A DNA stretch of 64,000 nucleotides, from NCBI RefSeq assembly GCF_012933385.1, contig NZ_JABBPN010000004.1:1-64000 (forward strand). The letters run 5' to 3'. The DNA is from Paenibacillus lemnae. GTDB taxonomy: Bacteria > Bacillota > Bacilli > Paenibacillales > Paenibacillaceae. Both the position numbers and the translations under genes were made by a program. This document shows positions 1 to 64,000 of the stretch, one piece after another (positions within the stretch are counted from its first letter, which is position 1; the number at the start of each line of letters is the position of its first letter). The notes below the pieces were generated by a model. It was not told where the DNA came from and made no database searches. It was given only the letters and a program-made list of their open reading frames with translations.

Positions 1-117
1 GAATGGTGTGTGGTAACTTCATTCTACACGAATCGTTCCCATGGGCTATTTCTTTTTAGGTGTCGCACTTCATATTACAATCTGTCTTTTTTAAAAAATG
101 CACTGATTCCAGCTAAC
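1..117. other. Partial cassette body, no gene recognised
   Basis: This AT-rich stretch ends with GCTAAC, the right boundary of a cassette body next to element E1. Its left end lies outside the window. Only very short reading frames are present on either strand and none has a convincing ribosome binding site, so I assign no function. Confidence 0.5.
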
Positions 118-258
118 GTTCAGGCATTCACGAACCCTCACTGCCTTAAGTGACCGAAGGAACGGCCACGACGCGGTTAGGCAGTGCAGGGTGTCCCTTT
201 CACCCTCACCCAGTCCAGGTCTTTCCCATATCTTCTTTCCTTGTGAACATAGAGAAAC
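118..258. repeat. attC-like element E1, right half degenerate
   Basis: The left half is typical: GTT after TAAC, the arm CATTCACG, AACCC, then a stem of ACTGCCTTAAG against GGTTAGGCAGT with one unpaired T, followed by GCAGGG. The right half is not recognisable as the usual GGCGGACC-hairpin block. A weak match (GTGAACAT at about 243-250) may be the remnant of the closing arm, but no GTTA box follows. The element is therefore probably damaged by the rearrangement that also cut the neighbouring gene. Confidence 0.55.
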
Positions 259-276
259 TCAATACTCTTTAAACCC

Positions 277-600
277 TCAATTTGGCTCTAACTTTTGAAG
301 GGTGAATTGCATCGTATATTCACCGTTACTGTCAGGCAAAGAGAATCCTATAATATCAGAACCAAGATCATAGCCCTGTTCTTTCAGTACCTCCTCACAC
401 TGAAATGAAGTGCCAACAGACCCTGGGGAAAAATAACCAGCTTTATCATCAATAAAGCTGATGCCCCCAAGTTCTTGCGAAGATGGATAAACACAGTTAA
501 TTGATGAGTCACTATTTCCCTTTGTAACACTAAGTTCAACAAGATATGTTTCATCATCGAGTATTGAGATACTGCCTTTAATATCAGCTTCCTCGAACAC
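277..600 (-). pseudogene. 5'-truncated cassette gene, unknown function
   Basis: This is an open frame of 107 codons beginning at a GTG with no ribosome binding site in front of it, ending in a normal TGA. The frame is closed four codons upstream of the GTG. The sequence immediately upstream (601-672) is the right half of an attC-like element, closely matching the loop and stem of E4, while the left half of that element and the expected cassette end are missing. The simplest reading is a deletion at about base 600 that removed the gene's start, the end of its cassette body and half an element. The protein is acidic with two cysteines and resembles nothing I recognise. It may be expressed only by accident. 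Confidence 0.5.
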
Positions 601-672
601 TGAATTCCCTCACCGAATACACTTCTGACTCCTGTCGGACCGAGGGTGTATTCACAATGCGTGAACATATTG
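601..672. repeat. attC-like element E2, right half only
   Basis: The sequence matches the right half of E4: the TTCCCTCA and CGAATAC blocks, the CGGACCGAGG stem side, and the closing arm GCGTGAACATATTGTT that ends at the G of the GTT core. The left half is missing, so this is a recombination or deletion scar rather than a working site. Confidence 0.7.
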
Positions 673-716
673 TTAGATGAAGTGTATGGCCTTTTCGAGC
701 AACAACCAATTGTCCT

Positions 717-1373
717 TTAAATATTAATTCCCAATAGCCCTCTAAATTCAATTGCTGATACTCCTTCAGGATTTATTCCGCTTTGTGCTGATTCAACAAA
801 CGGCAACCACTGCGAGTCTTCAGGCCCAACAAAGCCAATCCTTGACCAATTGTTAAGGAAATCAATAAAGTTGTTTCCTATTATATATCCATGTCCTTCA
901 CCATCATTATGACTTAAATATACAATTGGGAAATCTCTGTCTTCACTTAAGTCAAAAGCAAGATAATCACCATTACCTACTTCCATAAACGCTAGTTTGT
1001 TGTGCCATACTTTGTCATATTCGTCTTCAGGATTAGGAAAAATTTGCTCTACACATCCTCTTCTTCCCTCTTCAACATCTGATAAAAGGTGAAGACTCCA
1101 ATAAGGTATTCCACTAAAGATTTCTCGGTACTTATATGGAAGTTCAAACTCTTCAGGAAAAAACCATCGAAAACTAAAGTCACCTGAAAAATTAAGTAAT
1201 ACTTGCTTAAAACTCTCTGGCAAAGTAGTACCTAATTGATGTTCTACAGATTTTATTTCGTCTTCTGTTGCAGGAGCCCCGATTTCTATTTCTTGAACTT
1301 CTCCACCAATCTCAACAATTCGATTCGCAATTATATTAATTCGTTCTTTGATAGTTTCAAATGAATTTGTCAT
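717..1373 (-). CDS. SUKH (SMI1/KNR4) domain protein, probable immunity protein
   Basis: A 218-aa protein whose central part has the SUKH pattern: an ATEDEIKSVEHQLG helix, then LPESFKQVLLNFSGD, and a later block with WHNKLAFMEVGNGDYLAFDL, VYLSHNDGEGH and a C-terminal helix FIDFLNNWSRIG. SUKH proteins commonly neutralise nuclease or other polymorphic toxins, and many also occur as orphan cassette genes. No toxin is visible next to it. The ATG is preceded by AAGGAAG at suitable spacing. It is the only gene of its cassette (body 673-1427), whose ends are complementary (GTTAGATGAAG and ATTTCATCTAAC). The immunity role is inferred from the family and the partner toxin is unknown. Confidence 0.75.
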   Translation of the reverse strand: MTNSFETIKERINIIANRIVEIGGEVQEIEIGAPATEDEIKSVEHQLGTTLPESFKQVLLNFSGDFSFRWFFPEEFELPYKYREIFSGIPYWSLHLLSDVEEGRRGCVEQIFPNPEDEYDKVWHNKLAFMEVGNGDYLAFDLSEDRDFPIVYLSHNDGEGHGYIIGNNFIDFLNNWSRIGFVGPEDSQWLPFVESAQSGINPEGVSAIEFRGLLGINI

Positions 1374-1427
1374 TTAATCTTCCTTCTTTGTGGTTTTATA
1401 AACAGAATTTCAGGTATTTCATCTAAC

Positions 1428-1579
1428 GTCCCCGCATTCACGAACCCTCACCGACTTAAGCCCCGAAGGGGCGTCCGCAATGCGGTTAGGCAGTGCAGGG
1501 TTGTCGCCTGATTCTTCTTCGCTGAAATCCCTCTTGGCGACCAAGGGGCAGCTCGCTGTACCGCAGAGTGAACATATTG
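1428..1579. repeat. attC-like element E3
   Basis: An intact element between ATCTAAC and GTT. It shows the ATTCACG/GTGAAC arm, CACCGACTTAAG opposite GGTTAGGCAGTG, an internal CCCCGAAGGGG hairpin, the TCGCC...GGCGA helper stem and the closing ATATTGTT. The IS110 element at 1582 is inserted immediately after its GTT. Confidence 0.75.
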
Positions 1580-1581
1580 TT

Positions 1582-1816
1582 GGTATTCTCAGTTCATACC
1601 CGACTGGTTCGGGGATGAACTTTTTCTTTATACTGGAGGAAACGCTGGGCCCAATAACGTATGTTTTGTTGGGACACAGATCCCGCCACATAAAGTGTTA
1701 TATGCCCTCGCCTTTTGTTCATACCCCGATTCAGCTGGTTGGGCCATGAGCCCGCATCACCGTGCCAACCTGTGGAGAACAAAAGTGCCGGCTCCAGTGA
1801 AATTCAAGGAGGTTAT
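1582..1816 (+). ncRNA. Candidate bridge RNA region of the IS110 element
   Basis: This non-coding leader between the left end of the IS and the transposase start is of the length expected for the bridge RNA of IS110-group elements. Inverted repeats such as AGTTCATACCCGA with TCGGGGATGAAC are visible. The assignment rests on position and family knowledge; I have not derived target- or donor-binding loops. Confidence 0.5.
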
Positions 1817-3025
1817 ATGAATCAACCTATTCTAAGTATTGACGTTGCTAAAGGAAAAAGTGTTGCTGCTGCTTTTCTTTCCTATCAAGTTTGTATGTAT
1901 AAACCGTTTCCATTTTACCATTCAGAAGAAGATCTTCAACGGCTCCTAGCTATTCTGGAGGAATTGAAGTCCGTCTCCGGTCAAGTACCAAAGGTGGTTC
2001 TCGAAGCCACTGGGAATTATTCAAAACCTCTTGCCTCTTTCTTTTCTTTCCATGGTTATTCGGTCATTCTTCTCAATCCGTTGTTAACTCACCAACTGAA
2101 ACAAAAGGCTGTACGTAAAGTGAAAACCGATCCCATTGATGCGATGCGTATTGCCCAAGTTTTTTACTTACAAGATCCTCAGCCTCAAGTACAGTTGAAC
2201 GAGACCGTTCATCAACTCCGGGTTATCTGCCGGCAATATCAGCATTGGACGGCCTTATACGGTGAGATGCAGCTTCATTTCCGTGCGGTTCTCGACCTGC
2301 TTTTTCCGGGTTACGATAAAGCTTTTCAAAAGGTCTGTAACCGTACTTCTTTGGAGTTGTTATCTCGTTTCCCTACTCCTGCCGAGCTTCTCGCTGCAGA
2401 TCCTGAAGAAGTGTTAAAACTCCTGCTGAGCAATCGCCGGGGCCAAGCTTGGAACGAAAAAAAGCTGCAGCAGCTGCTCGAAATCGCAAGACACAGCCTG
2501 CCAGATCTTCATGGTATCGAAGCTCAAAAGGTGGTCCTTAGACAGTATATTCACCTTCTTAGAACGTACCAGGATTGTATGAGTGACCTTTTTCAGTCTA
2601 TGCAAACCCACGCCGAATCAATGGAAACCTACCATCTTCTTCGTACAATTCCCGGCGTAGGGCCTTTAACAGCGGCCATGCTCATTGCTGAAATCGGAGA
2701 CATAAAAAGGTTCCCTTCCGTGAAGCAGCTAACAGCTTTTGCAGGGCTAGACTCAGCTGTTCACGAATCGGGAACCTTCAAATCCAAGAAGAATCGAATA
2801 TCGAAACGAGGCTCTTCGTACCTTCGAACCGCTCTGTATCAGGCTACCGTAGCAGCCATTTCCAAGCAGATTCATGGCCCTAGAAATTCGACTCTCTTTC
2901 AATTCTATCAGCAAAAACGAGACGAAGGCAAACCGGCAAAAGTCGCAATTGTTGCTGCTTCCCATAAGCTTTTACGCATTATATTTGGCATGTGGAACTC
3001 AGGATCGGCATTCCAAGCTCAATAA
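1817..3025 (+). CDS. IS110-family transposase (DEDD and Ser recombinase)
   Basis: A 402-aa transposase. The N-terminal RuvC-like DEDD domain shows LSIDVAKG (first D), VVLEATGNY (E) and KTDPIDAMRIAQ (two D), followed by a coiled helical linker. The C-terminal transposase_20 domain shows IPGVGPLTAAMLIAEIGD and KRGSSYLR, the latter with the serine nucleophile region. The ATG at 1817 is preceded by AAGGAGG at good spacing; the open frame extends further upstream but through the presumed bridge-RNA region. Family members catalyse RNA-guided, target-site-specific insertion without target duplication. The interrupted site here is the GTT core of a cassette element, so it probably targets that class of site. 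Confidence 0.93.
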   Translation: MNQPILSIDVAKGKSVAAAFLSYQVCMYKPFPFYHSEEDLQRLLAILEELKSVSGQVPKVVLEATGNYSKPLASFFSFHGYSVILLNPLLTHQLKQKAVRKVKTDPIDAMRIAQVFYLQDPQPQVQLNETVHQLRVICRQYQHWTALYGEMQLHFRAVLDLLFPGYDKAFQKVCNRTSLELLSRFPTPAELLAADPEEVLKLLLSNRRGQAWNEKKLQQLLEIARHSLPDLHGIEAQKVVLRQYIHLLRTYQDCMSDLFQSMQTHAESMETYHLLRTIPGVGPLTAAMLIAEIGDIKRFPSVKQLTAFAGLDSAVHESGTFKSKKNRISKRGSSYLRTALYQATVAAISKQIHGPRNSTLFQFYQQKRDEGKPAKVAIVAASHKLLRIIFGMWNSGSAFQAQ

Positions 3026-3188
3026 TGCGTTAAATTGGATTATAATTCCAGTTATATCTGCTCTTAAGGGTAGGTTTATTTAAGTATGTAGAATTGTGGG
3101 ATAACAAAAATTATTTTATCGAAGACTTGACTTTGATTAGCTGGTTTATATGATGGTGACGACTTCTCGAATTACTTACAAAATGCTC

Positions 3189-3647
3189 TTAATAGTACTT
3201 CACTAATTCTTTATCGATTTCATCTATGTATCCAATTTCTTCAATTCCATTCCAAAATATAATCTTGCTTGCTTCTTCATTCAATTCAAATGGTTTCTCC
3301 TCTCCTATATCTGCACTGAAGAGGCCCCCATACTCAATCTTTCCAGACCTTAATGTAAATTTCATCAATCCCTTGAAATCAATTCTTTCAGGAGATTGAT
3401 TTGTTTCTTCAAGCATCTCCCTAATTGCACATTCTCTTAAAGTTTCCCCTGGCTCGAGTAGGCCTCCGGGTACCTCCCAATTGTTCTTCCAGCTATTGAA
3501 CAAAAGTAAGAATCCTACTTTGTTCCTTGCAACGACCAGTGCATGTGTAATGGGGTATTCCAAGCTAATTTGTTCTACTTCCTCTTCAGTGATATTTAAC
3601 AGTTCTTCGAAAACATCACCCTTCTGATTTATACAAATAGGCATCAT
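3189..3647 (-). CDS. Nudix hydrolase (cassette gene)
   Basis: A 152-aa protein with a near-complete Nudix box, GGLLEPGETLRECAIREMLEETN, here from about residue 64 (G-x5-E-x7-R-E-x2-E-E; the final glycine position is Asn). Nudix enzymes hydrolyse nucleoside diphosphates linked to another group. The substrate cannot be read from sequence. The ATG ATG at 3642-3647 follows GGGGGAG at 5-7 bases, so I start at 3647 rather than at the upstream TTG. It is alone in its cassette (body 3146-3689). Its own element, E3, is separated from it by the IS110 insertion. Confidence 0.85.
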   Translation of the reverse strand: MMPICINQKGDVFEELLNITEEEVEQISLEYPITHALVVARNKVGFLLLFNSWKNNWEVPGGLLEPGETLRECAIREMLEETNQSPERIDFKGLMKFTLRSGKIEYGGLFSADIGEEKPFELNEEASKIIFWNGIEEIGYIDEIDKELVKYY

Positions 3648-3689
3648 TGATCTCCCCCACAAAATCGAATTTCGTCACTTTCCTCTAAC

Positions 3690-3868
3690 GTTATTGTATT
3701 CACGACGTCCCACCGACTTAAGGCACCGTCAGGTGCCGGCCGCGATGCGGTTAGTCGGTGCGGATGTGTCCGCTGAGTATGCTTCCCTGAATCCTGAGTT
3801 CCCTCAAACGAATACTCTTCACTTCCGGCGGACCGAGGGGGCTTGTCCCCCGATGCGTGAACATATTG
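3690..3868. repeat. attC-like element E4
   Basis: An intact long copy between CTCTAAC and GTTATATG. Stems visible are ATTCACG/CGTGAA, CCGACTTAAG opposite TTAGTCGG (unpaired T), GGCACC/GGTGCC, CCGCGATGCGG, GTCCGC/GCGGAC with a long loop, and GGGGGCTTGTCCCCC. Confidence 0.8.
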
Positions 3869-3900
3869 TTATATGATGCCACTGCCTTCTTGAGATACTT

Positions 3901-3988
3901 ACACTTTATCAATTGATCTTAGTCGTTTTTTTAATTGTTCTATTGCTCTTGATATTTGAAGTTTATTCTTAGATTCCTTCATCCACGT
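3901..3988. repeat. 88-bp direct duplication, copy 1
   Basis: Identical to 4078-4165. It encodes, on the minus strand, the last codons of the zinc-ribbon cassette gene, ending in RLRSIDKV and an immediate TAA. Copy 1 therefore probably preserves the original 3' end of the gene, while copy 2 is joined to different downstream sequence. Confidence 0.85.
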
Positions 3989-4059
3989 AGTGGTGCTGAC
4001 AAGTGCCTCTTTATTTTTGCATCTACTTGAGCATTTTTACGCTGCGATTCTCGGCATTC

Positions 4060-4524
4060 TTAGTATGCAATAAACAACACTTTATCAATTGATCTTAGTC
4101 GTTTTTTTAATTGTTCTATTGCTCTTGATATTTGAAGTTTATTCTTAGATTCCTTCATCCACGTTGGTAGTCGACTAGCTACACTCTGATTTATATTAGG
4201 TTTTCTACTTCTTATCTTTGAAGTAATATATCCTTCTAAGTATTCTAAATGTTCTTTATTAAATGCCCATAATTCTTCTCCGCAACAAGGAATTCTTAGC
4301 CAAAGTTTGTGATTATAACAAATCCCTTCATTTTTTCCCCATGATGCGACAACATTACCCATACTTTTTATATCATTGAGATAGCCACAATTGTTACAAC
4401 AAATGATAAAGTTATTCTGTTTTAATATAATGCACCTCTGACAATCTGGACATTCAATTAGTTTGTCGTAGTTCTCAAAGAAACTATAAATTGATTCTCC
4501 AGTATCATTGAATCGACTATTCAT
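4060..4524 (-). CDS. Zinc-ribbon protein of unknown function (cassette gene)
   Basis: A 154-aa protein starting at the ATG that follows AAGGAG at ten bases; the frame is open further up, into the element, but without a ribosome binding site. CPDC at about residue 25 and CCNNCG about 16 residues later form a TFIIB-like zinc ribbon, and a second pair (GICYNHK...IPCCGEE) may bind metal. The C-terminus is a basic amphipathic helix. The last 88 bp of coding sequence are duplicated downstream, and the present gene ends with five extra residues (LFIAY) compared with the stop found in the other copy. Its cassette ends pair over 19 positions (GTTATATGATGCCACTGCC with GGCAGTGGTTTCATATAAC). No function can be assigned. 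Confidence 0.7.
   Translation of the reverse strand: MNSRFNDTGESIYSFFENYDKLIECPDCQRCIILKQNNFIICCNNCGYLNDIKSMGNVVASWGKNEGICYNHKLWLRIPCCGEELWAFNKEHLEYLEGYITSKIRSRKPNINQSVASRLPTWMKESKNKLQISRAIEQLKKRLRSIDKVLFIAY
4078..4165. repeat. 88-bp direct duplication, copy 2
   Basis: Identical to 3901-3988 and lying within the 3' end of the zinc-ribbon gene. The 89 bases between the copies are unrelated, so this looks like a partial cassette duplication or fusion with another cassette's tail. Confidence 0.85.
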
Positions 4525-4565
4525 GGATTTATAACTCCTTCGGTTTGGCAGTGGTTTCATATAAC

Positions 4566-4736
4566 GTTCAGGCATTCACGAACCCGAGAGGCTTAAGCTG
4601 CCTCGGCGATCAAACGAAGTGATCGCCACGCCGGGTCGAAGACTTAGCCTCGCAGGTGTTGTCCGCTGAATCCGCTTCCCCGAAATGCCTCCAGCGGACC
4701 GAGGGAGCGACAGCGACCGACGCGTGAATGTTGCTG
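4566..4736. repeat. attC-like element E5
   Basis: Intact copy between ATATAAC and GTTAGATG. The second arm is perfectly paired as CATTCACG/CGTGAATG, different bases from E10 and E14 at the same place. GAGGCTTAAG faces CTTAGCCTC with the unpaired T, the terminal hairpin is GGCGATCA...TGATCGCC, and the helper stem is GTCCGC/GCGGAC. Confidence 0.8.
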
Positions 4737-4767
4737 TTAGATGAAGTCCATATCCTCTTCGAGCCAC

Positions 4768-5199
4768 TCACATAATTTCTTGAATCTGTTTCATATGGTG
4801 TTCATCATGATGTACAAATATCTTTGTGTATGAATCAATAGAATATGTTCTCTTACCCTTACCTATTGTGAATCGCAGCTCAGGATTTAAATTCATTAGA
4901 GCTTTCACTAACTCAAGTCTTGTGTCTCTAAAATCTTGCTTTAATGAATCAGCATTTACATATTCTGCTGCTTTCTTCACAGCAATTTGATTATGTTTAT
5001 CATGGTCAACCCACTCGGGCAGCCTAGCTCCGTCCTCCATCAACGGCACCATAACGTCTAAGCTGTACCTATCCCAATTAGTAAGGTGGGAAATCACATC
5101 CCTTACACTCCAAGCACCAATTGACTTGTCAAGTATTTCATCATTTATCAAATTCACATTCTCTATAAAGTCCTCAAATCTCTTTAATACCTTAGACAT
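4768..5199 (-). CDS. DinB/DfsB-like four-helix protein (cassette gene)
   Basis: A 143-aa protein of the DinB/ClbS-DfsB superfamily, four-helix bundles that often bind a divalent metal through three histidines and act in thiol-dependent transfer or detoxification. Signature regions are GAWSVRDVISHLTNWDRY near residue 30 and the C-terminal HHDEHHMKQIQ histidine cluster. The start ATG is preceded by GAGGTGATT; the open frame runs ten codons further upstream without a ribosome binding site. It is the sole gene in its cassette (body 4737-5243), whose ends match as GTTAGATGAAGTCCAT and ATGGATTTCGTCTAAC. Substrate unknown. Confidence 0.75.
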   Translation of the reverse strand: MSKVLKRFEDFIENVNLINDEILDKSIGAWSVRDVISHLTNWDRYSLDVMVPLMEDGARLPEWVDHDKHNQIAVKKAAEYVNADSLKQDFRDTRLELVKALMNLNPELRFTIGKGKRTYSIDSYTKIFVHHDEHHMKQIQEIM

Positions 5200-5243
5200 C
5201 TTGGAATCACCTCGTCGAATTAATTTCATGGATTTCGTCTAAC

Positions 5244-5415
5244 GTTAATGTGTTCCAGACGTCGAAAGGCTTAAGCTGCTTTAGTCTATATGCGAAGCAT
5301 AGATTAGTGCCGGGTGGCTCTGCCACTTAGCCTTGCAGATGTGTTCGCCTGTCTTCCTTCTTTGAAATCCCTCGGGCGGACCGAGCGACGCATGTCGCGA
5401 TGCTGGAAAACGGTG
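5244..5415. repeat. attC-like element E6
   Basis: Intact copy, nearly identical to E15. The arm is TTCCAG/CTGGAA instead of the usual ATTCACG/CGTGAAT, so both sides have changed together. AAAGGCTTAAG faces TTAGCCTT, TCTATATGCGAAGCATAGA forms a hairpin and GTGGCTCTGCCAC another. Confidence 0.8.
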
Positions 5416-5843
5416 TTATCTGCTGGATCTGCCCCACTTCTTCGAATGAAGACAGGACGTCGACCCACAGCATTAAACATCTTTTAACCATTTCTTTACT
5501 GAATCTTGCCATGCAGGCTTCCTTGATCCACTTACTCATCGGGTATTGATTTGCTGAATCTTGCCATGCAGGCTTCCTTGATCCACTTTCTCATCGGGTA
5601 TTGATTTACTGAATCTTGCCACGCTGGCATCTTTGATCCACTTTCTCATCGGGTATTGATTTGCTGAATCTTGCCATACTGGCTTCCTTGATTTACTTAC
5701 TCATCGGGTATTGATTTGCTGAATCTTGCCATGCTGGCTTCTTGATTCACTTTCTCAAACCAGCATCTCCCTACTTCAAGCAACAGGACGTTGCGGACGT
5801 ATAACCTTCAAAAAGTCTCTTTGGGGCAGATCTTGCAGATAAC
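5416..5843 (-). other. ORF-poor cassette with five 55-bp tandem repeats
   Basis: The body starts TTATCTGCTGGATCTGCCCC and ends GGGGCAGATCTTGCAGATAAC, a strong terminal inverted repeat. Inside are five copies of a 55-bp unit (GAATC at 5501, 5556, 5611, 5666 and 5721). On the minus strand each unit contains AAGGAAG, then ATGGCAAGATTCAG, and an overlapping frame beginning ATGAGTAAG or ATGAGAAAG, so chains of very short peptides (MSKWIKEA, MARFSKSIPDE) could be translated. It is paralogous to the cassette beside the recombinase (10287-10709). Function unknown. Confidence 0.7.
5501..5775 (-). repeat. Five 55-bp tandem repeats
   Basis: The period is exactly 55 bp for all five copies, with scattered substitutions; the last copy is truncated. 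Because 55 is not a multiple of three, each unit shifts frame, yet the same short frame restarts in every unit behind an AAGGAAG motif. Confidence 0.85.
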
Positions 5844-5946
5844 GTTCCTGTATTCATGAACCCCAAAGGGGTTGTCTGCTGAAATCCCTCTTCGAAATCC
5901 ACCTCGCAGACCAAGGCTCCAAAGGAGACGCTGCTTGAATATTATG
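5844..5946. repeat. attC-like element E7, minimal form
   Basis: At 103 bp this is the shortest intact element. The branched left arm is reduced to a simple hairpin AACCCCAAAGGGGTT, while the helper stem GTCTGC...GCAGAC and the closing arm are kept (ATTCATG opposite CTTGAAT). It shows which parts of the fold are dispensable. Confidence 0.75.
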
Positions 5947-6102
5947 TTATGTGATGTCTCTCCTACTTCCTTGCAAATCGCCTTTATCTTTATGTATCCC
6001 AGGCTGCTGGCCGTTTTTCATTCCTCGAAGGAATTTTCCCCAGACGTCGCTGCCCCTCATACCATTATTTAACCCTTCCTTGCTGGAGAGATTTCACATA
6101 AC
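5947..6102 (-). other. Short ORF-poor cassette, copy a
   Basis: One of three homologous bodies (also 6845-6999 and 8999-9153). Its ends pair (TTATGTGATGTCTCTCC with GGAGAGATTTCACATAAC) and it holds an internal palindrome ATTCCTCGAAGGAAT. On the minus strand a frame opening at ATGAGGGGC, in phase with a later ATG conserved in the other copies, ends RRDIT at the TAA of the boundary TAAC. Expression is unproven. Confidence 0.6.
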
Positions 6103-6255
6103 GTTCTCGCATTTACGAACCCGAAAGGCTTAAGGCGCGAATGCGCCGGGTGGCTCCGCCACTTAGCCTTGCAGGGTTGTTCGCCTGAGTACACCCTCAG
6201 CTTCATCCTCATCTGGCGAACCAAGGGACGTATGTCCCGCTGCGAAAATGTATTG
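6103..6255. repeat. attC-like element E8
   Basis: Intact copy of the commonest type (also E11, E12, E13). Stems are AACCC/GGGTT, AAGGCTTAAG opposite TTAGCCTT, GGCGCGAATGCGCC, GTGGCTCCGCCAC, TTCGCC/GGCGAA and GGGACGTATGTCCC. The second arm (CATTTACG/CGAAAATG) has one mismatch. Confidence 0.85.
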
Positions 6256-6718
6256 TTATCCGATGCATCTGACCCCTTGAGTTACCTTCTCAATCGATCT
6301 GCTGAATGTTGCCACGCTAGCTGCTTCGAAATACCTTCTCAACCGATCTGCTGAATGTTGCCATGCTAACTGCTTCGAAATACCTTCTCAACCAATCTGC
6401 TGAATGTTGCCATGCTAACTGCTTCGAATTACTTACTCAACCAATCTGCTGAATGTTGCCATGCTAACTGCTTCGAATTACTTTCTCAACCAATCTGCTG
6501 AATGTTGCCATGCTAACTGCTTCGAATTACTTTCTCAACCAATCTGCTCAATGTTGCCATGCTAACTGCTTCGAATTGCTTTTTCAACCAATCTGCTGAA
6601 TGTTGCCATGCTAACTGCTTCGAATTGCTTTTTCAACCAATCTGCTGAATGTTGCAGTATTACCTGTTTCGAGCCCTTTGTAGATTGTTTTCTATTGTCT
6701 TCAGATGTTTCGGATAAC
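6256..6718 (-). other. ORF-poor cassette with eight 49-bp tandem repeats
   Basis: The body ends are TTATCCGATGCATCTGA and TCAGATGTTTCGGATAAC, a near-perfect inverted repeat. Eight units of 49 bp occupy most of the body. On the minus strand each unit holds ATG GCA ACA TTC AGC, fifteen codons and TAG, then one base before the next ATG. The last unit's frame runs on and ends at the TAA of the boundary. No clear ribosome binding site precedes the units. Confidence 0.7.
6293..6680 (-). repeat. Eight 49-bp tandem repeats
   Basis: The GAATG (or CAATG) anchor recurs at 6304, 6353, 6402, 6451, 6500, 6549, 6598 and 6647, exactly 49 bp apart. Encoded minus-strand micropeptides read MATFSRLVEK followed by VIRSS, VFRSS or AIRSS, so differences between copies are mostly synonymous or conservative. 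The unit shares its start with the 55-bp repeats elsewhere in the array (MARFSK). Confidence 0.8.
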
Positions 6719-6844
6719 GTTCTCGCATTTACGAACCCGAAAGGCTTAAGGCGCGAATGCGCCGGGTGGCTCCGCCACTTAGCCTTGCAGGGTTGTTCGC
6801 CATGGCGAACCGAGGGACGCATGTCCTGAAGCGAAAATGTAATG
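6719..6844. repeat. attC-like element E9, short-loop form
   Basis: Like E8, but the long variable loop of the helper stem is deleted, leaving a perfect palindrome GTTCGCCATGGCGAAC. This shows that the loop is dispensable and that the stem itself is what is conserved. Confidence 0.8.
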
Positions 6845-6999
6845 TTATGTGATGTCTCTCCTACTTCTTCGCAAATCGCTTTTATCTTTAAGTATCTTAG
6901 GGTGCTGGCTATGTCTCATTCCTTGAAGGAATCCTTACCAGACGTCGCTGCCCCTCAACCCTTATTTAACCCTTCCTTGCTGGAGAGATTTCACATAAC
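6845..6999 (-). other. Short ORF-poor cassette, copy b
   Basis: Homologue of 5947-6102 and 8999-9153. It contains the palindrome ATTCCTTGAAGGAAT and paired ends (TTATGTGATGTCTCTCC and GGAGAGATTTCACATAAC). A 24-codon minus-strand frame starting MRHSQHPKIL ends at the TAA of the boundary. An AAGGA lies twelve bases before the ATG, not a strong ribosome binding site. Confidence 0.6.
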
Positions 7000-7151
7000 G
7001 TTCTTGTATCTACGAACCCGAGAGGCTTAAGGGAGCGCACGCGACCGGGTCCGACGGACTTAGCCTCGCAGGGTTGTGAGCTGAATCCGCTTCTCTGCCT
7101 ACTTCTTCTTGCGAGCCAAGGGCCGTACGGCCCACAGCGTAGATACTGTGT
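7000..7151. repeat. attC-like element E10
   Basis: Intact copy with a perfectly paired, distinctive arm GTATCTACG/CGTAGATAC, good evidence of compensatory change. GAGGCTTAAG faces CTTAGCCTC, GGGTCCGACGGAC contains a hairpin, GGGCCGTACGGCCC is the distal hairpin and the helper stem is TTGTGAGC/GCGAGCCAA. Confidence 0.85.
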
Positions 7152-7187
7152 TATATGATGCTAGTGACTTCTTTGACTCATCCTACA

Positions 7188-7646
7188 TTAGGTTCTTAAT
7201 ATAGATCTTATATCATTCTTTAAGTCTTCAATTAGAGGCTTCTGTACAGTACTTATATCTTCAATATTAATTTCTTCAATCGATTTAAACTCCAACTGTA
7301 ATGATTCTTGTTCTTTATCTGTATATCTAAGTGTTTTATTGTCTTCAGCGATTTTTCCTGCTATAGCTGCTTTTGCATTGAATATAAACATTACAAATAC
7401 AACTTCATTTCCATCAGGATACCTATATTTCATCCGTGAACCACTGTATACAGCATAGAGTTCATAATCTGTGACCACTAAACCTGTTTCCTCATGAACC
7501 TCTCGAACCATTGTCTCTTCAATCGACTCACCTGCATTCATTCCACCACCAGGTAATCCCCAGTCACCATAGTCAGATCTTCGCTGTAGTAATATCCTAC
7601 CCTGATCGTCTCGAATGATTGCGCCACCAGTTACTAGTATTCTCAT
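7188..7646 (-). CDS. Nudix hydrolase (cassette gene)
   Basis: A 152-aa Nudix protein with the full box beginning GGGMNAGESIEETM and continuing REVHEETGL near residues 33-55, preceded by an N-terminal strand MRILVTGGAIIRDDQGRILL typical of MutT/ADP-sugar-type members. ATG follows GAGGTTACTCAAG. It is clearly distinct from the other two Nudix genes of the array, so these are separate acquisitions and not tandem duplicates. The cassette body (7152-7697) has ends GTTATATGATGCTAG and CTAGTTTCATATAAC. Substrate not predictable. Confidence 0.87.
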   Translation of the reverse strand: MRILVTGGAIIRDDQGRILLQRRSDYGDWGLPGGGMNAGESIEETMVREVHEETGLVVTDYELYAVYSGSRMKYRYPDGNEVVFVMFIFNAKAAIAGKIAEDNKTLRYTDKEQESLQLEFKSIEEINIEDISTVQKPLIEDLKNDIRSILRT

Positions 7647-7697
7647 CTTGAGTAACCTCTCTTGCTATTTTTGTTTAATACGCTAGTTTCATATAAC

Positions 7698-7850
7698 GTT
7701 CTCGCATTTACGAACCCGAAAGGCTTAAGGCGCGAATGCGCCGGGTGGCTTCGCCACTTAGCCTTGCAGGGTTGTTCGCCTGAATATCCCCACGGCTTCA
7801 TCCTCATCTGGCGAACCAAGGGACGCATGTCCCGAAGCGAAAATGTAATG
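7698..7850. repeat. attC-like element E11
   Basis: Intact copy of the common type. It has the same stems as E8, with TTCGCC...GGCGAA enclosing a loop of about 28 bases and GGGACGCATGTCCC as distal hairpin. Confidence 0.85.
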
Positions 7851-7880
7851 TTATCAGAAGTTCATGCCATCTTGGGGATT

Positions 7881-8318
7881 CTAAAATATCTCCCCTAAAT
7901 AAGATGTTTTTATATATTTCCCTTTACTATAATAATCGATAAGGCTTCTAACCCCTATCGGAAATAATGGTTCATTTATTACATTTTCTATTTCTATCCA
8001 TTTAATTCCTATTTGATTTTTATCCATAATTCTACTACCGTTAACATAAGCTTCCTTCACAATCCCGTTAAAAATAAATTCTACTCTATGAATATCACTA
8101 TCCAAAAAGCATTCTCTTATATACAGCAATTCTTTTACTTCAATTTCATATCCAGTTTCCTCCATACATTCTCTGACCAAACATTTCTTAAGCATCTCAC
8201 CTGGCTCTTGACCTCCACCAGGTAATAAATAAAACTCTTCCTCTTTATCCTTCACTATTGTAACAAGCAATTTATTATTATGTATAATTACAGCTTTAGC
8301 TGAGTTTCTTATCTTCAT
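7881..8318 (-). CDS. Nudix hydrolase (cassette gene)
   Basis: A 145-aa Nudix protein with box GGGQEPGEMLKKCLV then RECMEETGYE around residues 34-56. The start ATG follows AAGGTGATT at good spacing. The C-terminal tail (SKGKYIKTSYLGEIF) is similar in style to small Firmicutes Nudix proteins of unknown substrate. It occupies cassette body 7851-8371 alone, with ends GTTATCAGAAG and TTTCTGATAAC. The coding sequence is AT-rich, unlike the flanking elements. Confidence 0.87.
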   Translation of the reverse strand: MKIRNSAKAVIIHNNKLLVTIVKDKEEEFYLLPGGGQEPGEMLKKCLVRECMEETGYEIEVKELLYIRECFLDSDIHRVEFIFNGIVKEAYVNGSRIMDKNQIGIKWIEIENVINEPLFPIGVRSLIDYYSKGKYIKTSYLGEIF

Positions 8319-8371
8319 CGAAAATCACCTTCGGTGTAGTTTATTAATTCTTTGCAAGAATTTCTGATAAC

Positions 8372-8524
8372 GTTCCTGCATTTACGAACCCGAAAGGCTT
8401 AAGGCGCGGATGCGCCGGGTGGCTCCGCCACTTAGCCTTGCAGGGTTGTTCGCCTGAGTCCACCCTCGGCTTCATCCTCATCTGGCGAACCAAGGGACGC
8501 ATGTCCCGCTGCGAAAATGTATTG
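8372..8524. repeat. attC-like element E12
   Basis: Intact copy of the common type, with GGCGCGGATGCGCC in place of GGCGCGAATGCGCC and the usual GTGGC/GCCAC, TTCGCC/GGCGAA and GGGAC/GTCCC stems. Confidence 0.85.
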
Positions 8525-8846
8525 TTAACTGATGTCAATGACCTCTTCGATTTGCTTCCACCCGGACATCACTGCTCTGCAATCAAATTCGCTCTTTAAC
8601 CACACTTCACTGTTCATGCTTTCTAAACCCGCTCTTCAACCCAGCTTCACTGTTGATAATATTTAGACCGCTCTTCAATCCACTTCGCTGTTCATGCGTT
8701 CTAAATCGCTTTCATTTCTTATGTAATCATACTTATCGTACATTATTATTCGCACTTTCGCACTTCAAAACGCTCCACTGACATGACCATCTTAACAAAG
8801 ACTATCATAATTCTCTTTCAATACAATCCCATTGATTTCAGTTAAC
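8525..8846 (-). other. ORF-poor cassette with diverged repeats
   Basis: The ends pair almost perfectly (GTTAACTGATGTCAATG and CATTGATTTCAGTTAAC). The right-hand part has no feature I recognise. The left part holds about three diverged units of roughly 40-45 bp (CGCTCTT...CACTGTTCATGC). On the minus strand a 30-codon frame, MNSEVWLKSEF and onward, ends at the TAA of the boundary TAAC; no ribosome binding site is evident. Function unknown. Confidence 0.6.
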
Positions 8847-8998
8847 GTTCTCGCATTTACGAACCCGAAAGGCTTAAGGCGCGAATGCGCCGGGTGGCTC
8901 CGCCACTTAGCCTTGCAGGGTTGTTCGCCTGAACCCACCCGCGGCTTTACCTCTTCTGGCGAACCAAGGGACGTATGTCCCGCTGCGAAAATGTAATG
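8847..8998. repeat. attC-like element E13
   Basis: Intact copy of the common type, almost identical to E8 over its first half; the helper-stem loop differs (CTGAACCCACCCGCGG). Confidence 0.85.
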
Positions 8999-9153
8999 TT
9001 ATATGATGTCTCTCCTACTTCTTCGCAAATCGCTTTTATCTTTAAGTATCCCAGGGTGCTGGCTGTGTCTCATTCCTTGAAGGAATCCTCACCAGACGTC
9101 GCTGCCCCTTAACCCTTATTTAACCCTTCCTTGCTGGAGAGATTTCATATAAC
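8999..9153 (-). other. Short ORF-poor cassette, copy c
   Basis: Third homologue of the 155-bp cassette (see 5947 and 6845). Relative to copy b the changes in the 24-codon minus-strand frame are few (CAT/CAC silent, K to G, T to I), and the frame again ends at the boundary TAA. The three copies sit behind different elements, so they moved as cassettes and not by simple tandem duplication. Confidence 0.6.
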
Positions 9154-9326
9154 GTTTATGTATTCCCGAACCCGAGAACCTTAAGGCACAAAGTGCCGGC
9201 CGCGACGCGGTTAGGTTCGCAGGGTTGTCCGCCAATGCTTCCACGATTCCTGAATCGGCTCCGTAGTGAATCCACTTCGCTCTCGGCGGACCAAGGGGAC
9301 GAAGTCCCTGCAGCGGGAATACGCTG
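9154..9326. repeat. attC-like element E14
   Basis: Intact long copy with a perfectly paired arm GTATTCCCG/CGGGAATAC. AACCTTAAG faces TTAGGTT (unpaired T), with GGCACAAAGTGCC, CCGCGACGCGG, GTCCGCC/GGCGGAC and GGGGACGAAGTCCC hairpins. With E10 it gives the clearest covariation evidence. Confidence 0.87.
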
Positions 9327-9359
9327 TTATGTGATTGAACGCTCTTCTTGGAAATACAT

Positions 9360-10073
9360 TCACCCTGGAATTGAAAACGGCATGACTATAACATTATCAA
9401 CAAAAAACAATCCGTTTTTTTCAATAATACTAACTTTCCATTCTTGTATATAAAACAATTCATTATCTTGCTTCTCGTCAAGCCCGCTAGAAGGCCGATT
9501 CATCCTAAATACCCGTACGAGATACTCGTCATCTTTACTCGATTTGCTAACTGAAGCAATATGATGAATCGCGTTATGTTCCTGCAATCTAATTGTTTGG
9601 TTTCCTACTGTACTTTCTTGTTTTTCCTCAAAAATAATAAGATTTTCAGCTTCTCCAGTAGTCCAGGGTTTTATTGAGTTGAGATCATAATTTAAATCAA
9701 ACAATCTCATAACAAAAGCGTAAGCAAGAAAATCAGGATAAGACTGAACGTCTTCACTCTTAATTGATTCCGTAAGCCACTCATTCTTGTTTCCATCAAA
9801 TATGCGCTTTCTATATTCTTTTTTCACATCATCAATACGGAAAAGAGGAACAAAGTACTTTGTAGAATCCGGACCTAACTCCTCTATCGTTTTTATTTCA
9901 CTTTGGGGTTCTCCTTTAAATGCACCTTGCAGATTAAAAAACATTGTCATTGGAACAGTTTCATTCTCTAAATCTACTTTGGCTTCACTAGGCGAATTAT
10001 TAGTGGAGTTATTACACGCATTTAGCAAGAAACTAAGTAAAATTAAAAACCCAGCTATTTTATATAACTTCAT
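9360..10073 (-). CDS. Lipoprotein of unknown function (cassette gene)
   Basis: A 237-aa protein with a classical lipoprotein signal peptide: MKLYK, a hydrophobic stretch, then the lipobox LLNAC with Cys20 and a Ser/Asn-rich linker. The mature part is soluble, rich in charged residues, and ends in a strand-rich segment (LFYIQEWKVSIIEKNGLFFVDNV). I do not recognise the family. The ATG follows GGGAG at six bases. It is the only gene of cassette body 9327-10114, whose ends match as GTTATGTGATTGAACGC and GCGTTCTTTCACATAAC. Membrane anchoring on the outer face is inferred from the lipobox. Confidence 0.75.
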   Translation of the reverse strand: MKLYKIAGFLILLSFLLNACNNSTNNSPSEAKVDLENETVPMTMFFNLQGAFKGEPQSEIKTIEELGPDSTKYFVPLFRIDDVKKEYRKRIFDGNKNEWLTESIKSEDVQSYPDFLAYAFVMRLFDLNYDLNSIKPWTTGEAENLIIFEEKQESTVGNQTIRLQEHNAIHHIASVSKSSKDDEYLVRVFRMNRPSSGLDEKQDNELFYIQEWKVSIIEKNGLFFVDNVIVMPFSIPG

Positions 10074-10114
10074 GGTCCACTCCCGCTTTTATTTTTTGCG
10101 TTCTTTCACATAAC

Positions 10115-10286
10115 GTTAATGTATTCCAGACGTCGAAAGGCTTAAGCTGCTTTACTCTAAATGCGAAGCATAGAGTAGTGCCGGGTGGCTCTGCCACTTA
10201 GCCTTGCAGATGTGTCCGCCTGTCTTCCCTCTTTGAAATTCCTCGGGCGGACCGAGCGACGCATGTCGCGATGCTGGAAAACGGTG
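10115..10286. repeat. attC-like element E15, nearest the recombinase
   Basis: Intact copy, nearly identical to E6: TTCCAG/CTGGAA arm, AAAGGCTTAAG opposite TTAGCCTT, GTGGCTCTGCCAC, TCCGCC/GGCGGA and GCGACGCATGTCGC. It follows the first cassette of the array when read from the recombinase. Confidence 0.85.
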
Positions 10287-10709
10287 TTATCTGCTGGATC
10301 TGCCCCACTTCTTCGAATGAAGACAGGATGTCGACCCACAGCCTTAAAATATCTTTCAACCATTTCCTTAATGAATCTTGCCACGCTAGCTTCCTTGATT
10401 CACTCACTCATCGGGTATTGATTTGCTGAATCTTGCCACGCTGGCTTCCTTGATCCACTTACTCATCGGGTATTGATTTGCTGAATCTTGCCATGCTGGC
10501 TTCCTTTATCCACTTACTCATCGGGTATTACTTTGCTGAATCTTGCCATGCTGCCTTCTTGATCCACTTACCCATCGGGTATTACTTTGCTGAATCTTGC
10601 CATGCTGGCTTCCTTGATTCACTTTCCAGAGTCTTTCTACTTCAAGCAACAGGACGTTGCGGACGTATAACCTTCAAATAGTCACTTTGGGGCAGATCTT
10701 GTAGATAAC
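10287..10709 (-). other. First cassette: ORF-poor, five 55-bp tandem repeats
   Basis: Paralogue of 5416-5843: both ends are nearly identical (GTTATCTGCTGGATCTGCCCC; GGGGCAGATCTTGTAGATAAC), both contain five copies of the 55-bp unit, and both carry the same conserved segment before the right end (GCAACAGGACGTTGCGGACG). Copies are anchored by GAATC at 10373, 10428, 10483, 10538 and 10592. Being first in the array it lies between the recombinase and all other cassettes, so it could act as a leader or carry a promoter. That is speculation. Confidence 0.65.
10373..10646 (-). repeat. Five 55-bp tandem repeats
   Basis: Same unit as at 5501-5775. The last interval is 54 rather than 55 bp. On the minus strand each unit carries AAGGAAG followed by ATGGCAAGATTCAG, or AAAGGAAG in one copy. 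Confidence 0.8.
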
Positions 10710-10853
10710 GTCTTATTTGCGTATTGCGTGAATAACTCCATATTACGCATGTTTCGGTATTTCGTAAATACCGCAGCGACACGAAGTTACATGAACCGCC
10801 CGTGCCCCTCAACTCACATCTGCCGCCAAGCACCTCCTTTCACTCGCCCCTCC
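10710..10853. other. Candidate attI-like region beside the recombinase
   Basis: Read on the minus strand, the array begins ...AAGACG|TTATCTAC here, preserving the ACGTTAT seen at every element-cassette junction, but no full element follows. Instead there is an imperfect inverted repeat with a 6-bp spacer (TGCGTGAATA at 10725-10734, ACTCCA, TATTACGCA at 10741-10749), a layout like the two arms of a tyrosine-recombinase core site. A perfect hairpin CGGTATTT...AAATACCG follows at about 10755-10773. The insertion-site role is inferred from position. Confidence 0.5.
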
Positions 10854-12044
10854 TCAAAAATCCAATGGACTCTTGATACGCCGTGCGTCTTTTACGGTCA
10901 CATGAGTATAGCGCTCTGTGGTGCGGCTGCTGGCATGACCGAGGAGCTCCTGGATGTAGCGAAGATCGGTTCCTGCTTCCAGCAGGTGGGTGGCGAAGGA
11001 ATGCCTTAGTACATGAATGCTCACTTGTTTGCGGATAGAAGAGCGGGCTAGCGCTTGCTCGAATATTTTCTGAGCAGAGCGTTCACGCAGGTGGCTGCCT
11101 GGGGATTGCCCGGGGAATAACCATGTTCCTGTTTTGTACTTGACCATGTACTCTTCCAATAGCGGGAACACAGACTCCGCAAGTATGGTGAAGCGGTCTT
11201 TCCTTCCCTTTCCCTGCCTCACTTTTAAAATCCGTCGCTCGGTATCGATATCTGACGGTTTTAAACGCACAACCTCACCCACACGTAATCCCGCTGAATA
11301 TGTGAGATACAAAATTAGCCGGTGCTTCACATTCTCTGTCTGCTGCAAAATTTCTTTAACCTCAGCTAAGGATAAAACATCAGGCAGCTTTTTCTCTCGC
11401 TTAGGGCGGACATACCCGCCCGAAACGTTCTCATGTTTGATATACCGCGCATAAAACTTCAAGGCACTGATACACTGGTTGATATAGGCGTGGGAACAGC
11501 CTTGCTGCAGCAGCATAAGTGAATAGGATGAAAAAGATAACATTTTCTCTGCAACAACAGGACGGTCTGAAACCGAAGAATTGGTTTTATTACGATGCTC
11601 TTCTATGTACTGACTGTATCTGCGAACATGGCCGATATATGCTTTCACGGTCTTGAGGCTGTACCCGCGCAGAATTAACTGCTTCTTTAATTTGTCCAGA
11701 TCCCTGGCATCTGCTGTTAAAAGCTTCTTCTCGTACTCTCCCTCTTGTCTCCAAACCGTTTCCGCACCTGCATTCCCTACATTCTCTCCAAGCCTTTCAT
11801 TCCTCTGCTGAAATATACCGCCTGCCATGACCAACATGTCATCCACCCAAACGTCATCTTCTGCAAAAAACTGAAACAATTGCGAAATCGATCGCGCCCT
11901 GTTCGGTATGGTCCACACTCTGCTTTCAGAATGATAACGGCGTCCATCTATACGCTTAATGGCTTCCACCGTGTCGTAAGAAAAAACCGGCATTCTGATT
12001 TCCAATCGGTAAGGATCGCCTTGAGCCAATACAATCTCAATCAT
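10854..12044 (-). CDS. Tyrosine recombinase with HARP-like N-terminal domain; putative cassette integrase
   Basis: A 396-aa tyrosine recombinase. Residues about 4-60 resemble the HARP domain of SMARCAL1 (a pattern of hydrophobics, then IKRIDGRRYH and RVWTIP), a DNA-structure-binding fold. Residues 105-205 are the SAM-like core-binding domain, and residues 220-390 the catalytic domain with Arg254 (AGLRVGE), Lys279 (GKGRKDR), His344/Arg347 (HVLRHSFATH), His370 (LLGHAS) and Tyr379 (ERYTHV). The extra patch that marks IntI integrases before HxxR is absent. The C-terminus is KSPLDF. ATG follows GAGGTGAT at seven bases. It is co-directional with the cassettes and ends 144 bp from the first one. Action on the array is inferred from location and domain content. 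Confidence 0.85.
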   Translation of the reverse strand: MIEIVLAQGDPYRLEIRMPVFSYDTVEAIKRIDGRRYHSESRVWTIPNRARSISQLFQFFAEDDVWVDDMLVMAGGIFQQRNERLGENVGNAGAETVWRQEGEYEKKLLTADARDLDKLKKQLILRGYSLKTVKAYIGHVRRYSQYIEEHRNKTNSSVSDRPVVAEKMLSFSSYSLMLLQQGCSHAYINQCISALKFYARYIKHENVSGGYVRPKREKKLPDVLSLAEVKEILQQTENVKHRLILYLTYSAGLRVGEVVRLKPSDIDTERRILKVRQGKGRKDRFTILAESVFPLLEEYMVKYKTGTWLFPGQSPGSHLRERSAQKIFEQALARSSIRKQVSIHVLRHSFATHLLEAGTDLRYIQELLGHASSRTTERYTHVTVKDARRIKSPLDF

Positions 12045-12107
12045 CAATTATCACCTCTAACATTGAAATACCTACCTTTCTCACCGATACTCCCACCACT
12101 TCAACAT

Positions 12108-12145
12108 AAAAAAAGCCTGCATGCCACATTGGTGACATACAGGCT
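12108..12145 (-). terminator. Intrinsic terminator downstream of nrdJ
   Basis: On the minus strand AGCCTGTATGTCAC pairs with GTGGCATGCAGGCT and is followed by seven T. It lies between nrdJ and the recombinase, so the recombinase needs its own promoter in the 60 bp that follow, or read-through. Confidence 0.85.
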
Positions 12146-12308
12146 CTGTGCTTCAGTGCCTTTTGAATTCTATTGGTTTGAAACAGCGCAGATACGTCAT
12201 TCACAGCCACACGCCACTGCACTCATAATCTGGTAGTTTCATTTACTTCCGTTTATGAACAGCGAACTGTATCCGAAGCTACTGCGCTCAAGAACTCGTA
12301 TGCTCCGC

Positions 12309-15026
12309 TTAGGAACAGCGGCTGTACCCACAGCTGCTGCACGTCTTGCAGCCTTCGATGTTGATCAGCGTTGCGCCGCCGCAGGACGGGCACAGGTCAC
12401 GTGATCCGGTGACCTGACCGCCGCCGTAACCACCGCCGCTGCCATAGGCACCCGCAGCCGTATCTTCAGCATTACCTGCACCGCTCACGCTTCCAGCCTC
12501 ACCAGCCAGATTTACATCTGGCTCCTCAAGAGCCATGGTCGCGGCTACCGGCGCCGGATCATGATCGTAGTCGGCACTGCTGGCAACGTGCGTCTCCAGC
12601 GCTTTCGCCACGGCATCCGCAATGGATTCCACGCGGTTTGCACCGAAGCCGATGGCACCCGATCCGCCAATGCCTTTGAGATGCTTGATTAGCAGCTCGA
12701 CCTTGTTGCCATGGTCCCCGTAACGCAGGAACAGGGAGCAAACCCGGCCCAGGGCTTCCGCCATCGCGAACACATCGGAGCCGGCTTTACCGACATTCAG
12801 GAAAATCTCACCCGGTGTACCATTCAGATCATTGATGGTGATATACGCCATACCGAACGGCGTGTTAATCTTATACGTTGCACCGCGCAGCACCTGTGGA
12901 CGGCTCTTGTACTGCTTGTCCAAGCCGCTTTTACCGCTCACTGCAACATTACCGGTTTCTGCACTAGCCCCCGCATTCACTGCTGGAGCACCTGCATCAG
13001 CCTGAACTCCCGCTCCAGCTTCCAACGAAACTGCAGGTACTACCTCCTCTTTCAGCTCCGTATCCGGCGCCTCCACTGGAGATTCTGCCTTGTCTTTCTT
13101 CTCGGTCTGCAGCACCTGCACATCACGGCTGCCGTCACGGTAGATCGTGACGCCTTTGCAGCCAAGGTCGAAGGCCAGCTCGTACAGGCGTTTTGTATCC
13201 TCGACAGAGAAGTCTGCCGGACAGTTCGCCGTCTTGGAGATTGAACTGTCCACCCAGCGCTGGATAGCGGCCTGTGCACGGATATGATCCTCTGCGGACA
13301 GATCCATTGCAGTCACGTAGTAGTTCGGCAGATCTTCACCGGGATGGCTGTCGAGATATTCCTGCGCAATCGGAACGAACTGCTCATCAAAGCCCAACCG
13401 GCTTTGACGGAAATATTTAAAGGCAAAATACGGCTCGATCCCGGTCGAGGTGCCTACCATCGTGCCGGTACTTCCTGTAGGTGCCTGAGTAATCACAGTG
13501 ACATTACGCGCACCTTTGCTGCGCACAGCTTGTCCCACTTCCGGATACGTCTCGACCATATTTTTCATAAATCCGCTCTGCAGATACAGCTCCGCGTCAA
13601 ATGCCTGGAACGACCCCTTCTCTTCTGCAATATCTGCAGATGCGAGGTAAGCTTCGCGGGCGATAAACCCATACAGCTTGTCCAGGAACTCCATGGATTC
13701 TGGGCTGCCATAGCGGATGTTCAGCTTGATCATCAGCTCTGCCAGGCCCATCGTACCGAGACCGACACGGCGCTCGTTTTTCTGATTGGCTTCATTTTCC
13801 GGGAAATGATACGGTGTCGTATCAATCACATTGTCCAGGAAACGGACCGAGAAACGCGTCGTTTCCGCCAGATCATCCCAAGCCACATCATGATTGTGCT
13901 CATCATAAAATTTCGAGAGGTTCATCGCCGACAGGTTGCATACGCCCCAGCCCGGCAGTCCCTGCTCACCGCACGGATTCGTACAGATAATCGGGTTAAA
14001 GTACCAGCTGTTGGACATCTGGTTGTAGTATTCCATGAATACCACACCCGGCTCCGCCGATTTCCAGGCCGATTCAATAATCGTATGCCAGATTTCGCGC
14101 GCCTTCACGGTTTTATAGACAATAACCTCGTGTCCGGCTGCTTTCCACTTCTCCAGATCTCCGTCCCAATTCTCGTCATATTCCGGATCTTTCGTATTCG
14201 GGAAGACCAGATCCCAGTTCAAATCTTCTTTTACAGCTTTCATAAAGTCATTACTTACGCATACGGACAGGTTCGCATTCGTCACCTCGCCCATCTTCTG
14301 CTTCACGGTAATGAAGTCCATCACGTCGGGATGCCAATCGTTGATCATGAGCATCAATGCGCCGCGGCGGCTTCCCCCCTGCTCAATCAAGCCGGTTGTG
14401 TAGCTGAACAAGCCGCCCCATGATACCGCACCGCTGGAAGAGCCGTTGACTCCGCGCACAATCGAGCGGCGTGGACGCAGCGAGGACAAGTTGATTCCAA
14501 CCCCTCCGCCGCGCGCCATAATCTCGGTCATTTCACTCAGCGTCTCCATAATTCCGCCGCGGCTGTCCTTTGGCGATGGAATAACATAACAGTTGAACAG
14601 CGTCAGCTCATCACTCGCGCCTGCTCCAGCGGCAATCCGGCCGCCGGGAACCAGCTTCCAGTCATCCAGCACGTGACGAAATTTAGCCTTCCACTCTTCC
14701 TGCAGTTCAGGTGTTGCCTCAGCCGATGCCATCGCGGCAGCCAGTCGGTCCCACATTTCCTCCGGCGTCTTCTCAATCGTCAGCGTCAGTTTCTCGACAT
14801 CGGATTCCACCAGTTCACCCTTTCGGGTCTTCACGGTAACCGTGCGGCCTTCACGCTTCACAATCTCGCCGACCTCCTTGGTCGGAAATTTCGGGTCATC
14901 TTTCGTCAGGACCAGAACAACATCGCCTACTTTGGCATTGTTCGAATCAGCATCCTTCCAAGCATAACGGTCCAAAAAGATTTTCTCACTCAAGCCTTCC
15001 AGCCGCTGGTTGTGCATCGTACTCAA
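12309..15026 (-). CDS. nrdJ: Vitamin B12-dependent ribonucleoside-diphosphate reductase
   Basis: A 905-aa class II ribonucleotide reductase that makes deoxyribonucleotides using adenosylcobalamin, independently of oxygen. It has the ten-stranded barrel motifs: LFNCYVIPSP, GGGVGINLSSLRP, the NPCGEQ finger loop with catalytic Cys and Glu, APTGSTG and, at the C-terminus, two CxxC pairs (LCPSCGG; CKTCSSCG), a zinc or redox tail. Between about residues 645 and 720 is an Ala/Val/Glu-rich linker. A TTG start at 15026 is chosen because AGGAGGT lies eight bases upstream; the ATG three codons later is too far. Upstream NrdR-type boxes suggest repression by NrdR. No partner subunit is needed. Confidence 0.95.
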   Translation of the reverse strand: MSTMHNQRLEGLSEKIFLDRYAWKDADSNNAKVGDVVLVLTKDDPKFPTKEVGEIVKREGRTVTVKTRKGELVESDVEKLTLTIEKTPEEMWDRLAAAMASAEATPELQEEWKAKFRHVLDDWKLVPGGRIAAGAGASDELTLFNCYVIPSPKDSRGGIMETLSEMTEIMARGGGVGINLSSLRPRRSIVRGVNGSSSGAVSWGGLFSYTTGLIEQGGSRRGALMLMINDWHPDVMDFITVKQKMGEVTNANLSVCVSNDFMKAVKEDLNWDLVFPNTKDPEYDENWDGDLEKWKAAGHEVIVYKTVKAREIWHTIIESAWKSAEPGVVFMEYYNQMSNSWYFNPIICTNPCGEQGLPGWGVCNLSAMNLSKFYDEHNHDVAWDDLAETTRFSVRFLDNVIDTTPYHFPENEANQKNERRVGLGTMGLAELMIKLNIRYGSPESMEFLDKLYGFIAREAYLASADIAEEKGSFQAFDAELYLQSGFMKNMVETYPEVGQAVRSKGARNVTVITQAPTGSTGTMVGTSTGIEPYFAFKYFRQSRLGFDEQFVPIAQEYLDSHPGEDLPNYYVTAMDLSAEDHIRAQAAIQRWVDSSISKTANCPADFSVEDTKRLYELAFDLGCKGVTIYRDGSRDVQVLQTEKKDKAESPVEAPDTELKEEVVPAVSLEAGAGVQADAGAPAVNAGASAETGNVAVSGKSGLDKQYKSRPQVLRGATYKINTPFGMAYITINDLNGTPGEIFLNVGKAGSDVFAMAEALGRVCSLFLRYGDHGNKVELLIKHLKGIGGSGAIGFGANRVESIADAVAKALETHVASSADYDHDPAPVAATMALEEPDVNLAGEAGSVSGAGNAEDTAAGAYGSGGGYGGGQVTGSRDLCPSCGGATLINIEGCKTCSSCGYSRCS

Positions 15027-15163
15027 GGGCAATTACCTCCTATATAAATGAAAATATGTTATATCCATTGCTTCACACCATCTGTCTTCTAACTACGATC
15101 AGCCGATCATTTCGGGCCTATGTAACATAACCCCGTATGTACACCGGTCAAACGCTTAATCAC

Positions 15164-15208
15164 ACCACATATTGTATGCAAAACTGATTATACTACACTA
15201 TATATTGT
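15164..15208 (-). promoter_or_regulatory. Candidate nrdJ promoter with paired NrdR boxes
   Basis: ACACTATATATTGT (15195-15208) closely matches the NrdR box, and a weaker copy, ACCACATATTGTAT (15164-15177), is centred 31 bp away, an integral three helical turns. Between them, on the minus strand, lies a perfect TATAAT (15187-15192). The nrdJ start is about 160 bp downstream. No cobalamin riboswitch pattern is visible in the leader. Confidence 0.6.
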
Positions 15209-15459
15209 TAAAACGATGAATGAAAAGTGAAAATTAACAGCTCTGCTTCTCGTATCAGCCTCAGTCTTTCCATTGCTCGGCCGCACGCTCTTTTTCGCAG
15301 TACCATCTATGAAAAAACCACTGCAAAACTTGCAATCCACTCAACTGTCCAGAAATGACTTCAAGCTGTCCAAAGTTATGAACTTCTTCCATTTTGTCCA
15401 TACTACTTCTACACCGTTTGTCCGGATGTCCGGAACACTGTATTTAGGAGGAGATTCAT
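15209..15459. other. Intergenic stretch between nrdJ promoter and helicase gene
   Basis: Mixed sequence with no credible reading frame or RNA motif. The last bases carry TTTAGGAGGAGATTCAT, the ribosome binding site of the helicase gene, so the helicase promoter must lie here, but I cannot fix its hexamers. Confidence 0.4.
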
Positions 15460-17217
15460 CTGAACCAGCCGCCACTTGAATCACATAATGAATTAATTAC
15501 GGATCAGCGTCTCCCCGTTCCATTACATATCGACCGCTCTTGGCTTCAGGATCTGGAGAGCCGTCTGTCTAAAGGCGGTCCTTGGGGCGATCTCCGATTG
15601 TCCCGGCTGGCCGTGAAGGGCGAAGAATCGCGCCTTGTTACCAGCTTTGAGGAGCTGCAGTGCCTGAAGCACATCGGCAGCCTGTCTCCACTTCCTCATC
15701 AGACCGATACGGCGCGCCGAGTTCTGTTTGAGATGTCCGGCCGGGCAATCCTTGCTGATGAAGTCGGCCTTGGAAAAACGATCGAGGCCGGTCTCATTCT
15801 AAAAGAATATCTCGTCCGCGGGCTGGTCTCCAAAGTGCTGATTCTCGTCCCCGCTTCCCTTGTGCTTCAATGGGTGCGTGAGCTGAACTCCAAGTTCGGG
15901 ATTCCTGCCATTGCACAGAAAAAAGTTTATTCCTGGGGCAATGATATCGTCGTTGCTTCCATGGACACCGCCAAGCGGGATCCTCATCAGGAAATCCTGT
16001 TAAATGAAGAATATGACATGCTCATTATCGATGAGGCGCACAAACTGAAGAACAAGAAGACCACCAATTACCAGTTCATTCAGAAGCTGCGCAAAAAATA
16101 CTGCCTTCTTCTCACAGCTACGCCTGTGCAGAACGACCTCAGCGAGCTGTTCAACCTCATTACACTGCTGAAGCCTGGGCAGCTGGGACGTCAGGGCGAT
16201 TTTGCCGCCAACTTTGTTGTCGACAAGCGCCGGCCAAAGAACCAGGATCAGCTCAAAGACGAGCTCGCAAAGGTTATGATCCGCAACAGACGGGGCGAAG
16301 GCCCAGTCAAATTCACCAAGCGCACGGTGCGCAACAACTTACTTCAGCTGTCACCGGACGAACAGTCATTATACGATGGCGTCACATCCTTCGTCAAAGA
16401 TCAGTATCAGGCATCCGGGGGAAATTTAAGCAGTATGCTTTCTCTCGTTACCCTGCAGCGTGAAGTGTGCAGCAGCCGGGATGCCGTGTTTGTTACCCTT
16501 GTTAATTTATCGAAAAAGCTGCCCGAAGATTCCCCGCTCCGGGACCGGATCTGGGAGCTTGTTCACTTGATCAAAGCCATCAAAGCCAACACTAAGGCCG
16601 AGAAGGCGATTGAGCTGATTCAGAATATGAACGAAAAAGTAATCGTCTTTACCGAATACCGGGCGACCCAGGAGTATTTGCTCAATTATTTCCGTGACTA
16701 CGGACTTGTCTCTGTGCCTTACCGGGGCGGCATGAACCGCGGCAAAAAAGACTGGATGATGGACCTCTTCCGCGGCAAAGCCCAGGTTATGATTGCAACG
16801 GAAGCCGGCGGGGAAGGCATCAACCTGCAGTTCTGCCACCATATGATCAATTTTGACCTGCCCTGGAACCCCATGCGGGTGGAGCAGCGGATCGGCCGGG
16901 TCCATCGTTTGGGACAGAGCAATGATGTCAAGATCCACAACCTGTCCACCAAAGGCACGATTGAAGAACATATCCTGAACCTGCTGCATGAAAAAATCAA
17001 TATGTTTGAGATGGTCATCGGCGGTCTGGATGTCATATTGGAACGTCTGGAGAAGAAAGAGTCGATTGAGAAAAGCCTGTACAAAATCATGCTGGAATCC
17101 GGTACAGATGAAGAAATCCGACACAAGCTGAGCTCCCTCGGTGACTCCCTGCATCACATTAAGGAGGAGCTGGAAGCCGATTCAATTCCGCAGCAGCTTC
17201 GAGAGGAGGAAGCGTGA
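15460..17217 (+). CDS. yqhH: SNF2-family DEAD/DEAH helicase (YqhH/RapA type)
   Basis: A 585-aa SNF2 ATPase. Motif I reads ILADEVGLGKTIEAG, motif II DEAH (LIIDEAHKLK), motif III LTATPVQN, motif V EAGGEGINLQ and motif VI QRIGRVHRLGQ. The family remodels nucleic acid-protein complexes, in RapA RNA polymerase. Start choice is unusual: the frame opens only after a TAG at 15445-15447 and contains no ATG, GTG or TTG until well inside, but a CTG at 15460 follows AGGAGGA at seven bases, giving LNQPPLESHNEL as N-terminus. The internal TTG at 15598 has no ribosome binding site. The next gene, yqhG, begins one base after the stop, as in Bacillus. Confidence 0.88.
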   Translation: MNQPPLESHNELITDQRLPVPLHIDRSWLQDLESRLSKGGPWGDLRLSRLAVKGEESRLVTSFEELQCLKHIGSLSPLPHQTDTARRVLFEMSGRAILADEVGLGKTIEAGLILKEYLVRGLVSKVLILVPASLVLQWVRELNSKFGIPAIAQKKVYSWGNDIVVASMDTAKRDPHQEILLNEEYDMLIIDEAHKLKNKKTTNYQFIQKLRKKYCLLLTATPVQNDLSELFNLITLLKPGQLGRQGDFAANFVVDKRRPKNQDQLKDELAKVMIRNRRGEGPVKFTKRTVRNNLLQLSPDEQSLYDGVTSFVKDQYQASGGNLSSMLSLVTLQREVCSSRDAVFVTLVNLSKKLPEDSPLRDRIWELVHLIKAIKANTKAEKAIELIQNMNEKVIVFTEYRATQEYLLNYFRDYGLVSVPYRGGMNRGKKDWMMDLFRGKAQVMIATEAGGEGINLQFCHHMINFDLPWNPMRVEQRIGRVHRLGQSNDVKIHNLSTKGTIEEHILNLLHEKINMFEMVIGGLDVILERLEKKESIEKSLYKIMLESGTDEEIRHKLSSLGDSLHHIKEELEADSIPQQLREEEA

Positions 17218-17218
17218 G

Positions 17219-18184
17219 ATGAGCTTGACACCGCAGGAAATCCACCAGCATGTACTATCTTACCTGGAGGCCACCGAATGCCAGATCATGGAAAAGTCTC
17301 CGCATCATCTGACCGTGAAGCTATCTCCACAGGCGGACAAAATGCTCACCAACCGCCCCTATTACTGGGGGTTTGTTGAACGTACCGGGGCACCCGCCGA
17401 GACACTGTCATTCAATTTCGTCTTCGATCCGCCTGCTTATGAAGAGCTGCTGCAGCGGCAGACGACGCCCGATACCCGCTCAGGCACAGCACCACCGCCG
17501 GGACAGGACCCTGTCCTTTCTCGTTATTATGGGAGTGCTCCGCTGCTTCCGGTGCTTGGACCGGGACGGGTTCAGCGGGAGGACATCATCTATGGCAGCC
17601 GCCGGCTGGCTCAAATTTGGGATGCTTCTCGGGAAGAAGGCCGATGCCTCTATCTATTTGAGGAACCGGATGCAGAAGCAAGGCCCAAAACCCGTTCGGC
17701 CGCCCTGGACCAGTGGCTGGGCGTCTGCTTCAAGGTGGAGTTCAGCTGTGACTTGAAGCGTGAGGAGCTGCATTTCTTGGCAATATCCCTCTCCAGAAAA
17801 ACGATACTTTCCGGATTCGACAAACAGCTCCAGGATCGCAAATTAAGCCCGCGCCTGCCGGAATATGTTCATACCCGCCCTGCTGTTCTGACGTTGTCAG
17901 AGGCGGCGTCGATGCTGGAGAATCATCTGATCCAGCAGCTGAGCGGACTCGACTACACCTGGGCAAACCAGGCCCGGATCCGGCTCGCGGAGGAGCTCGC
18001 CATCATCGACAGCTACTATGAAGACCTGCTTCAGGAGCCTGACGAGGAGAAGAAAAGTGCGATCCAGGAACAGTACCAAAACCGCCGCAGTGAAATGGTA
18101 TGGCAGTATGAGCCGAAAATCACATTGTCTGCACTCACCAGCGGCTTGTTTCACCTTTATTCGTCCGGCAGCGGGCTGTCATGA
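17219..18184 (+). CDS. yqhG: YqhG family protein
   Basis: A 321-aa soluble protein similar along its length to Bacillus YqhG, whose gene always follows the SNF2 helicase yqhH. Characteristic segments are LTPQEIHQHVLSYLEATEC, KMLTNRPYYWGFVERTG and LSFNFVFDPP. The molecular role is unknown. Compared with Bacillus it carries an insertion of about 45 residues rich in Pro/Gly/Arg after residue 80. ATG at 17219 follows GAGGAGGAAG, one base after the helicase stop, so the two are translated together. A short frame overlaps its stop. Confidence 0.85.
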   Translation: MSLTPQEIHQHVLSYLEATECQIMEKSPHHLTVKLSPQADKMLTNRPYYWGFVERTGAPAETLSFNFVFDPPAYEELLQRQTTPDTRSGTAPPPGQDPVLSRYYGSAPLLPVLGPGRVQREDIIYGSRRLAQIWDASREEGRCLYLFEEPDAEARPKTRSAALDQWLGVCFKVEFSCDLKREELHFLAISLSRKTILSGFDKQLQDRKLSPRLPEYVHTRPAVLTLSEAASMLENHLIQQLSGLDYTWANQARIRLAEELAIIDSYYEDLLQEPDEEKKSAIQEQYQNRRSEMVWQYEPKITLSALTSGLFHLYSSGSGLS

Positions 18185-18282
18185 CGCCGGTCCCCAAAAG
18201 CAGCCAAAAACAGACCTTCAATCTCTATGGTGAAGGCGACAGGGTACAGCAGTCTTTTCAAAGCTTGTCCGATACGATATAA
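18181..18282 (+). CDS. 33-residue protein, translationally coupled to yqhG (candidate)
   Basis: The ATG overlaps the yqhG stop in the arrangement ATGA. The frame encodes MTPVPKSSQKQTFNLYGEGD and ends SFQSLSDTI. It is hydrophilic with no known motif. Coupling by the overlapping start/stop is the only evidence for translation. Confidence 0.35.
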   Translation: MTPVPKSSQKQTFNLYGEGDRVQQSFQSLSDTI

Positions 18283-18318
18283 GGGTAAGCTTACAGCAAA
18301 CGAAAGGCGGTATAACTA

Positions 18319-19338
18319 TTGAACTTCCATCCTTCTCCTGTCAAAATAACACCCCGCAGGGCACGAGCTGCCCTGCTGCTGTTATCACTGCTCCTTCTCT
18401 GCAGTCACCCGGGCATCGCTGCAGCTCAAACAGCAGACAAGATAAACCTGCCTGCTGACCGCACTGCCTATACAAAACTTTCTTCACATGCAATACCTTC
18501 TTCTGTCCCTCCAGCTGTCGATGTATTTGCGCGCCAATCCATTTCCGAACTCTCACAGCATCCACCCTTCACGAATTGGGAAGATGCCGGTGTAGAATAT
18601 GTGCCTCTGGGCCCGGGAACCCGCAGCTGGCTCGTGATGCTGAATACGGATCATATTCCGCTCGGTTATCTGATCATTTCCTCGGATAATTCGGGCGGTC
18701 TAGTTCTGTCTGAATACGGCATTGGAACCGACCTGCCTTACAGCATGAATACGCTGGAGTCCTCTCTTGCCGCAGCAGGACTCCTTCTTCCCGGCAGTCC
18801 CAAGGACAGCGACGCTATCTTACGCTTCACACCAGGAACCACCATTGAAGCCTTATATGATCCGGCACTTCCCCGCTGGAAGGTGAATGTTAAAGACAAA
18901 CCTGCGCGATATATCCACGCTGTGTCCGGTGAGGAGTTAACAGAACGTACTAATCCATCCGTAAAAGCACCCCACATAACTTCATTCAAGGCACAGCATG
19001 TAATGAATGTAAGCCAGTCCTCTCCGGTCATCTCCACGCTCGGGGATTTAGATCCATACCGCAATATGCTGTGGATAACTGCACAGCCTTTACATATCAC
19101 GCAGCCCGCAGCATTCAAAACTCAACTGCGGGCTGGCAGCAAAACTGCAGTGATCTTCACGGCGGGAAAGCGAAATGCTGAATATGCCGCCCCCCTGTCT
19201 CTGACTGGCTGGCAGGAGTGGTCCAGTCCCCAAGGATCTATTCTGTATCTCATAGCCTCACATCATGGTACGGAATTACAGCGTTATCTCCCGGCTGACA
19301 CACTCATTGGCAAAGGCCGCTTTCTGCCCAGTCCATGA
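18319..19338 (+). CDS. Exported protein of unknown function
   Basis: A 339-aa protein starting with TTG (AAAGGCGG eight bases upstream). The N-terminus has three positive charges, a hydrophobic core ALLLLSLLLLCS and a probable cleavage site after GIAAA, so it is secreted by the Sec route. The mature part has Ser/Pro-rich stretches and alternating strands (WLVMLNTDHIPLGYLIISSDN) with no cysteine and no catalytic motif I recognise. It lies between yqhG and yqzE on the plus strand and is probably a single-gene unit. Confidence 0.6.
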   Translation: MNFHPSPVKITPRRARAALLLLSLLLLCSHPGIAAAQTADKINLPADRTAYTKLSSHAIPSSVPPAVDVFARQSISELSQHPPFTNWEDAGVEYVPLGPGTRSWLVMLNTDHIPLGYLIISSDNSGGLVLSEYGIGTDLPYSMNTLESSLAAAGLLLPGSPKDSDAILRFTPGTTIEALYDPALPRWKVNVKDKPARYIHAVSGEELTERTNPSVKAPHITSFKAQHVMNVSQSSPVISTLGDLDPYRNMLWITAQPLHITQPAAFKTQLRAGSKTAVIFTAGKRNAEYAAPLSLTGWQEWSSPQGSILYLIASHHGTELQRYLPADTLIGKGRFLPSP

Positions 19339-19349
19339 TCCATCCTGGA

Positions 19350-19553
19350 TCAGCGGCGTTTTTTCGTGATTCTTGTTTGCGTTTTCGTTACGAGTTCTTC
19401 TTTCCATAAGGACATGGAAAATGGTATCATTCCAAACCATCTTGTGCTCCAGGTCTCGCGTTTCGGCTTGGATTTCCGGATCTCCTTCGGTGTGTCGATA
19501 TAACGTACCACTCGCTGTGTTATATATTTGATCAGTTCATCGCTGCTGGCCAT
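19350..19553 (-). CDS. yqzE: YqzE family protein
   Basis: A 67-aa basic protein with the YqzE pattern: DELIKYITQRVVRYIDTP, a Lys/Arg-rich centre, then STRWFGMIPFSMSLW. In Bacillus yqzE belongs to the competence (comG) neighbourhood; its role is unknown. AGGAGGT directly abuts the first ATG, so the second ATG (19553) with six bases of spacing is taken as start. The stop faces the end of the preceding plus-strand gene eleven bases away. Confidence 0.8.
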   Translation of the reverse strand: MASSDELIKYITQRVVRYIDTPKEIRKSKPKRETWSTRWFGMIPFSMSLWKEELVTKTQTRITKKRR

Positions 19554-19703
19554 AACCATACCTCCTGATTCACAATGTTATACATACTTCTCCTGTTTTC
19601 AGGATGTACCGATCACCGGTTTTCTAGACCTTACCGGATGAATTTCGCAGTTTAAGTACATTCTAAAACAACAAAGACAGAAAACGGAGGGTTCACAGCG
19701 ATC

Positions 19704-20438
19704 ATGTTACAGCCAAAATTCATACTGCCATTCGCAGTCTTCACGCTCTTCTTAGTTATTCCCTGGCAGCCAGCATCTGCCTCTGCCGCTCAGTTACATG
19801 CCACGCCAGCACAACTTCAGCAAGAACAGCCATTGCGCCAGCATCCTTTTACCGAGAAAGTCATTCTGATTGATGCAGGACATGGCGGCATTGACGGAGG
19901 CACTTTTTTCGGGAATATTCTTGAGAAAGACATCAACCTCGCCATTTCACGCAGACTTTATATGCTGCTGCGCAGCGAAGGCATTCCAGCCGTTCTGAAC
20001 CGTGATCAGGATTATGCACTCAGTGATGATAACCGGTGGCATTCCAGCCGTTCCAGACATCAGCGTGATTTATCCCATCGGAAACAACTCAGCAATGAAA
20101 TTCCAACAGCGATGGTGGTCAGTGTACATGTGAACTGGGGCAGCAATCCCTCCAAACGAGGAGGTCTGGTTCTACATCAGGCAGAAGGCAGAAGCTCACT
20201 GCTGGCAGGCTTTATTCAGAACCGCTTAAACCAGCTGTACAGTAAGCATGAGCGTCCATCAGTGGGTAAACCCTACTATCTGCTGAGGCGTACAGAAGTC
20301 CCTGCTGTTATTGTAGAGACCGGGTTTTTGAGCAATGGTAACGACCGTCAGCTGCTGACGAGCCGAAATGGTCAGGTTGCGGTGGCTGAAGCACTTGCGG
20401 GAGGCATCATCGACTATATAAGCGCCCTTCAACTTTAG
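19704..20438 (+). CDS. N-acetylmuramoyl-L-alanine amidase (Amidase_3)
   Basis: A 244-aa secreted zinc amidase that cuts the bond between muramic acid and the stem peptide. There is a signal peptide (hydrophobic 5-22, ending ASASA), then the Amidase_3 domain with zinc ligands in LIDAGHGGIDGG, LEKDINLAISRRL (Glu), VSVHVNW (His) and the catalytic Glu in VIVETGFLSN. It resembles CwlD, the enzyme that prepares spore-cortex peptidoglycan for muramic lactam formation, in size and lack of repeats. The cwlD assignment is probable rather than certain. Confidence 0.85.
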   Translation: MLQPKFILPFAVFTLFLVIPWQPASASAAQLHATPAQLQQEQPLRQHPFTEKVILIDAGHGGIDGGTFFGNILEKDINLAISRRLYMLLRSEGIPAVLNRDQDYALSDDNRWHSSRSRHQRDLSHRKQLSNEIPTAMVVSVHVNWGSNPSKRGGLVLHQAEGRSSLLAGFIQNRLNQLYSKHERPSVGKPYYLLRRTEVPAVIVETGFLSNGNDRQLLTSRNGQVAVAEALAGGIIDYISALQL

Positions 20439-20608
20439 AACACTCACTCATTTAATTTAACAATTTTAAATATTATGTCATAAAATATAACATGAATTCT
20501 GAGGTTTTCTCCCATAATTTTCACTTCCCTGCTTCTATTTTCAAAAAAATATGGTAGTATTACTAACATAAAATGAAAAACCATATGTTGGGATCAGGGG
20601 GAGTCACC

Positions 20609-22792
20609 ATGTTTCAAGGGCTGGGGTTTAAAGAGGGTTTACCACTATGGAAGTCTTGGCGCTTAAATCATCAAATGCAAAGCGATGTGGGAGAGATCTT
20701 TGAGGGGATTGCAGAGACACGTAAAGATCTTCTGCTGTCCTGGACAGCAGAATACTGGAGGCACTTGGATTCTTTGACCGAGCGAATCGCAGAGGGTTCA
20801 GGCCAGAAGGATGAACTGTTTACCGCCGTGTATGAACGTGCTTCCGATTTTACGGAAATATTTATGCTTGACGATGCTTTCCAGGTGATGCAATCCACAT
20901 ATGACAAGCACATCGGCACCATGTATGACCGTGGAAGCTTGCTCGGCGATGCAGCAGAATATACGATGCATTCACCACAAGGCAAGTGCCTGTACGGTCC
21001 GTTTGCTGATCCCGTGACCAGCGAAATCGGACCAAGATCCTCTTCTTTCCATGACAAAATGACGCTTTTGTTCATGAGCACTGTGATGGTGAACGGCAGG
21101 TGTGAGGGCATTCTCTGCGGCCGGGTGCCTAACGATGTCATTGGCGATCTCATTCAGCGCGAATCCGGACACATCTATCCCGACTCCGGGGACAATTACA
21201 TTTTTATGGCAAAGCCCGTGCTGAATGGGCACATTTTGCCCGGAACGGCGCTTTCCCGAAGCCGTTTCGAAGACCGTACCTTTACGCATGGCGAGAATTT
21301 GAAAGACGGGGTACATACTGACTATGGCGTCGTTACGGTTAAAGATCATACCGAGTTGGAACTGATGTTTACAGATCCGGCTACAGGACATCTTCATCCC
21401 GGCGTGTCTCAAACGATACAGAACGGAAGTAATTTGTTTGTCGCTTATCCCGGATATCCGGATTACCGGCATATCCCGGTCATCGGAAAAGGCGTTACAT
21501 TCCAGCTGCCTCACTGTCCTGATGTGTGGGGGATGATGTGCGAGGGAGATTTTGAAGAGGTATACCGAATCCGCAATATGGGCTGGAGACTGTTCAAAAT
21601 CCATGCTATAGCCGCAATACTGCTGTCTGTACTGACTGCCGGCCTGGTCTATGCTTCTGCTGTCTTCATGACAGCTGGAATGGCGGCTATAACGTCTGGA
21701 GTTTGCTGTCTGCTTGCTAGCTTGATCACCTATTATACGGTCCGCTCCAGAGAAATCACACCGCTCACTGGACAAATGTCGCATCTGAGCCGTTTTATTC
21801 GTATGAATGCCGAAGGTCGGGGCGATCTCACGCAGCGGCTGGACCTTAAGGTTTTTGGTCAGGATGAGACACGGGAGTTGGCCAAATGGATCAACAATAT
21901 GATCGATTCACTGGAAGGCATCATGATGCAGATCAAATGGACCGCAAGTGATGTCTCTGTCAGTCAGCAGACCATGATGAATATGACCGCCGTTACAGTC
22001 ACCTCTGCAGAACGCGTCAGCGGCAATGTACATGAAATGATCCGCAGCATGCGCCTGCAGCTTCAGGACATCGACACGGTCAAAGAAAACACGGAAAAAA
22101 TGAGAGAAACCTTGTTAGAGCTGGAACTTCAAGGGAATCGGCAGATTCATGTCGCCCGCAGCGAGGTTCATGGCATCGGTGAAAAAATGTCTCATATTTC
22201 ATCCCGGGTGGAAGAGAGCAACCGCACGATCCGTGCTTTTGTTGAAACGGTACAGGAAATTCGCACAGTCCTGCACGCGATTGAGAACATTTCATCGCAA
22301 ACCCAGCTGCTGGCATTGAATGCATCCATTGAAGCAGCCCGAGTCGGAGAACACGGCCAGGGATTTGCCGTTGTTGCCTCGGAAATTCGTAAGCTTGCGG
22401 AACTGACGACCAAATCGACTGACGAAGTGAACCAGATCATTCGTCATATTTATCAGGATGCGGAGCAGGCCTTCCAGTCCATGGAGGACGGTACCCGTGT
22501 CGTCCAAGAGGGAACCCTGCTGGTGGCCGCTGCTTCGGAGCTTCTGTCCTCCGCGGCCGAAGAAGATCAACGCAAGCATCAGGCCGTTGACGAAGTCGTG
22601 GGGCTGATGGAGAAAATTGCACTGATCAGTAAGGAGAACCGGCGAATCTCCAAAGATGTAGAGCATAAAATCCAGACACTGACCTCCGACATCCACAGTG
22701 TCCGTCATACCTCCGGTAGCGTAGAAGCCATCGCTTCTTCTATGCAGCAGCTGGTGAGTCAGTTCAAGCTGACTGAATCCCGAATCCGCTGA
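20609..22792 (+). CDS. Methyl-accepting chemotaxis protein with N-terminal cytoplasmic-type sensor
   Basis: A 727-aa chemoreceptor. Start is the ATG after GGGGGAG. No transmembrane segment precedes the roughly 330-residue sensor domain. Two adjacent membrane spans follow ([21 protein letters not shown] and [19 protein letters not shown]), then a HAMP-like linker and the signalling domain whose hairpin tip reads [32 protein letters not shown]. Topology therefore puts sensor and output both inside the cell, as in a minority of receptors. No chemotaxis kinase gene is nearby, so it is an orphan receptor. Ligand unknown. Confidence 0.88.
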
Positions 22793-22827
22793 CCAGACTT
22801 CCATTCACTTTATTTCTTCAGCTCATC

Positions 22828-22907
22828 AAAAAGCACTGACTCTGCTCCTCCATGGCACCTGTCTCATCTTCAGACAGCTGCCATGGAGGCAGGTCAGCGC
22901 TTTTTTC
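22828..22907. terminator. Bidirectional terminator between chemoreceptor and deacetylase genes
   Basis: A long imperfect hairpin built from AAAAAGCACTGAC, CCTCCATGGCA and their complements, closing with GCGCTTTTTT on the plus strand and T-rich on the minus strand. It serves two convergent genes. Confidence 0.8.
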
Positions 22908-22908
22908 A

Positions 22909-23724
22909 TTAGTGAACGAGCAGTCCATCCGGACTCCAGTTATTCTGTTCCATCACCAATTCCGAGATGGATGTGAAACGGATGCCTTCACGCTGCAGTT
23001 CCTCGATACTCTCCTTTAATCCGGCCGCCGTTCGCTCTCCGAAGACACCGACGTGACCTATCGTGATGCAGTATTTATTCTTTTTTGCATAGTCTGCAGC
23101 CAGCCTGAGCTGTTTCTTCACATGACTTACAGTGTGAACATCATCCAGAAAGATATGGTTATTCACTTCCGGAAGCCCTTTCTGCACAGCAATCTTGCCC
23201 GTCACCGAATGGTAATTGGTTTTGCTGTCGATAAAGAAGAGCCCATGCTCCCGGCAAACATCCAGCACGACGGACATAATCCGCTCATCCCCTGTCACCT
23301 TGGAGCCCATATGATTGTTTACACCAACCGCATAAGGCACGTCCTGGATCGCCTTTTCCATGACCTCCCGGATCTCGGCATCCTTCATAGTGCTTTTGAT
23401 GACACCGGGACCCAGCCAACTCGCCCTGCCCTGCTTCGGTTCCATTGGCATATGGATAATGACATCATGGCCTGCCGCATGAGCCTTCTCGGCATCCGCC
23501 CGGCTGGTAGGAAGAAACGGCATTACTGCAACTGTGATTCTCACCGGAAGCTGCATCATATCGTCTGTCCCTTTTTGCCCGTTGCCGAAATCGTCAATAA
23601 TCACAGCCAGTTTATACTGCTCTCCTGTGTTAAGATCATCTGCTGCCGCAACCTGAACACCTGCATCCCCTAATACTATCAATAATATTCCCAGAATAAG
23701 CATCATGCGCAAAAGCTTGTACAT
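22909..23724 (-). CDS. Divergent polysaccharide deacetylase family protein
   Basis: A 271-aa exported protein of the divergent polysaccharide deacetylase family (Pfam DUF610 type). It has a signal peptide, then LAVIIDDFGNGQKGTDDM, HDVIIHMPMEP, VGVNNHMGSKVT, FFIDSKTN and CITIGHVGVFGERT, covering the Asp/His positions of the barrel. Members resemble NodB deacetylases but often have altered metal sites, and the substrate is unknown. GGGAGGGG abuts the first ATG, so I start two codons later at 23724. Confidence 0.82.
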   Translation of the reverse strand: MYKLLRMMLILGILLIVLGDAGVQVAAADDLNTGEQYKLAVIIDDFGNGQKGTDDMMQLPVRITVAVMPFLPTSRADAEKAHAAGHDVIIHMPMEPKQGRASWLGPGVIKSTMKDAEIREVMEKAIQDVPYAVGVNNHMGSKVTGDERIMSVVLDVCREHGLFFIDSKTNYHSVTGKIAVQKGLPEVNNHIFLDDVHTVSHVKKQLRLAADYAKKNKYCITIGHVGVFGERTAAGLKESIEELQREGIRFTSISELVMEQNNWSPDGLLVH

Positions 23725-23793
23725 AGCCATCCCCTCCCCTTCTAATCAGGCTTTTAAGGTATTGTTTCTGACAGGAGAAGATTTTATGTAAAT

Positions 23794-23842
23794 AAAAAGA
23801 AAGCTTGTGAATGACTGTTTCCAGCCACTTCACAAGCTTTAC
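23794..23842 (-). terminator. Terminator after tRNA-Leu
   Basis: On the minus strand AAAGCTTGTGAA...TTCACAAGCTTTC is followed by TTTTTATTTAC. Confidence 0.85.
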
Positions 23843-23850
23843 TTAAAGGA

Positions 23851-23934
<84 letters not shown>

Positions 23935-24106
23935 ATATTAATATGTCTGCCTTTTGACCAGAGTCATTAACGCGGCGACAAGATATATCTTATCATGCTA
24001 ACTAAGTGGTGTCAACACTTTTTAAAAAATGTTGATTAAAAACATCCGTTCGGGTTAAAATAAGAACATGAGTTCCCATTTGAGAATAAACAAGGCGGTG
24101 ATCATG

Positions 24107-24541
24107 ATGACGGTTTCTGGCATATCCACTGAAGAACGCTCTCTGATTAAAAGTTACCTTTTTCTTCGGTTTATACACCGGGTATTTGAACGAGATTGCC
24201 GGATCATTCAGGAAAGCGGCATTTTCAAGACGCCTGAATTATATGTAGAGCTGGTCGGCAGCGGAGCCAAGAAAACAGCGGTTCTTCTGAAAGAGATCAA
24301 ACAGGAATTCAAGTCCCGGTCGATGAAGGTATTTGAAATTTCACGCAGCCCGGATGGTGTCGAAGCCCATTATTCCTGCCGGGGTTACGTAGGTTGTATC
24401 GAGATCTTATGGCCCTCTTTCCAGCAGGAAATGATGACACGCATGCGTGCCTATCTCGGTCTAACCCATGATTTCACCGATCGTGCATCTGCAGCTGATC
24501 CGATTCCTTCCGCCGCTTCACCCTTTCCTGCCGTTCATTAA
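24107..24541 (+). CDS. Conserved-looking protein of unknown function
   Basis: A 144-aa protein starting at the second of two adjacent ATGs, six bases after AGGCGGTG. The N-terminal half is helical (EERSLIKSYLFLRFIHRVFERDCRIIQ) and the centre is basic with alternating strands, ending with an Ala/Pro-rich tail. SCRGYVGCIEILWP contains two Cys six residues apart. I do not recognise the family. It is followed by a terminator and stands alone. Confidence 0.5.
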   Translation: MTVSGISTEERSLIKSYLFLRFIHRVFERDCRIIQESGIFKTPELYVELVGSGAKKTAVLLKEIKQEFKSRSMKVFEISRSPDGVEAHYSCRGYVGCIEILWPSFQQEMMTRMRAYLGLTHDFTDRASAADPIPSAASPFPAVH

Positions 24542-24597
24542 GGTACTATCTCCTACATGAATGCAGTCAGATCACAGTAGTCTGACAAACAACAAAT

Positions 24598-24645
24598 AAC
24601 CGTCTGACTCCCGGCCTTTATCATGCCCGTCAGACGGTTATTCGC
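24598..24645. terminator. Bidirectional terminator
   Basis: AACCGTCTGAC...GTCAGACGGTT with a 20-base loop and T/A-rich flanks between convergent genes. Confidence 0.8.
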
Positions 24646-24665
24646 TGCAGCTGCTGTATCTGATT

Positions 24666-24995
24666 CTAATGAAGGTTGGGCTGAATTCGCATTAAGCCCT
24701 GTGAAAGAGCATGCCCGGCACTAGCTGCGGAAGATACCGCAACAGCTTCCATGATCTGTGCATCACTCGCCCCTTTGGAGCGCGCTTCTTCCATATGATA
24801 AAACGTACACAGCTCATTATTTGCGAACAGTGCCACACCAAGTGCAATCAGCTGCTTCGTCTTGGCATCCAGTTCACCTTCCTGAAAACAGGTTCCGGTA
24901 AACTGGTGATACGATTCCGCAATCCCGGGCATGGCTTCCTTCAAGTTCAGGATTTCATTTTTGTAAGAGCTGACTTTTTCACTATGAAATTCCAT
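24666..24995 (-). CDS. Carboxymuconolactone decarboxylase / AhpD-like protein
   Basis: A 109-aa single-domain CMD protein. The family fold is seen in LDAKTKQLIALGVALFANNELCTFYHMEEARSKGASDAQIMEAV, normally containing the redox pair CxxCxxxH of AhpD. Here only the first Cys is kept (LCTFYH), the second being Tyr, so an AhpD-like peroxidase reductase activity is unlikely; a structural or other enzymatic role remains possible. Usual length for the short CMD proteins. Confidence 0.78.
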   Translation of the reverse strand: MEFHSEKVSSYKNEILNLKEAMPGIAESYHQFTGTCFQEGELDAKTKQLIALGVALFANNELCTFYHMEEARSKGASDAQIMEAVAVSSAASAGHALSQGLMRIQPNLH

Positions 24996-25064
24996 CGGCT
25001 GCTAACACCTCACTGTTTCTCTAATCTTCAGGGATTAGAGTGTCCCGAGTAAATACAAACTATG

Positions 25065-25283
25065 CTAGGTATCCAGCGGACTTGTGCGCGGCTCGCTTTG
25101 CAGCTGGTAGCTGTAGCTGCGGCTGAGCTTGACGACTCGGCGGTTGCGCCGCCGGAAGATCACTTGCTCTGCATCCCAGGCAACCACTATGCCGATCACA
25201 TCATTGCTCTCCAGGTCATCCCGGACGACACGGACTCGTTCTCCCGACAAGCGGAGCTCGTTTAATTGCTCGTCACTGATCAT
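25065..25283 (-). CDS. Small protein of unknown function, possible SH3/KOW-like barrel
   Basis: A 72-aa protein: a helix (ISDEQLNELRLSG), then RVRVVRDDLESNDVIGIVVAWDAEQVIFRRRNRRVVKLSRSYSY, a strand pattern like that of small SH3/KOW barrels. ATG follows GAGGAGGG. The gene is GC-rich like its neighbours. Function unknown. Confidence 0.5.
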   Translation of the reverse strand: MISDEQLNELRLSGERVRVVRDDLESNDVIGIVVAWDAEQVIFRRRNRRVVKLSRSYSYQLQSEPRTSPLDT

Positions 25284-25314
25284 GTTAAACCCTCCTCACT
25301 GCTTTCGTTATGAT

Positions 25315-25357
25315 TCAAAAAAGAGACCTGAATGATGAGAACCATTCAGATCTCTTA
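25315..25357 (-). terminator. Terminator for the 25398-25727 gene
   Basis: Minus strand AAGAGATCTGAATG...CATTCAGGTCTCTTTTTTG. Confidence 0.85.
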
Positions 25358-25397
25358 CCGTCATATAGAAATATCTCGCATCACACCAGCGGTCACT

Positions 25398-25727
25398 TTA
25401 ACGCTGGGCAGGCTCGATACTATCATTCTTTTCAAACCAGAAATCAAGTACAGTGGATGACATAACCCGCTTCTCAACATATTCCACCTGCTGTGCAGTG
25501 AACTGCTCTCTCCAGTCGTAGGAGAGCTCTTCGCACATCTTAGCAATCGTAAGAAGTTCAGACCAGGCTACATATCGTTTATACCAGAAGAACTGAGGAT
25601 GTTCGATCATATAGGGATAAAGGTCATCAAACTCGGTATGCTTGCAGTCCAAAGCACGTTCGAAATGCACCTTTGCTCCGTTCAGCTTCTCAATCAGATA
25701 AGTTTCGGTTACCGGCTCTTTCCCCAT
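25398..25727 (-). CDS. Protein of unknown function
   Basis: A 109-aa acidic, helix-rich protein with many aromatics (HPQFFWYKRYVAWSELL; LSYDWREQF). ATG follows GGAGGCAGCAAC. No family recognised. It is transcribed alone, with its own terminator and divergent from nothing close. Confidence 0.5.
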   Translation of the reverse strand: MGKEPVTETYLIEKLNGAKVHFERALDCKHTEFDDLYPYMIEHPQFFWYKRYVAWSELLTIAKMCEELSYDWREQFTAQQVEYVEKRVMSSTVLDFWFEKNDSIEPAQR

Positions 25728-25839
25728 GTTGCTGCCTCCTCTCTCTTTCCTGTCTCTATATTATAAAGTAAAAAAACGTGACAGGAAAGGCGTAGTTCGT
25801 ATTTTAGGCACAGGTTTCACAAAAATTCCATATGTTCGC

Positions 25840-26412
25840 TCAATCTGCAAACGTAATTTTTCCGCCATGCAGGGACTCGATCTGCAGCAGCGGCTCAACC
25901 TGAATCCCCTGCTCCCTCAGCGTTCTCGCACCGGCTTGGAAGCTCTTCTCAATCACAACACCAAGCCCGACCAGTTCAGCACCCGCCCGCTCAATAATCT
26001 TGATCAGCCCGCGAGCAGCATCCCCGTTCGCAATAATGTCGTCGATAAACAGCACCTTGTCTTCTGCACCAATGAATTGGCGGGACATCATAATATCTGT
26101 CACAATCCCTTTCGTAAACGAAGGAACCCGCTCACACAACGCGTCCGGATCTGCCAGCAGCGTCTTCTTGCGCCGGGCGAACACCATCGGAACACCAAGC
26201 TCCAGCGCCACTGCGAAAGCTACGGAAATCCCGGAGGACTCCAGGGTGACTACCCTTGTAACCCCCTTGTCCCTGAAACGGGACGCAAAAGCTTTTCCCA
26301 TCTCCATAATCAGGGAAGGATCCACCTGATGCGTCAGCAGTCCGTCCAGCTTGACAACCTGGTCCGACACCACGACAGCTTCCTCCATCACCCGCTGTTT
26401 CAACCAATCCAT
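25840..26412 (-). CDS. xpt: Xanthine phosphoribosyltransferase
   Basis: A 190-aa type I phosphoribosyltransferase that converts xanthine and PRPP to XMP in purine salvage. The PRPP motif is KVLFIDDIIANGDAARG, with LESSGISVAFAVALELGVPMVFARRKK upstream and the hood region at the N-terminus. Length and sequence match Bacillus Xpt. The ATG at 26412 follows GGGAGGTCATGAT. Unlike Bacillus there is no permease gene behind it and I see no purine riboswitch in the 130 bases upstream. Confidence 0.93.
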   Translation of the reverse strand: MDWLKQRVMEEAVVVSDQVVKLDGLLTHQVDPSLIMEMGKAFASRFRDKGVTRVVTLESSGISVAFAVALELGVPMVFARRKKTLLADPDALCERVPSFTKGIVTDIMMSRQFIGAEDKVLFIDDIIANGDAARGLIKIIERAGAELVGLGVVIEKSFQAGARTLREQGIQVEPLLQIESLHGGKITFAD

Positions 26413-26583
26413 ATCATGACCTCCCACGCCATTTACCTTTGTCGTAAAATTACCACATTTCAAGAGGATCAGGCAAGTCTTTGTCTTACATCGCAAAACT
26501 CATGACAGTCATGTCCGGCCCCGGACGGGCATACCCTGTACTATGCACACTAGCGTGAATAACAGGAAATGGAGGTTCTATCA

Positions 26584-27630
26584 TTGAATAAACGGATTCA
26601 TGTTTTTCAAATCGCTTTTACATATATCGGTACCATTGTAGGCGCAGGCTTTGCCACAGGACGGGAAATTCTACAGTTTTTTACCCAGTATGGATATCTG
26701 GCGGTATTCACCATATTGCTCTCAACGCTGCTGTTTATCCTGCTCGGTGCCAAAATGATGACACTGTCCAGACAGATCGGAGCGGCCTCCTATGAAGATC
26801 TAAACAAGCATTTGTTCGGAGAGCGGCTCGGAAGCATTATCAGTCTGATCATGCTGGTGATTCTGATAGGCGTAAACAGCATTATGCTGGCCGGCGCAGG
26901 CTCTGTGTTTATGGAAAACCTTAATTTCCACTACCAGACAGGATTGCTGCTCACCATCATTGGAACCTATCTGATCCTGCGTAAAGGCATGACGTCCATC
27001 CTCTACATGAACAGCCTTGTCGTTCCCATGATGCTTGCCTTGTCCCTACTTATTGTCTCTAAAAGTATTCATCTGCCTGGTGCCGACCGTTTCTGGACGA
27101 TGTCCAGCGATCACAGCCTGCCATCCGTTTGGCTCGCTCCCCTGCTCTACACAGCTTTTAATCTTGTGATGGCTATGCCCGTTCTCGTTCCGCTTGGAAG
27201 CCGGACAGGAAGTGAGCGCACAGTCCGGTGGGGAGGTATCCTAGGCGGTGCCGGTATCGGATTTATGCTGATGTGTGCCCACTTCGCCATGTCTGCCAAA
27301 ATGCCGGGAATCAGCCAGTTTGAAATTCCGATGGGCAGCATCGCGAGTCAGCTGGGATGGCTTGTACAGATCATCTATATCCTGCTTATTTTTCTCGAAA
27401 TTTTCAGCACATTTGTCGCCAATATGTACGGGATTACGCTGCAGTTGCAGCAGCGCACCTCTATGAATCCGAGGCTCATTACCCTTGGTATTATGACAGC
27501 CTGTTACGTCTTCAGCCAGTTTGGTTTCAGCTCCCTGCTTTCGATTCTTTACCCGCTGTTCGGCGCTCTGTGCCTGATCTGGGTAACCAGGCTGTCTGTA
27601 TTCGGACTGTCGCTGGCTCGTAAAATATAA
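26584..27630 (+). CDS. YkvI-family membrane transporter
   Basis: A 348-aa membrane protein with about ten hydrophobic segments, starting IHVFQIAFTYIGTIVGAGFATGREILQFF, the hallmark of the YkvI family related to amino-acid/cation symporters of the LeuT fold (unwound first helix with GAGFATG). Substrate unknown. The TTG at 26584, eight bases after GGAGG, is preferred to the ATG at 26569, which has AGGAA directly against it. Followed by a terminator. Confidence 0.82.
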   Translation: MNKRIHVFQIAFTYIGTIVGAGFATGREILQFFTQYGYLAVFTILLSTLLFILLGAKMMTLSRQIGAASYEDLNKHLFGERLGSIISLIMLVILIGVNSIMLAGAGSVFMENLNFHYQTGLLLTIIGTYLILRKGMTSILYMNSLVVPMMLALSLLIVSKSIHLPGADRFWTMSSDHSLPSVWLAPLLYTAFNLVMAMPVLVPLGSRTGSERTVRWGGILGGAGIGFMLMCAHFAMSAKMPGISQFEIPMGSIASQLGWLVQIIYILLIFLEIFSTFVANMYGITLQLQQRTSMNPRLITLGIMTACYVFSQFGFSSLLSILYPLFGALCLIWVTRLSVFGLSLARKI

Positions 27631-27631
27631 C

Positions 27632-27678
27632 AAAAGCTGTTCCCCCTTGCCGCGATAAGGTTAGGGGAAACAGCTTTA
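27632..27678. terminator. Bidirectional terminator
   Basis: AAAGCTGTTCCCCC...GGGGAAACAGCTTT between two convergent genes. Confidence 0.85.
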
Positions 27679-27685
27679 ATGGCCA

Positions 27686-28822
27686 TTAGTTGTCTGCCGG
27701 TGTTCCATATTTCAAATACAGCTTCTTCAGTTCAAGAACGGACTTCGACAGAGAATATTGATTCTTCGCTTTATCCCACGCCGTACGGGCAAGCTCATAC
27801 CGGTACTGAGGATCAGATATCACCTTTTCCAGCGCCTCGCTTAATGCCTGAGGATCCTCAGAAGGCACCAGGAGGCCGTTCACGCCATCCTCAATCTGTT
27901 CCGCGATTCCACCCACCTCGCTTCCGACCAGGGCCAGGCAGCTGAGCGCTGCCTCCGCAAAGACAGAACCAAAGGCTTCTGCACGGGAAGGCAGTACAAA
28001 GATATCAAAAAACGGCATAAATTCCTCAGGATGAAGCGTGTACCCATAAAAGATCGTTTCCTGATAGATGCCTAATTCCTTCGCCATACTCTCAAGCTCT
28101 TCACGCGACGGTCCGTCCCCAATAATGTGCAAAACATAATCATAGCCCTTGCGTTTTAATTCCGCACAAGCCAGGAGCAGAATATCAAGCCCCTTGGCTG
28201 GAACAAGACGGCAGACGGTAATGAGCTGAGGCACCTTGTTTTCATGAGGAACCGGCTTGAAACGTTTCTCATCAAACCCGTTACGAATGATTTCGATATC
28301 CTGCGGCCGTTCAATGTAAGGCGACATATATTCGGCAAACGACTGCGACACGGTCAGCAGCTGTTCACTGACATATTCCAGCTCTCTGTAAAGTGAAGAC
28401 AAAAACCTATGTTCAGGTCCGCCTTCCTGAATCCGGCCGTTCAGAATCAGCTCCCTCTCATAACTGGAATGCACAGTCTGAACAAGCGGAGTTTGTGGAA
28501 AGACAGCTTTCATCGCCATGCCGGCGATCGGATGATGAGCATGAATGAGATCATACGGTTTCTGAATTCTTAAACGGATCCACCATATGTAATCCACATA
28601 GGTTTGAACATATTTCTGTACGATCGGACTGTGAGCATATTCATGCCAGTCAAATGTGTGAAATACAGGTTCTTCCTGTCCTTTGTCGCGGATTCGTTTA
28701 GGCAGCCAGAACATATCCATTTCCCATCTCGCAGAATGAAACCTCTCCTGCAGGTATGGAATCATGGAAGAAACGCCTCCCGGCTGTTCAGGAGGGAAGA
28801 ACAAAGCTTGTAACAGTCTCAT
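27686..28822 (-). CDS. Glycosyltransferase family 4
   Basis: A 378-aa GT-B retaining glycosyltransferase. N-terminal domain opens MRLLQALFFPPEQPGGVSSM; the C-terminal nucleotide-sugar domain has ITVCRLVPAKGLDILL, IIGDGPSREELE, FYGYT, the acidic EAFGSVFAEAA motif (E-x7-E) and GGIAEQIEDGVNGLL. Acceptor and donor cannot be deduced; it is a lone gene, not part of a polysaccharide cluster. ATG starts shortly after AGGGGAG. Confidence 0.9.
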   Translation of the reverse strand: MRLLQALFFPPEQPGGVSSMIPYLQERFHSARWEMDMFWLPKRIRDKGQEEPVFHTFDWHEYAHSPIVQKYVQTYVDYIWWIRLRIQKPYDLIHAHHPIAGMAMKAVFPQTPLVQTVHSSYERELILNGRIQEGGPEHRFLSSLYRELEYVSEQLLTVSQSFAEYMSPYIERPQDIEIIRNGFDEKRFKPVPHENKVPQLITVCRLVPAKGLDILLLACAELKRKGYDYVLHIIGDGPSREELESMAKELGIYQETIFYGYTLHPEEFMPFFDIFVLPSRAEAFGSVFAEAALSCLALVGSEVGGIAEQIEDGVNGLLVPSEDPQALSEALEKVISDPQYRYELARTAWDKAKNQYSLSKSVLELKKLYLKYGTPADN

Positions 28823-28932
28823 GGAGCAGGCTCCCCTTTCTGCAAATCTCTCTTTTAGACAACATGAGGGTATGATATATTGGGATTAATCATTTGTTTC
28901 AGGAAAAATATCCCTGTCAGGAGTGCATCGTA

Positions 28933-30087
28933 TTGCCTGATATCTTAACCCTGTGGAATAAAGTTCCGGTGTCCGGCCTTGCGGCCGTTTGCAGTGCCTA
29001 TGTATCGCTGATGATGCTGGTCATTTGTCTGCTTATGTACACCAGACAGCGTAAGAAAGCATATGTGCTCATGGCGGCTGCTTTCTCTCTCATTATGACA
29101 TATGAAGGGCTGAACATCCATCCGTTGTTCTCACAATCACTGCTCCTGCACAGCCAGGATGTTTACCGGCCCATCCAGCTGTTTTCATTCGTGCTGCTGA
29201 ATGCTGCGGTATTCCTGCTTTATCGGCGGATGCGAAGAATGCATTACATACTCATCCTTGTTGCCGGCATCCTGCTTGGACTGCCGTCTGTTGTGCCGGG
29301 CAGCGTAGTATCCTCGTGGTCGGTTCTGTATCTGGATGCCATGGAATGGGTCCTTATTCTAATCTCATTCACACGCATTGCTCCTTATATCGGGCATCGC
29401 GTGACCTACACTGCAGGATTATCAGCATATGCGGTTTGGGCTGCGGTTCATAATGTTTATACCTATCTCGATGCCAATCCTGAGACGTTGAGCCTGACAC
29501 AATGGGTTTCTGTGCTCCCCTTGTGTTTGTACAGCCTCATCTTTTTCATTCTTTTTCAGCGAATCATGGAACAAATGCAGTTTATTTACCGCTCATCAAT
29601 AACGGACGGGCTCACAGGTCTGTATAACCGGCGTTATTTTATGAAGCATTTGAACCGGTATGTGTCACAGGGAGTCAAGGTATCCGCTATATTCTGTGAT
29701 ATCGATAACTTCAAGAAGCTGAACGATACCCAGGGCCATGCCAGGGCGGACGAAGTATTGAAACAGACGGCCAATATTCTGGAGGAGGAACTCGCGGGTC
29801 TCGGATTGGCAGGCAGATATGGCGGCGAGGAGCTGGTTGCTCTGGTCGTCAGCAGAGGGGGCAGAGTGTCTCAGGTGGCGGAGAACATTCGCAAAAGGAT
29901 TGAGCAGGAAACCATCGTTACCGTCAGTGTCGGCCACAGTTCCCTTCGCAGAGGCGTTACCGGTGACGGGTTGATGAAACAAGCCGATCAAGCGATGTAC
30001 CATTCCAAGACATCCGGCAAAAACCGAGTCACCGATTACAGGCTTATGGGCAGCCGTCCAGCATCTAAAAGGGAGACCTCTGGATAA
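28933..30087 (+). CDS. Membrane diguanylate cyclase (GGDEF)
   Basis: A 384-aa protein with about seven membrane helices in the first 215 residues followed by a GGDEF domain: TDGLTGLYNRRYFMKHL, CDIDNFKKLNDTQGH and the active site RYGGEELVAL, consistent with synthesis of cyclic di-GMP. No RxxD inhibitory site is obvious five residues upstream of the signature. A TTG at 28933, nine bases after AGGAG, is preferred to the TTG at 28894, which lacks a ribosome binding site. The membrane part is probably a sensor for an unknown signal. Confidence 0.87.
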   Translation: MPDILTLWNKVPVSGLAAVCSAYVSLMMLVICLLMYTRQRKKAYVLMAAAFSLIMTYEGLNIHPLFSQSLLLHSQDVYRPIQLFSFVLLNAAVFLLYRRMRRMHYILILVAGILLGLPSVVPGSVVSSWSVLYLDAMEWVLILISFTRIAPYIGHRVTYTAGLSAYAVWAAVHNVYTYLDANPETLSLTQWVSVLPLCLYSLIFFILFQRIMEQMQFIYRSSITDGLTGLYNRRYFMKHLNRYVSQGVKVSAIFCDIDNFKKLNDTQGHARADEVLKQTANILEEELAGLGLAGRYGGEELVALVVSRGGRVSQVAENIRKRIEQETIVTVSVGHSSLRRGVTGDGLMKQADQAMYHSKTSGKNRVTDYRLMGSRPASKRETSG

Positions 30088-30135
30088 GAATATTTCTGAT
30101 GCATCGGATATTCTCATTTGCTGCAGCACCCACAC

Positions 30136-30185
30136 CAAAAAGCCCCCGTTCATCAGCAGCAAGCTGTGAATGACAGAGGCTTTAA
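30136..30185. terminator. Probable bidirectional terminator
   Basis: AAAAAGCCCCCGTTCAT...AATGACAGAGGCTTT between the convergent cyclase and phosphatase genes. Confidence 0.65.
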
Positions 30186-30203
30186 GTCTATATGAACCAG
30201 CAG

Positions 30204-31004
30204 TTATTTCAAACAGTACTTCATGAGTGCGGCATGAACGCCATCTTCGTTGTTGGACAAGGTTATTTCATTGGCAGCCGCCTTGACCTCTACGGGTGAA
30301 TTATCCATCGCGATGCCAAGTCCCGCAAAGGTCAGCATGGTAATGTCATTATAGTAGTTGCCGATCGCCAGAATTTCTTCCGGCTTATATCCTCTTCGGG
30401 CAGCGAGCTGTTTCAGCGCATTGCCTTTCGAAGCTTCTTCATGCATGAGATCGATAAAAAATTCACCGCTCCGCAGCATGTTATACACCGGCGTCCATTG
30501 ACTCCATTCCCGGAATACCTCGTCAAGATCATGAGATTCACCGAATGCTGTAAATTTCACGACCGGTCCCTCCAGTTCCTCCCAGGCAGGAAGATTGGAT
30601 GGAAGCATCAGAAATTTTTCATACATATAGCGAATCGGACCTGCAAGTGCATCTACACTATCTACATACATCCCGAATGCGGTGTTAATATCAAAATGGA
30701 CGCCTTTCTCCCGGCAGTATTCCATAAATGGCGTCAGCGCCATATGATCCATAGCAAACTGATGCACAATATTGCCGGTTTCCACCTCAACGGTAGCAGC
30801 ACCATTATGGCTGATCACATAGCCGCCCAGACCCATTTTCTCCAAAAATGGAATCGTGTTCTGCGGCCCGCGCCCCGTACACAGTACAATTTCAATTCCC
30901 TGTCTGGCTGCCTCCATGACGGTCTGCATATTCTGCTCTGTCATCACATGATCATCATTCAACAGCGTTCCGTCGACATCCAAAGCTACTAACTTGTACG
31001 GCAT
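30204..31004 (-). CDS. Cof-type HAD phosphatase
   Basis: A 266-aa HAD-superfamily hydrolase of the Cof/IIB type: motif I LVALDVDGTLLND (nucleophile Asp), motif II VLCTGRG, motif III lysine in KGNALKQLA and motif IV AIGNYYNDITML. The large cap between residues 85 and 185 sets substrate choice; relatives dephosphorylate sugar phosphates or FMN/PLP. ATG has AGGGATGGGATAAG upstream. Confidence 0.9.
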   Translation of the reverse strand: MPYKLVALDVDGTLLNDDHVMTEQNMQTVMEAARQGIEIVLCTGRGPQNTIPFLEKMGLGGYVISHNGAATVEVETGNIVHQFAMDHMALTPFMEYCREKGVHFDINTAFGMYVDSVDALAGPIRYMYEKFLMLPSNLPAWEELEGPVVKFTAFGESHDLDEVFREWSQWTPVYNMLRSGEFFIDLMHEEASKGNALKQLAARRGYKPEEILAIGNYYNDITMLTFAGLGIAMDNSPVEVKAAANEITLSNNEDGVHAALMKYCLK

Positions 31005-31030
31005 CTCTTATCCCATCCTTGTTTTGTTCT

Positions 31031-31810
31031 TTATTTTTGAGGTGTTGATTTGTAAAGCAGCTGCAGTTCTTCCTCAGTAAGCTCTCTGTAGCTTCCTATG
31101 GGCAGTGAGGGATCCAGGGCCAGACCGCCCATTGTGACTCTTTTTAAATATACGACGACTTTGCCCACCGCTTCAAACATGCGCTTCACCTGGTGAAATT
31201 TACCCTCATGGATCGTCAGGGAAATCCGGGATAAGAATCCATCTTCCGTTTCTTCCACCGATAATATGTTCAGCTCCGCCGGCAGTGTCACATAACCGTC
31301 ATCCAGGGTAACGCCTTGTGAAAATGCTGCTGCATCCTCTTCATTGACGAGTCCGCGAACATTCGCTTCATAGGTCTTAGGAACATGCTTTCGCGGAGAT
31401 AACAGCTCATGAGCCAGCTTGCCATCGTTCGTCAGCAGCAGCAGTCCCTCGGTGTCCTTGTCCAGCCTTCCGACAGGAAAGGGATCGAAAATTTTATCCT
31501 TTTCATCCAGTATATCAATAACCGTCTTGTCACGAAGATCTTCTGTAGCGGACACAACGCCAGGCGGCTTATGGAGCATCAGGTAAATAAATTCCTTGTA
31601 TACGACCCGTTCGCCCTCTACCTCCAGCACGTCCTGATGAGGATCCACCTGCAGGCCGGAATCTTTAACAGCCGCTCCGTTAACGGTGATGTTTCCTTGT
31701 TTAACCATCTTTTTCAGTTCCGCGCGTGAACCGTATCCCATGTTGGACAGGATTTTGTCCAGTCTTTGTGTTGTTTTTCCTGTTTTGCCGCCTTTACCTT
31801 TGGCACTCAT
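31031..31810 (-). CDS. Pseudouridine synthase, RsuA family
   Basis: A 259-aa protein with an N-terminal S4 RNA-binding domain (RLDKILSNMGYGSRAELKKMVKQGNITVNG) and the RsuA/RluB catalytic domain with the Asp motif FPVGRLDKDTEGLLLLTNDG. Family members isomerise uridine in rRNA, in RsuA position 516 of 16S rRNA. The ATG at 31810 overlaps the stop of the upstream methyltransferase gene as ATGA, so the two are cotranslated, a fitting pair of rRNA-modifying enzymes. Confidence 0.9.
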   Translation of the reverse strand: MSAKGKGGKTGKTTQRLDKILSNMGYGSRAELKKMVKQGNITVNGAAVKDSGLQVDPHQDVLEVEGERVVYKEFIYLMLHKPPGVVSATEDLRDKTVIDILDEKDKIFDPFPVGRLDKDTEGLLLLTNDGKLAHELLSPRKHVPKTYEANVRGLVNEEDAAAFSQGVTLDDGYVTLPAELNILSVEETEDGFLSRISLTIHEGKFHQVKRMFEAVGKVVVYLKRVTMGGLALDPSLPIGSYRELTEEELQLLYKSTPQK

Positions 31811-33384
31811 ACGGATGTCCACCTCCAGGCTGCAGGATATTCATTTTTGAGCATACCAGACTGCCATTTGCCCCAGCCAGCAGCATAACCGTCGATGCAC
31901 ACAAGCACATATCCCTTGGGCTGCTGTACGACTTCGCTCCCGGCACCACGCTTCACCCGATCATGGCCGATCTCCAGTGTCTCACCCTTCAGATAACGAA
32001 CCGCTTCGCCATTGCTTGATGACAGGTTGACCACCTGAGACGCTTCCTGCGGGTGCAGTGCTGCTGCCAGAGGGTGACTCGGGACGAAACGGCCGTTCTT
32101 GACCTGACCCAAGTACCAGCCTGCTCGCACAATTTTCAGCCCTTTCAACCGTTCCTCCGGAACAGGTGACCGATAGAGATGCTGCCCGTGCATGATGACA
32201 TGATCGCCGCCGAGATCCAGATGAAGGTATTGCTCGATAAAGTCCTGAAGCAGCGCAGCACCGTCGATGTCACTCTGTTTTCCGCGAGGGTTACGTTCAT
32301 CCCTTGATTGGACACGGCTCACGCCCTTTTTTCCGCGCCGGTCCTTTTTAGGTTTCACCTGCTCCTTCAAATGCCGCTCAATCGCATTGCTATCATCTCG
32401 CTGCGATCCGCCAGGGATTTCTTTTTTCCGCAGGACGGCCATAAAATGTCCCTCCCCCTCTACCCGATGCGGCCATATACGCCGTGATTCAGCGGCAGCG
32501 GCAATGTAAGCGTCATCCTGCACCGGATCTAACCCCGCTTCTGGCAGACCGTGCTGCAACAGCCAAGCACTCTCCCCCCGGGAAAACCAGGGTGATGCCG
32601 CATCTTTTTCTGAAACCATTGTAAAATCCTCATGCTCTTTCAGAAAAACCGCAATCATTCCTTCATTCTCTTCCGGAGAGAATGTACAGGTGGAGTAGAC
32701 TATCGTGCCGCCAGGCTCTAACATCAACGCTGCTGAAGCCAGAATGTCCCGCTGCATGCCGGCATACTGAAGCGGTGAATCTTCTTTCCAATGTTTCAGC
32801 ATATCTTCGTCTTTACGGAACATCCCTTCACCGGAGCAGGGTGCATCGATCAGAATTTTATTGAAATAGCCCGGGAATGCCCCCGCGATTCGCTCCGGTG
32901 ACTCATTTAGCACAACCGCATTGCGGACCCCGTATAGCTCTATATTTTTGGCAAGGGCTTTTGTGCGGTCAGGGTGAATATCGTTGGTGACCAGATGGCC
33001 TGACCCCGCCAGCTTGGCTGCAATCTGAGTCGATTTACCGCCTGGTGCAGCACACAGATCCAGTACCCGGTCCCCGGGCTCCACGCCCAAAAGCTCAACC
33101 GGAGCCATAGCGCTCGGCTCTTGTATATAATAAAGACCCGCATGATAGTAAGGATGCAGCCCTGGCCGCGTCCCCTCTTCAAGGTAGAACCCGGTTTCGC
33201 ACCAAGGGATCGGCCGAAGAGCAAATGGAGACTGTTCCTTGAAGGACGCTGCGGAGATCTTGAGTGTATTCACACGAATACCCGCCTGCGGAGAATGATG
33301 ATAGGATTGACGAAAGCTTTCGTAGTCATCCCCCAGCAAGGATTTCATTTTGGCCTCAAAAGAGACCGGTAGTGAATGAGCCAT
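31807..33384 (-). CDS. RsmF-type rRNA (cytosine-C5) methyltransferase
   Basis: A 525-aa class I methyltransferase of the RsmB/NOP/RsmF family. SAM-binding motif VLDLCAAPGGKSTQIA, then LIDAPCSGEG with the base-releasing Cys and STCTFSPEENE with the catalytic Cys, all by residue 235. A low-complexity basic linker (residues 325-365) leads to the C-terminal RsmF-type RNA-binding domain with the final PUA-like part (GYVLVCIDGYAAGWGKW). Likely methylates cytosine in 16S rRNA. First gene of a two-gene unit with the pseudouridine synthase. Confidence 0.9.
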   Translation of the reverse strand: MAHSLPVSFEAKMKSLLGDDYESFRQSYHHSPQAGIRVNTLKISAASFKEQSPFALRPIPWCETGFYLEEGTRPGLHPYYHAGLYYIQEPSAMAPVELLGVEPGDRVLDLCAAPGGKSTQIAAKLAGSGHLVTNDIHPDRTKALAKNIELYGVRNAVVLNESPERIAGAFPGYFNKILIDAPCSGEGMFRKDEDMLKHWKEDSPLQYAGMQRDILASAALMLEPGGTIVYSTCTFSPEENEGMIAVFLKEHEDFTMVSEKDAASPWFSRGESAWLLQHGLPEAGLDPVQDDAYIAAAAESRRIWPHRVEGEGHFMAVLRKKEIPGGSQRDDSNAIERHLKEQVKPKKDRRGKKGVSRVQSRDERNPRGKQSDIDGAALLQDFIEQYLHLDLGGDHVIMHGQHLYRSPVPEERLKGLKIVRAGWYLGQVKNGRFVPSHPLAAALHPQEASQVVNLSSSNGEAVRYLKGETLEIGHDRVKRGAGSEVVQQPKGYVLVCIDGYAAGWGKWQSGMLKNEYPAAWRWTSV

Positions 33385-33548
33385 CGTTGTACCTGCCTGT
33401 TCTTAGGTTTTTACTTCGTTCATCAAATTGTCAGAGTTTACATATGACATGATTCTGTACCGCAGTTACTTTTAATATTGTATAATAAAATACGTTCCAA
33501 GGGGACATGCCCTTATGATCATGTCTATTTTTAACGGGGGTGAGCCAT

Positions 33549-34076
33549 TTGAACCGCAAGAAAAAGAGTTATGCCGGCTTGTATGCGTTCGGAGGAATCC
33601 TGATCGTTCTGATCGGTCTGCTGATTTTCCTGAACACGCAAGGCGAAGAAAGTGAGCTGTATGGGGGCAAGAAAATTGCTGATATGAATCCGGCGACGAA
33701 AGCCCAACTGGATGATCCCAACTACCAGCAGATTATACTGCCTGATGAGCTCGATGCAAAAGAAACCAATCAAGACAACTATTTTGTCTATTTCTTCTCA
33801 TCGACCTGTCCGCACTGCAAAGCGACGACTCCTGAGTTGATGCCTCTTGCCAAGGATGCCGGCGTAAACCTGCACCAATACAATCTGCAGGAATACCAGC
33901 AGGGTTTGAGACAGTACAATATTGAGTATACGCCGACGCTTGTCTATTTCGAGAACGGCAAGGAGAAGGAACGGCTGGTTGGCGGCATGGCTACAGAAAA
34001 TTTGTCCGAGGGTCATTCCAAAGAAGATTTTAAGGCTTTCTTTGAGAAGTATAAAGGGAGTGTGAAGGAATCATGA
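33549..34076 (+). CDS. Membrane-anchored thioredoxin-like protein
   Basis: A 175-aa protein starting with TTG at 33549 (GGGGGTGA upstream). One N-terminal transmembrane helix (YAGLYAFGGILIVLIGLLIFL), then an extracytoplasmic thioredoxin fold with active site STCPHCKATTPEL and cis-proline segment EYTPTLVYF. CPHC is typical of oxidising or isomerising DsbA-like or reducing BdbA/StoA-like proteins. The next gene begins in its last codon and encodes a cysteine-rich lipoprotein, a plausible redox partner. Confidence 0.85.
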   Translation: MNRKKKSYAGLYAFGGILIVLIGLLIFLNTQGEESELYGGKKIADMNPATKAQLDDPNYQQIILPDELDAKETNQDNYFVYFFSSTCPHCKATTPELMPLAKDAGVNLHQYNLQEYQQGLRQYNIEYTPTLVYFENGKEKERLVGGMATENLSEGHSKEDFKAFFEKYKGSVKES

Positions 34077-34519
34077 AGGCACGCGCATTCGCCGCTTCCG
34101 GCATGATCGCCATGGTTCTCCTCTCCGGATGTGGAAAGGATTCAGGCTCTTCCCATGCTCACGGACCTGATACCGAGACCTATGAGACGACCGCTTCCTA
34201 CAAAGTGATGCCTGAATTGCTATCTGTATACACGGATAATACCCAAGCGACATACGCCTACGTGGGTGAACTTGAGGCAGTACTGAAGGAACTGAAGTGC
34301 TACTGCGGATGTATGGATGAAGACAGTCTGCATGATTCCCTCTATCGCTGCTTTATTGCCGAAAAATCGGAGGATGGCGTGAAGTGGACCGATCATGGAG
34401 CCCAATGCGGCATCTGCCTGTCCGAGCTTCAGGATGCCAAACGCCTGAACGATGAAGGCAAATCCATCGAAGAGATCAAAACGTATATCGACAACAAGTA
34501 TCAGGGTTCTGCTTCATAG
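34073..34519 (+). CDS. PCYCGC-motif lipoprotein
   Basis: A 148-aa lipoprotein: signal peptide with lipobox LLSGC, then a domain with CYCGC (here KCYCGCMDEDS), later CFI and QCGICLSE, as in the PCYCGC family of Firmicutes, which may bind metal or undergo thiol redox change. The ATG overlaps the thioredoxin gene stop as ATGA, giving tight coupling. Function of the family is not established; partnership with the thioredoxin is inferred. Confidence 0.83.
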   Translation: MKARAFAASGMIAMVLLSGCGKDSGSSHAHGPDTETYETTASYKVMPELLSVYTDNTQATYAYVGELEAVLKELKCYCGCMDEDSLHDSLYRCFIAEKSEDGVKWTDHGAQCGICLSELQDAKRLNDEGKSIEEIKTYIDNKYQGSAS

Positions 34520-34627
34520 TCTTCGGTAAAGCGGGGCGCTCTGCTGCCGAGTATTCAGTCGCAACGCGCATGTTAAAGACGTACTATTTAGAAAGTAAGA
34601 CTGAATTATATTGACTGGAGATAAAAG

Positions 34628-34770
34628 TTCCCCTCCCTGGTCGCTGCGATGGCAAGTGTTCTTACGACCGCTGTTGCCTCCAAAATGCCTGGAACTATAG
34701 TCTATGGTAGCATTTTGGAGGCAAAGGCGGACGCTCCGCTTCTCCAGAATCACTTGTCACCTCCGCTATA
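34628..34770 (+). repeat. Dispersed hairpin repeat, copy A
   Basis: A perfect 15-bp inverted repeat (TTGCCTCCAAAATGC at 34674-34688 and its complement at 34710-34724) flanked by CCCTCCC on the left and AAAGGCGGACGCTC...CCTCCGCTA on the right. The same flanks, with a different but again self-complementary stem, occur in inverted orientation at 63239-63370. Confidence 0.65.
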
Positions 34771-34802
34771 GAAAGGTTTCCTTTAATTCATCCTATATAA
34801 CA

Positions 34803-34836
34803 GGTCAGCCAGAATGTTCTGGTTGGCCTTTTTTTG
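34803..34836 (+). terminator. Terminator (plus strand)
   Basis: GGTCAGCCAGAA...TTCTGGTTGGCC followed by seven T, downstream of the thioredoxin/lipoprotein pair. Confidence 0.85.
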
Positions 34837-34840
34837 TGGC

Positions 34841-34878
34841 AAAATAAAAGAGCCGGCCTTACAAAGTAAGGCCGGCCG
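34841..34878 (-). terminator. Terminator (minus strand)
   Basis: Minus strand GGCCGGCCTTAC...GTAAGGCCGGCTCTTTTATTTT, downstream of the DUF309 gene. Confidence 0.85.
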
Positions 34879-34974
34879 TGGCCGCTTGTTTCAACAAGCC
34901 TCTCTATCACGTGTACGCCAGCCATCTTTAGTGAGAACCAACCCTAAACTTTTAAAACGCCTGCGCTCAGCCAG

Positions 34975-35439
34975 CTAATGCCTCGCATGCTTCAGCTCGT
35001 GCTTGGCAGAACGCTGCGGACCCCGTCTTTGTGGAATGTTCGGCGTGATCCCGGGGGCTGCCTGGTCGACTAAATTCTGCAGCACGGGATCTGTGATCTC
35101 AATCGTAAAATCTTCATACACAACCGGATATTCCTCATACTTCTCCAGCCTGTGCACATAGTCATCAATATGACCACGCAGCTCATCCATCTCGATCCCA
35201 AGCTCATGACTTTGACATCCAGCGAGCCGGTCCCGCGCAGCGTTCATCATCTTGTAGGCTCCGCGGATGTTTCCGTTGCGGTAATGATACAGCCCTACAG
35301 CGACTTGAAGCATCCCCTTATAGCGGGTGTCCTTGTCCTTAGCGAGCCACAATTCCTCCAACACCTCATGACACTCGAAATAGTCCTTGTCGCGGTTAAA
35401 ATACACCAGATATGCGACGTACAGCGGCTCATAAGTCAT
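34975..35439 (-). CDS. DUF309 family protein
   Basis: A 154-aa protein with the DUF309 signature YFECHEVLEELWLAKD followed by GMLQVAVGLYHYRNGNIRGAYKMM, a helical fold with conserved His/Glu that may bind metal. The C-terminal 50 residues are a family-atypical extension ending in a His/Lys-rich tail. The start overlaps the end of the alarmone synthetase gene by 11 bp, so the two are translated together. Function unknown. Confidence 0.82.
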   Translation of the reverse strand: MTYEPLYVAYLVYFNRDKDYFECHEVLEELWLAKDKDTRYKGMLQVAVGLYHYRNGNIRGAYKMMNAARDRLAGCQSHELGIEMDELRGHIDDYVHRLEKYEEYPVVYEDFTIEITDPVLQNLVDQAAPGITPNIPQRRGPQRSAKHELKHARH

Positions 35440-36247
35440 GTTCTTCTACTCGCTGCTTGGCAACTGCCAGCAGGCCTTTCACCTCGATCAGCAGATCCTT
35501 GATCGCTTCCACATCTTGCTGCGGATCCTGCCAGATCCGGTTAAACCGTTCCTGATACTCCATCGCCTCATTGATCAGATGATAGAAATACAGCTGGTGG
35601 ATGGCTTTGAGCAGCTGGGACGTTATGTTCGAGTTATCCTCAAACTGCTTTTGCGCAATCAGAATTTCTTCGCGGATGCTGGACATTTCATTGTCCAGTG
35701 TATTCGCCGCTTCAGCAGCCTTCTTCAAGCGCAGACGAATTTCTTCCGGCAGACTTTCCCGGTATTTATAGCTGAGTGAATGCTCAATCGTCGCCCAAAA
35801 ATTCATGGCAAGGGTCCGGATTTGAATCTCGGCCAGCACGATTTTTTGTCCAAGCGCCGTCTGCACCGGATATTCCACGATCATATGAAAGCTGCGGTAC
35901 CCGCTCTCTTTGTAGTTGGTAATATAATCCTTCTCGAATAACACTTTAAGATCTTTCCGGGCCCGGATATAAACAGCAACGCGCCGGATATCTTCGACGA
36001 ACTGGCACATAATGCGAATGCCTGCAATATCTTCAATGCCGGATTCCAGCTGATCCATCGGAACCTGCAGCCGTTTGGCCTTATCCAGAATGCTTGAAAT
36101 TTTCTTGATCCGCCCTGTCACAAATTCGATAGGCGCGTACTCTTCCCGTTTCTTCAACTCAGAACGCATCGTCTTGAATTTAACTTTTAATTCTTCTACC
36201 GTTTGTTCATAGGGTAGCAAAAAAGTTCCCCAGTCTCTGCCGTCCAT
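35429..36247 (-). CDS. Small alarmone synthetase ((p)ppGpp synthetase, YjbM/RelQ type)
   Basis: A 272-aa single-domain GTP pyrophosphokinase. Key segments are RIKKISSILDKAKR, IEDIAGIRIMCQFVEDI, NYKESGYRSFHMIVEYPV and AEIQIRTLAMNFWATIEHSLSYK, the synthetase motifs including the Glu of EIQIRT. There is no HD hydrolase domain, so it only makes (p)ppGpp, like Bacillus YjbM (SAS1). The C-terminal helices are expected to mediate tetramerisation. It lies between pyrD and a DUF309 gene overlapping its stop. ATG preceded by AGGAGGCAAGGCG. Confidence 0.92.
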   Translation of the reverse strand: MDGRDWGTFLLPYEQTVEELKVKFKTMRSELKKREEYAPIEFVTGRIKKISSILDKAKRLQVPMDQLESGIEDIAGIRIMCQFVEDIRRVAVYIRARKDLKVLFEKDYITNYKESGYRSFHMIVEYPVQTALGQKIVLAEIQIRTLAMNFWATIEHSLSYKYRESLPEEIRLRLKKAAEAANTLDNEMSSIREEILIAQKQFEDNSNITSQLLKAIHQLYFYHLINEAMEYQERFNRIWQDPQQDVEAIKDLLIEVKGLLAVAKQRVEEHDL

Positions 36248-36270
36248 CGCCTTGCCTCCTGTCTTTACCT

Positions 36271-37371
36271 TTAACGGTGGTCAGCTCCTACGGCTTCGGA
36301 TATATGTTGATATCCATCCCGCTTCAGAAGCTTCCGCAGCCCTGCGTGCAGCCTGCGGTTCACCTCGGGTCCCTCATAGATGAGTGCTGTATAAATTTCC
36401 ACCAGGCTTGCGCCTGCGGTGATTTTGTTATAGGCATCCTCTGCGGTAAAAATGCCGCCAGAACCGATAATCGGCAATTTGCCGCCGGTTTGGCGATATA
36501 TTCTCGATACGATCTCCGTGGAACGTTCTTTCAGCGGTCTGCCGCTCAGTCCACCTGTCTCTTTGGCGTTGTCATGCTTAAGACCTGCTCTGGACAGTGT
36601 CGTATTGGTGGCAATAATGCCCGAAACCCCGCTGCTGGAAATGGTATCCACCATAAATTCCAGTTCCTCATCATTCACATCAGGAGCAATTTTAACAAGC
36701 ACCGGCTTGGCGATCCCATGAGTATCCGCCTGCCTGCCCATTTCCTTCATGACCGTATCCAGCAGCAGTGACAGTTCGCTGCCATGCTGCAGACTGCGCA
36801 GATCCGGTGTATTCGGAGAGCTGATATTGACCACAAAAAAATCTCCGTAAGGAAACAGCTCACGGATACAGGTCTCATAGTCACGGTGCGCCTCTTCATT
36901 TGGTGTCACCTTGTTCTTGCCGATATTGACAGCAACCGGTATTCGGCGATTTTTGACCCGGGACAGCCTTGCCGCCATTGCTGCCGAACCGTCATTGTTA
37001 AAGCCCATCCGGTTGATTAATGCCTCATCCTCTGGCAAACGGAACAATCGCGGCAGCTCGTTGCCAGCCTGCCCTTTAGGTGTGACCGTCCCTACCTCCA
37101 TAAACCCGAATCCGATGGATGAAAATCCTTTGACCGCTTTCGCATTTTTATCCAGACCGGCAGCAAGCCCCACCGGTGTTGGAAAGTGAATGCCGAATAG
37201 GTCCACCGCCAAATCAGGCGTTTCACTTACCCCGTACATCCCGCGCATCGCTTGTTCCGCTCCTGGTAACAAGGCAGCTCTGGCCAGCCCGTCCACGACA
37301 AGATGATGCGCTTTTTCCGGATCCATTTTGAAAAAAATCGGTTTACCTATGTTGCGGTACAGCACATCCAT
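36271..37371 (-). CDS. pyrD: Dihydroorotate dehydrogenase (quinone), class 2
   Basis: A 366-aa FMN flavoprotein oxidising dihydroorotate to orotate with quinone. The N-terminal amphipathic helix region (MDVLYRNIGKPIFFKMDPEKAHHL) is the class 2 quinone tunnel, followed by PVGLAAGLDKN, GTVTPKGQAGN, NRMGFNN, VVNISSPNTPDLR with the active-site Ser, and GSGGI near the C-terminus. It is separate from any pyr operon here. Class 2 in a Firmicute rather than the usual PyrD/PyrK pair is noteworthy but typical for Paenibacillus. Confidence 0.93.
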   Translation of the reverse strand: MDVLYRNIGKPIFFKMDPEKAHHLVVDGLARAALLPGAEQAMRGMYGVSETPDLAVDLFGIHFPTPVGLAAGLDKNAKAVKGFSSIGFGFMEVGTVTPKGQAGNELPRLFRLPEDEALINRMGFNNDGSAAMAARLSRVKNRRIPVAVNIGKNKVTPNEEAHRDYETCIRELFPYGDFFVVNISSPNTPDLRSLQHGSELSLLLDTVMKEMGRQADTHGIAKPVLVKIAPDVNDEELEFMVDTISSSGVSGIIATNTTLSRAGLKHDNAKETGGLSGRPLKERSTEIVSRIYRQTGGKLPIIGSGGIFTAEDAYNKITAGASLVEIYTALIYEGPEVNRRLHAGLRKLLKRDGYQHISEAVGADHR

Positions 37372-37549
37372 TCTCCCTCTCCTGGCTCATCATTTCTCTA
37401 TCCTCCAGTTTATCGCTTTCTGCATAAAAAAGAAAGTTTTTGAAGGCGGAATTCGTTTAAACTAACCCCCATTTTCATGGTGTTTTGTGCAAACATCTTA
37501 TACAATGTAAGGGGTGCCAATCATCAAAACGCGAAAGCGAGGAATGGAC

Positions 37550-37687
37550 ATGTCTATTAAACGCAGCAAGCCAACCCTGCAGCAAAAGAGAGAAGAAGTG
37601 AATAAAAAGGCCGTTTTATGGATCGGAGGCGGTATTGGCCTGTTGATTGTCGTCATTATTTTATTGATTCTGTTAGCCCAGCCCTAA
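37550..37687 (+). CDS. 45-residue single-pass membrane protein
   Basis: A short protein: basic N-terminus (MSIKRSKPTLQQKREEVNKK) and one transmembrane helix (LWIGGGIGLLIVVIILLILL) ending AQP. The ATG at 37550 lies six bases after GCGAGGA; an ATG two codons earlier is too close. Its TAA overlaps by two bases the stop of the convergent L,D-transpeptidase gene. Charge distribution suggests the N-terminus is inside the cell. Function unknown. Confidence 0.6.
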   Translation: MSIKRSKPTLQQKREEVNKKAVLWIGGGIGLLIVVIILLILLAQP

Positions 37688-39111
37688 TACAGCCAGTCAT
37701 AGGTTTTACGGGGGTTGTTTTGGCCCGGGGTATGTTCCAGCGCAAACCGCTTTTGAGGAACGACTGCCGGATCCGGAAGAACCCCCTCATCAATGACAAC
37801 TTCGGTTCCCATCGGAACCAGATCAAACAGTTCTTCGACATCCTCTTTATACATTCTTATGCATCCCTCCGACTCGTTGGCACCAATGCTGTCAAGATCA
37901 CCTGTACCATGGATTGCATAATTTTGATCGGATAACTGCATTCCCCTTGTACCGTACACGCCGTCCCCTGTCCCGTTCGGATGAACCACCTTGTCTGTAA
38001 TATGAAATGTTCCAAGCGGTGTTTTGTTGTCCTCTCCTAAACCCACTTTGTAATTCCTTAGCAGTACAGAACCGCTGGTAACCGCCAATCTGTGATTGGC
38101 CCGGTCGATGACAATCTTGAGATCCTCTTTGAAAAATAAAGTGCCATCCGGCGCGGCTCCCCAAAGCCCCGGAAGCTCAGCATCGGTTAATGTGTTCGAA
38201 CTTCCTGTTGTCTTATCCTGCGGACCGTCGCTTGCGCTCTTAAAATATTCGAACAATTCAGTTATCTCATTGGAGGTTCCAGCCAGCCAGTTATCCGGAA
38301 ACGGCTTGGTCAGCTCTTCCAGATCATGTGGAGGCCTTCCCACAGCTTCTTGAAAATTCCCGATCGCCGTAGACAGAACAGCACCCTGAACCTGAAGCTC
38401 TGCCCACCGCGCACCGGACTGTGTAATCGCCGATGCCGCTGCCTGAGGTTCACATTCACATTCCTCCTTGGCCCCGGTGTAAGGAGTGATGCCGATTCGG
38501 CCGTCAGCCTCTCGCTGCACTCCGTAGGCCGCTGGCATTGCCGCTGACCACATCTGCCAGTTCCCTGCAGACTCCATGCCGAGCATGATGCTTTTTGGAG
38601 GAAGGCTGGAAGGGTTTTTTAACAAAGACACAACGCCCGACTCGCCACTCTCCCGCTGCATCGCCGCAGCTGTAAACAGCACATCAGGAGACGGTCTGCT
38701 CTTTCCTTCATCCCCTTCCGGCAGGGGGGCTTCATCCAAATCAGGCAGCCAGCCTATCATTTCCTCCAGCTCCACCGCCCAATTCCCTGCAGGGAACAAT
38801 CCTGGTGCAGTGGCAGACGGTATAAGCATCAGGAGAAAAAGCACCGCGCAAAGCCATGCCCGGCGGATTTTTGAAGCACGCCGAACCCGGTTTTTTTCCT
38901 GCTGCAGCAGCTTCATTTCGTAGTGTTTCCATATATCTGAAGGTGCTTTGCTCAATTCGAAAGCCTCATACACTTCCTCGGCGCGGTTAAAACAATAATT
39001 GGCTTTACCCTGCTCCCCCTGCCTTTCATAATCCTTACCCAGCAGATACCAAGCCATCTTATTATCCGGGTGGGACTCTACATACCGCTTGAGATGCATC
39101 GACTCACTCAT
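37684..39111 (-). CDS. Membrane-anchored L,D-transpeptidase (YkuD)
   Basis: A 475-aa protein. Residues 1-60 look like a TPR-type helical repeat (MAWYLLGKDYERQGEQGKANYCFNRAEEVYEAF), followed by one membrane helix (AWLCAVLFLLMLIPSA), a variable region, and the C-terminal YkuD domain with KVGLGEDNKTPLGTFHITD and the active site IHGTGDLDSIG...SEGCIRM with His and Cys. It should form 3-3 cross-links or attach proteins to peptidoglycan outside the cell. The cytoplasmic TPR-like head is an uncommon addition. Confidence 0.88.
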   Translation of the reverse strand: MSESMHLKRYVESHPDNKMAWYLLGKDYERQGEQGKANYCFNRAEEVYEAFELSKAPSDIWKHYEMKLLQQEKNRVRRASKIRRAWLCAVLFLLMLIPSATAPGLFPAGNWAVELEEMIGWLPDLDEAPLPEGDEGKSRPSPDVLFTAAAMQRESGESGVVSLLKNPSSLPPKSIMLGMESAGNWQMWSAAMPAAYGVQREADGRIGITPYTGAKEECECEPQAAASAITQSGARWAELQVQGAVLSTAIGNFQEAVGRPPHDLEELTKPFPDNWLAGTSNEITELFEYFKSASDGPQDKTTGSSNTLTDAELPGLWGAAPDGTLFFKEDLKIVIDRANHRLAVTSGSVLLRNYKVGLGEDNKTPLGTFHITDKVVHPNGTGDGVYGTRGMQLSDQNYAIHGTGDLDSIGANESEGCIRMYKEDVEELFDLVPMGTEVVIDEGVLPDPAVVPQKRFALEHTPGQNNPRKTYDWLY

Positions 39112-39184
39112 GGAAATCCTCCGTCATATTCGCTTTTTAAACCTATACTCTATTTATCGGCACCTTGAACCCATTTCTTATATA

Positions 39185-39225
39185 AAGAAAAAACGCCCTT
39201 CGCACCGAGGCAAAGGACGTTTCAG
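39185..39225 (-). terminator. Terminator after ferredoxin gene
   Basis: Minus strand GAAACGTCCTTTGCC...AAGGGCGTTTTTTC. Confidence 0.75.
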
Positions 39226-39269
39226 GAACAAGCTATAAATGAAGACATGACATAAAGTGGAAGAACCGC

Positions 39270-39530
<261 letters not shown>

Positions 39531-39678
39531 CTAAACGTAGCTGCGGTGCATCCAAGACGGGGCACCAACTACATAGTATAGTAATACAAATAATGAGGGA
39601 ACACAAATGATTTTCAACAATTTACCTGAGTTTTCCGGTAAAGTTTATAAGACTTTTATCCAAAAGCGTGTGCAGCCA

Positions 39679-40974
39679 TCACTCTTCATCATTTTTCTTC
39701 TTGCGGACAAAGTCCATCTGCAGTGAAGTTCCCCTGGTCTTGTGGTTTCGGATCCGTGCTGAGGGATCATCGCCCAGCATGCCGGCAGTCAGCACGGCGC
39801 TCTCGCCGAATTTATTCCGCAGCTCATCCATAACCCGGGTCAGTGATTGTTTCTTGGGCTGCTTCTCGTAATCAAAAAGATCCAGCTGTACCGCCGATGC
39901 ATCCCGGGACTCCAGCTGCTGCAGGGTAATGCCCAGCAGCCTGAGCGGCTTATGGTCACTCCAATGCCTGTCATACAATATACAGGCTTCCCGGTAGATA
40001 TCCTCCGTATTCTCTGTCGGCACCGGAAGCTGCTTGGAGCGGGTTACTGTTTTCATATCGGGGGTCCGAAGCGTAATCTGGATACCTGAGGCCATTAGTC
40101 CCTGCCGCCGCAGTCGGCGCGCAACCTGATCAGCCAGGTTCAGCAGCACCCTGCGTGCTTCCTCTCCCGATTGTATATCAGACGGCAGTGTCGTCGTATG
40201 TCCGATGGACTTGCTCTGATCACGTTCGGCATTTACCGGAGAGTGGTCTATTCCATGAGCAGCCTGCTTCATCCAGCGTCCATTGATTCCGAATACACCG
40301 GTAAGCATCCCTTCATCAGCAGCCGCAAGTTCTCCAATGGTATGAATATTCAATTTTCTTAGTTTTTCTGCTGTTTTTTCGCCAATACCGAACAATTCGC
40401 TGCACGGCTTTCCCCACAGTATGGTTGGCACATCCCGAATACGGAGAACAGAAATACCATTCGGTTTCTTGAAATCGGAGCCCATCTTCGCCAGCAGCTT
40501 GTTCGGAGCCACACCGATGGAGCAGGGCAGCGACAGCTCTTCCCGGATTCTGGACTGAATCTCCTGCGCAATTTCCAGCGGTGTGCCGAACTGCTTGGAT
40601 CCCGTAATGTCGAGGTAACACTCATCAATCGAGGTGGCCTCCAGCAGCGGGGTGTATGCGTATGCGATATTCATAAAAGCGCTGGAGTACTTGCGGTACA
40701 AATCAAAATCCGGTTTAATCAGGATCAGATCCGGATTGATGCGCAGTGCCTGCCGCACAGTCATGCCTGTGCGGATCCCCTGAGCCCGCGATGCATAAGA
40801 ACAGGTGACAATAATTCCTTTACGCAGCTCTACACTTCCGGCAACAGCTGTTGGTTTTCCTTTATAAATCCCGGGCTCTTCCGCCTCATGGACCGAGCAG
40901 TAAAAAGCATTCATATCGACGTGAAGGATAACCCTTCCGCTGACCGGGTAGTAATCGGCAACATTCACCACCAT
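39679..40974 (-). CDS. dinB: Y-family DNA polymerase (DinB/Pol IV type)
   Basis: A 431-aa translesion polymerase. Catalytic motifs are ILHVDMNAFYCSVHE and ATSIDECYLDITG; helix-hairpin-helix SELFGIGEKTAEKLRKLNIHTIGELA; little-finger domain after residue 240; and a beta-clamp motif QLDLFDY close to the C-terminus. The start is uncertain: ATG 40974 has AGAAGGT four bases away, the GTG next to it seven. No LexA box is clear upstream. Confidence 0.9.
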   Translation of the reverse strand: MVVNVADYYPVSGRVILHVDMNAFYCSVHEAEEPGIYKGKPTAVAGSVELRKGIIVTCSYASRAQGIRTGMTVRQALRINPDLILIKPDFDLYRKYSSAFMNIAYAYTPLLEATSIDECYLDITGSKQFGTPLEIAQEIQSRIREELSLPCSIGVAPNKLLAKMGSDFKKPNGISVLRIRDVPTILWGKPCSELFGIGEKTAEKLRKLNIHTIGELAAADEGMLTGVFGINGRWMKQAAHGIDHSPVNAERDQSKSIGHTTTLPSDIQSGEEARRVLLNLADQVARRLRRQGLMASGIQITLRTPDMKTVTRSKQLPVPTENTEDIYREACILYDRHWSDHKPLRLLGITLQQLESRDASAVQLDLFDYEKQPKKQSLTRVMDELRNKFGESAVLTAGMLGDDPSARIRNHKTRGTSLQMDFVRKKKNDEE

Positions 40975-41153
40975 GCATACCTTCTTTTTATTCATAATAA
41001 GACTGGCCCATAGCATACTCTTGTCCTATATCGAGGTCAAGAATGCAGCCCAGCATAAAATTACATTTCTTTGTCCCATTAAGGCCAAGAAATGCTATAA
41101 TGACAACATTATATCATTAGGCGGTCCATCGGCGGACTTTTAAGGAGGACATC

Positions 41154-42773
41154 ATGTCTAAGTCTATTTCCATCTTCGATACGACACTTCGCGACGGCAC
41201 ACAAGGCGAAGGAATCAGCTTTTCGGCAGACGACAAGATCAAAATCGCCATGAAGCTGGATGCTCTTGGTGTCCATTATATAGAGGGCGGCATTCCGGGA
41301 AGCAACAGCAAGGACATTGAATTTTTCAAAAGAGTGAAGGATCTCGGCCTGAACGCCAAGATTACTGCTTTCGGCAGTACACGGCGCAAGGAATCCGTGG
41401 CAGCTCACGATGCCAATCTGAAGTGCATTCTTGAATCCGGAGCTCAGGCTGCTACACTGGTCGGGAAATCGTGGGACTTCCATGTGCATACTGCCCTGCA
41501 GACGACACTGGAGGAAAATCTGTCGATGATCTTTGATTCCATCTCGTTTCTGAAATCCAGCGGTCTTGAAGTCATCTTTGATGCAGAGCATTTCTTTGAC
41601 GGCTATAAGAACAACCCCGAATATGCGGTATCCGTGCTCTCCAAGGCGCGCGAAGCCGGAGCGGACTGGCTGGTCATGTGTGATACGAACGGAGGCACAC
41701 TGCCTCACGAAATTCACGGAATCGTCACTGCGCTGAATGGACATCTGCCTCAGGCGCCGCTGGGAATTCATACACACAATGACTGCGAACTGGCGGTCGC
41801 CAATACGTTAAGCGCTGTACAAGCCGGGGTCACTCATGTGCAGGGGACGATGAACGGATATGGCGAACGCTGCGGAAATGCCAATCTGTGCTCGATTATC
41901 CCGAATCTTCAGGTAAAGCTGGGATACGAAGTCATCGGCGAGAACAACATCCGGAACCTGACGAACACTGCACGTTATATTAGTGAGATCGCCAATGTGA
42001 ATATGCCCGTTAACCAGCCTTATGTCGGCAATGCTGCATTCGCGCATAAGGGCGGCATCCATGTGTCAGCTATCCTGCGGGATTCCCGGACGTATGAACA
42101 TATTGAACCGGAGAAAGTTGGCAACAAGCAGCGGATCCTGGTTTCGGAGCTGGCGGGACAGAGCAACATCGTGTCCAAAGCTCAGGATATGGGCCTGCAG
42201 TTCGATCCTAGCAGTCAACAGGCGAAAACCGTGATCGGCAAGATCAAGGATCTGGAGCATCAAGGATACCAATTTGAAGGCGCTGACGCCTCTTTGGAGC
42301 TGCTGCTGCGCGAAGCCAACGGAGAGGTTCACGAGCTGTTCACCTTTGAATCTTTCAAAATGCTGGTCGAGAAAACAGCCGGCAGACCGGTCGTCTCCGA
42401 AGCATTCGTCAAAATCAATGTCGGCGGCCAGAGCATCTACACGGCTGGTGAAGGCAATGGTCCTGTCAATGCGCTGGATAACGCACTTCGAAAAGCGCTG
42501 CTGCAGTATTTCCCTTCTCTCGAAGACATGCATTTATCGGACTACAAGGTTCGGGTGCTGGATGACAAGGAAACAACAGCCGCTCGTGTGCGAGTATTGA
42601 TCGAATCCAAGAATGCCGTTCATTCCTGGAACACCGTCGGCGTCTCCGGCAATGTGATCGAGGCGAGCTGGGAGGCACTGGTTGACAGTATGCGTTATGC
42701 ACTTCTGGGTCAAATATCACCGGAATGGATTGAACATGATCAACAGCCGCGTCAAGGCATTATAAACCACTAA
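41154..42773 (+). CDS. cimA: (R)-citramalate synthase
   Basis: A 539-aa enzyme of the isopropylmalate synthase superfamily. IFDTTLRDGTQGEGISFSADDKI at the N-terminus, HTHNDCELAVAN, GTMNGYGERCGNAN and the C-terminal LeuA allosteric domain (residues about 405-535). The long internal linker and overall pattern match CimA rather than LeuA. It condenses pyruvate and acetyl-CoA to citramalate, a threonine-independent route to isoleucine. ATG follows AAGGAGGACATC. It stands alone, with a terminator behind. Confidence 0.9.
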   Translation: MSKSISIFDTTLRDGTQGEGISFSADDKIKIAMKLDALGVHYIEGGIPGSNSKDIEFFKRVKDLGLNAKITAFGSTRRKESVAAHDANLKCILESGAQAATLVGKSWDFHVHTALQTTLEENLSMIFDSISFLKSSGLEVIFDAEHFFDGYKNNPEYAVSVLSKAREAGADWLVMCDTNGGTLPHEIHGIVTALNGHLPQAPLGIHTHNDCELAVANTLSAVQAGVTHVQGTMNGYGERCGNANLCSIIPNLQVKLGYEVIGENNIRNLTNTARYISEIANVNMPVNQPYVGNAAFAHKGGIHVSAILRDSRTYEHIEPEKVGNKQRILVSELAGQSNIVSKAQDMGLQFDPSSQQAKTVIGKIKDLEHQGYQFEGADASLELLLREANGEVHELFTFESFKMLVEKTAGRPVVSEAFVKINVGGQSIYTAGEGNGPVNALDNALRKALLQYFPSLEDMHLSDYKVRVLDDKETTAARVRVLIESKNAVHSWNTVGVSGNVIEASWEALVDSMRYALLGQISPEWIEHDQQPRQGIINH

Positions 42774-42784
42774 ATCGATGTTAT

Positions 42785-42830
42785 AAAGAGCATGATCCAG
42801 TTCCTGCAGCGGAACAGATCATGCTCTTTT
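42785..42830. terminator. Bidirectional terminator after cimA
   Basis: AAGAGCATGATC...GATCATGCTCTTTT between two convergent genes. Confidence 0.9.
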
Positions 42831-42851
42831 CTGTAAATTTCACTCCGGTCT

Positions 42852-43406
42852 TCAGGATGAAATCAGCCGCTTTATCTTTTTCTCGAATTCCTTCGGCTCC
42901 GGCATTCCCAGGATAATGTCTGTAATGACACCGTTACGGTCAATAAACACATTCGTGGGAAACACCTGTCCCTTGAACACCTTTTCGAATATTTCTCCCT
43001 TACGGTCAAACATCAGCGGATAATTCAGGTTGAATTCTTCTGCAAAAGCGCGCGCCTTCTTCTCTGTATCGTATTTGGTCACATTGATGCCGTAAATATC
43101 GAGGTCTTCCCCATATTTATTCGCCAGCATGATCAGTTCCGGAGCTTCCTGCTTGCAGGGTTCGCACCAGGACGCCCAAAAGTTAATCAACAGCGCTTTA
43201 TCTCGGATTCCTCCGCCGGTGTATGTTTTACCGTCCAACCCTTCCGCTGTAAAATCAGGAGAAAGCAGTCCAGCTTTAGCGCCGGTCTCAGTAGGCAGTG
43301 GTTTATCTGTCTTGAACACCGCCTGAATATCGTCTCCTGCTTGCTGGTATATGACAGCTGCCGCAGCCACAATAATAACAATCAGAATGATCAAATTTCG
43401 CTTCAT
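42852..43406 (-). CDS. TlpA/ResA-like thiol-disulfide oxidoreductase
   Basis: A 184-aa membrane-tethered redoxin: N-terminal anchor (LIILIVIIVAAAAVIY), then a thioredoxin fold with active site NFWASWCEPCKQEAPEL and cis-Pro region GQVFPTNVFID. WCEPC is the ResA active site, which reduces apocytochrome c; that role is possible, but no cytochrome biogenesis genes adjoin. ATG follows AAAGGAAAAAAACC. Confidence 0.87.
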   Translation of the reverse strand: MKRNLIILIVIIVAAAAVIYQQAGDDIQAVFKTDKPLPTETGAKAGLLSPDFTAEGLDGKTYTGGGIRDKALLINFWASWCEPCKQEAPELIMLANKYGEDLDIYGINVTKYDTEKKARAFAEEFNLNYPLMFDRKGEIFEKVFKGQVFPTNVFIDRNGVITDIILGMPEPKEFEKKIKRLISS

Positions 43407-43509
43407 GGTTTTTTTCCTTTACTAGGTGGACTTGGTATAGTCCCTATTGTACCCTGAACTGTACAGCTTTCAAACCAAATGGATACCAACTTTCTCAGGA
43501 GGCCGACAC

Positions 43510-44031
43510 ATGGTTCACAAAAAAGACGAATTCCACAACGTTCAACCTCTAAAGCTTACGAGAGAAGCCTATAAAGAGCTGGCGCACCATACCGAAATCT
43601 GTCTGCCCTTTGAAGCCTGCGGCATTCTTGTCGGAAGCTCTCCAGACAAGCTGGACCGCTTCATCCCGGTGACCAATGTTTCCCAAAATCCGCTCCACCA
43701 CTTTAGCCTCCATCCGGCTGAATGGACTTCGCTCCTGCTTGGCGGAATGCCTGTCCAGGGACTTTATCATAGCCATCCATCGTCACCACCCGTGCCTTCT
43801 TCTGAAGACCTGAATCAACTGGGCTCCTTTGCCGGTCTCTTCACATCCTATCTGATTGCAGGCATAAAAGCCCCGGCATCTGTCCAACAACATGGTCAGA
43901 AACCGGAGCTTACGCTTACGAGCTATTGGATACGAGAGAATACCAGCACTTCCCCTGCATCATATCAATCACATCCATCAGGCTTCACCTGGTCCCTTGA
44001 GGAAACCCGGCTGGTACTGCATGAATCATGA
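43510..44031 (+). CDS. JAMM/Mov34 (M67) metalloprotease-like protein
   Basis: A 173-aa single-domain MPN+ protein. FEACGILVG carries the N-terminal catalytic Glu; GLYHSHPSSPPVPSSEDL has the HxHx7SxxD zinc motif. Bacterial members trim ubiquitin-like sulphur carriers or act in thiolation pathways; no ThiS-like gene is adjacent. ATG at 43510 follows AGGAGGCC; the open frame upstream is not needed. Confidence 0.85.
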   Translation: MVHKKDEFHNVQPLKLTREAYKELAHHTEICLPFEACGILVGSSPDKLDRFIPVTNVSQNPLHHFSLHPAEWTSLLLGGMPVQGLYHSHPSSPPVPSSEDLNQLGSFAGLFTSYLIAGIKAPASVQQHGQKPELTLTSYWIRENTSTSPASYQSHPSGFTWSLEETRLVLHES

Positions 44032-44052
44032 ATGAGCATTCAAGCGCCTTGA

Positions 44053-44793
44053 TTACATTTTACTTAAGAAAGCATAAAGGTCACCAAGTGTCTCGGCATA
44101 CCCCTCCCGCTGCGCCACCTCAATATAAGAGGTCCACAGCCGTGCTGTCATCATCGCATCCTTCAGAGCATTGTGCCTGCCTTCAACGGGTATTCCACTG
44201 TGATAGAGCAGTTCATCCAGTGAGTATCCGGGAAGATCAGGAAACATATGCTGAGCCAGCATCATAGTATCCAACAGCCTGTGTGTCAGCCGCACCTTGG
44301 ACGTTTTCCATAACGCTGCATTCAAAAATGCCTTATCATGTCCTGCCGCATGCGCTACCAGTACTCTTCCTTCTACAAATGCCATAAAGTCATGCAGTCC
44401 ATCCACAAGCGGCACCGCCGCATCGACCATGGATTGCGTAATCCCTGTCAAATGGGTGATAACCTCGGGGACAGCTGTACCGCTGTTAACAATGACATCA
44501 AATTTCTCTTCCTGTACGATGCTTGTACCCTGTGTCCGAACCGCTCCGAAAGACAGGATTTGATCTCCATGCTGATGAGAAAAGCCGGTAGTTTCCAGAT
44601 CAAACACGACCGTTTCCAGTTCGTCTAGCGGGGTGCCAAGCACTTCAGGTCTCCGCTGATCCCTCATCTGAGACCGAATAAACGCGATTTGTTGAGCAGA
44701 AGGGTTCCCCCTCATGGATGCTACCGCCGAATTAATATCACCCACGCGCAAGGACTTCCAGAACCCGGTTCCCGTCTGCCTTGGATCTCTCAC
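44053..44793 (-). CDS. DnaQ-like 3'-5' exonuclease
   Basis: A 246-aa DEDDh exonuclease. Exo I VVFDLETTGFSHQHGD, exo II LVAHAAGHDKAFLNAAL and exo III HNALKDAMMTARLW with the essential His. The 55-residue N-terminal extension is basic and helical. Its start overlaps the stop of the DUF294 gene as ATGA, so they are one unit. This pairing suggests joint involvement in nucleic-acid or nucleotide turnover, but the role is unknown. Confidence 0.87.
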   Translation of the reverse strand: MRDPRQTGTGFWKSLRVGDINSAVASMRGNPSAQQIAFIRSQMRDQRRPEVLGTPLDELETVVFDLETTGFSHQHGDQILSFGAVRTQGTSIVQEEKFDVIVNSGTAVPEVITHLTGITQSMVDAAVPLVDGLHDFMAFVEGRVLVAHAAGHDKAFLNAALWKTSKVRLTHRLLDTMMLAQHMFPDLPGYSLDELLYHSGIPVEGRHNALKDAMMTARLWTSYIEVAQREGYAETLGDLYAFLSKM

Positions 44794-45875
44794 AATCCTT
44801 TCCTTTCAAAAGAACGCAGTTCCCGCTGAAGTGATCGATGGATTCGACGTACCACTCCTAACGTATTTCTCAGATCATAGTGAATTTTTTTATCTTTCAG
44901 CTGTTCTCTAGTCATATAACCACTGCTGCTGATAAACCCGTCTTTCATCTCCATAGGGGTTTCACTGCGCAGTCTCAATGCAACTTTAAACGCATCCTGC
45001 ACGCTTTCCAGCAGCAGACTGCCTCCCTCCAATAAAATAATCTGATCCATTCTCCGACGTGTCGAGGTTTCCACAATGCCACGCTGTAAAGCCAGCGTTC
45101 GGATGCTGTTTACGAGAGGAATGTATACTCCGTATTTCACATCAAATCCGCCTGCATGCTCTCCAAATCGCTCAGTCACAATTCGCCCCATCACATTCAA
45201 TGTGGCTTTATGGCGTACCGTGTTGCGGAGCAGTGCAGGAACCAGATCATTATTGTGCAGCACACAGCGCTGTAAATGTTCAGACCAGGCATCAGACAGT
45301 TCCTGGCTCCCTGCAATATGTCTCATGTCGGAAGCAATAATAAAATATCTGGTCGGTTCCCAGGAATACGTGGAACTCCATCCTGTCAGCTGTGCCTGCC
45401 AGTCGGACAGTTTTTTGTTCCACATCGGCTCAGAACACATCACTTTGCCGCTGCATTTGGGATACCCTGCCGTAACTAGCAGTTCCGAAAGCCTGGTGCC
45501 AAATGTTTCAAAATAGTTAATTCCTTCGTCATCCAGTTCATCACCAATAATCAGTCCATTATCCTGGTCACTATATAATGTAGCTTCCTGCCGGCCGCTG
45601 CTGCCAAAAGCAACAAAGGCATAACGGGCAGGAGGCTGGCCGAAGCCAGCCTCTTCCATACCCTGTTCACAGATGGTCACTGCGCGTTTCCCAATTTCAT
45701 CATGCATCCGGTTAACCCATCCGCTCCACTGCTCCACATCATGTTCAGCCTGGAGTTCCAGAAGTTCATTCTGTCCTGCAATGCGTGCTTCTCTTAGTTC
45801 CTGAGCGGATTGACATTTGGAAAAGTGCTTGAAATCAAGCTGCGGTTCATCCAGTTTCAGAGGTTTCATGCACAC
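44790..45875 (-). CDS. DUF294 nucleotidyltransferase-like protein
   Basis: A 361-aa protein with the DUF294 putative nucleotidyltransferase core (FVAFGSSGRQEATLYSDQDNGLIIGD, the GS...D.D pattern of pol-beta-like enzymes related to GlnD) and the C-terminal DUF294_C helical domain. CBS or cyclic-nucleotide domains often fused to it elsewhere are absent. ATG after AGGAGGGGTGTGC. It lies directly downstream of the ammonium transporter gene (29 bp), the same direction, so a link to nitrogen signalling is possible. That is inference. Confidence 0.83.
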   Translation of the reverse strand: MCMKPLKLDEPQLDFKHFSKCQSAQELREARIAGQNELLELQAEHDVEQWSGWVNRMHDEIGKRAVTICEQGMEEAGFGQPPARYAFVAFGSSGRQEATLYSDQDNGLIIGDELDDEGINYFETFGTRLSELLVTAGYPKCSGKVMCSEPMWNKKLSDWQAQLTGWSSTYSWEPTRYFIIASDMRHIAGSQELSDAWSEHLQRCVLHNNDLVPALLRNTVRHKATLNVMGRIVTERFGEHAGGFDVKYGVYIPLVNSIRTLALQRGIVETSTRRRMDQIILLEGGSLLLESVQDAFKVALRLRSETPMEMKDGFISSSGYMTREQLKDKKIHYDLRNTLGVVRRIHRSLQRELRSFERKGL

Positions 45876-45903
45876 CCCTCCTTGTGACGTTCAAGCATTG
45901 GTT

Positions 45904-47343
45904 CTATGCAGATGGACCATTGCCAGGCGGCACTGATTTTGAAGCGCTGCGGGATCCTGTCATTCTAGCTTCAGATTCCGTGATCAGCTTCATTTGCTCA
46001 GGATAACCGTAGCTGCCATGCTCACTGATATCCAGACCCATCAATTCCTGCTCCTCCGTAACACGAAGTCCGATTGTCATTTTGATCGCGCCGAGAATGA
46101 TGATCGAAAGAACGGCTACGAATACGAAGGTACCGGCTACACCAAGGAACTGTATACCAAGCTGTTTGAATCCGCCGCCGTACAGCAGTCCCGGATTACC
46201 AACCCCTGTAATTTCAACCAGACGAGGTGAAGCGAAAATACCATTGGACAACGTTCCCCAGATCCCGGCTATACCATGGACAGAGAATGCATAGATCGGA
46301 TCATCAATACCTTTACGCTCAAACCATTGTGCGGTGAAAAATGTGATTGTACCTGCAACCGCACCGATAACAATGGCAGCCCAAGGTTCAACAAAAGCAC
46401 AAGAACCTGTGATTGCTACGAACGCTGCCAGAACACCGTTCAGCATGCTAGGAATATCAGCCTTTCCGAACACCATCCAGGAAGCAATCAGAGCGGCCAG
46501 CGCACCGGCTGCTGCAGCAATATTCGTGTTCATTGCAACAAATCCGAAGAAACCGTCCATCAGTGCGGAAAGCGTACTTCCCGGGTTAAAACCGAACCAT
46601 CCGAGCCAGATAATCATAACACCCAGTATGGAAAAAATCTGGTTATGACCTGGAATACCGTTAGGCTTGCCATCTTTGTTATACTTGCCAAGACGAGGCT
46701 TCAGCATAATTGTAGCTACAAGCGCTGCGGTTGCTCCTGTTAAGTGAACGACCGTCGATCCGGCAAAGTCCTGCTTGCCCAAGCCTCCCAGCCAGCCGCC
46801 GCCCCACACCCAGTGTGCAACGATCGGATAAATAACGACTGTGAAAAGTATACCGAATATGACATAAACACTCAGTTTCGCACGTTCTGCCATACCACCG
46901 CAGGCAATCGCCAGAGACACGGCAGCAAATGATAGATGGAATAAGAACATCACTGTCAGTGGAATATCAAGTCCAGCGAAGGCTTCAAAGGACGGCAGCA
47001 TATCATCACCGCTTAGAAAGAATCCTTCAAGACCGAAGAAGCTGTTTCCGTTACCGAAGGCTAAACCAAAACCTAATGCCCAGAAGGACACGATACTGAT
47101 TCCAAATGTCAGCACCGTTTTACCTGCGACATGACCTGCATTCTTCATTCGCACAGATCCGGCTTCAAGCAGTGCAAATCCTGCCTGCATAAAAATGACG
47201 AGCAGTGCAGCCAGGAAGACGAACACCGCATTAAGTCCGGATTGCAGCTGCGCATTGGTAGCCGCCTCATCCGCAAATGCACTTACCGGGAAAGCAAGCA
47301 TCATACCTGCTGCTAACAATGAACCAACCCATCCCTTTTTCAT
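45904..47343 (-). CDS. amt: Ammonium transporter
   Basis: A 479-aa Amt/Rh channel with eleven predicted helices after a cleaved signal peptide (PVSAFADE). The conserved core shows MQAGFALLEAGSVRMKN, YPIVAHWVWGGGWL, VHLTGATAALVA, WFGFNPGS and SVHGIAGIWG with the twin histidine positions. It imports ammonium. The ATG (47343) follows AGAGGAG at nine bases. No glnB/glnK gene follows, unlike nrgAB of Bacillus; a GlnR/TnrA-type box lies 122 bp upstream of the start. Confidence 0.93.
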   Translation of the reverse strand: MKKGWVGSLLAAGMMLAFPVSAFADEAATNAQLQSGLNAVFVFLAALLVIFMQAGFALLEAGSVRMKNAGHVAGKTVLTFGISIVSFWALGFGLAFGNGNSFFGLEGFFLSGDDMLPSFEAFAGLDIPLTVMFLFHLSFAAVSLAIACGGMAERAKLSVYVIFGILFTVVIYPIVAHWVWGGGWLGGLGKQDFAGSTVVHLTGATAALVATIMLKPRLGKYNKDGKPNGIPGHNQIFSILGVMIIWLGWFGFNPGSTLSALMDGFFGFVAMNTNIAAAAGALAALIASWMVFGKADIPSMLNGVLAAFVAITGSCAFVEPWAAIVIGAVAGTITFFTAQWFERKGIDDPIYAFSVHGIAGIWGTLSNGIFASPRLVEITGVGNPGLLYGGGFKQLGIQFLGVAGTFVFVAVLSIIILGAIKMTIGLRVTEEQELMGLDISEHGSYGYPEQMKLITESEARMTGSRSASKSVPPGNGPSA

Positions 47344-47464
47344 GAATCCCACTCCTCTTTGTGTTAGCTTTCCTTACATAATTTAAATGTTAATGTATTA
47401 TAAACACAGAGCGTTTGAATTGGCAATGGGTTATTTTCAAAAAGACGAAAAAATCCATGTTATA

Positions 47465-47481
47465 TGTAAGATAATATAACA
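47465..47481. promoter_or_regulatory. GlnR/TnrA-type operator upstream of amt
   Basis: TGTAAGATAATATAACA fits the 17-bp consensus TGTnA-N7-TnACA exactly. Its position, about 120 bp before the amt start, agrees with nitrogen control of ammonium uptake in Firmicutes. Confidence 0.65.
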
Positions 47482-47661
47482 CATCACGTGTTATTTAGGA
47501 TTTTATTATCTTTTATCTTCTATAAATGCGCTTCAAAGCGATACATTTTCACTTTTATCTATTTCCATAAAAAAGCATGACGTTTGACTGTATGGTTCGC
47601 CATCATGTATCATATTTCTATACAATGAATATAATCAAACAGGCCTGCGAGGTGATAAAAC

Positions 47662-48117
47662 GTGGGAGAAATAAGTTTGCCCAACCAGTTGTTTAGAATC
47701 GGCGAATTGGCCAAGGCCGCAGGAATCAGTGAAAGAACAATCGATTATTACACCAAGCTCGGTTTAATCACTCCGGAGAAGCGAACATTGAAGAATTATC
47801 GGTTGTACAGCACTGAAACCTTGACGACACTGGAACGTATTAATCAGATGAAACAAGAGAAATATACCCTCGAAGAGATTAAAGATCGGCTTGAGCGCTG
47901 GAAATCAGTAGCTGAAGATCCTGAGGTTACGGATAAACTGTCCCAGCTGGAGATACAGATTCAGAGGCTGGAACGTGAGGTTAATGAGATAAGCCCGCTT
48001 CTTGAAGGCCTGAAGCCTAATCAAGCGAGAGCAGCTTTAACCAACATCCTGCCAAAAGGTGCGGCCTGCATCGAATCGCTGCAAATTCTCTTGAGTCACT
48101 TCACACCCCCCATGTAA
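47662..48117 (+). CDS. MerR-family transcriptional regulator
   Basis: A 151-aa regulator beginning with GTG behind GAGGTGAT. Residues 11-80 are the winged HTH, with FRIGELAKAAGISERTIDYYTKLGLITPEKRTLKNYRLYS; a coiled-coil dimerisation helix follows (YTLEEIKDRLERWKS...). There is only one Cys in the C-terminal half, so it is probably not a metal sensor of the MerR/CueR type. Upstream is the divergent amt promoter and downstream the yugP-like gene, 34 bp away and perhaps cotranscribed. Confidence 0.85.
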   Translation: MGEISLPNQLFRIGELAKAAGISERTIDYYTKLGLITPEKRTLKNYRLYSTETLTTLERINQMKQEKYTLEEIKDRLERWKSVAEDPEVTDKLSQLEIQIQRLEREVNEISPLLEGLKPNQARAALTNILPKGAACIESLQILLSHFTPPM

Positions 48118-48150
48118 TTACTCTAACTCATCGTACTGGAGGTATGATCA

Positions 48151-48828
48151 ATGTATTTTGATGGTATGTTTATTCTTATCATTATCGCTTTTATTTTCTC
48201 CATGTGGGCTCAGTTCCGTGTCAAGGGCACCTTCAATAAATGGGCCAAGGTCGAGAATTATAGAGGGATTACAGGATATGAAGCAGCCCGGCAGATGCTG
48301 GATAACAACGGTCTGCAGGATGTTCCGATTGAACCGGTACCTGGCGCCCTGTCCGATCATTATGATCCGATCAAACGTGTCGTTCGTCTCTCCGAGCCTG
48401 TATACTACGAGCGGTCCATTTCAGCCGTCTCTGTTGCCTGCCACGAGGTTGGCCATGCCATCCAGCACAAAGTCAGCTATCCGATGCTGGTCGCCCGTCA
48501 CAAGATGTTTCCGGTCGTTAACTTCGCTTCCGGTATCGCACCTTTCCTCTTGATCGCCGGAATTCTATTCAGTGCTATGAACCTCGTTGGACTAGGGATT
48601 ATTTTCTTCTCCTGTGCGGTTGCTTTTCAGCTGGTTACCCTGCCTGTCGAATTTAACGCAAGCAGCCGGGCCCGCGAACTGATGGTATCGGAAGGTTTCA
48701 TTAGTAACGACGAAGAGCGCGGTGTTGCCAAAGTGCTGAACGCAGCTGCCTTGACGTATGTTGCCGCTGCACTCCTCTCCCTGCTGGAACTGCTCCGTTA
48801 TATCATGATCTTCACCAACCGTGAATAA
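48151..48828 (+). CDS. YugP-family membrane zinc metallopeptidase
   Basis: A 225-aa membrane protein: an N-terminal helix (FDGMFILIIIAFIFSMWAQF), SVACHEVGHAIQHK with the HExxH zinc motif, two central helices (FLLIAGILFSAMNLVGLGIIFFS), the LPVEFNASSRA segment and a last helix. The physiological substrate is unknown. ATG behind GGAGGT. Followed by a strong terminator. Confidence 0.88.
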   Translation: MYFDGMFILIIIAFIFSMWAQFRVKGTFNKWAKVENYRGITGYEAARQMLDNNGLQDVPIEPVPGALSDHYDPIKRVVRLSEPVYYERSISAVSVACHEVGHAIQHKVSYPMLVARHKMFPVVNFASGIAPFLLIAGILFSAMNLVGLGIIFFSCAVAFQLVTLPVEFNASSRARELMVSEGFISNDEERGVAKVLNAAALTYVAAALLSLLELLRYIMIFTNRE

Positions 48829-48858
48829 CGCAGCAATAACCATAATGAACGTAAAACA

Positions 48859-48909
48859 TAAAAACATGGCAGTGTCCTGGGAATGATCCCGACACCGCCA
48901 TGTTTTTAT
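48859..48909. terminator. Terminator after YugP-like gene
   Basis: AAAACATGGCAGTGTC...GACACCGCCATGTTTTTA, usable on both strands. Confidence 0.9.
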
Positions 48910-48957
48910 TTATGTCTATGGCCGCCTGCTTTGGCAGACAATGATTAACCTTCGTAA

Positions 48958-49875
48958 TTACTCTACGGGATTACTTTCCGAATTCGGAAGCAATCCGAAA
49001 TACTCCATCAAAAAGCTTCGGAATGCCTGTGCAACCGGCGGAAGCTTATCATCCATACGATGAATCAAACCAATGGAACGAGTAACCTTAGGCTCAGAGA
49101 TACGCACTCTTGCCGGTTGAAGAGGATTCGTCTGAAAGAGCGCCATTTCGGGCAGCAGACTGACTCCCATACCCGCAGCTACCAACCCGCGAATTGTATC
49201 TGTTTCTTCACCTTCAAAAGCGATCTTAGGCGTAAATCCGGCCTCTAGACAAGCATGCCATACAATCGGGCGCAGAGAATACCCTTTGCTGAACAATATA
49301 AACCGCTCATCCTTAAGCTGCTCCAGCTTGATTTCCTCTTCTTCAGCCAATGGATGATTCGGCGGCAAAATGGCGAACAGCTCCTCCGTCAGCATGACAT
49401 CTCCCTGGATATGATCATGCCGATCCGGAAAAGGCGAAACAAAGGCGAGATCACACTCTGCCGCAATGACATCTCGAATCAAAGTTGGATACATCCCCTG
49501 TTTAAATCTGAATTTAACATTCGGGTACTTTTTGCGGAACTCCGCCACAATGGTGGGAATCAGATGAATACCCAGGCTGTGTGGAAATCCGATCCGGATC
49601 TCTCCCTGTTCGGGATCCAGAAACTCATGAATCTCCGCAACGGCCCGGTCAAGATCCTTCATAATGCCTTCTACTCGTTTACAAAAGAGCTGGCCAACAG
49701 GGGTAAGCTGAAGGTTTCTCCCCTTTTGCATAAACAGGTTGACACCCAATTCTTCCTCCAACTGATGAATCTGCCGGCTGACTGCGGACTGGGCCACATG
49801 CAGCTCCTCTGCCGCCTGAGTGACGTGTTCCTTCTGCGCAACCTTGACAAAGTATTGCAACTGTCTTAATTCCAC
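48958..49875 (-). CDS. LysR-family regulator, GltC-like
   Basis: A 305-aa LysR protein. The winged HTH reads ELRQLQYFVKVAQKEHVTQAAEELHVAQSAVSRQIHQLEEELGV. The effector domain contains EIRIGFPHSLGIHLIPTIVAEFRKKYP and VAAGMGVSLLPE. Along its length it is closer to GltC, activator of glutamate synthase, than to other LysR proteins I know, but no gltAB genes are present here. A GTG at 49875 behind GGAGCG is taken as start; an ATG eight codons earlier is possible. Confidence 0.83.
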   Translation of the reverse strand: MELRQLQYFVKVAQKEHVTQAAEELHVAQSAVSRQIHQLEEELGVNLFMQKGRNLQLTPVGQLFCKRVEGIMKDLDRAVAEIHEFLDPEQGEIRIGFPHSLGIHLIPTIVAEFRKKYPNVKFRFKQGMYPTLIRDVIAAECDLAFVSPFPDRHDHIQGDVMLTEELFAILPPNHPLAEEEEIKLEQLKDERFILFSKGYSLRPIVWHACLEAGFTPKIAFEGEETDTIRGLVAAGMGVSLLPEMALFQTNPLQPARVRISEPKVTRSIGLIHRMDDKLPPVAQAFRSFLMEYFGLLPNSESNPVE

Positions 49876-49944
49876 GCTTATATTCGCTCCATTCTGCATT
49901 CCAATAACCTATGCTTAATTACTGATGTGTATCCTATCGTTTCA

Positions 49945-50565
49945 TTACATTCTAGAACTCTTAAACAAACGTACCATCAGACCGTAAATGAAAAATCCGC
50001 CGATGGCTCCGCCAAGGTGGGCCATCCATCCGATCGATGGTAGAAATGAGAACACAGCACCCATAATCAGCAGGGTGTACAGCATCTTCCGGGAAGCTTC
50101 ATCCATTTTATCTCTTTGTAACATTGCGATATACAGCAGACCGCCATACACTCCGTAAATGGCTCCTGAAGCACCAACAAGCCAATGCGGAATGCTTGAT
50201 GATTGCGCATAGTACGACACACTGAGCACGTTCCCCAGCAATCCACTCCCCAGATAAAGTACTAAGTACCTGAAGCTGCCCATAATCCGCTCCAGCGGAG
50301 GTGTAAGGACGAGCAGAGCGAAGCTGTTAAAGAACAAATGCTCAAAACCGTTATGAAGAAACATCGAGGCAAAATAACGCCAGCCGTCGCTCTTATACGG
50401 ATCCAAGCTATAAAGGGCTCCATACCTCAACATCGTTTCAACGTTCGTTGAACCCCCGTCAAAGCTCACAATCAAAAACAATACAAAGTTCGCCAGCAGC
50501 AGCAAAGATGTTGCCGGGTAAAACCGCAGATAGCTTTTCCAATTTTCATAACGTACAAATATCAT
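49945..50565 (-). CDS. Rhomboid family intramembrane serine protease
   Basis: A 206-aa membrane protease with six helices. FLHNGFEHLFFNSFALL is the loop/helix region with oxyanion Asn/His, GASGAIYGVYGGLL the catalytic Ser and MAHLGGAIGGF the catalytic His. It cleaves membrane proteins within the bilayer. The start is the ATG behind AAGGAGGGTGTC, the longer upstream frame overlaps the divergent tpx promoter. Confidence 0.9.
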   Translation of the reverse strand: MIFVRYENWKSYLRFYPATSLLLLANFVLFLIVSFDGGSTNVETMLRYGALYSLDPYKSDGWRYFASMFLHNGFEHLFFNSFALLVLTPPLERIMGSFRYLVLYLGSGLLGNVLSVSYYAQSSSIPHWLVGASGAIYGVYGGLLYIAMLQRDKMDEASRKMLYTLLIMGAVFSFLPSIGWMAHLGGAIGGFFIYGLMVRLFKSSRM

Positions 50566-50684
50566 GACACCCTCCTTACAATATCGCAGCTGCAGATCGC
50601 GGGTGGACATCCTCAATTTAAAAAGATTATAATGTACCATGAAACCAATCACCAAACTAAGATATTCCAAGGAGGAGATTACAC

Positions 50685-51203
50685 ATGGCTCAAGAACGTA
50701 CTGAAGCCGCAACATTTAAAGGCAACCCTATCACTCTGATCGGACCCCAGCTCCAAACCGGAGACAGTGCACCAGACTTTACTGTCAGCAAGAACCTGCT
50801 GGAAGAAGTCAGCCTGAAGGATTATGCCGGCAAAATCAAACTCATCAGCGTCGTTCCATCCCTGGATACCGGTGTGTGCGATGCACAAACTCGTCGCTTC
50901 AATCAAGAAGCAGCTGGTCTTGGTGAAGATGTCGTCATCCTTACGATCAGTGTAGACCTTCCATTCGCTCAAGCCCGCTGGTGCGGCGCAGCAGGTGTGG
51001 ATCAAGTCGTGACGCTTTCTGATTACAAAACCCGCTCGTTCGGTGAAGCTTATGGCGTACTGATCAAGGAATTCCAGCTTGATATGCGCTCTATTTTTGT
51101 GATTGATCAAAACGATAAGATCGCTTATGTCGAATATCTTTCGGAAATGACCGAACACCCGAACTATGAAGCTGCGATCGAGGCAGTTAAAGCGCTTCGT
51201 TAA
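50685..51203 (+). CDS. tpx: Thiol peroxidase (atypical 2-Cys peroxiredoxin)
   Basis: A 172-aa peroxiredoxin. The peroxidatic Cys is in [19 protein letters not shown] and the resolving Cys in ARWCGAAG, the Tpx spacing. It reduces hydrogen and alkyl peroxides with thioredoxin. ATG follows AAGGAGGAGATTACAC. Divergent from the rhomboid gene; terminator behind. Confidence 0.95.
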
Positions 51204-51237
51204 TCATTTCCGCTCAGCTACATATCTCATCACAGTT

Positions 51238-51270
51238 GTAAAAGCGGGAGATCATATCTCCCGCTTTTAC
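51238..51270. terminator. Bidirectional terminator after tpx
   Basis: GTAAAAGCGGGAGAT and its complement ATCTCCCGCTTTTAC nearly touch, with T tracts on both strands. Confidence 0.85.
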
Positions 51271-51277
51271 TTGTTCA

Positions 51278-51670
51278 TCAGGCGTCGGTTCTATGCTTGG
51301 AAAGCTTTTTATCGAGAATGGCGAATAAATGCAGGATCACCCGGTAATTGGCGCCCAAGTCACCCAGTGAACCTCGGGATGCAGAGTACATATCCACCGC
51401 GGAACGCACCGGATTGATTCCAAGGACCGATACTGTAATGTCCAGTGTCCGTCCAAGCGAGGTTTTCTTCTCCAGAATAATTTCCCCCACAGAGGGTACC
51501 TCATGCAGTACTTTATAACCCGGAATTTTTTTTAGAGTTGAGGATACTTCTTCGAAGCATTTTTCTTTAGAAAGGTTATAATATCTCGTTTTTAGTTTCG
51601 GGTCTTTAGCACGGTCGCTTGTGCCGTCATAACTGCGCACGATACCCGTTAGAACTCGTTTGAATGACAA
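51278..51670 (-). CDS. Conserved-type protein of unknown function
   Basis: A 130-aa cytosolic protein with LKTRYYNLSKEKCFEEVSSTLKKIPGYKVLHEVPSVGEIILEKKT and SAVDMYSASRGSLGDLGANYRVI. The order of elements recalls the DUF1499 type, but I am not certain. TTG at 51670 follows AAGGAGGAA at six bases; the longer frame from a GTG lacks a site. Followed by the tpx terminator from the other side. Confidence 0.6.
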   Translation of the reverse strand: MSFKRVLTGIVRSYDGTSDRAKDPKLKTRYYNLSKEKCFEEVSSTLKKIPGYKVLHEVPSVGEIILEKKTSLGRTLDITVSVLGINPVRSAVDMYSASRGSLGDLGANYRVILHLFAILDKKLSKHRTDA

Positions 51671-51789
51671 AGACCGTTCCTCCTTTATAAATGACCGTTC
51701 CCTTTTCACTATCTAGTTTAACATTGTTTAGCTTTCCAGCAAACCTTTATTGCTATGTTAACAGCGCTCTTTTATGAGATTGTGAGAAA

Positions 51790-52040
51790 CAGTAAAAAGC
51801 GCCCCTTACCCTCGATTAAATCGAAGAAAGAGACGCCTGAAACATAAGTATGAAAAGCTCCCGCCTATGCCGTCCGGTAACATTGTCTTCGAACCTGCAT
51901 TAGCAGGTGGGTGATCGCAAAACCGCTTTTGAATTCCCCTTGTCATATAGACAGGGCTTTTCAGCTGCGATTCGATGTTGATCTCCCAAGACATCGTCAT
52001 TGGTTCAAAACAACGTAAATACCGAAACGTACATCGCAGG
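51790..52040 (-). ncRNA. Candidate structured non-coding RNA
   Basis: A gene-free stretch that reads, on the minus strand, as a series of hairpins: CCCTGTCTATATGACAAGGG, a long-range pair AATCGCAG/TTTTGCGAT, ACCTGCTAATGCAGGT, and at the end GGCGTCTCTT...AAGGGGCGC followed by TTTTT, an intrinsic terminator at 51797-51836. Size and shape would fit a free-standing regulatory RNA of about 200-230 nt; 6S RNA is one possibility. I could not match it to a known family. Confidence 0.45.
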
Positions 52041-52080
52041 ATGTAAAATTATTATAGGGCTTTTTATCGAAAAAGTAAAC

Positions 52081-52893
52081 CTATGATTTACGGGATTTAT
52101 TGCCGTCCTCATCCGATTTTACATGATCCATACTCTCCAGGATCGCTTGTTCGGCTGATTCCTCTTCTTCCATCTGTTTCATACGCTCTGCCTGTTCCTG
52201 CATTTTCAAGTACGTACCGTAGAAATTGAAAAATGCAAACAGCGCCATGAGGCAGAACAGAAAGAAAACGAACAGCACTGGCATTTTCGTTCCGACAAAT
52301 ACCAAGACAGCGCTTCCGGCGAGTGTTGAAAATACACGGAAAGGCCGAATCAATGTCAGTAGAACCGCATTTTTCAACAGCTGCCGGGTCTTCATCTCAT
52401 AATGAACCGCCATTGAGAAAAAGTTAAACATCGAAACAAACAAGACAAGCAGCAGTACGAGCATAACAATGCCTACAATTTGAAACCCGTCACCCATCTG
52501 GGTCATGTAGACCGTATAATCAACATACATGATGACAAACAACAGCGTGTACACAAAACCGCCAATCATAGCTTGCTTGTAATTCTCTCTGTACCCTCTA
52601 AAGAACGTTTTGAAGACCGGAACATCCGGATCTCCCATGACCCACTTACGTACCACAGTAAACATGGCCGCTGTAGCCGGAAACAATACAAACGGCGCCA
52701 AAATACCCATAATCCAGTTGGCCAGGATCTGCTCATTGACAGCATCAGGAACCTGTACCATCATCAAAAATTTAGTCACCAGAAAGAATAAAAATGGTAA
52801 AGAACACAGCACCCACAATATATTCGTAAATGCGATGCGGGTAATCCATTCAGTTAACTTGTATAAGCCACCCATGGCTCCTTTCATTTCCAA
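52081..52893 (-). CDS. DUF624/YesL-like membrane protein
   Basis: A 270-aa protein with six hydrophobic helices and the DUF624 opening KLTEWITRIAFTNILWVLCSLPFLF, then FPATAAMFTVVRKWVMGDPDVPVFKTFFRGYRENYKQA. The C-terminus is an acidic coiled tail. In many Firmicutes such proteins accompany ABC sugar importers; none is here. TTG at 52893 lies eight bases after GAGGAGG and is preferred to the ATG 21 bases further upstream. Confidence 0.8.
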   Translation of the reverse strand: MEMKGAMGGLYKLTEWITRIAFTNILWVLCSLPFLFFLVTKFLMMVQVPDAVNEQILANWIMGILAPFVLFPATAAMFTVVRKWVMGDPDVPVFKTFFRGYRENYKQAMIGGFVYTLLFVIMYVDYTVYMTQMGDGFQIVGIVMLVLLLVLFVSMFNFFSMAVHYEMKTRQLLKNAVLLTLIRPFRVFSTLAGSAVLVFVGTKMPVLFVFFLFCLMALFAFFNFYGTYLKMQEQAERMKQMEEEESAEQAILESMDHVKSDEDGNKSRKS

Positions 52894-53072
52894 AACAATT
52901 TCCTCCTCACTCATCTCATGCCTGTATCTACTAATATACCTTATTTGGTACTCCGGTGACCAGAGCCTAAATTAAAGCTTACCGGGCTTTTATCCAATCT
53001 TGAGAATATCAGACGACATATGATAAAACTGTAAACCACAACTAAACCTCTAACAAAAGGAGTTGAACCTTC

Positions 53073-53174
53073 ATGTCCTGTGTATCTGGCGGCTACGCTT
53101 ACGGTTCTACTGTGGGTATGATTTTGGTCCTCTTTATTCTTCTCGTTATAATCACCCGTGCCTTCTACATCTAA
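53073..53174 (+). CDS. YjcZ-family sporulation mini-protein
   Basis: A 33-aa protein, MSCVSGGYAYGSTVGMILV then a hydrophobic helix ending ITRAFYI. The Gly/Tyr-rich head and single helix are the YjcZ pattern, small proteins found in spores of Bacillales. ATG behind AAAAGGAG. It ends just before a strong bidirectional terminator. Confidence 0.8.
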   Translation: MSCVSGGYAYGSTVGMILVLFILLVIITRAFYI

Positions 53175-53184
53175 GTAATCCAGA

Positions 53185-53233
53185 CAAAAAAAGACGGAGC
53201 CGAACGCCGATAGGCGGGGGCTCCGTCTTTTTA
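53185..53233. terminator. Bidirectional terminator
   Basis: AAAAAAAGACGGAGCC...GGCTCCGTCTTTTTAT between the YjcZ and cshA genes. Confidence 0.92.
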
Positions 53234-53250
53234 TAACTCACGCAGTAGTA

Positions 53251-54873
53251 TTAGCCGTTAAATGAATCGTCACTGCTGCGGCTTGGTCTGCGGTCACTGC
53301 TGCTGTTGTTGTACGTACGCGGTTTGCGATCGCCTGATCCGCTGCGGTCACGGTTGTATCCGCCGCTGTCACGGTTGGAGCTGCCTCCATCACGGCTGTA
53401 TCCGCCCTTGGAGTACCCGCCGCTACGATTGCCGCCTTGACCTTGACGGTCACGGTTGTACCCGCCGCTTTGGCTGCGTCCACCATAGCCGCCGCTAGGT
53501 TTGCGTCCGTTGCTGCGGATGTCCGGCTTCCGGCGCTTCACGCGGATTGGATCTTCCGGCGTAAGATGCACGTCAGCTTCTTTCTTATCGTCTCCAGTCA
53601 ACAATTTCATCGCGGCAGCCAGAAGCTGTACGGAATCATATTGTTCCAGAAGCTGGATAGCCAAACCTTTGTACTCGTTCAGTTCTCCATTCTCCACCAT
53701 TTCAAGTACGCGCTCAGCCGTTACACGCTGCTTGCCTTCAATGGCTTCTGCCATCGTTGGAAGCGGCTTGCGCGGGATGCGATGACGCGTTACACGCTCG
53801 ATAAAGTGAAGGTGATCCATCTCACGAGGAGTTACGAAAGACCATGCTGTTCCTTCTTTACCGGCACGACCTGTACGGCCGATACGGTGTACATAACTTT
53901 CCGGATCCTGTGGAAGGTCAAAGTTTACAACATGAGATACGCCCGATACGTCCAGACCACGGGCTGCAACGTCAGTAGCAACCAGGACATCAATGCTGCC
54001 ATCACGGAATTTGCGCATAACGGTATCACGCTGATGCTGTGACAGGTCACCATGAAGGCCGTCAGCGGAATATCCGCGTTTCTGCAGGGCTTCTGCCAGC
54101 TCATCTACACGGCGCTTTGTGCGTCCGAATACGATGGCCAGATCTGGAGATTCCATGTCAATCAGGCGGCTCAGAGCTTCAAACTTCTGGCGCTCCGGCA
54201 CTTCAATGTAAGCCTGGTCGATCAGAGGTGCACTTACGTGCTTAGGAATAACCGAAACATGTTCCGGCTCTTTAAGGAATTGTTGAGCAAGCTTATGAAT
54301 GTTAGGAGGCATTGTGGCAGAGAACAGCATGGTTTGACGCTGCTCCGGAACCAGCTTCAGGATGGACTGAATGTCATCCATGAAGCCCATATCCAGCATT
54401 TCATCTGCTTCATCCAGCACGACAGTCTGTACATCATCAAGACGAATGGTTTTACGGTTGATGTGGTCAAGAAGTCGGCCTGGTGTACCGATAATAATCT
54501 GAGGCTTCTTCTTCAAAGCGCGGATCTGACGGCCAATATCCTGTCCACCGTAGATCGGCAGACTGCGGATTCCCTTGAAACGGGACAACTTCCCGATTTC
54601 TTCAGCAACCTGAATAGCCAGCTCGCGGGTTGGTGTCATAACCAGTGCTACGATGCGTTCTTCCTCACGAGGAATTTTGGAGATCAGCGGCAGGCCGAAA
54701 GCTGCAGTTTTACCTGTACCTGTCTGCGCTTGTCCAATCATATCCTTACCAGCTATTGCGATCGGAATTGCTTGAGACTGAATCGGAGTGGCTTCTTCAA
54801 AGCCAAGCTCGGTGATTGCCTGAAGCACTCGTGGCTCCAGACCAAAATCTGTAAATGTTTTCAATAGGTTCAT
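53251..54873 (-). CDS. cshA: DEAD-box RNA helicase, CshA type
   Basis: A 540-aa ATP-dependent RNA helicase. Q motif and GFEEATPIQ, motif [13 protein letters not shown] box (VLDEADEM), SAT (FSATMP), motif [11 protein letters not shown] and [10 protein letters not shown]. After residue 420 comes a dimerisation and RNA-binding tail ending in a Gly/Arg/Ser/Tyr-rich low-complexity region of about 80 residues ([12 protein letters not shown] and similar). It acts in RNA decay and ribosome assembly. AAGGAG is only one base from the ATG at 54873, so the TTG three codons later may be the true start. Confidence 0.93.
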
Positions 54874-55148
54874 ACTCCTTCTATCTAGTGGACATCCCAC
54901 ATTCTTCTCTGTATTCTTAAGTAGCGGTGACGTTTATAGGCTTTCCCGGCCTGCAGGATTTTCTGCATGAGGGTGGACCGTTAATTATTGTTGCCGAAGT
55001 CCAAGGTCGGCTAATGTATAATCATCCTGTTTAGCTTGCAAAGTTATCATTGTAACGAACTACTCAAGAATATCCAATACATTATATCACACATGCATTA
55101 AGGAATACCAGCAGGCACCTTTAAGTCATACTAATAACCGAGGTGAAA

Positions 55149-55973
55149 ATGGTGTTAAAAGTCATCTGGAGATCCATTGCCATAATCATTGGAGCCATTG
55201 TCATCGCCTGCGGCTTCAATCTGTTTCTGATCCCCCATCACCTGCTTAGCGGCGGTGTATCCGGGGTTGCCATGTTAATCGGCTATTTTTCTCCGTTCAA
55301 CATCAGCGTCATGTATTTTGTTATCAATATCCCGATTCTGGTTGCCGGATGGATCAAGCTGGGGCGGCGGTTTGTCGGTTACAGTATGCTGTCCGTCATT
55401 GTTGTAACCATCCTGCTTGAATATATACCTGTAGAGGCAGTCGCATCCGACATGCTGCTGTCGTCGGTTTTCGGAGGATTGCTGGTCGGGTTTGGAGGTG
55501 GACTATCCTTCCGCGTAGGAGGATCTACAGGAGGATTCGATGTCATTGGCTCCATTGTAACCCGTCATCGTGATTTCCCGGTCGGTACCGTGCTCGTCGC
55601 CATGAATACAGTGGTCATTCTCGCGGTCGCTTATCTGGAAAACGACTGGAACCTGGCACTCGCCTCCATGCTCTCTATGTATGTCACCGGTCGTGTCATC
55701 GATTTCGTTCACATTAATCATATCAAGGTCACTGTTTTTATAGTGACAGACCGGACGGAAGAGCTGCTTGCCAAACTGCTCATAAGACCCCGCGGTGTCA
55801 CGAGGATTAAAACCCAGGGTGCCTTCAGCCACAAAGAGAAGGATATGCTGATGACTGTAACTACACGTTATGAATTGGCTGAACTGAGGATGATTATTAA
55901 AGAAACCGATCCCCAAGCCTTCGTTAATATTGTAGAAACCGTCGGTGTGATGGGGCAATTCCGCAGAGGCTGA
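55149..55973 (+). CDS. YitT family membrane protein
   Basis: A 274-aa protein with five or six helices (YitT/DUF161: FNLFLIPHHLLSGGVSGVAMLIGYF; GGLLVGFGGGLSFRVGGSTGGFDVI) and a cytoplasmic DUF2179 domain (KVTVFIVTDRTEELLAKLL...). Transport or signalling role unknown. ATG at 55149 sits behind GAGGTG; a GTG two codons earlier is inside that site. Confidence 0.88.
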   Translation: MVLKVIWRSIAIIIGAIVIACGFNLFLIPHHLLSGGVSGVAMLIGYFSPFNISVMYFVINIPILVAGWIKLGRRFVGYSMLSVIVVTILLEYIPVEAVASDMLLSSVFGGLLVGFGGGLSFRVGGSTGGFDVIGSIVTRHRDFPVGTVLVAMNTVVILAVAYLENDWNLALASMLSMYVTGRVIDFVHINHIKVTVFIVTDRTEELLAKLLIRPRGVTRIKTQGAFSHKEKDMLMTVTTRYELAELRMIIKETDPQAFVNIVETVGVMGQFRRG

Positions 55974-56140
55974 TTTTTTTTTATAAAAGGAAAAGACTTT
56001 ATGAATGTGGTATAATATCTGTGCGCGGTTCCTACAATATTGTTAAGCTGCTCCAACAAGCTTCCAGCTCCACTTGCTTTTCCGTTTTACTGCGAACGTC
56101 CTGCCTAGCCTCATCAAAAAGGAAGGAAAGGGTGATTTTT

Positions 56141-56335
56141 GTGGAAATGGAAACGGTGAAACTGTCAGAAATCGTCATGAAATGGTTTCCGGACATGCTG
56201 CCATTCTTCAGGCAAAACGAGCTCAATTTCAAAATCGTCCTTCGGGACGGGCTCAGTATACTTGAAGAAGATGATGCTATGGAGATCATTCAGTACAGTA
56301 TTTGTGAAAATCAGAACCAAGCACTTCTTCATTAA
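56141..56335 (+). CDS. Small protein of unknown function
   Basis: A 64-aa acidic protein from a GTG at 56141 (GAAAGGGTG upstream), MEMETVKLSEIVMKWFPDML and so on. It is mostly helical and has no motif I recognise. A good terminator follows. The upstream part of the open frame (from 56021) reads unlike protein and has no start site. Confidence 0.5.
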   Translation: MEMETVKLSEIVMKWFPDMLPFFRQNELNFKIVLRDGLSILEEDDAMEIIQYSICENQNQALLH

Positions 56336-56371
56336 AATCTTTACCGGAATCCACCCGGATCCGGAGCACGC

Positions 56372-56411
56372 CGTGCCGTTCTCTCCACTGGGGAGAACGG
56401 CACTTTTATTT
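56372..56411 (+). terminator. Terminator
   Basis: GTGCCGTTCTC...GAGAACGGCAC followed by TTTTATTTT. Confidence 0.88.
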
Positions 56412-56615
56412 TCTATAATCTGTTTTAATATCCATGTTTTACTTGAAAGGCGTTTGAATGACTTACGTTTCGTTTAAAAAGACTAGGTATCATGCGATCA
56501 CTTTGTTGGATGACAGTTCAGTTGTTAATTGTAACCATCCTGTTCTTTTTGTCGTCCAAGGTTTCGTTATAATACATTTATCATGTGTGCGAAAACACAA
56601 GGGAGAGAGGTCATT

Positions 56616-57761
56616 ATGAACATCATCTTGGCATTACTAATCTGGACATCTGGAGGCATGGGCCTTTACGCCCAGCCCAATGGTGAAGTCACAAGCGTAC
56701 TGCACACTTCTGTCAGTACAGTAACTAGCTCCGAGACAAATGTGGTGAAAGCGGATCCTCAGAAAGACGAAGCACCGGTAGTCAAAGGAATTTATGTTAC
56801 AGCTTACAGCGCCGGAGGATCACGTATGGATGAGCTTGTAAAGCTTATGAATGATACAGAGCTGAACGCGATGGTCATCGACGTAAAAGACGATGAAGGA
56901 TACATAACGTATAAAACAGACAATCCCAAGCTGCAGGAGCTGGGCAAGCCCCAGCCGTTTATCCGGGATATAAACCAACTGATGAAACGGCTGGATAAGC
57001 ATGAGATTTATCCGATAGCCCGTGTCGTTGTGTTTAAGGATACGATCCTGGCCAAGAAAAAGCCGGAGTTGTCTTTTGTTAAGAGTGACGGCTCTGTCTG
57101 GGCGAATGGCAGCGGAGACATGTTTGTTAACCCGTATCAGAAGGAAGTATGGGATTACAATATCGAGATCGCCAAAGAAGCAGCCAAACTGGGCTTCAAG
57201 GAGATCCAGTTTGACTATGTCCGTTTTCCGGAAGGCTTCGAAAAACGGGCTGATTCTCTTAAATATACGAAGGACGACCGTTCCCGGGTAGACATCGTTG
57301 CCGAATTTGTAAAATATGCGCGCAAGGAACTGGAGCCTCTGGGCATCCGCGTGTCGGTGGATATTTTCGGATATGCCGCTTCCGTTCCGGCTGCAGAGGG
57401 GATCGGCCAGGATTTTGTGAAAATTTCCAAGCATGTGGATGTGATCAGCCCTATGGTATATCCAAGCCATTACACCACAGGATGGTTTGGTTCCAAAGTA
57501 CCTGATAAAGCCCCTTACCAGACCATCAAAGGCTCTATGGAAGACACACATAAAAAACTGGATCCACTAGGCTCTTACAAACCGATTATCCGTCCCTGGA
57601 TTCAGGACTTCACGGCAAGCTGGCTCGGCAGCGGCAATTACGCCAAATACGGCAAAAAAGAAGTTGAAGAGCAGATTCGTGCACTTAAAGAAATGGATGT
57701 CCATGAATATTTGCTCTGGAATGCCTCTAACCGTTACACTAAAGGAGTACAGTATAAGTAA
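56616..57761 (+). CDS. Putative glycoside hydrolase (DUF4015)
   Basis: A 381-aa exported protein: signal peptide, a Thr/Val/Ser-rich linker, then a TIM-barrel domain of the DUF4015 family: VKGIYVTAYSAGG, AMVIDVKDDEGYITY, IARVVVFKD, FKEIQFDYVRFPEG, VSVDIFGYAAS and VISPMVYPSHYTTGWFG. FDYVRFPEG holds the likely catalytic acid. Substrate is a cell-wall or extracellular glycan by inference. ATG follows GAGAGAGG. Confidence 0.85.
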   Translation: MNIILALLIWTSGGMGLYAQPNGEVTSVLHTSVSTVTSSETNVVKADPQKDEAPVVKGIYVTAYSAGGSRMDELVKLMNDTELNAMVIDVKDDEGYITYKTDNPKLQELGKPQPFIRDINQLMKRLDKHEIYPIARVVVFKDTILAKKKPELSFVKSDGSVWANGSGDMFVNPYQKEVWDYNIEIAKEAAKLGFKEIQFDYVRFPEGFEKRADSLKYTKDDRSRVDIVAEFVKYARKELEPLGIRVSVDIFGYAASVPAAEGIGQDFVKISKHVDVISPMVYPSHYTTGWFGSKVPDKAPYQTIKGSMEDTHKKLDPLGSYKPIIRPWIQDFTASWLGSGNYAKYGKKEVEEQIRALKEMDVHEYLLWNASNRYTKGVQYK

Positions 57762-57840
57762 GCCGCTATCATGCATACTTAACATGAAGGCCCGGCCAAA
57801 GCAGCCGGGTCTTCAATTTGACAGAAAAGGCCTGTAAAAA

Positions 57841-59208
57841 ATGAATCCAACACATACTTATGCGCAAAAATTCAAGCAGTTCCTCGTGATACTGCTCCCC
57901 ATCCTGATCACGCAGCTGGCATTGTCAGCCATGTCCTTCTTTGATTCCAACATGTCGGGTAAATTCAGCTCTGCACACCTTGCCGGTGTCGCTATTGCCA
58001 CAAGCCTCTGGATTCCGGTTCAGACTGGACTCAGCGGAATTCTGATGGCGGTCACCCCCATTGTCTCCCAACTGATGGGCGCCCGGCAGGAACAGAAAGT
58101 GACATTTCACGTCGTTCAGGCTGTCTGGTTTTCAATTGTGCTAGCTCTCGGCGTGCTCATTCTCGGATTTGTGAGCGTCCCGCTCATTTTAAACAGCATG
58201 AGTCTGGAACCCACAGTCCGTAACGTAGCTCAAGGATATTTGCTGTCTATTTCTGCAGGTATTGTTCCATTATTTGCTTATACTGTTCTACGCAGCTTTA
58301 TTGATGCTCTGGGACAAACCCGAATATCGATGGCTGTTACGTTGATCTCCCTGCCGGTCAATGTTGCACTTAATGCCTTATTCATTTATGGTTTGGGCAG
58401 TTTCCCCAAACTCGGTGGAATCGGTGCAGGTGTGGCATCTGCCATTACGTATTGGGTTGTTTTTCTGATCACATTATTTATCATTCACTTTGTGCACCCT
58501 TTCTCGGACTTTCAGCTGCTTCGGCAGCTGCGAGGCATATCCATGGGTGCCTGGAAGGAATTGTCGAAGATCGGAATACCGATCGGGTTTTCCATCTTTT
58601 TTGAAACGGCGGTGTTTGCTGCCGTAACCTTGTTGATGAGCAGCTATGATACCACCACAATTGCTGCTCATCAGGCAGCCCTGAACTTTGCTACGACCCT
58701 GTATATGCTGCCGCTGAGCATTTGCATGAGCCTCACGATTATCATCGGATATGAAGCCGGTTCTAGCCGAATGAAAGACGCCAGAGCTTACGCCAAGCTG
58801 GGCATCAGTTTTGCTGTACTGCTCTCACTCATAACAGCCGTCATTCTGCTGATGGCAGGAAAACAAGTGGCTGGTTTATATTCCAATGAACCTGTCGTTG
58901 TAGAACTGACCTCTCATTTCCTTATATTTGCTATATTTTTTCAAATTTCAGATGCGATCGCAACACCGACTCAAGGTGCGCTTCGCGGTTATAAGGATGT
59001 CAATGTCGCTTTTATGCTGGCCTTCCTCTCCTATTGGGTGATCGGTCTGCCTGTCGGATATATACTTGCTGTGTTCACAGCTTGGGGAGCTTTTGGATAC
59101 TGGATCGGCCTGATTACCGGTTTAGCTGTTGGTGCACTGCTGCTGATGCTGAGACTTCTCAAAGTTCAGCGAAAATATGCGGCAGCGGAACATATGAAGT
59201 TGTCCTAG
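57841..59208 (+). CDS. MATE family efflux transporter
   Basis: A 455-aa protein with twelve helices in two pseudo-repeats; FDSNMSGKFSSAHLAGVAIATSLWIPVQ and GIPIGFSIFFETAVFAAVTLLMSSYDTTTIAAHQAALN are the paired NorM-type signatures. It exports cationic drugs or metabolites using Na+ or H+. It begins ATG after AAAAGG, about 80 bp behind the previous gene. Confidence 0.9.
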   Translation: MNPTHTYAQKFKQFLVILLPILITQLALSAMSFFDSNMSGKFSSAHLAGVAIATSLWIPVQTGLSGILMAVTPIVSQLMGARQEQKVTFHVVQAVWFSIVLALGVLILGFVSVPLILNSMSLEPTVRNVAQGYLLSISAGIVPLFAYTVLRSFIDALGQTRISMAVTLISLPVNVALNALFIYGLGSFPKLGGIGAGVASAITYWVVFLITLFIIHFVHPFSDFQLLRQLRGISMGAWKELSKIGIPIGFSIFFETAVFAAVTLLMSSYDTTTIAAHQAALNFATTLYMLPLSICMSLTIIIGYEAGSSRMKDARAYAKLGISFAVLLSLITAVILLMAGKQVAGLYSNEPVVVELTSHFLIFAIFFQISDAIATPTQGALRGYKDVNVAFMLAFLSYWVIGLPVGYILAVFTAWGAFGYWIGLITGLAVGALLLMLRLLKVQRKYAAAEHMKLS

Positions 59209-59234
59209 ATCAAAATCAACGATACTTGGCAAGT

Positions 59235-59280
59235 CAAAAAGCCCTGTTGTGCAGCATTCACCGCACAACAGGGCTTGTTT
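59235..59280. terminator. Bidirectional terminator after MATE gene
   Basis: AAAAGCCCTGTTGTGC...GCACAACAGGGCTTGTTT. Confidence 0.9.
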
Positions 59281-59303
59281 CATTTCCACTTCACTTCATA
59301 CCT

Positions 59304-59516
59304 TCAGCTTTCCTGACCGGTTTCGATAACATAAGCGGTCCCGGAAACCATCCGTTTTTTCTCCAGCATGGTTACTTCCTGAATGTCGGGCATCGCAAGA
59401 AAGTGACGCTCTACATGCTCGTCAACCGCTTTGAAAGCCCCCTCTTCATTCTCGGCTGCTGTAATGACAACCAGATTCCCCTGATCACAGGTCACTTCCA
59501 TCCGATATAAATACAT
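59304..59516 (-). CDS. DUF3906 family protein
   Basis: A 70-aa protein with MYLYRMEVTCDQGNLVVITAAENEEGAFKAVDEHVERHF, matching the short DUF3906 family of Bacillales. ATG at 59516 lies behind GAGGTG; the earlier GTG is part of that site. It directly follows pfkA (17 bp) on the same strand and is likely cotranscribed. Function unknown. Confidence 0.75.
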   Translation of the reverse strand: MYLYRMEVTCDQGNLVVITAAENEEGAFKAVDEHVERHFLAMPDIQEVTMLEKKRMVSGTAYVIETGQES

Positions 59517-59533
59517 TCCGTTCACCTCATATA

Positions 59534-60505
59534 TTATTGGGACAAGCGAAGTGCCAGCTCGTACATATCCATATCGAAATCTTTTTTGGTGTTTACGACT
59601 TTATCAATATCGGTCAATACCAGCTCACCGTTAATGATGCCGCATCCTTTGTCCGACTGACCCTCAATCAGACTGCGTACTGCGAAATCACCGAGACGGC
59701 TCGCGAGATTGCGGTCGAACGGAGTCGGCGTACCGCCGCGCTGGATATGACCCAGCACCGTAACCCGTGCATCAATGGATGCATGACGTTCTTTCAGACC
59801 CTGAGCCACGTCTTCACCGCGTCCCACCCCTTCAGCGACGATGACAATACTGTGGCGCTTGCCTTTATCGAAGTTCTCCTTCATACGGTCAGCGATCTCA
59901 TCCATATTGTAGGGAACTTCCGGTACCAGAATGGTTTCTGCTCCCGAAGCCAGGCCTGCGTGCAGGGCAATGTCTCCACAGTGGCGTCCCATGACCTCTA
60001 CAACAGAAGAACGGGCGTGAGAGGACATGGTATCACGCAGCTTGTTCACCGCATCAACGACAACGCTCACGGCTGTATTGAAACCGATCGTATAATCGGT
60101 AAATGAGATGTCATTGTCGATAGTCCCGGGAAGTCCCATTGTTTTGATGCCCAGCTTGCTCAATTTATTGGCACCTTGATAGGAGCCGTCTCCGCCAATG
60201 ACAACCAGGCCATCAATACCGTGTTGATTCAGAATATCGGCCCCCTTTTGCTGACCTTCTGGAGTCATAAACTCCGGACAGCGGGCCGATTGAAGGATGG
60301 TTCCTCCACGCTGAATAATGTCTCCTACGCTCCGCAGATCCATTTGGTTGATTTCATTATTCAACAAACCTTGATATCCGCGCTGAATTCCATATACCTC
60401 CAGACCGTAAAACAGTCCGCTTCGTACTACAGAACGCAGTGCAGCGTTCATACCTTGGGAATCGCCTCCGCTGGTAAGCACAGCGATTTTTTTAACTTCT
60501 GCCAT
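59534..60505 (-). CDS. pfkA: 6-phosphofructokinase (ATP)
   Basis: A 323-aa glycolytic kinase that makes fructose 1,6-bisphosphate. Motifs are LTSGGDSQGMNAALR (Gln where most bacteria have Pro), IQRGGTILQSARC, IGGDGSYQGA, PGTIDNDISFTDYTIGF with the catalytic Asp and VMGRHCGDIALHAGLA. ATG after GGAGGAATTCGAC. There is no pyk gene behind it, unlike Bacillus; a DUF3906 gene follows instead. Confidence 0.95.
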   Translation of the reverse strand: MAEVKKIAVLTSGGDSQGMNAALRSVVRSGLFYGLEVYGIQRGYQGLLNNEINQMDLRSVGDIIQRGGTILQSARCPEFMTPEGQQKGADILNQHGIDGLVVIGGDGSYQGANKLSKLGIKTMGLPGTIDNDISFTDYTIGFNTAVSVVVDAVNKLRDTMSSHARSSVVEVMGRHCGDIALHAGLASGAETILVPEVPYNMDEIADRMKENFDKGKRHSIVIVAEGVGRGEDVAQGLKERHASIDARVTVLGHIQRGGTPTPFDRNLASRLGDFAVRSLIEGQSDKGCGIINGELVLTDIDKVVNTKKDFDMDMYELALRLSQ

Positions 60506-60526
60506 GTCGAATTCCTCCTCAATTGG

Positions 60527-61609
60527 TCAATCATTTTTATGCTTGCGAATCCACCGGCTGTTCATCAGAAAGAAAATACGGGTCATCGGACTTCTTTTCA
60601 TCAGCCGTTTGGACACGGTGCGAACTAACTCCTGCTCGCTGACTTTAGGATCGGATAAATATAAAGCCAGAAGTCCTTCAATAATCATGCGATGGAATTC
60701 CGTTGAAGGAATGGCCGCCACATCTTTTCGTGCCCATTCAACAATGGAAGTCAGACGGTCCAGCATCGTTTCGGCGTCTTCATAATAGTTACAAAAATTC
60801 AGATCGCCTCCCGCTTTATCCTCGTCCTGATCAATCAGATAATCCAGCATAATGTGGAGACTGCATACATTGGGGAAGTAAGACGCATGAATAGCAGACG
60901 CATCCTGGTCATCCAGGAATGGATCTGAGGCTGCCAGAAACAACATGAACATACCCAGTGTCGAGCCTGTTGCAGCTGCAAATTCATTCCATCTCAAATG
61001 AGGTGTCCGATGTGCATGAAGCGACCACCATTCCAGCAAGGCGGATTCCCGAAGGTCGGGATGGATATGCTTATGCACCTGCAGGTCTGTATACAGAGAA
61101 ACCAGATCTTTTATGTAAGGCTGTGCTGGATCGTATCCCTGAAGCTGTCCAATGCAGTTCCGGCAGGTCATAACCAGACGGACAAGATAACCGCCGTCTT
61201 CCTTCTGTGAGCGGTAAGCATAATAATCTTCAAGTTCTTTATCCGGGATCACTGCATCCAGCATGGATTGGTGCAGCTGCCTGAAGTCCTTCGGATCCAA
61301 TGATGTACTGCGGTCACACAGGTTATCCAAATAATCACTGATAGTCTGAAAAGCGACGATCAGTGGGATCAGTACATGTTTTTCCGGCAGGTTCGCAGCT
61401 GCGTACACCGCTCCGCCCTGACAATGAAACCTTTTAGTATCAATGCTCGCAAGCGCCTGATTTCGAAGTTCCTCATCGGGTATTTGTTCGGCGTCCCGCC
61501 GCCATTGATCCAGCTCGGCTGCCACTTCTGGGAGAATGTATTTATATACCCTACTCATGAGACCGACAGGACCTCGCGGAACTTTACGGCTTAGCTCTTG
61601 ATTATTCAA
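60527..61609 (-). CDS. DUF2600 family terpene synthase-like protein (YtpB type)
   Basis: A 360-aa protein of the tetraprenyl-beta-curcumene synthase family. Typical segments are HCQGGAVYAAANLPEKH, FQTISDYLDNLCDRS (an Asp-rich helix), GYLVRLVMTCRNCIGQL, LLEWWSLHAH and LHIMLDYLIDQDEDK. Relatives cyclise C35 prenyl diphosphates to sesquarterpenes. TTG at 61609 lies nine bases after GGAGG and is preferred to the ATG upstream, which contains that site. Precedes pfkA on the same strand. Confidence 0.83.
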   Translation of the reverse strand: MNNQELSRKVPRGPVGLMSRVYKYILPEVAAELDQWRRDAEQIPDEELRNQALASIDTKRFHCQGGAVYAAANLPEKHVLIPLIVAFQTISDYLDNLCDRSTSLDPKDFRQLHQSMLDAVIPDKELEDYYAYRSQKEDGGYLVRLVMTCRNCIGQLQGYDPAQPYIKDLVSLYTDLQVHKHIHPDLRESALLEWWSLHAHRTPHLRWNEFAAATGSTLGMFMLFLAASDPFLDDQDASAIHASYFPNVCSLHIMLDYLIDQDEDKAGGDLNFCNYYEDAETMLDRLTSIVEWARKDVAAIPSTEFHRMIIEGLLALYLSDPKVSEQELVRTVSKRLMKRSPMTRIFFLMNSRWIRKHKND

Positions 61610-61817
61610 TGAACTCTGCCTCCACATGGTTGTCTTTTTTATACCTATCCAAATCACAACCTATTATAATATGATCAACCCTTTTGTACAAATGACTTAT
61701 CTCATTTGAATGCTCTGACCTGAAATCATTCCCCCTGAATCGGGGCAGCATATGATATACTTGACCCTGCTGATTGCTACAAGTTATTCGCTCAACACAG
61801 ATGGGAGTCCTCATGCT

Positions 61818-62978
61818 ATGAAATCTGCTGCACCGCCCAGACCAGACCAGAATTGGCTTCGGGCGTTTATGTTTACGATTTTTGGAACTACGGCATTAAT
61901 TATTTCTTATTTTCCTCTATATTATAAAGAACTCGGATTCAGCAGCACACAAGTCGGTTATTTATACGCCGTCGGACCGCTGATTTCCATGTTTTCCAAC
62001 ATGATCTGGAGTTATGCCAGCGATAAATACAGAACGATCAAAAAAATCATGATGCTGTTAATCGGCGGCCAGCTTACCCTGCTTCTTTTTCTAACACAGG
62101 CCAACTCGTTCGGTGCGGTATTCATGATCATCAGTCTGTTTTACTTCTTCTACTATCCCGTCTACCCGCTCGCAGATACGATGGCAATTCAAACCGCTAA
62201 GCGGTATAACCGCAGCTTCACCGTCATCCGTGTCTTCGGATCGATCGGCTTTGCCCTGTTTGCCCTGGGAATCGGCTATGTCATCAGTCTGGCCGGTGCG
62301 AACCGGGCTGTTGTGATCGGTATTGCTATCGGAACCGTCACACTCATACTCTCCCTACTGCTCCGCGACGGTGTAGTCAAACGCAGCGGCGGGATGGAGC
62401 TTTCCGGCCTCGTGAAAATGCTTCGCTCCAAGGAAATATTCTGGTTTTTCATCTGTGTCTTTGCCCTGGCGCTTGGACACCGGATGAACGAAGCTTTTCT
62501 CACCTTAACCATGGCGCAGCTTGGTGCTGATGAAGGCCTGATTGGCTGGTCTTTAATGCTGTCGGCAGTCAGCGAGATTCCGATATTTTTTTTACTTAGT
62601 AAATACGGAGACAAAATCAAGGAGCTGCCGCTGCTTGCGTTTGCCAGCCTGATGTATGCTGTTCGCTTTGTGCTCATGGGCATTGTCAGTGATCCTATGA
62701 GTGTACTTGCCGTACAAGCACTTCACAGTGTAACGTTCGGGGTGTTTTATGTGACAGCTGTCCGTTATATCTCGCGGCTTGTCCCTACAGACTATCAAGC
62801 GACCGGGATGGCATTATTCACCGTATTTTGGTCCAGTGCGTCCGGCCTGATCAGCGGCACGTTTGGCGGAGGATTATTCGAAAGCGCGGGCAGAGTCACC
62901 TTTTATTATCTTGCTGCCGCCCTGGCCGGTCTTGCTGCTGCAGGTTTTATGTGGCGTCACATATTTCATCGTGATTAA
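61818..62978 (+). CDS. MFS transporter (MFS_1-like)
   Basis: A 386-aa permease with twelve helices of the MFS_1-like/LacY-type subfamily: YFPLYYKELGFSSTQVGYLYAVGPLISMFSNMIWSYASDKY and, in the middle, GHRMNEAFLTLTMAQLGADEGLIGW. Substrate unknown. ATG at 61818 follows GGGAG by ten bases; the upstream open frame is unlikely to be coding. Divergent from the DUF2600 gene. Confidence 0.85.
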   Translation: MKSAAPPRPDQNWLRAFMFTIFGTTALIISYFPLYYKELGFSSTQVGYLYAVGPLISMFSNMIWSYASDKYRTIKKIMMLLIGGQLTLLLFLTQANSFGAVFMIISLFYFFYYPVYPLADTMAIQTAKRYNRSFTVIRVFGSIGFALFALGIGYVISLAGANRAVVIGIAIGTVTLILSLLLRDGVVKRSGGMELSGLVKMLRSKEIFWFFICVFALALGHRMNEAFLTLTMAQLGADEGLIGWSLMLSAVSEIPIFFLLSKYGDKIKELPLLAFASLMYAVRFVLMGIVSDPMSVLAVQALHSVTFGVFYVTAVRYISRLVPTDYQATGMALFTVFWSSASGLISGTFGGGLFESAGRVTFYYLAAALAGLAAAGFMWRHIFHRD

Positions 62979-63047
62979 CATGTTATCAATATAAAAAAGT
63001 TATAAATTACACAAAGGTTCACTCCGATTGAGAACCATCTTCCAATC

Positions 63048-63111
63048 GCTGTTATCCCCGAATTTTTCGAATTATTATTCACATAAGCATAAATCTGGGG
63101 ATAGCTTTTTT
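63048..63111 (+). terminator. Terminator after MFS gene
   Basis: GCTGTTATCCCC...GGGGATAGC followed by six T; the loop is unusually long, about 37 bases. Confidence 0.7.
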
Positions 63112-63238
63112 ACGGAAAACTTTAAGGCGACCGCTTCGCTCAAAGAAACCGTTCCTGTCGTAAGTGGTGGCTGATACCATCATTTTACCTAAGGGCGGTC
63201 TTTTTGTTTTCGGGATTTATGGGTGGATCTGCACGAAG

Positions 63239-63370
63239 TAGCGGAGGGGACGAATCGATTCCGTACAAGTGAGAGCGTTCGCCTTTGTGCTCTAATTTCT
63301 ACCTTAAACAAACTCATTCAGGAAATTAGAGCACAAGAGCGATGGGAGGGATGATTCGTACCCGCAGCGT
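63239..63370 (-). repeat. Dispersed hairpin repeat, copy B
   Basis: Inverted relative to copy A. TGTGCTCTAATTTC (63286-63299) and GAAATTAGAGCACA (63322-63335) form a perfect 14-bp stem. Minus-strand flanks match copy A: CCTCCCATCGCT before the stem and AAAGGCGAACGCTC...GTCCCCTCCGCTAC after it. Confidence 0.65.
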
Positions 63371-63401
63371 CTTTAAATCAGAAAAATAAGGTGTGTGAAA
63401 A

Positions 63402-63436
63402 TTAAAAAGACACAGTTCCTGTTAAGGAACTGTGTC
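63402..63436 (-). terminator. Terminator after cold-shock gene
   Basis: Minus strand GACACAGTTCCTTAACAGGAACTGTGTC followed by TTTTTAAT. Confidence 0.9.
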
Positions 63437-63507
63437 GTGATCGCCTTCATGAATCAATATGCCATCAAAAATGGTTTATCTATAAGATCCCCGTTGCCGG
63501 AGTTCAC

Positions 63508-63705
63508 TTACAGTTTGATTACGTTGGCTGCTTGAGGACCACGGTTTCCGTCAGTGATTTCGAATTCAACCGCTTGACCTTCTTCCAGGGACTTAAAGCC
63601 ATCTCCTTGAATTGCGGAGAAATGTACGAATACGTCCTCGCCGCCTTCAACTGAAATGAAGCCGTAACCTTTTTCTGCATTAAACCATTTAACTGTACCT
63701 TTCAA
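63508..63705 (-). CDS. cspB: Cold-shock protein (CspB type)
   Basis: A 65-aa OB-fold RNA/ssDNA-binding protein: [31 protein letters not shown] includes both RNP motifs. It melts RNA structure at low temperature. ATG lies behind AGGAGGTTGTTC. A leader of 100 bases or more without a gene precedes it, as is common for csp genes. Confidence 0.95.
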
Positions 63706-63887
63706 ATGAACAACCTCCTAAAAATACCGCCATCTATGGCGAATACCCATATTATATCTCATGTGCTTCGACAATGCAATCCGTTTCGTGCACCCACACA
63801 AAATTATACCATGTTCTTATTTGCTTTTAGGATGGCCGTTGCGGTATCATTTACCCAAAAGACCAATAAAAAAACGGAGAAGTGCAT

Positions 63888-64000
63888 ATGATCAAAAAAC
63901 ATGAAATATACAAAAAAGACAAATGGAATATGATGACCGTCGAAGTTCAAGGCCGTTATCTGGTACTCCGGGAAATATCCGACCAATGGGGTGAGGAAAC
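63888..64000 (+). CDS. Start of a gene of unknown function, cut by the window end
   Basis: From an ATG eight bases after GGAG the frame stays open for at least 37 codons, MIKKHEIYKKDKWNMMTVEV, to the end of the window. Too short to classify. Confidence 0.5.
   Translation, partial: MIKKHEIYKKDKWNMMTVEVQGRYLVLREISDQWGEE

Follow-up and report, generated by a model that had tools for sequence, protein, structure and literature searches.

A likely integron-like gene-cassette array in Paenibacillus lemnae beside a predicted tyrosine recombinase without the IntI insert

At the start of a contig (C44) of Paenibacillus lemnae lies a chromosomal array of gene cassettes that has, in all likelihood, been built and reshuffled in an integron-like manner by the product of the gene at its end, a predicted tyrosine recombinase without the insert that defines IntI. 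The system works like an integron, its recombinase falls outside IntI and its sites outside the attC consensus, and it is a new, widespread variant. The sequence shows each cassette to consist of a body followed on its 3' side by a single element. The array starts 3' of the recombinase gene, at an attI-like site that is conserved; this recombinase presumably carries out the recombination. Herein, "the window" denotes the whole stretch of DNA that was analyzed (64,000 nt).

Layout of the array and its recombinase

The order along the DNA is recombinase, attI-like site, and then elements alternating with cassette bodies on the 3' side of the recombinase (Table 1). Covariance model R1, trained on 57 elements of which the window supplied 2, detects the element 14 times within 114-10289, all on the minus strand (E 1.2e-29 to 7.1e-7), and 20 more matches (E <= 0.01) on contigs C31, C16, C30, C13, C48, and C25. 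A sequence-only reading had counted fifteen copies, the fifteenth TAACGT junction (10706) being in fact the attI-like site, whose GTTA (10706-10709) opens the first cassette. That reading had also taken the junctions to be TAAC/GTTA throughout; element 13, however, ends in GTTG because IS110 starts there. It had described the bodies as single-gene or gene-free: seven of the 14 carry one minus-strand gene (one of these bodies also holds the IS110) and seven none that can be named, small frames being outside the family scan. Pfam gave no match for the frames of cassettes 2 (9360-10073) and 12 (4060-4575). The halves of element 14 are separated by about 370 bp, within which lies a frame of 107 aa (277-600). 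A similar attI-like site occurs in 11 other loci, and inspection by eye places one in 19 of another 20 loci.

Table 1. Features of the array in the window
Feature	Position	Strand	Remarks
Tyrosine recombinase, 397 aa	10854..12047	-	Pfam PF00589 4.6e-42
attI-like site, end ...CGCAAATAAGAC then GTTA	10706..10771	-	145 nt 3' of recombinase stop; outer limit chosen by analyst
Cassette 1 body	10290..10705	-	no named gene; 55-nt tandem repeats; copy of cassette 10
Element 1 (attC-like site of cassette 1)	10111..10289	-	R1 E 2.4e-19
Cassette 2 body	9330..10110	-	237-aa frame 9360-10073
Element 2	9150..9329	-	R1 E 5.3e-21
Cassette 3 body	9002..9149	-	no named gene; recurs as cassettes 7 and 9
Element 3	8843..9001	-	R1 E 5.3e-24; copy in model seed; ssDNA fold z -2.97
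Cassette 4 body	8528..8842	-	no named gene
Element 4	8368..8527	-	R1 E 2.0e-23
Cassette 5 body	7854..8367	-	NUDIX gene 7881-8318, PF00293 4.2e-11
Element 5	7694..7853	-	R1 E 2.7e-23
Cassette 6 body	7154..7693	-	NUDIX gene 7188-7646, PF00293 1.3e-20
Element 6	6996..7153	-	R1 E 1.2e-29; copy in model seed
Cassette 7 body	6848..6995	-	no named gene
Element 7	6715..6847	-	R1 E 1.8e-20
Cassette 8 body	6259..6714	-	no named gene; 49-nt tandem repeats
Element 8	6099..6258	-	R1 E 2.0e-23
Cassette 9 body	5950..6098	-	no named gene
Element 9, short form, 110 nt	5840..5949	-	R1 E 8.0e-15
Cassette 10 body	5419..5839	-	no named gene; 90% identical to cassette 1, neighbors differ
Element 10	5240..5418	-	R1 E 7.7e-19
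Cassette 11 body	4740..5239	-	DinB-like gene 4768-5229, PF12867 5.1e-08
Element 11	4562..4739	-	R1 E 7.0e-22
Cassette 12 body	3872..4561	-	frame 4060-4575; internal 88-bp exact duplication
Element 12	3686..3871	-	R1 E 3.6e-19
Cassette 13 body	1583..3685	-	NUDIX gene 3189-3644 and inserted IS110
IS110 in cassette 13, at element's GTT	transposase frame 1715-3025	+	
Element 13, outer end cut by IS110	1424..1582	-	R1 E 1.5e-20
Cassette 14 body	676..1423	-	SUKH-1 gene 717-1373, PF09346 5e-18
Element 14	114..675	-	R1 matches 114-296, E 7.1e-7; right half read by eye

All 145 nhmmer matches to the element in 19 sources, among them the first 16 kb of the window, share the strand of the recombinase, as do all 181 in a second set of 20 newly fetched loci; trimming turned either set into 128 elements. 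Every element of the second set lies 3' of the recombinase, on whose 5' side just 2.5-2.9 kb were covered. The element is absent from six of the 19 first-set sources: four end no more than about 0.6 kb from the gene, one (L036) has a recombinase with in-frame stops, and one (L038) belongs to another clade. Second-set locus L139 has none within its 2.1 kb. Across the 256 elements the median length is 153 nt (range 95-198); the long form is branched, and 69 elements are short forms of 100-120 nt. Locus L033 naturally carries short forms of 109-113 nt. The helices covary (162 double-change cells versus 44 in shuffles), in line with the earlier description of the elements as folded and branched, and further pair types do not rise above shuffles (31 versus 28.8, with 69 of 500 shuffles as high). 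Alignment A1 is confined to long forms (of 71 elements measuring 145-165 nt it keeps 57, without near-copies and two more), so the covariation counts do not cover short forms.

The recombinase consists of an N-terminal domain of about 75 aa with a weak HARP/DRD-like resemblance, a SAM-like core-binding domain, and a Phage_integrase catalytic domain; PF13495 matches it at 0.0002, below its cut-off. Across the 29 recombinases of alignment A2, R255, K280, H345, R348, and H371 never vary and Y380 hardly does; we take these six to be the catalytic residues. The earlier view that the enzyme is not an IntI is borne out by spacing, profile, and tree. Its K-to-H spacing is 66, without the IntI insert; the measurable array recombinases have 65-67 versus 107 in five IntI rows (the other five of the ten IntI-labeled tree rows were left unmeasured). 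TIGR02249 scores 187.6 bits, below its cut-off of 265, and in a quick tree of 69 rows the ten IntI-labeled rows form a clade at SH-aLRT 100 with the window family outside. Short or redundant rows of this tree were removed by hand, and its backbone is unresolved, so that the window recombinase and IntI may have a common origin. Its row L079 is labeled a 3'-side array, yet the repeats there lie 5' of the gene; nothing stated here depends on this label.

The best-scoring profile is NF040815 (XerA-type "site-specific tyrosine recombinase/integron integrase"; 196.3, cut-off 220), and the curated cut-offs of XerC and XerD are missed as well (177.6 versus 335 and 168.5 versus 330). Although the catalytic domain is shared with all three, the window recombinase differs from them by its additional N-terminal domain, its association with an array, and scores below all curated cut-offs.

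The cassette as a mobile unit

The three bases outside TAAC/GTTA are all complementary within the cassette in 80 of 108 cases and across the element in 11 of 108, where 5000 within-locus shuffles gave a mean of 17 and a maximum of 31. Repeating the test on the 20 newly fetched loci yielded 62/89 within the cassette versus 5/89 across the element; with both sets pooled, a cassette start is complementary to its own end in 142 of 197 cases and across the next element in 16. Full three-base complementarity is missing in 28/108 and 27/89 cassettes. Such own-end complementarity is the signature of a unit closing on itself. It reaches 14 nt outwards and then falls, the sixth and seventh positions matching in 36% and 3%.

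The longest frame lies on the recombinase strand in 158 of 198 bodies, on the opposite strand in 14, and is shorter than 75 aa in 26. The gene pool includes NUDIX genes, acetyltransferases, methyltransferases, defense-like genes, and a toxin-antitoxin RNA (protein families from a scan of 102 of the 157 same-strand proteins of at most 400 aa). Whole cassettes also recur. In locus L028 a 471-bp body is duplicated at 99%, with its own element at 97-100% and different neighbors, and window cassettes 1 and 10 are likewise a duplication with edges at elements. Bodies are also common to different genomes (L030/L039, 735 nt, 94%; L030/L031, 475 nt, 79%). In the L031 pair and among the three short window bodies, likeness gives out partway through the element; hence another kind of recombination, or conversion, acts too.

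Ten pairs of close species reach 90% identity or more in their best recombinase piece. In all ten, the alignment through recombinase and attI ends 0-17 nt past the attI GTTA, with 91-96% DNA identity across recombinase and upstream flank, and their first cassettes have no match to each other (none over 150 nt there). L126 and L131, whose cassettes are unlike, have flanking DNA that is 96.1% identical on one side and 96.8% on the other, the latter being the far flank. This supports the proposal, made from the sequence alone, of a separate integron-like lineage. The same reading had named what would speak against it, namely relatives with the same cassettes in the same order and recombinases without arrays; instead, the close pairs diverge as described, and 101 of 102 genomes with the recombinase have the element.

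Mechanistically, cassettes may exit and enter as circles, with the element recognized as folded single-stranded DNA. One recombinase-binding arm would be formed by TAAC/GTTA and the 14-nt outer arms and the other by GTATTCACG/CGTGAATAC, strand exchange would occur within GTTA, and incoming cassettes would be joined at attI beside the recombinase, whose N-terminal domain might help to hold the branched site.

Relation to integrons and alternative readings

Integrons, the classic gene-capture platform, are defined by IntI and have been described mainly from Pseudomonadota. With them the system has in common one-gene, one-way cassettes, an AAC/GTT core, an attI beside the recombinase gene, own-end complementarity, and chromosomal arrays; the attI, the one-way cassettes with a 3' site, and the within-cassette end complementarity are found here as integron criteria. 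It differs in that the array lies 3' of the recombinase gene and is co-directed with it, in the length and branching of its element, in outer arms of 14 nt in which one pair of positions is mostly mismatched (unlike the attC array of L120), and in a LexA-like box found in just one of 30 regions upstream of the recombinase. The attC consensus is RYYYAAC for R'' and GTTRRRY for R'; the former occurs in 49 and the latter in 50 of the 256 elements, and both together in 11. The AAC/GTT core is present, but trimming itself relied on it.

These common features, together with own-end complementarity in the classical array L120, invite the reading that this is a true integron, its recombinase an IntI minus the insert and its elements large attC sites. 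IntI4 (2a3v) is the best solved relative by sequence and ranks top by Foldseek E-value, the query being the full recombinase model (pTM 0.49) and TM-scores being low throughout. An IntI-specific additional domain near patch III is called defining or essential in PMC9668308 and PMC8138268, the latter also describing an integron-like subgroup in which the insert is not fully conserved. The K-to-H spacing, the IntI clade that excludes the window family, the 3' position of the array, and the rarity of the paired consensus all point away from this reading, as do outer arms of 14 nt past GTTA versus 6-7 matching nt past GTT in three L120 cassettes, and we consider it unlikely.

Two further readings dispense with cassette exchange by the recombinase and are less likely still. 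Were the elements RNA structures at gene 3' ends (terminators, attenuators, or antitoxin-like RNAs) between which cassettes move by homologous recombination, their covarying helices, their place after genes, and the partial element likeness of certain repeated bodies would follow equally well. However, G-U pairs fill 14 of about 848 paired cells (summed from the pair table), a scarcity that would fit DNA better than RNA; Rfam has no match to the element in the window (gathering scores) or in L026, L028, and L031 (E <= 0.01); and the breakpoints lie at attI rather than at an element. We hold this to be very improbable. Least plausible of all is that transposition has scattered the elements, as MITE- or REP-like structured repeats, with the recombinase an unrelated neighbor. 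The repeats are numerous, one contains IS110, and many genomes have elements without the recombinase; yet every match points the same way and lies 3' of the recombinase in the DNA covered, complementarity is a property of the cassette rather than the element, and species differences begin at or just after the attI GTTA.

IntI-based detection would overlook arrays of the window type. The system raises the question of whether the IntI insert is required for cassette recombination, provides a separate angle on the way a folded site may be read, and gives access to a reservoir of cassette genes. No description of it was among the matches listed in a literature search whose scope left out preprints and most subscription papers. 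A published motif that may be comparable is OTH-22-1, which PMC8632094 presents as a likely novel form of attC-like single-stranded DNA motif. It differs from the window element by RYYYAAC at its 5' end and by its occurrence in several phyla and archaea, and the passage on it names no recombinase.

Distribution

In a sample of 296 Paenibacillales genomes the element occurs in 200 (about two thirds of these related species), the recombinase in 102 (about one third), and both in 101. Of the 194 genomes without the recombinase at E <= 1e-60, 99 still have elements, and among the 200 genomes with the element, 25 show just one match (up to ten candidates per genome were scored). For Firmicutes, PMC9024848 reports one complete integron (Limnochorda pilosa) and a few CALINs, arrays lacking an integrase, which are also cassette arrays of Bacillota, but rare there compared with the element in Paenibacillales; PMC8618304 counts Firmicutes and Bacteroidota among the integron-bearing phyla. 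Beyond the order, R1 finds little: in a phylum sample of 299 genomes it matches two, the genome of the window itself and another from the same family.

A single-sequence scan of genome contigs gave no match, and an alignment query at least 80 loci. Among 80 named loci, R1 matches only Paenibacillus sp. NFR01 (L044) and, weakly, L077. On plasmids and phages nothing reaches 60% identity, the best-covering match (37.5%) being on a Chryseobacterium plasmid.

In Bacteroidota, similar arrays adjoin related recombinases. A second class of integrons, apart from the IntI class, is somewhat favored by us: spanning Bacillota and Bacteroidota, it would use tyrosine recombinases that lack the insert, those of Paenibacillales bearing a branch-binding N-terminal domain, to exchange gene cassettes through folded sites that have long mismatched arms, and would be the main cassette-exchange platform in Paenibacillales. 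With automatic anchors, the own-end test in Bacteroidota is clear in L058 alone; results are poor in L053, L060, L063, and L050 owing to a wrongly placed left anchor. L053 has no element found by its regex. With regex anchors, in a test designed after that result, the own end is complementary in 18/22 and the adjacent one in 1/22 (five loci).

The structured element and the self-complementary cassette

The structured attC-like element is bounded by TAAC and GTTA, and A1, an alignment of fifty-seven diverse long-form elements, gives a consensus of 16 pairs in four helices, with both-side changes in 15 of them. Standard pairs fill 93.6% of 906 cells (75.9% in shuffles), and double changes number 162 where shuffles give 44. 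Offsetting the partner columns by one to three positions lowers the paired share to 20-44%. Further pair types are no more numerous than in shuffles. G-U cells are few (14 among about 848 paired cells, as summed from the A1 pair table), and since RNA helices are usually richer in such pairs, we read the helices as DNA. Two elements folded as single-stranded DNA beat their shuffles (z -2.9 to -3.0), one of them on both strands; the fold has an outer stem in which GTATTCACG pairs with CGTGAATAC, a hairpin, an arm GGTCTGC/GCAGAC, and another, forking branch. At L033, the recombinase locus of a relative, natural element forms of 109-113 nt occur in which the forked branch looks like one plain hairpin.

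An integron cassette circle carries one recombination site, formed from the cassette's own two ends, and complementarity within a cassette is therefore expected for the bases that flank TAAC and GTTA on the outside; in the array, an element and its right neighbor derive from different cassettes. Herein, we scored the three bases flanking TAAC/GTTA, both within the own cassette and across the element. In the first locus set (the array side of the recombinase from 18 genomes besides the window, thus 19 sources), own ends matched in 80 of 108 cassettes and the bases across the element in 11 of 108, whereas 5000 within-locus shuffles gave a mean of 17 and a maximum of 31 own-end matches. For the window cassettes the counts are 10/11 and 0/11, for a second, newly fetched set 62/89 and 5/89, and for both sets pooled 142/197 and 16/197. 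The match reaches 14 nt outward before falling to background level, with rates of 80-95% at eleven positions and 63% at the last. Just 36% and 3% of own ends match at the sixth and seventh outer-arm positions, and the commonest letters there read GAAA in one arm and C(A/T)TC in its partner. The classical array L120, beside a presumed IntI, differs in having 6-7 matching bases past GTT and then chance level (three readable cassettes).

Besides the window, eleven loci have an attI-like site 77-244 nt past the recombinase stop that is distinct from the element. In most of them, GTTA is preceded by sequence resembling GTTCGTAAATAAGAC, a consensus drawn by eye. Beyond this GTTA, in the eleven loci, at least 10 of 14 flanking positions are complementary to the end of the first cassette itself. 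In L031, a cut element takes the place of the site. By our reading, 19 of the 20 second-set loci (all but L125) have a similar sequence leading up to the chosen GTTA; in L138, L139, and L143, the flank's complementarity to the first element detected was weak or not scorable.

Probable cassette exchange between and within genomes

Loci of close relatives were compared, in line with a check that the sequence-only reading had proposed. Among the 20 second-set loci there are ten close pairs, defined by recombinases at least 90% identical in the best aligned piece. In all ten, a collinear alignment (91-96% identical) spans the recombinase gene and the attI-like site and breaks off 0, 0, 0, 1, 8, 8, 8, 9, 13, or 17 nt past GTTA. 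In the pair L126/L131, it stops at the final base of GTTA in both loci, nothing but elements matches from there to the far flank, and identity returns (96.8%) beyond the array, starting 9 nt ahead of the final element detected in L131. L126 and L132 have a complete second cassette in common (98.9%), and L142/L143 and L136/L137 share portions of single cassettes away from attI.

Bodies also recur between genomes (L030/L039, L030/L031) and within them. In L028, a 471-bp body is present twice (99%), each time with its own element (97-100%) and unlike neighbors; the same holds for window cassettes 1 and 10. On the other hand, the duplicate bodies of L031 are 99% identical with elements diverging after the first part, and the short window bodies 3, 7, and 9 have partly unlike elements; therefore, other recombination acts too.

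Judging from its sequence, the window system would work like an integron. Tests for IntI and for the attC consensus were both negative, and we thus class it as a new variant among cassette-exchange systems, which upholds the original proposal of an integron-like system with a non-IntI recombinase. We strongly infer that the exchange would be catalyzed by the recombinase, via circles and folded strands.

Layout and contents of the arrays

The window covers the first 64 kb of contig C44, and the assembly break therefore falls inside the array. R1, the covariance model built from A1, finds 14 element copies in the window rather than the fifteen first counted, and 34 in the whole genome at E <= 0.01, these 14 included. 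The other 20 lie on contigs C31, C16, C30, C13, C48, and C25, the last with a weak match (E 0.004).

Features of the window array and its cassettes
Feature	Position	Strand	Remark
Recombinase	12047-10854	minus	
attI-like site	ending at GTTA 10709-10706	minus	within spacer between recombinase and cassettes
Cassettes	from attI-like site to contig end, position 1	minus	each a body, then one element
IS110-family element	1583-3145		at GTT of element 13
IS110 transposase frame	1715-3025	plus	at element 13
Element 14	114-675		halves parted
Tandem units (55 nt and 49 nt)	5420-5796, 10292-10613, 6230-6719		
88-bp exact duplication	3901-3988 and 4077-4164		cassette 12 body

The window cassettes encode three NUDIX proteins, one SUKH-1, one DinB-like protein, and two frames without a Pfam match; seven bodies hold no named gene. 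The tandem units of 55 nt and 49 nt, which make up bodies without named genes at the positions tabulated, resemble each other (GCTGAAT, then TTGCCA). The IS110-family insertion lies at the GTT of element 13, the presumed crossover, and may target the recombination site. The halves of element 14 are parted by roughly 370 bp holding a 107-aa minus-strand frame, an arrangement resembling a gene insertion into the folded site's loop. NrdJ (81% over 626 aa) also adjoins the recombinase remnant of the relative G010 (locus L032), so the window's nrdJ-side locus is shared; cassette body matches between the two at E <= 1e-10 were looked for, and none was found.

The one-way gene orientation described earlier holds broadly: of 198 bodies, the longest frame follows the recombinase direction in 158, opposes it in 14, and stays under 75 aa in 26. 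Families among 102 scanned cassette proteins include NUDIX (6), GNAT (4), methyltransferase (3), and many single families, and some proteins match defence-like models. The duplicated L028 cassette contains a BsrG-like type I toxin-antitoxin RNA (10659-10915 and 15276-15533, minus strand), scoring slightly below the Rfam gathering score.

Distribution in Paenibacillales and beyond

Recombinase relatives of about 380 aa occur in Paenibacillus, Saccharibacillus, Gorillibacterium, and Cohnella (genera as named in the protein search, best 120 of 7850 matches), and 19 of 60 genomes, the window's own included, have a match at E <= 1e-30. Self-comparison made repeats immediately visible in most of the 18 relatives' loci with enough DNA. 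An nhmmer profile of the element gave 145 matches across the 19 sources, each of them on the strand of the recombinase; trimming at TAAC and GTTA succeeded for 128, from 13 sources. Among the six sources without trimmed elements, the sequence of L037, L040, L042, and L043 stops within about 0.6 kb of the recombinase gene, the L036 recombinase has in-frame stops, and the L038 protein is placed in another clade. The second set (20 further genes, with about 2.5-2.9 kb on the 5' side and mostly about 16 kb on the 3' side) yielded 181 matches, again without any on the opposite strand, and 128 trimmed elements from 19 loci, every one 3' of the recombinase gene.

Within the order, 200 of 296 sampled genomes carry the element (E <= 1e-6), 25 of them as a single match, and 102 the recombinase (E <= 1e-60). 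Both occur in 101 genomes, the element alone in 99, neither in 95, and the recombinase alone in G045, whose gene has four TAG in frame. Recombinase homologues without arrays had been named beforehand as one of the signs against a cassette-exchange machine; in this sample, 101 of the 102 recombinase genomes carry the element. The 99 genomes with the element alone would hold orphan arrays or decayed recombinases. In a phylum-wide sample, the element was found in 2 of 299 genomes, that of the window and one from the same family. Outside the order, the recombinases placed nearest in the tree are L046 (an Undinarchaeales MAG) and L045 (Firmicutes UBA5388), whose DNA stops within about 1 kb past the gene, where an array would start.

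Three or more repeat segments are present in 13 of 80 named loci, eight of them Bacteroidota (L050, L053, L058, L060, L063, L070, L079, and L085). In seven of the eight, L079 being the exception, the repeats are found 3' of a related recombinase, and the K-to-H spacing is 65 in the three measurable recombinases. In L050, L058, L060, L063, and L070, own ends match in 18/22 cassettes versus 1/22 for adjacent ones, a match being 5 or more of 6 bases and the regex anchors having been set after viewing an automatic-anchor run. The position that never matches is as far from GTT as the one with the lowest match rate in Paenibacillales. On an HGW-Firmicutes-8 contig (L082, 228-4693), repeats with ends GCCTGTTGTTAGGCGATG lie 5' of a related recombinase, which may be yet another arrangement.
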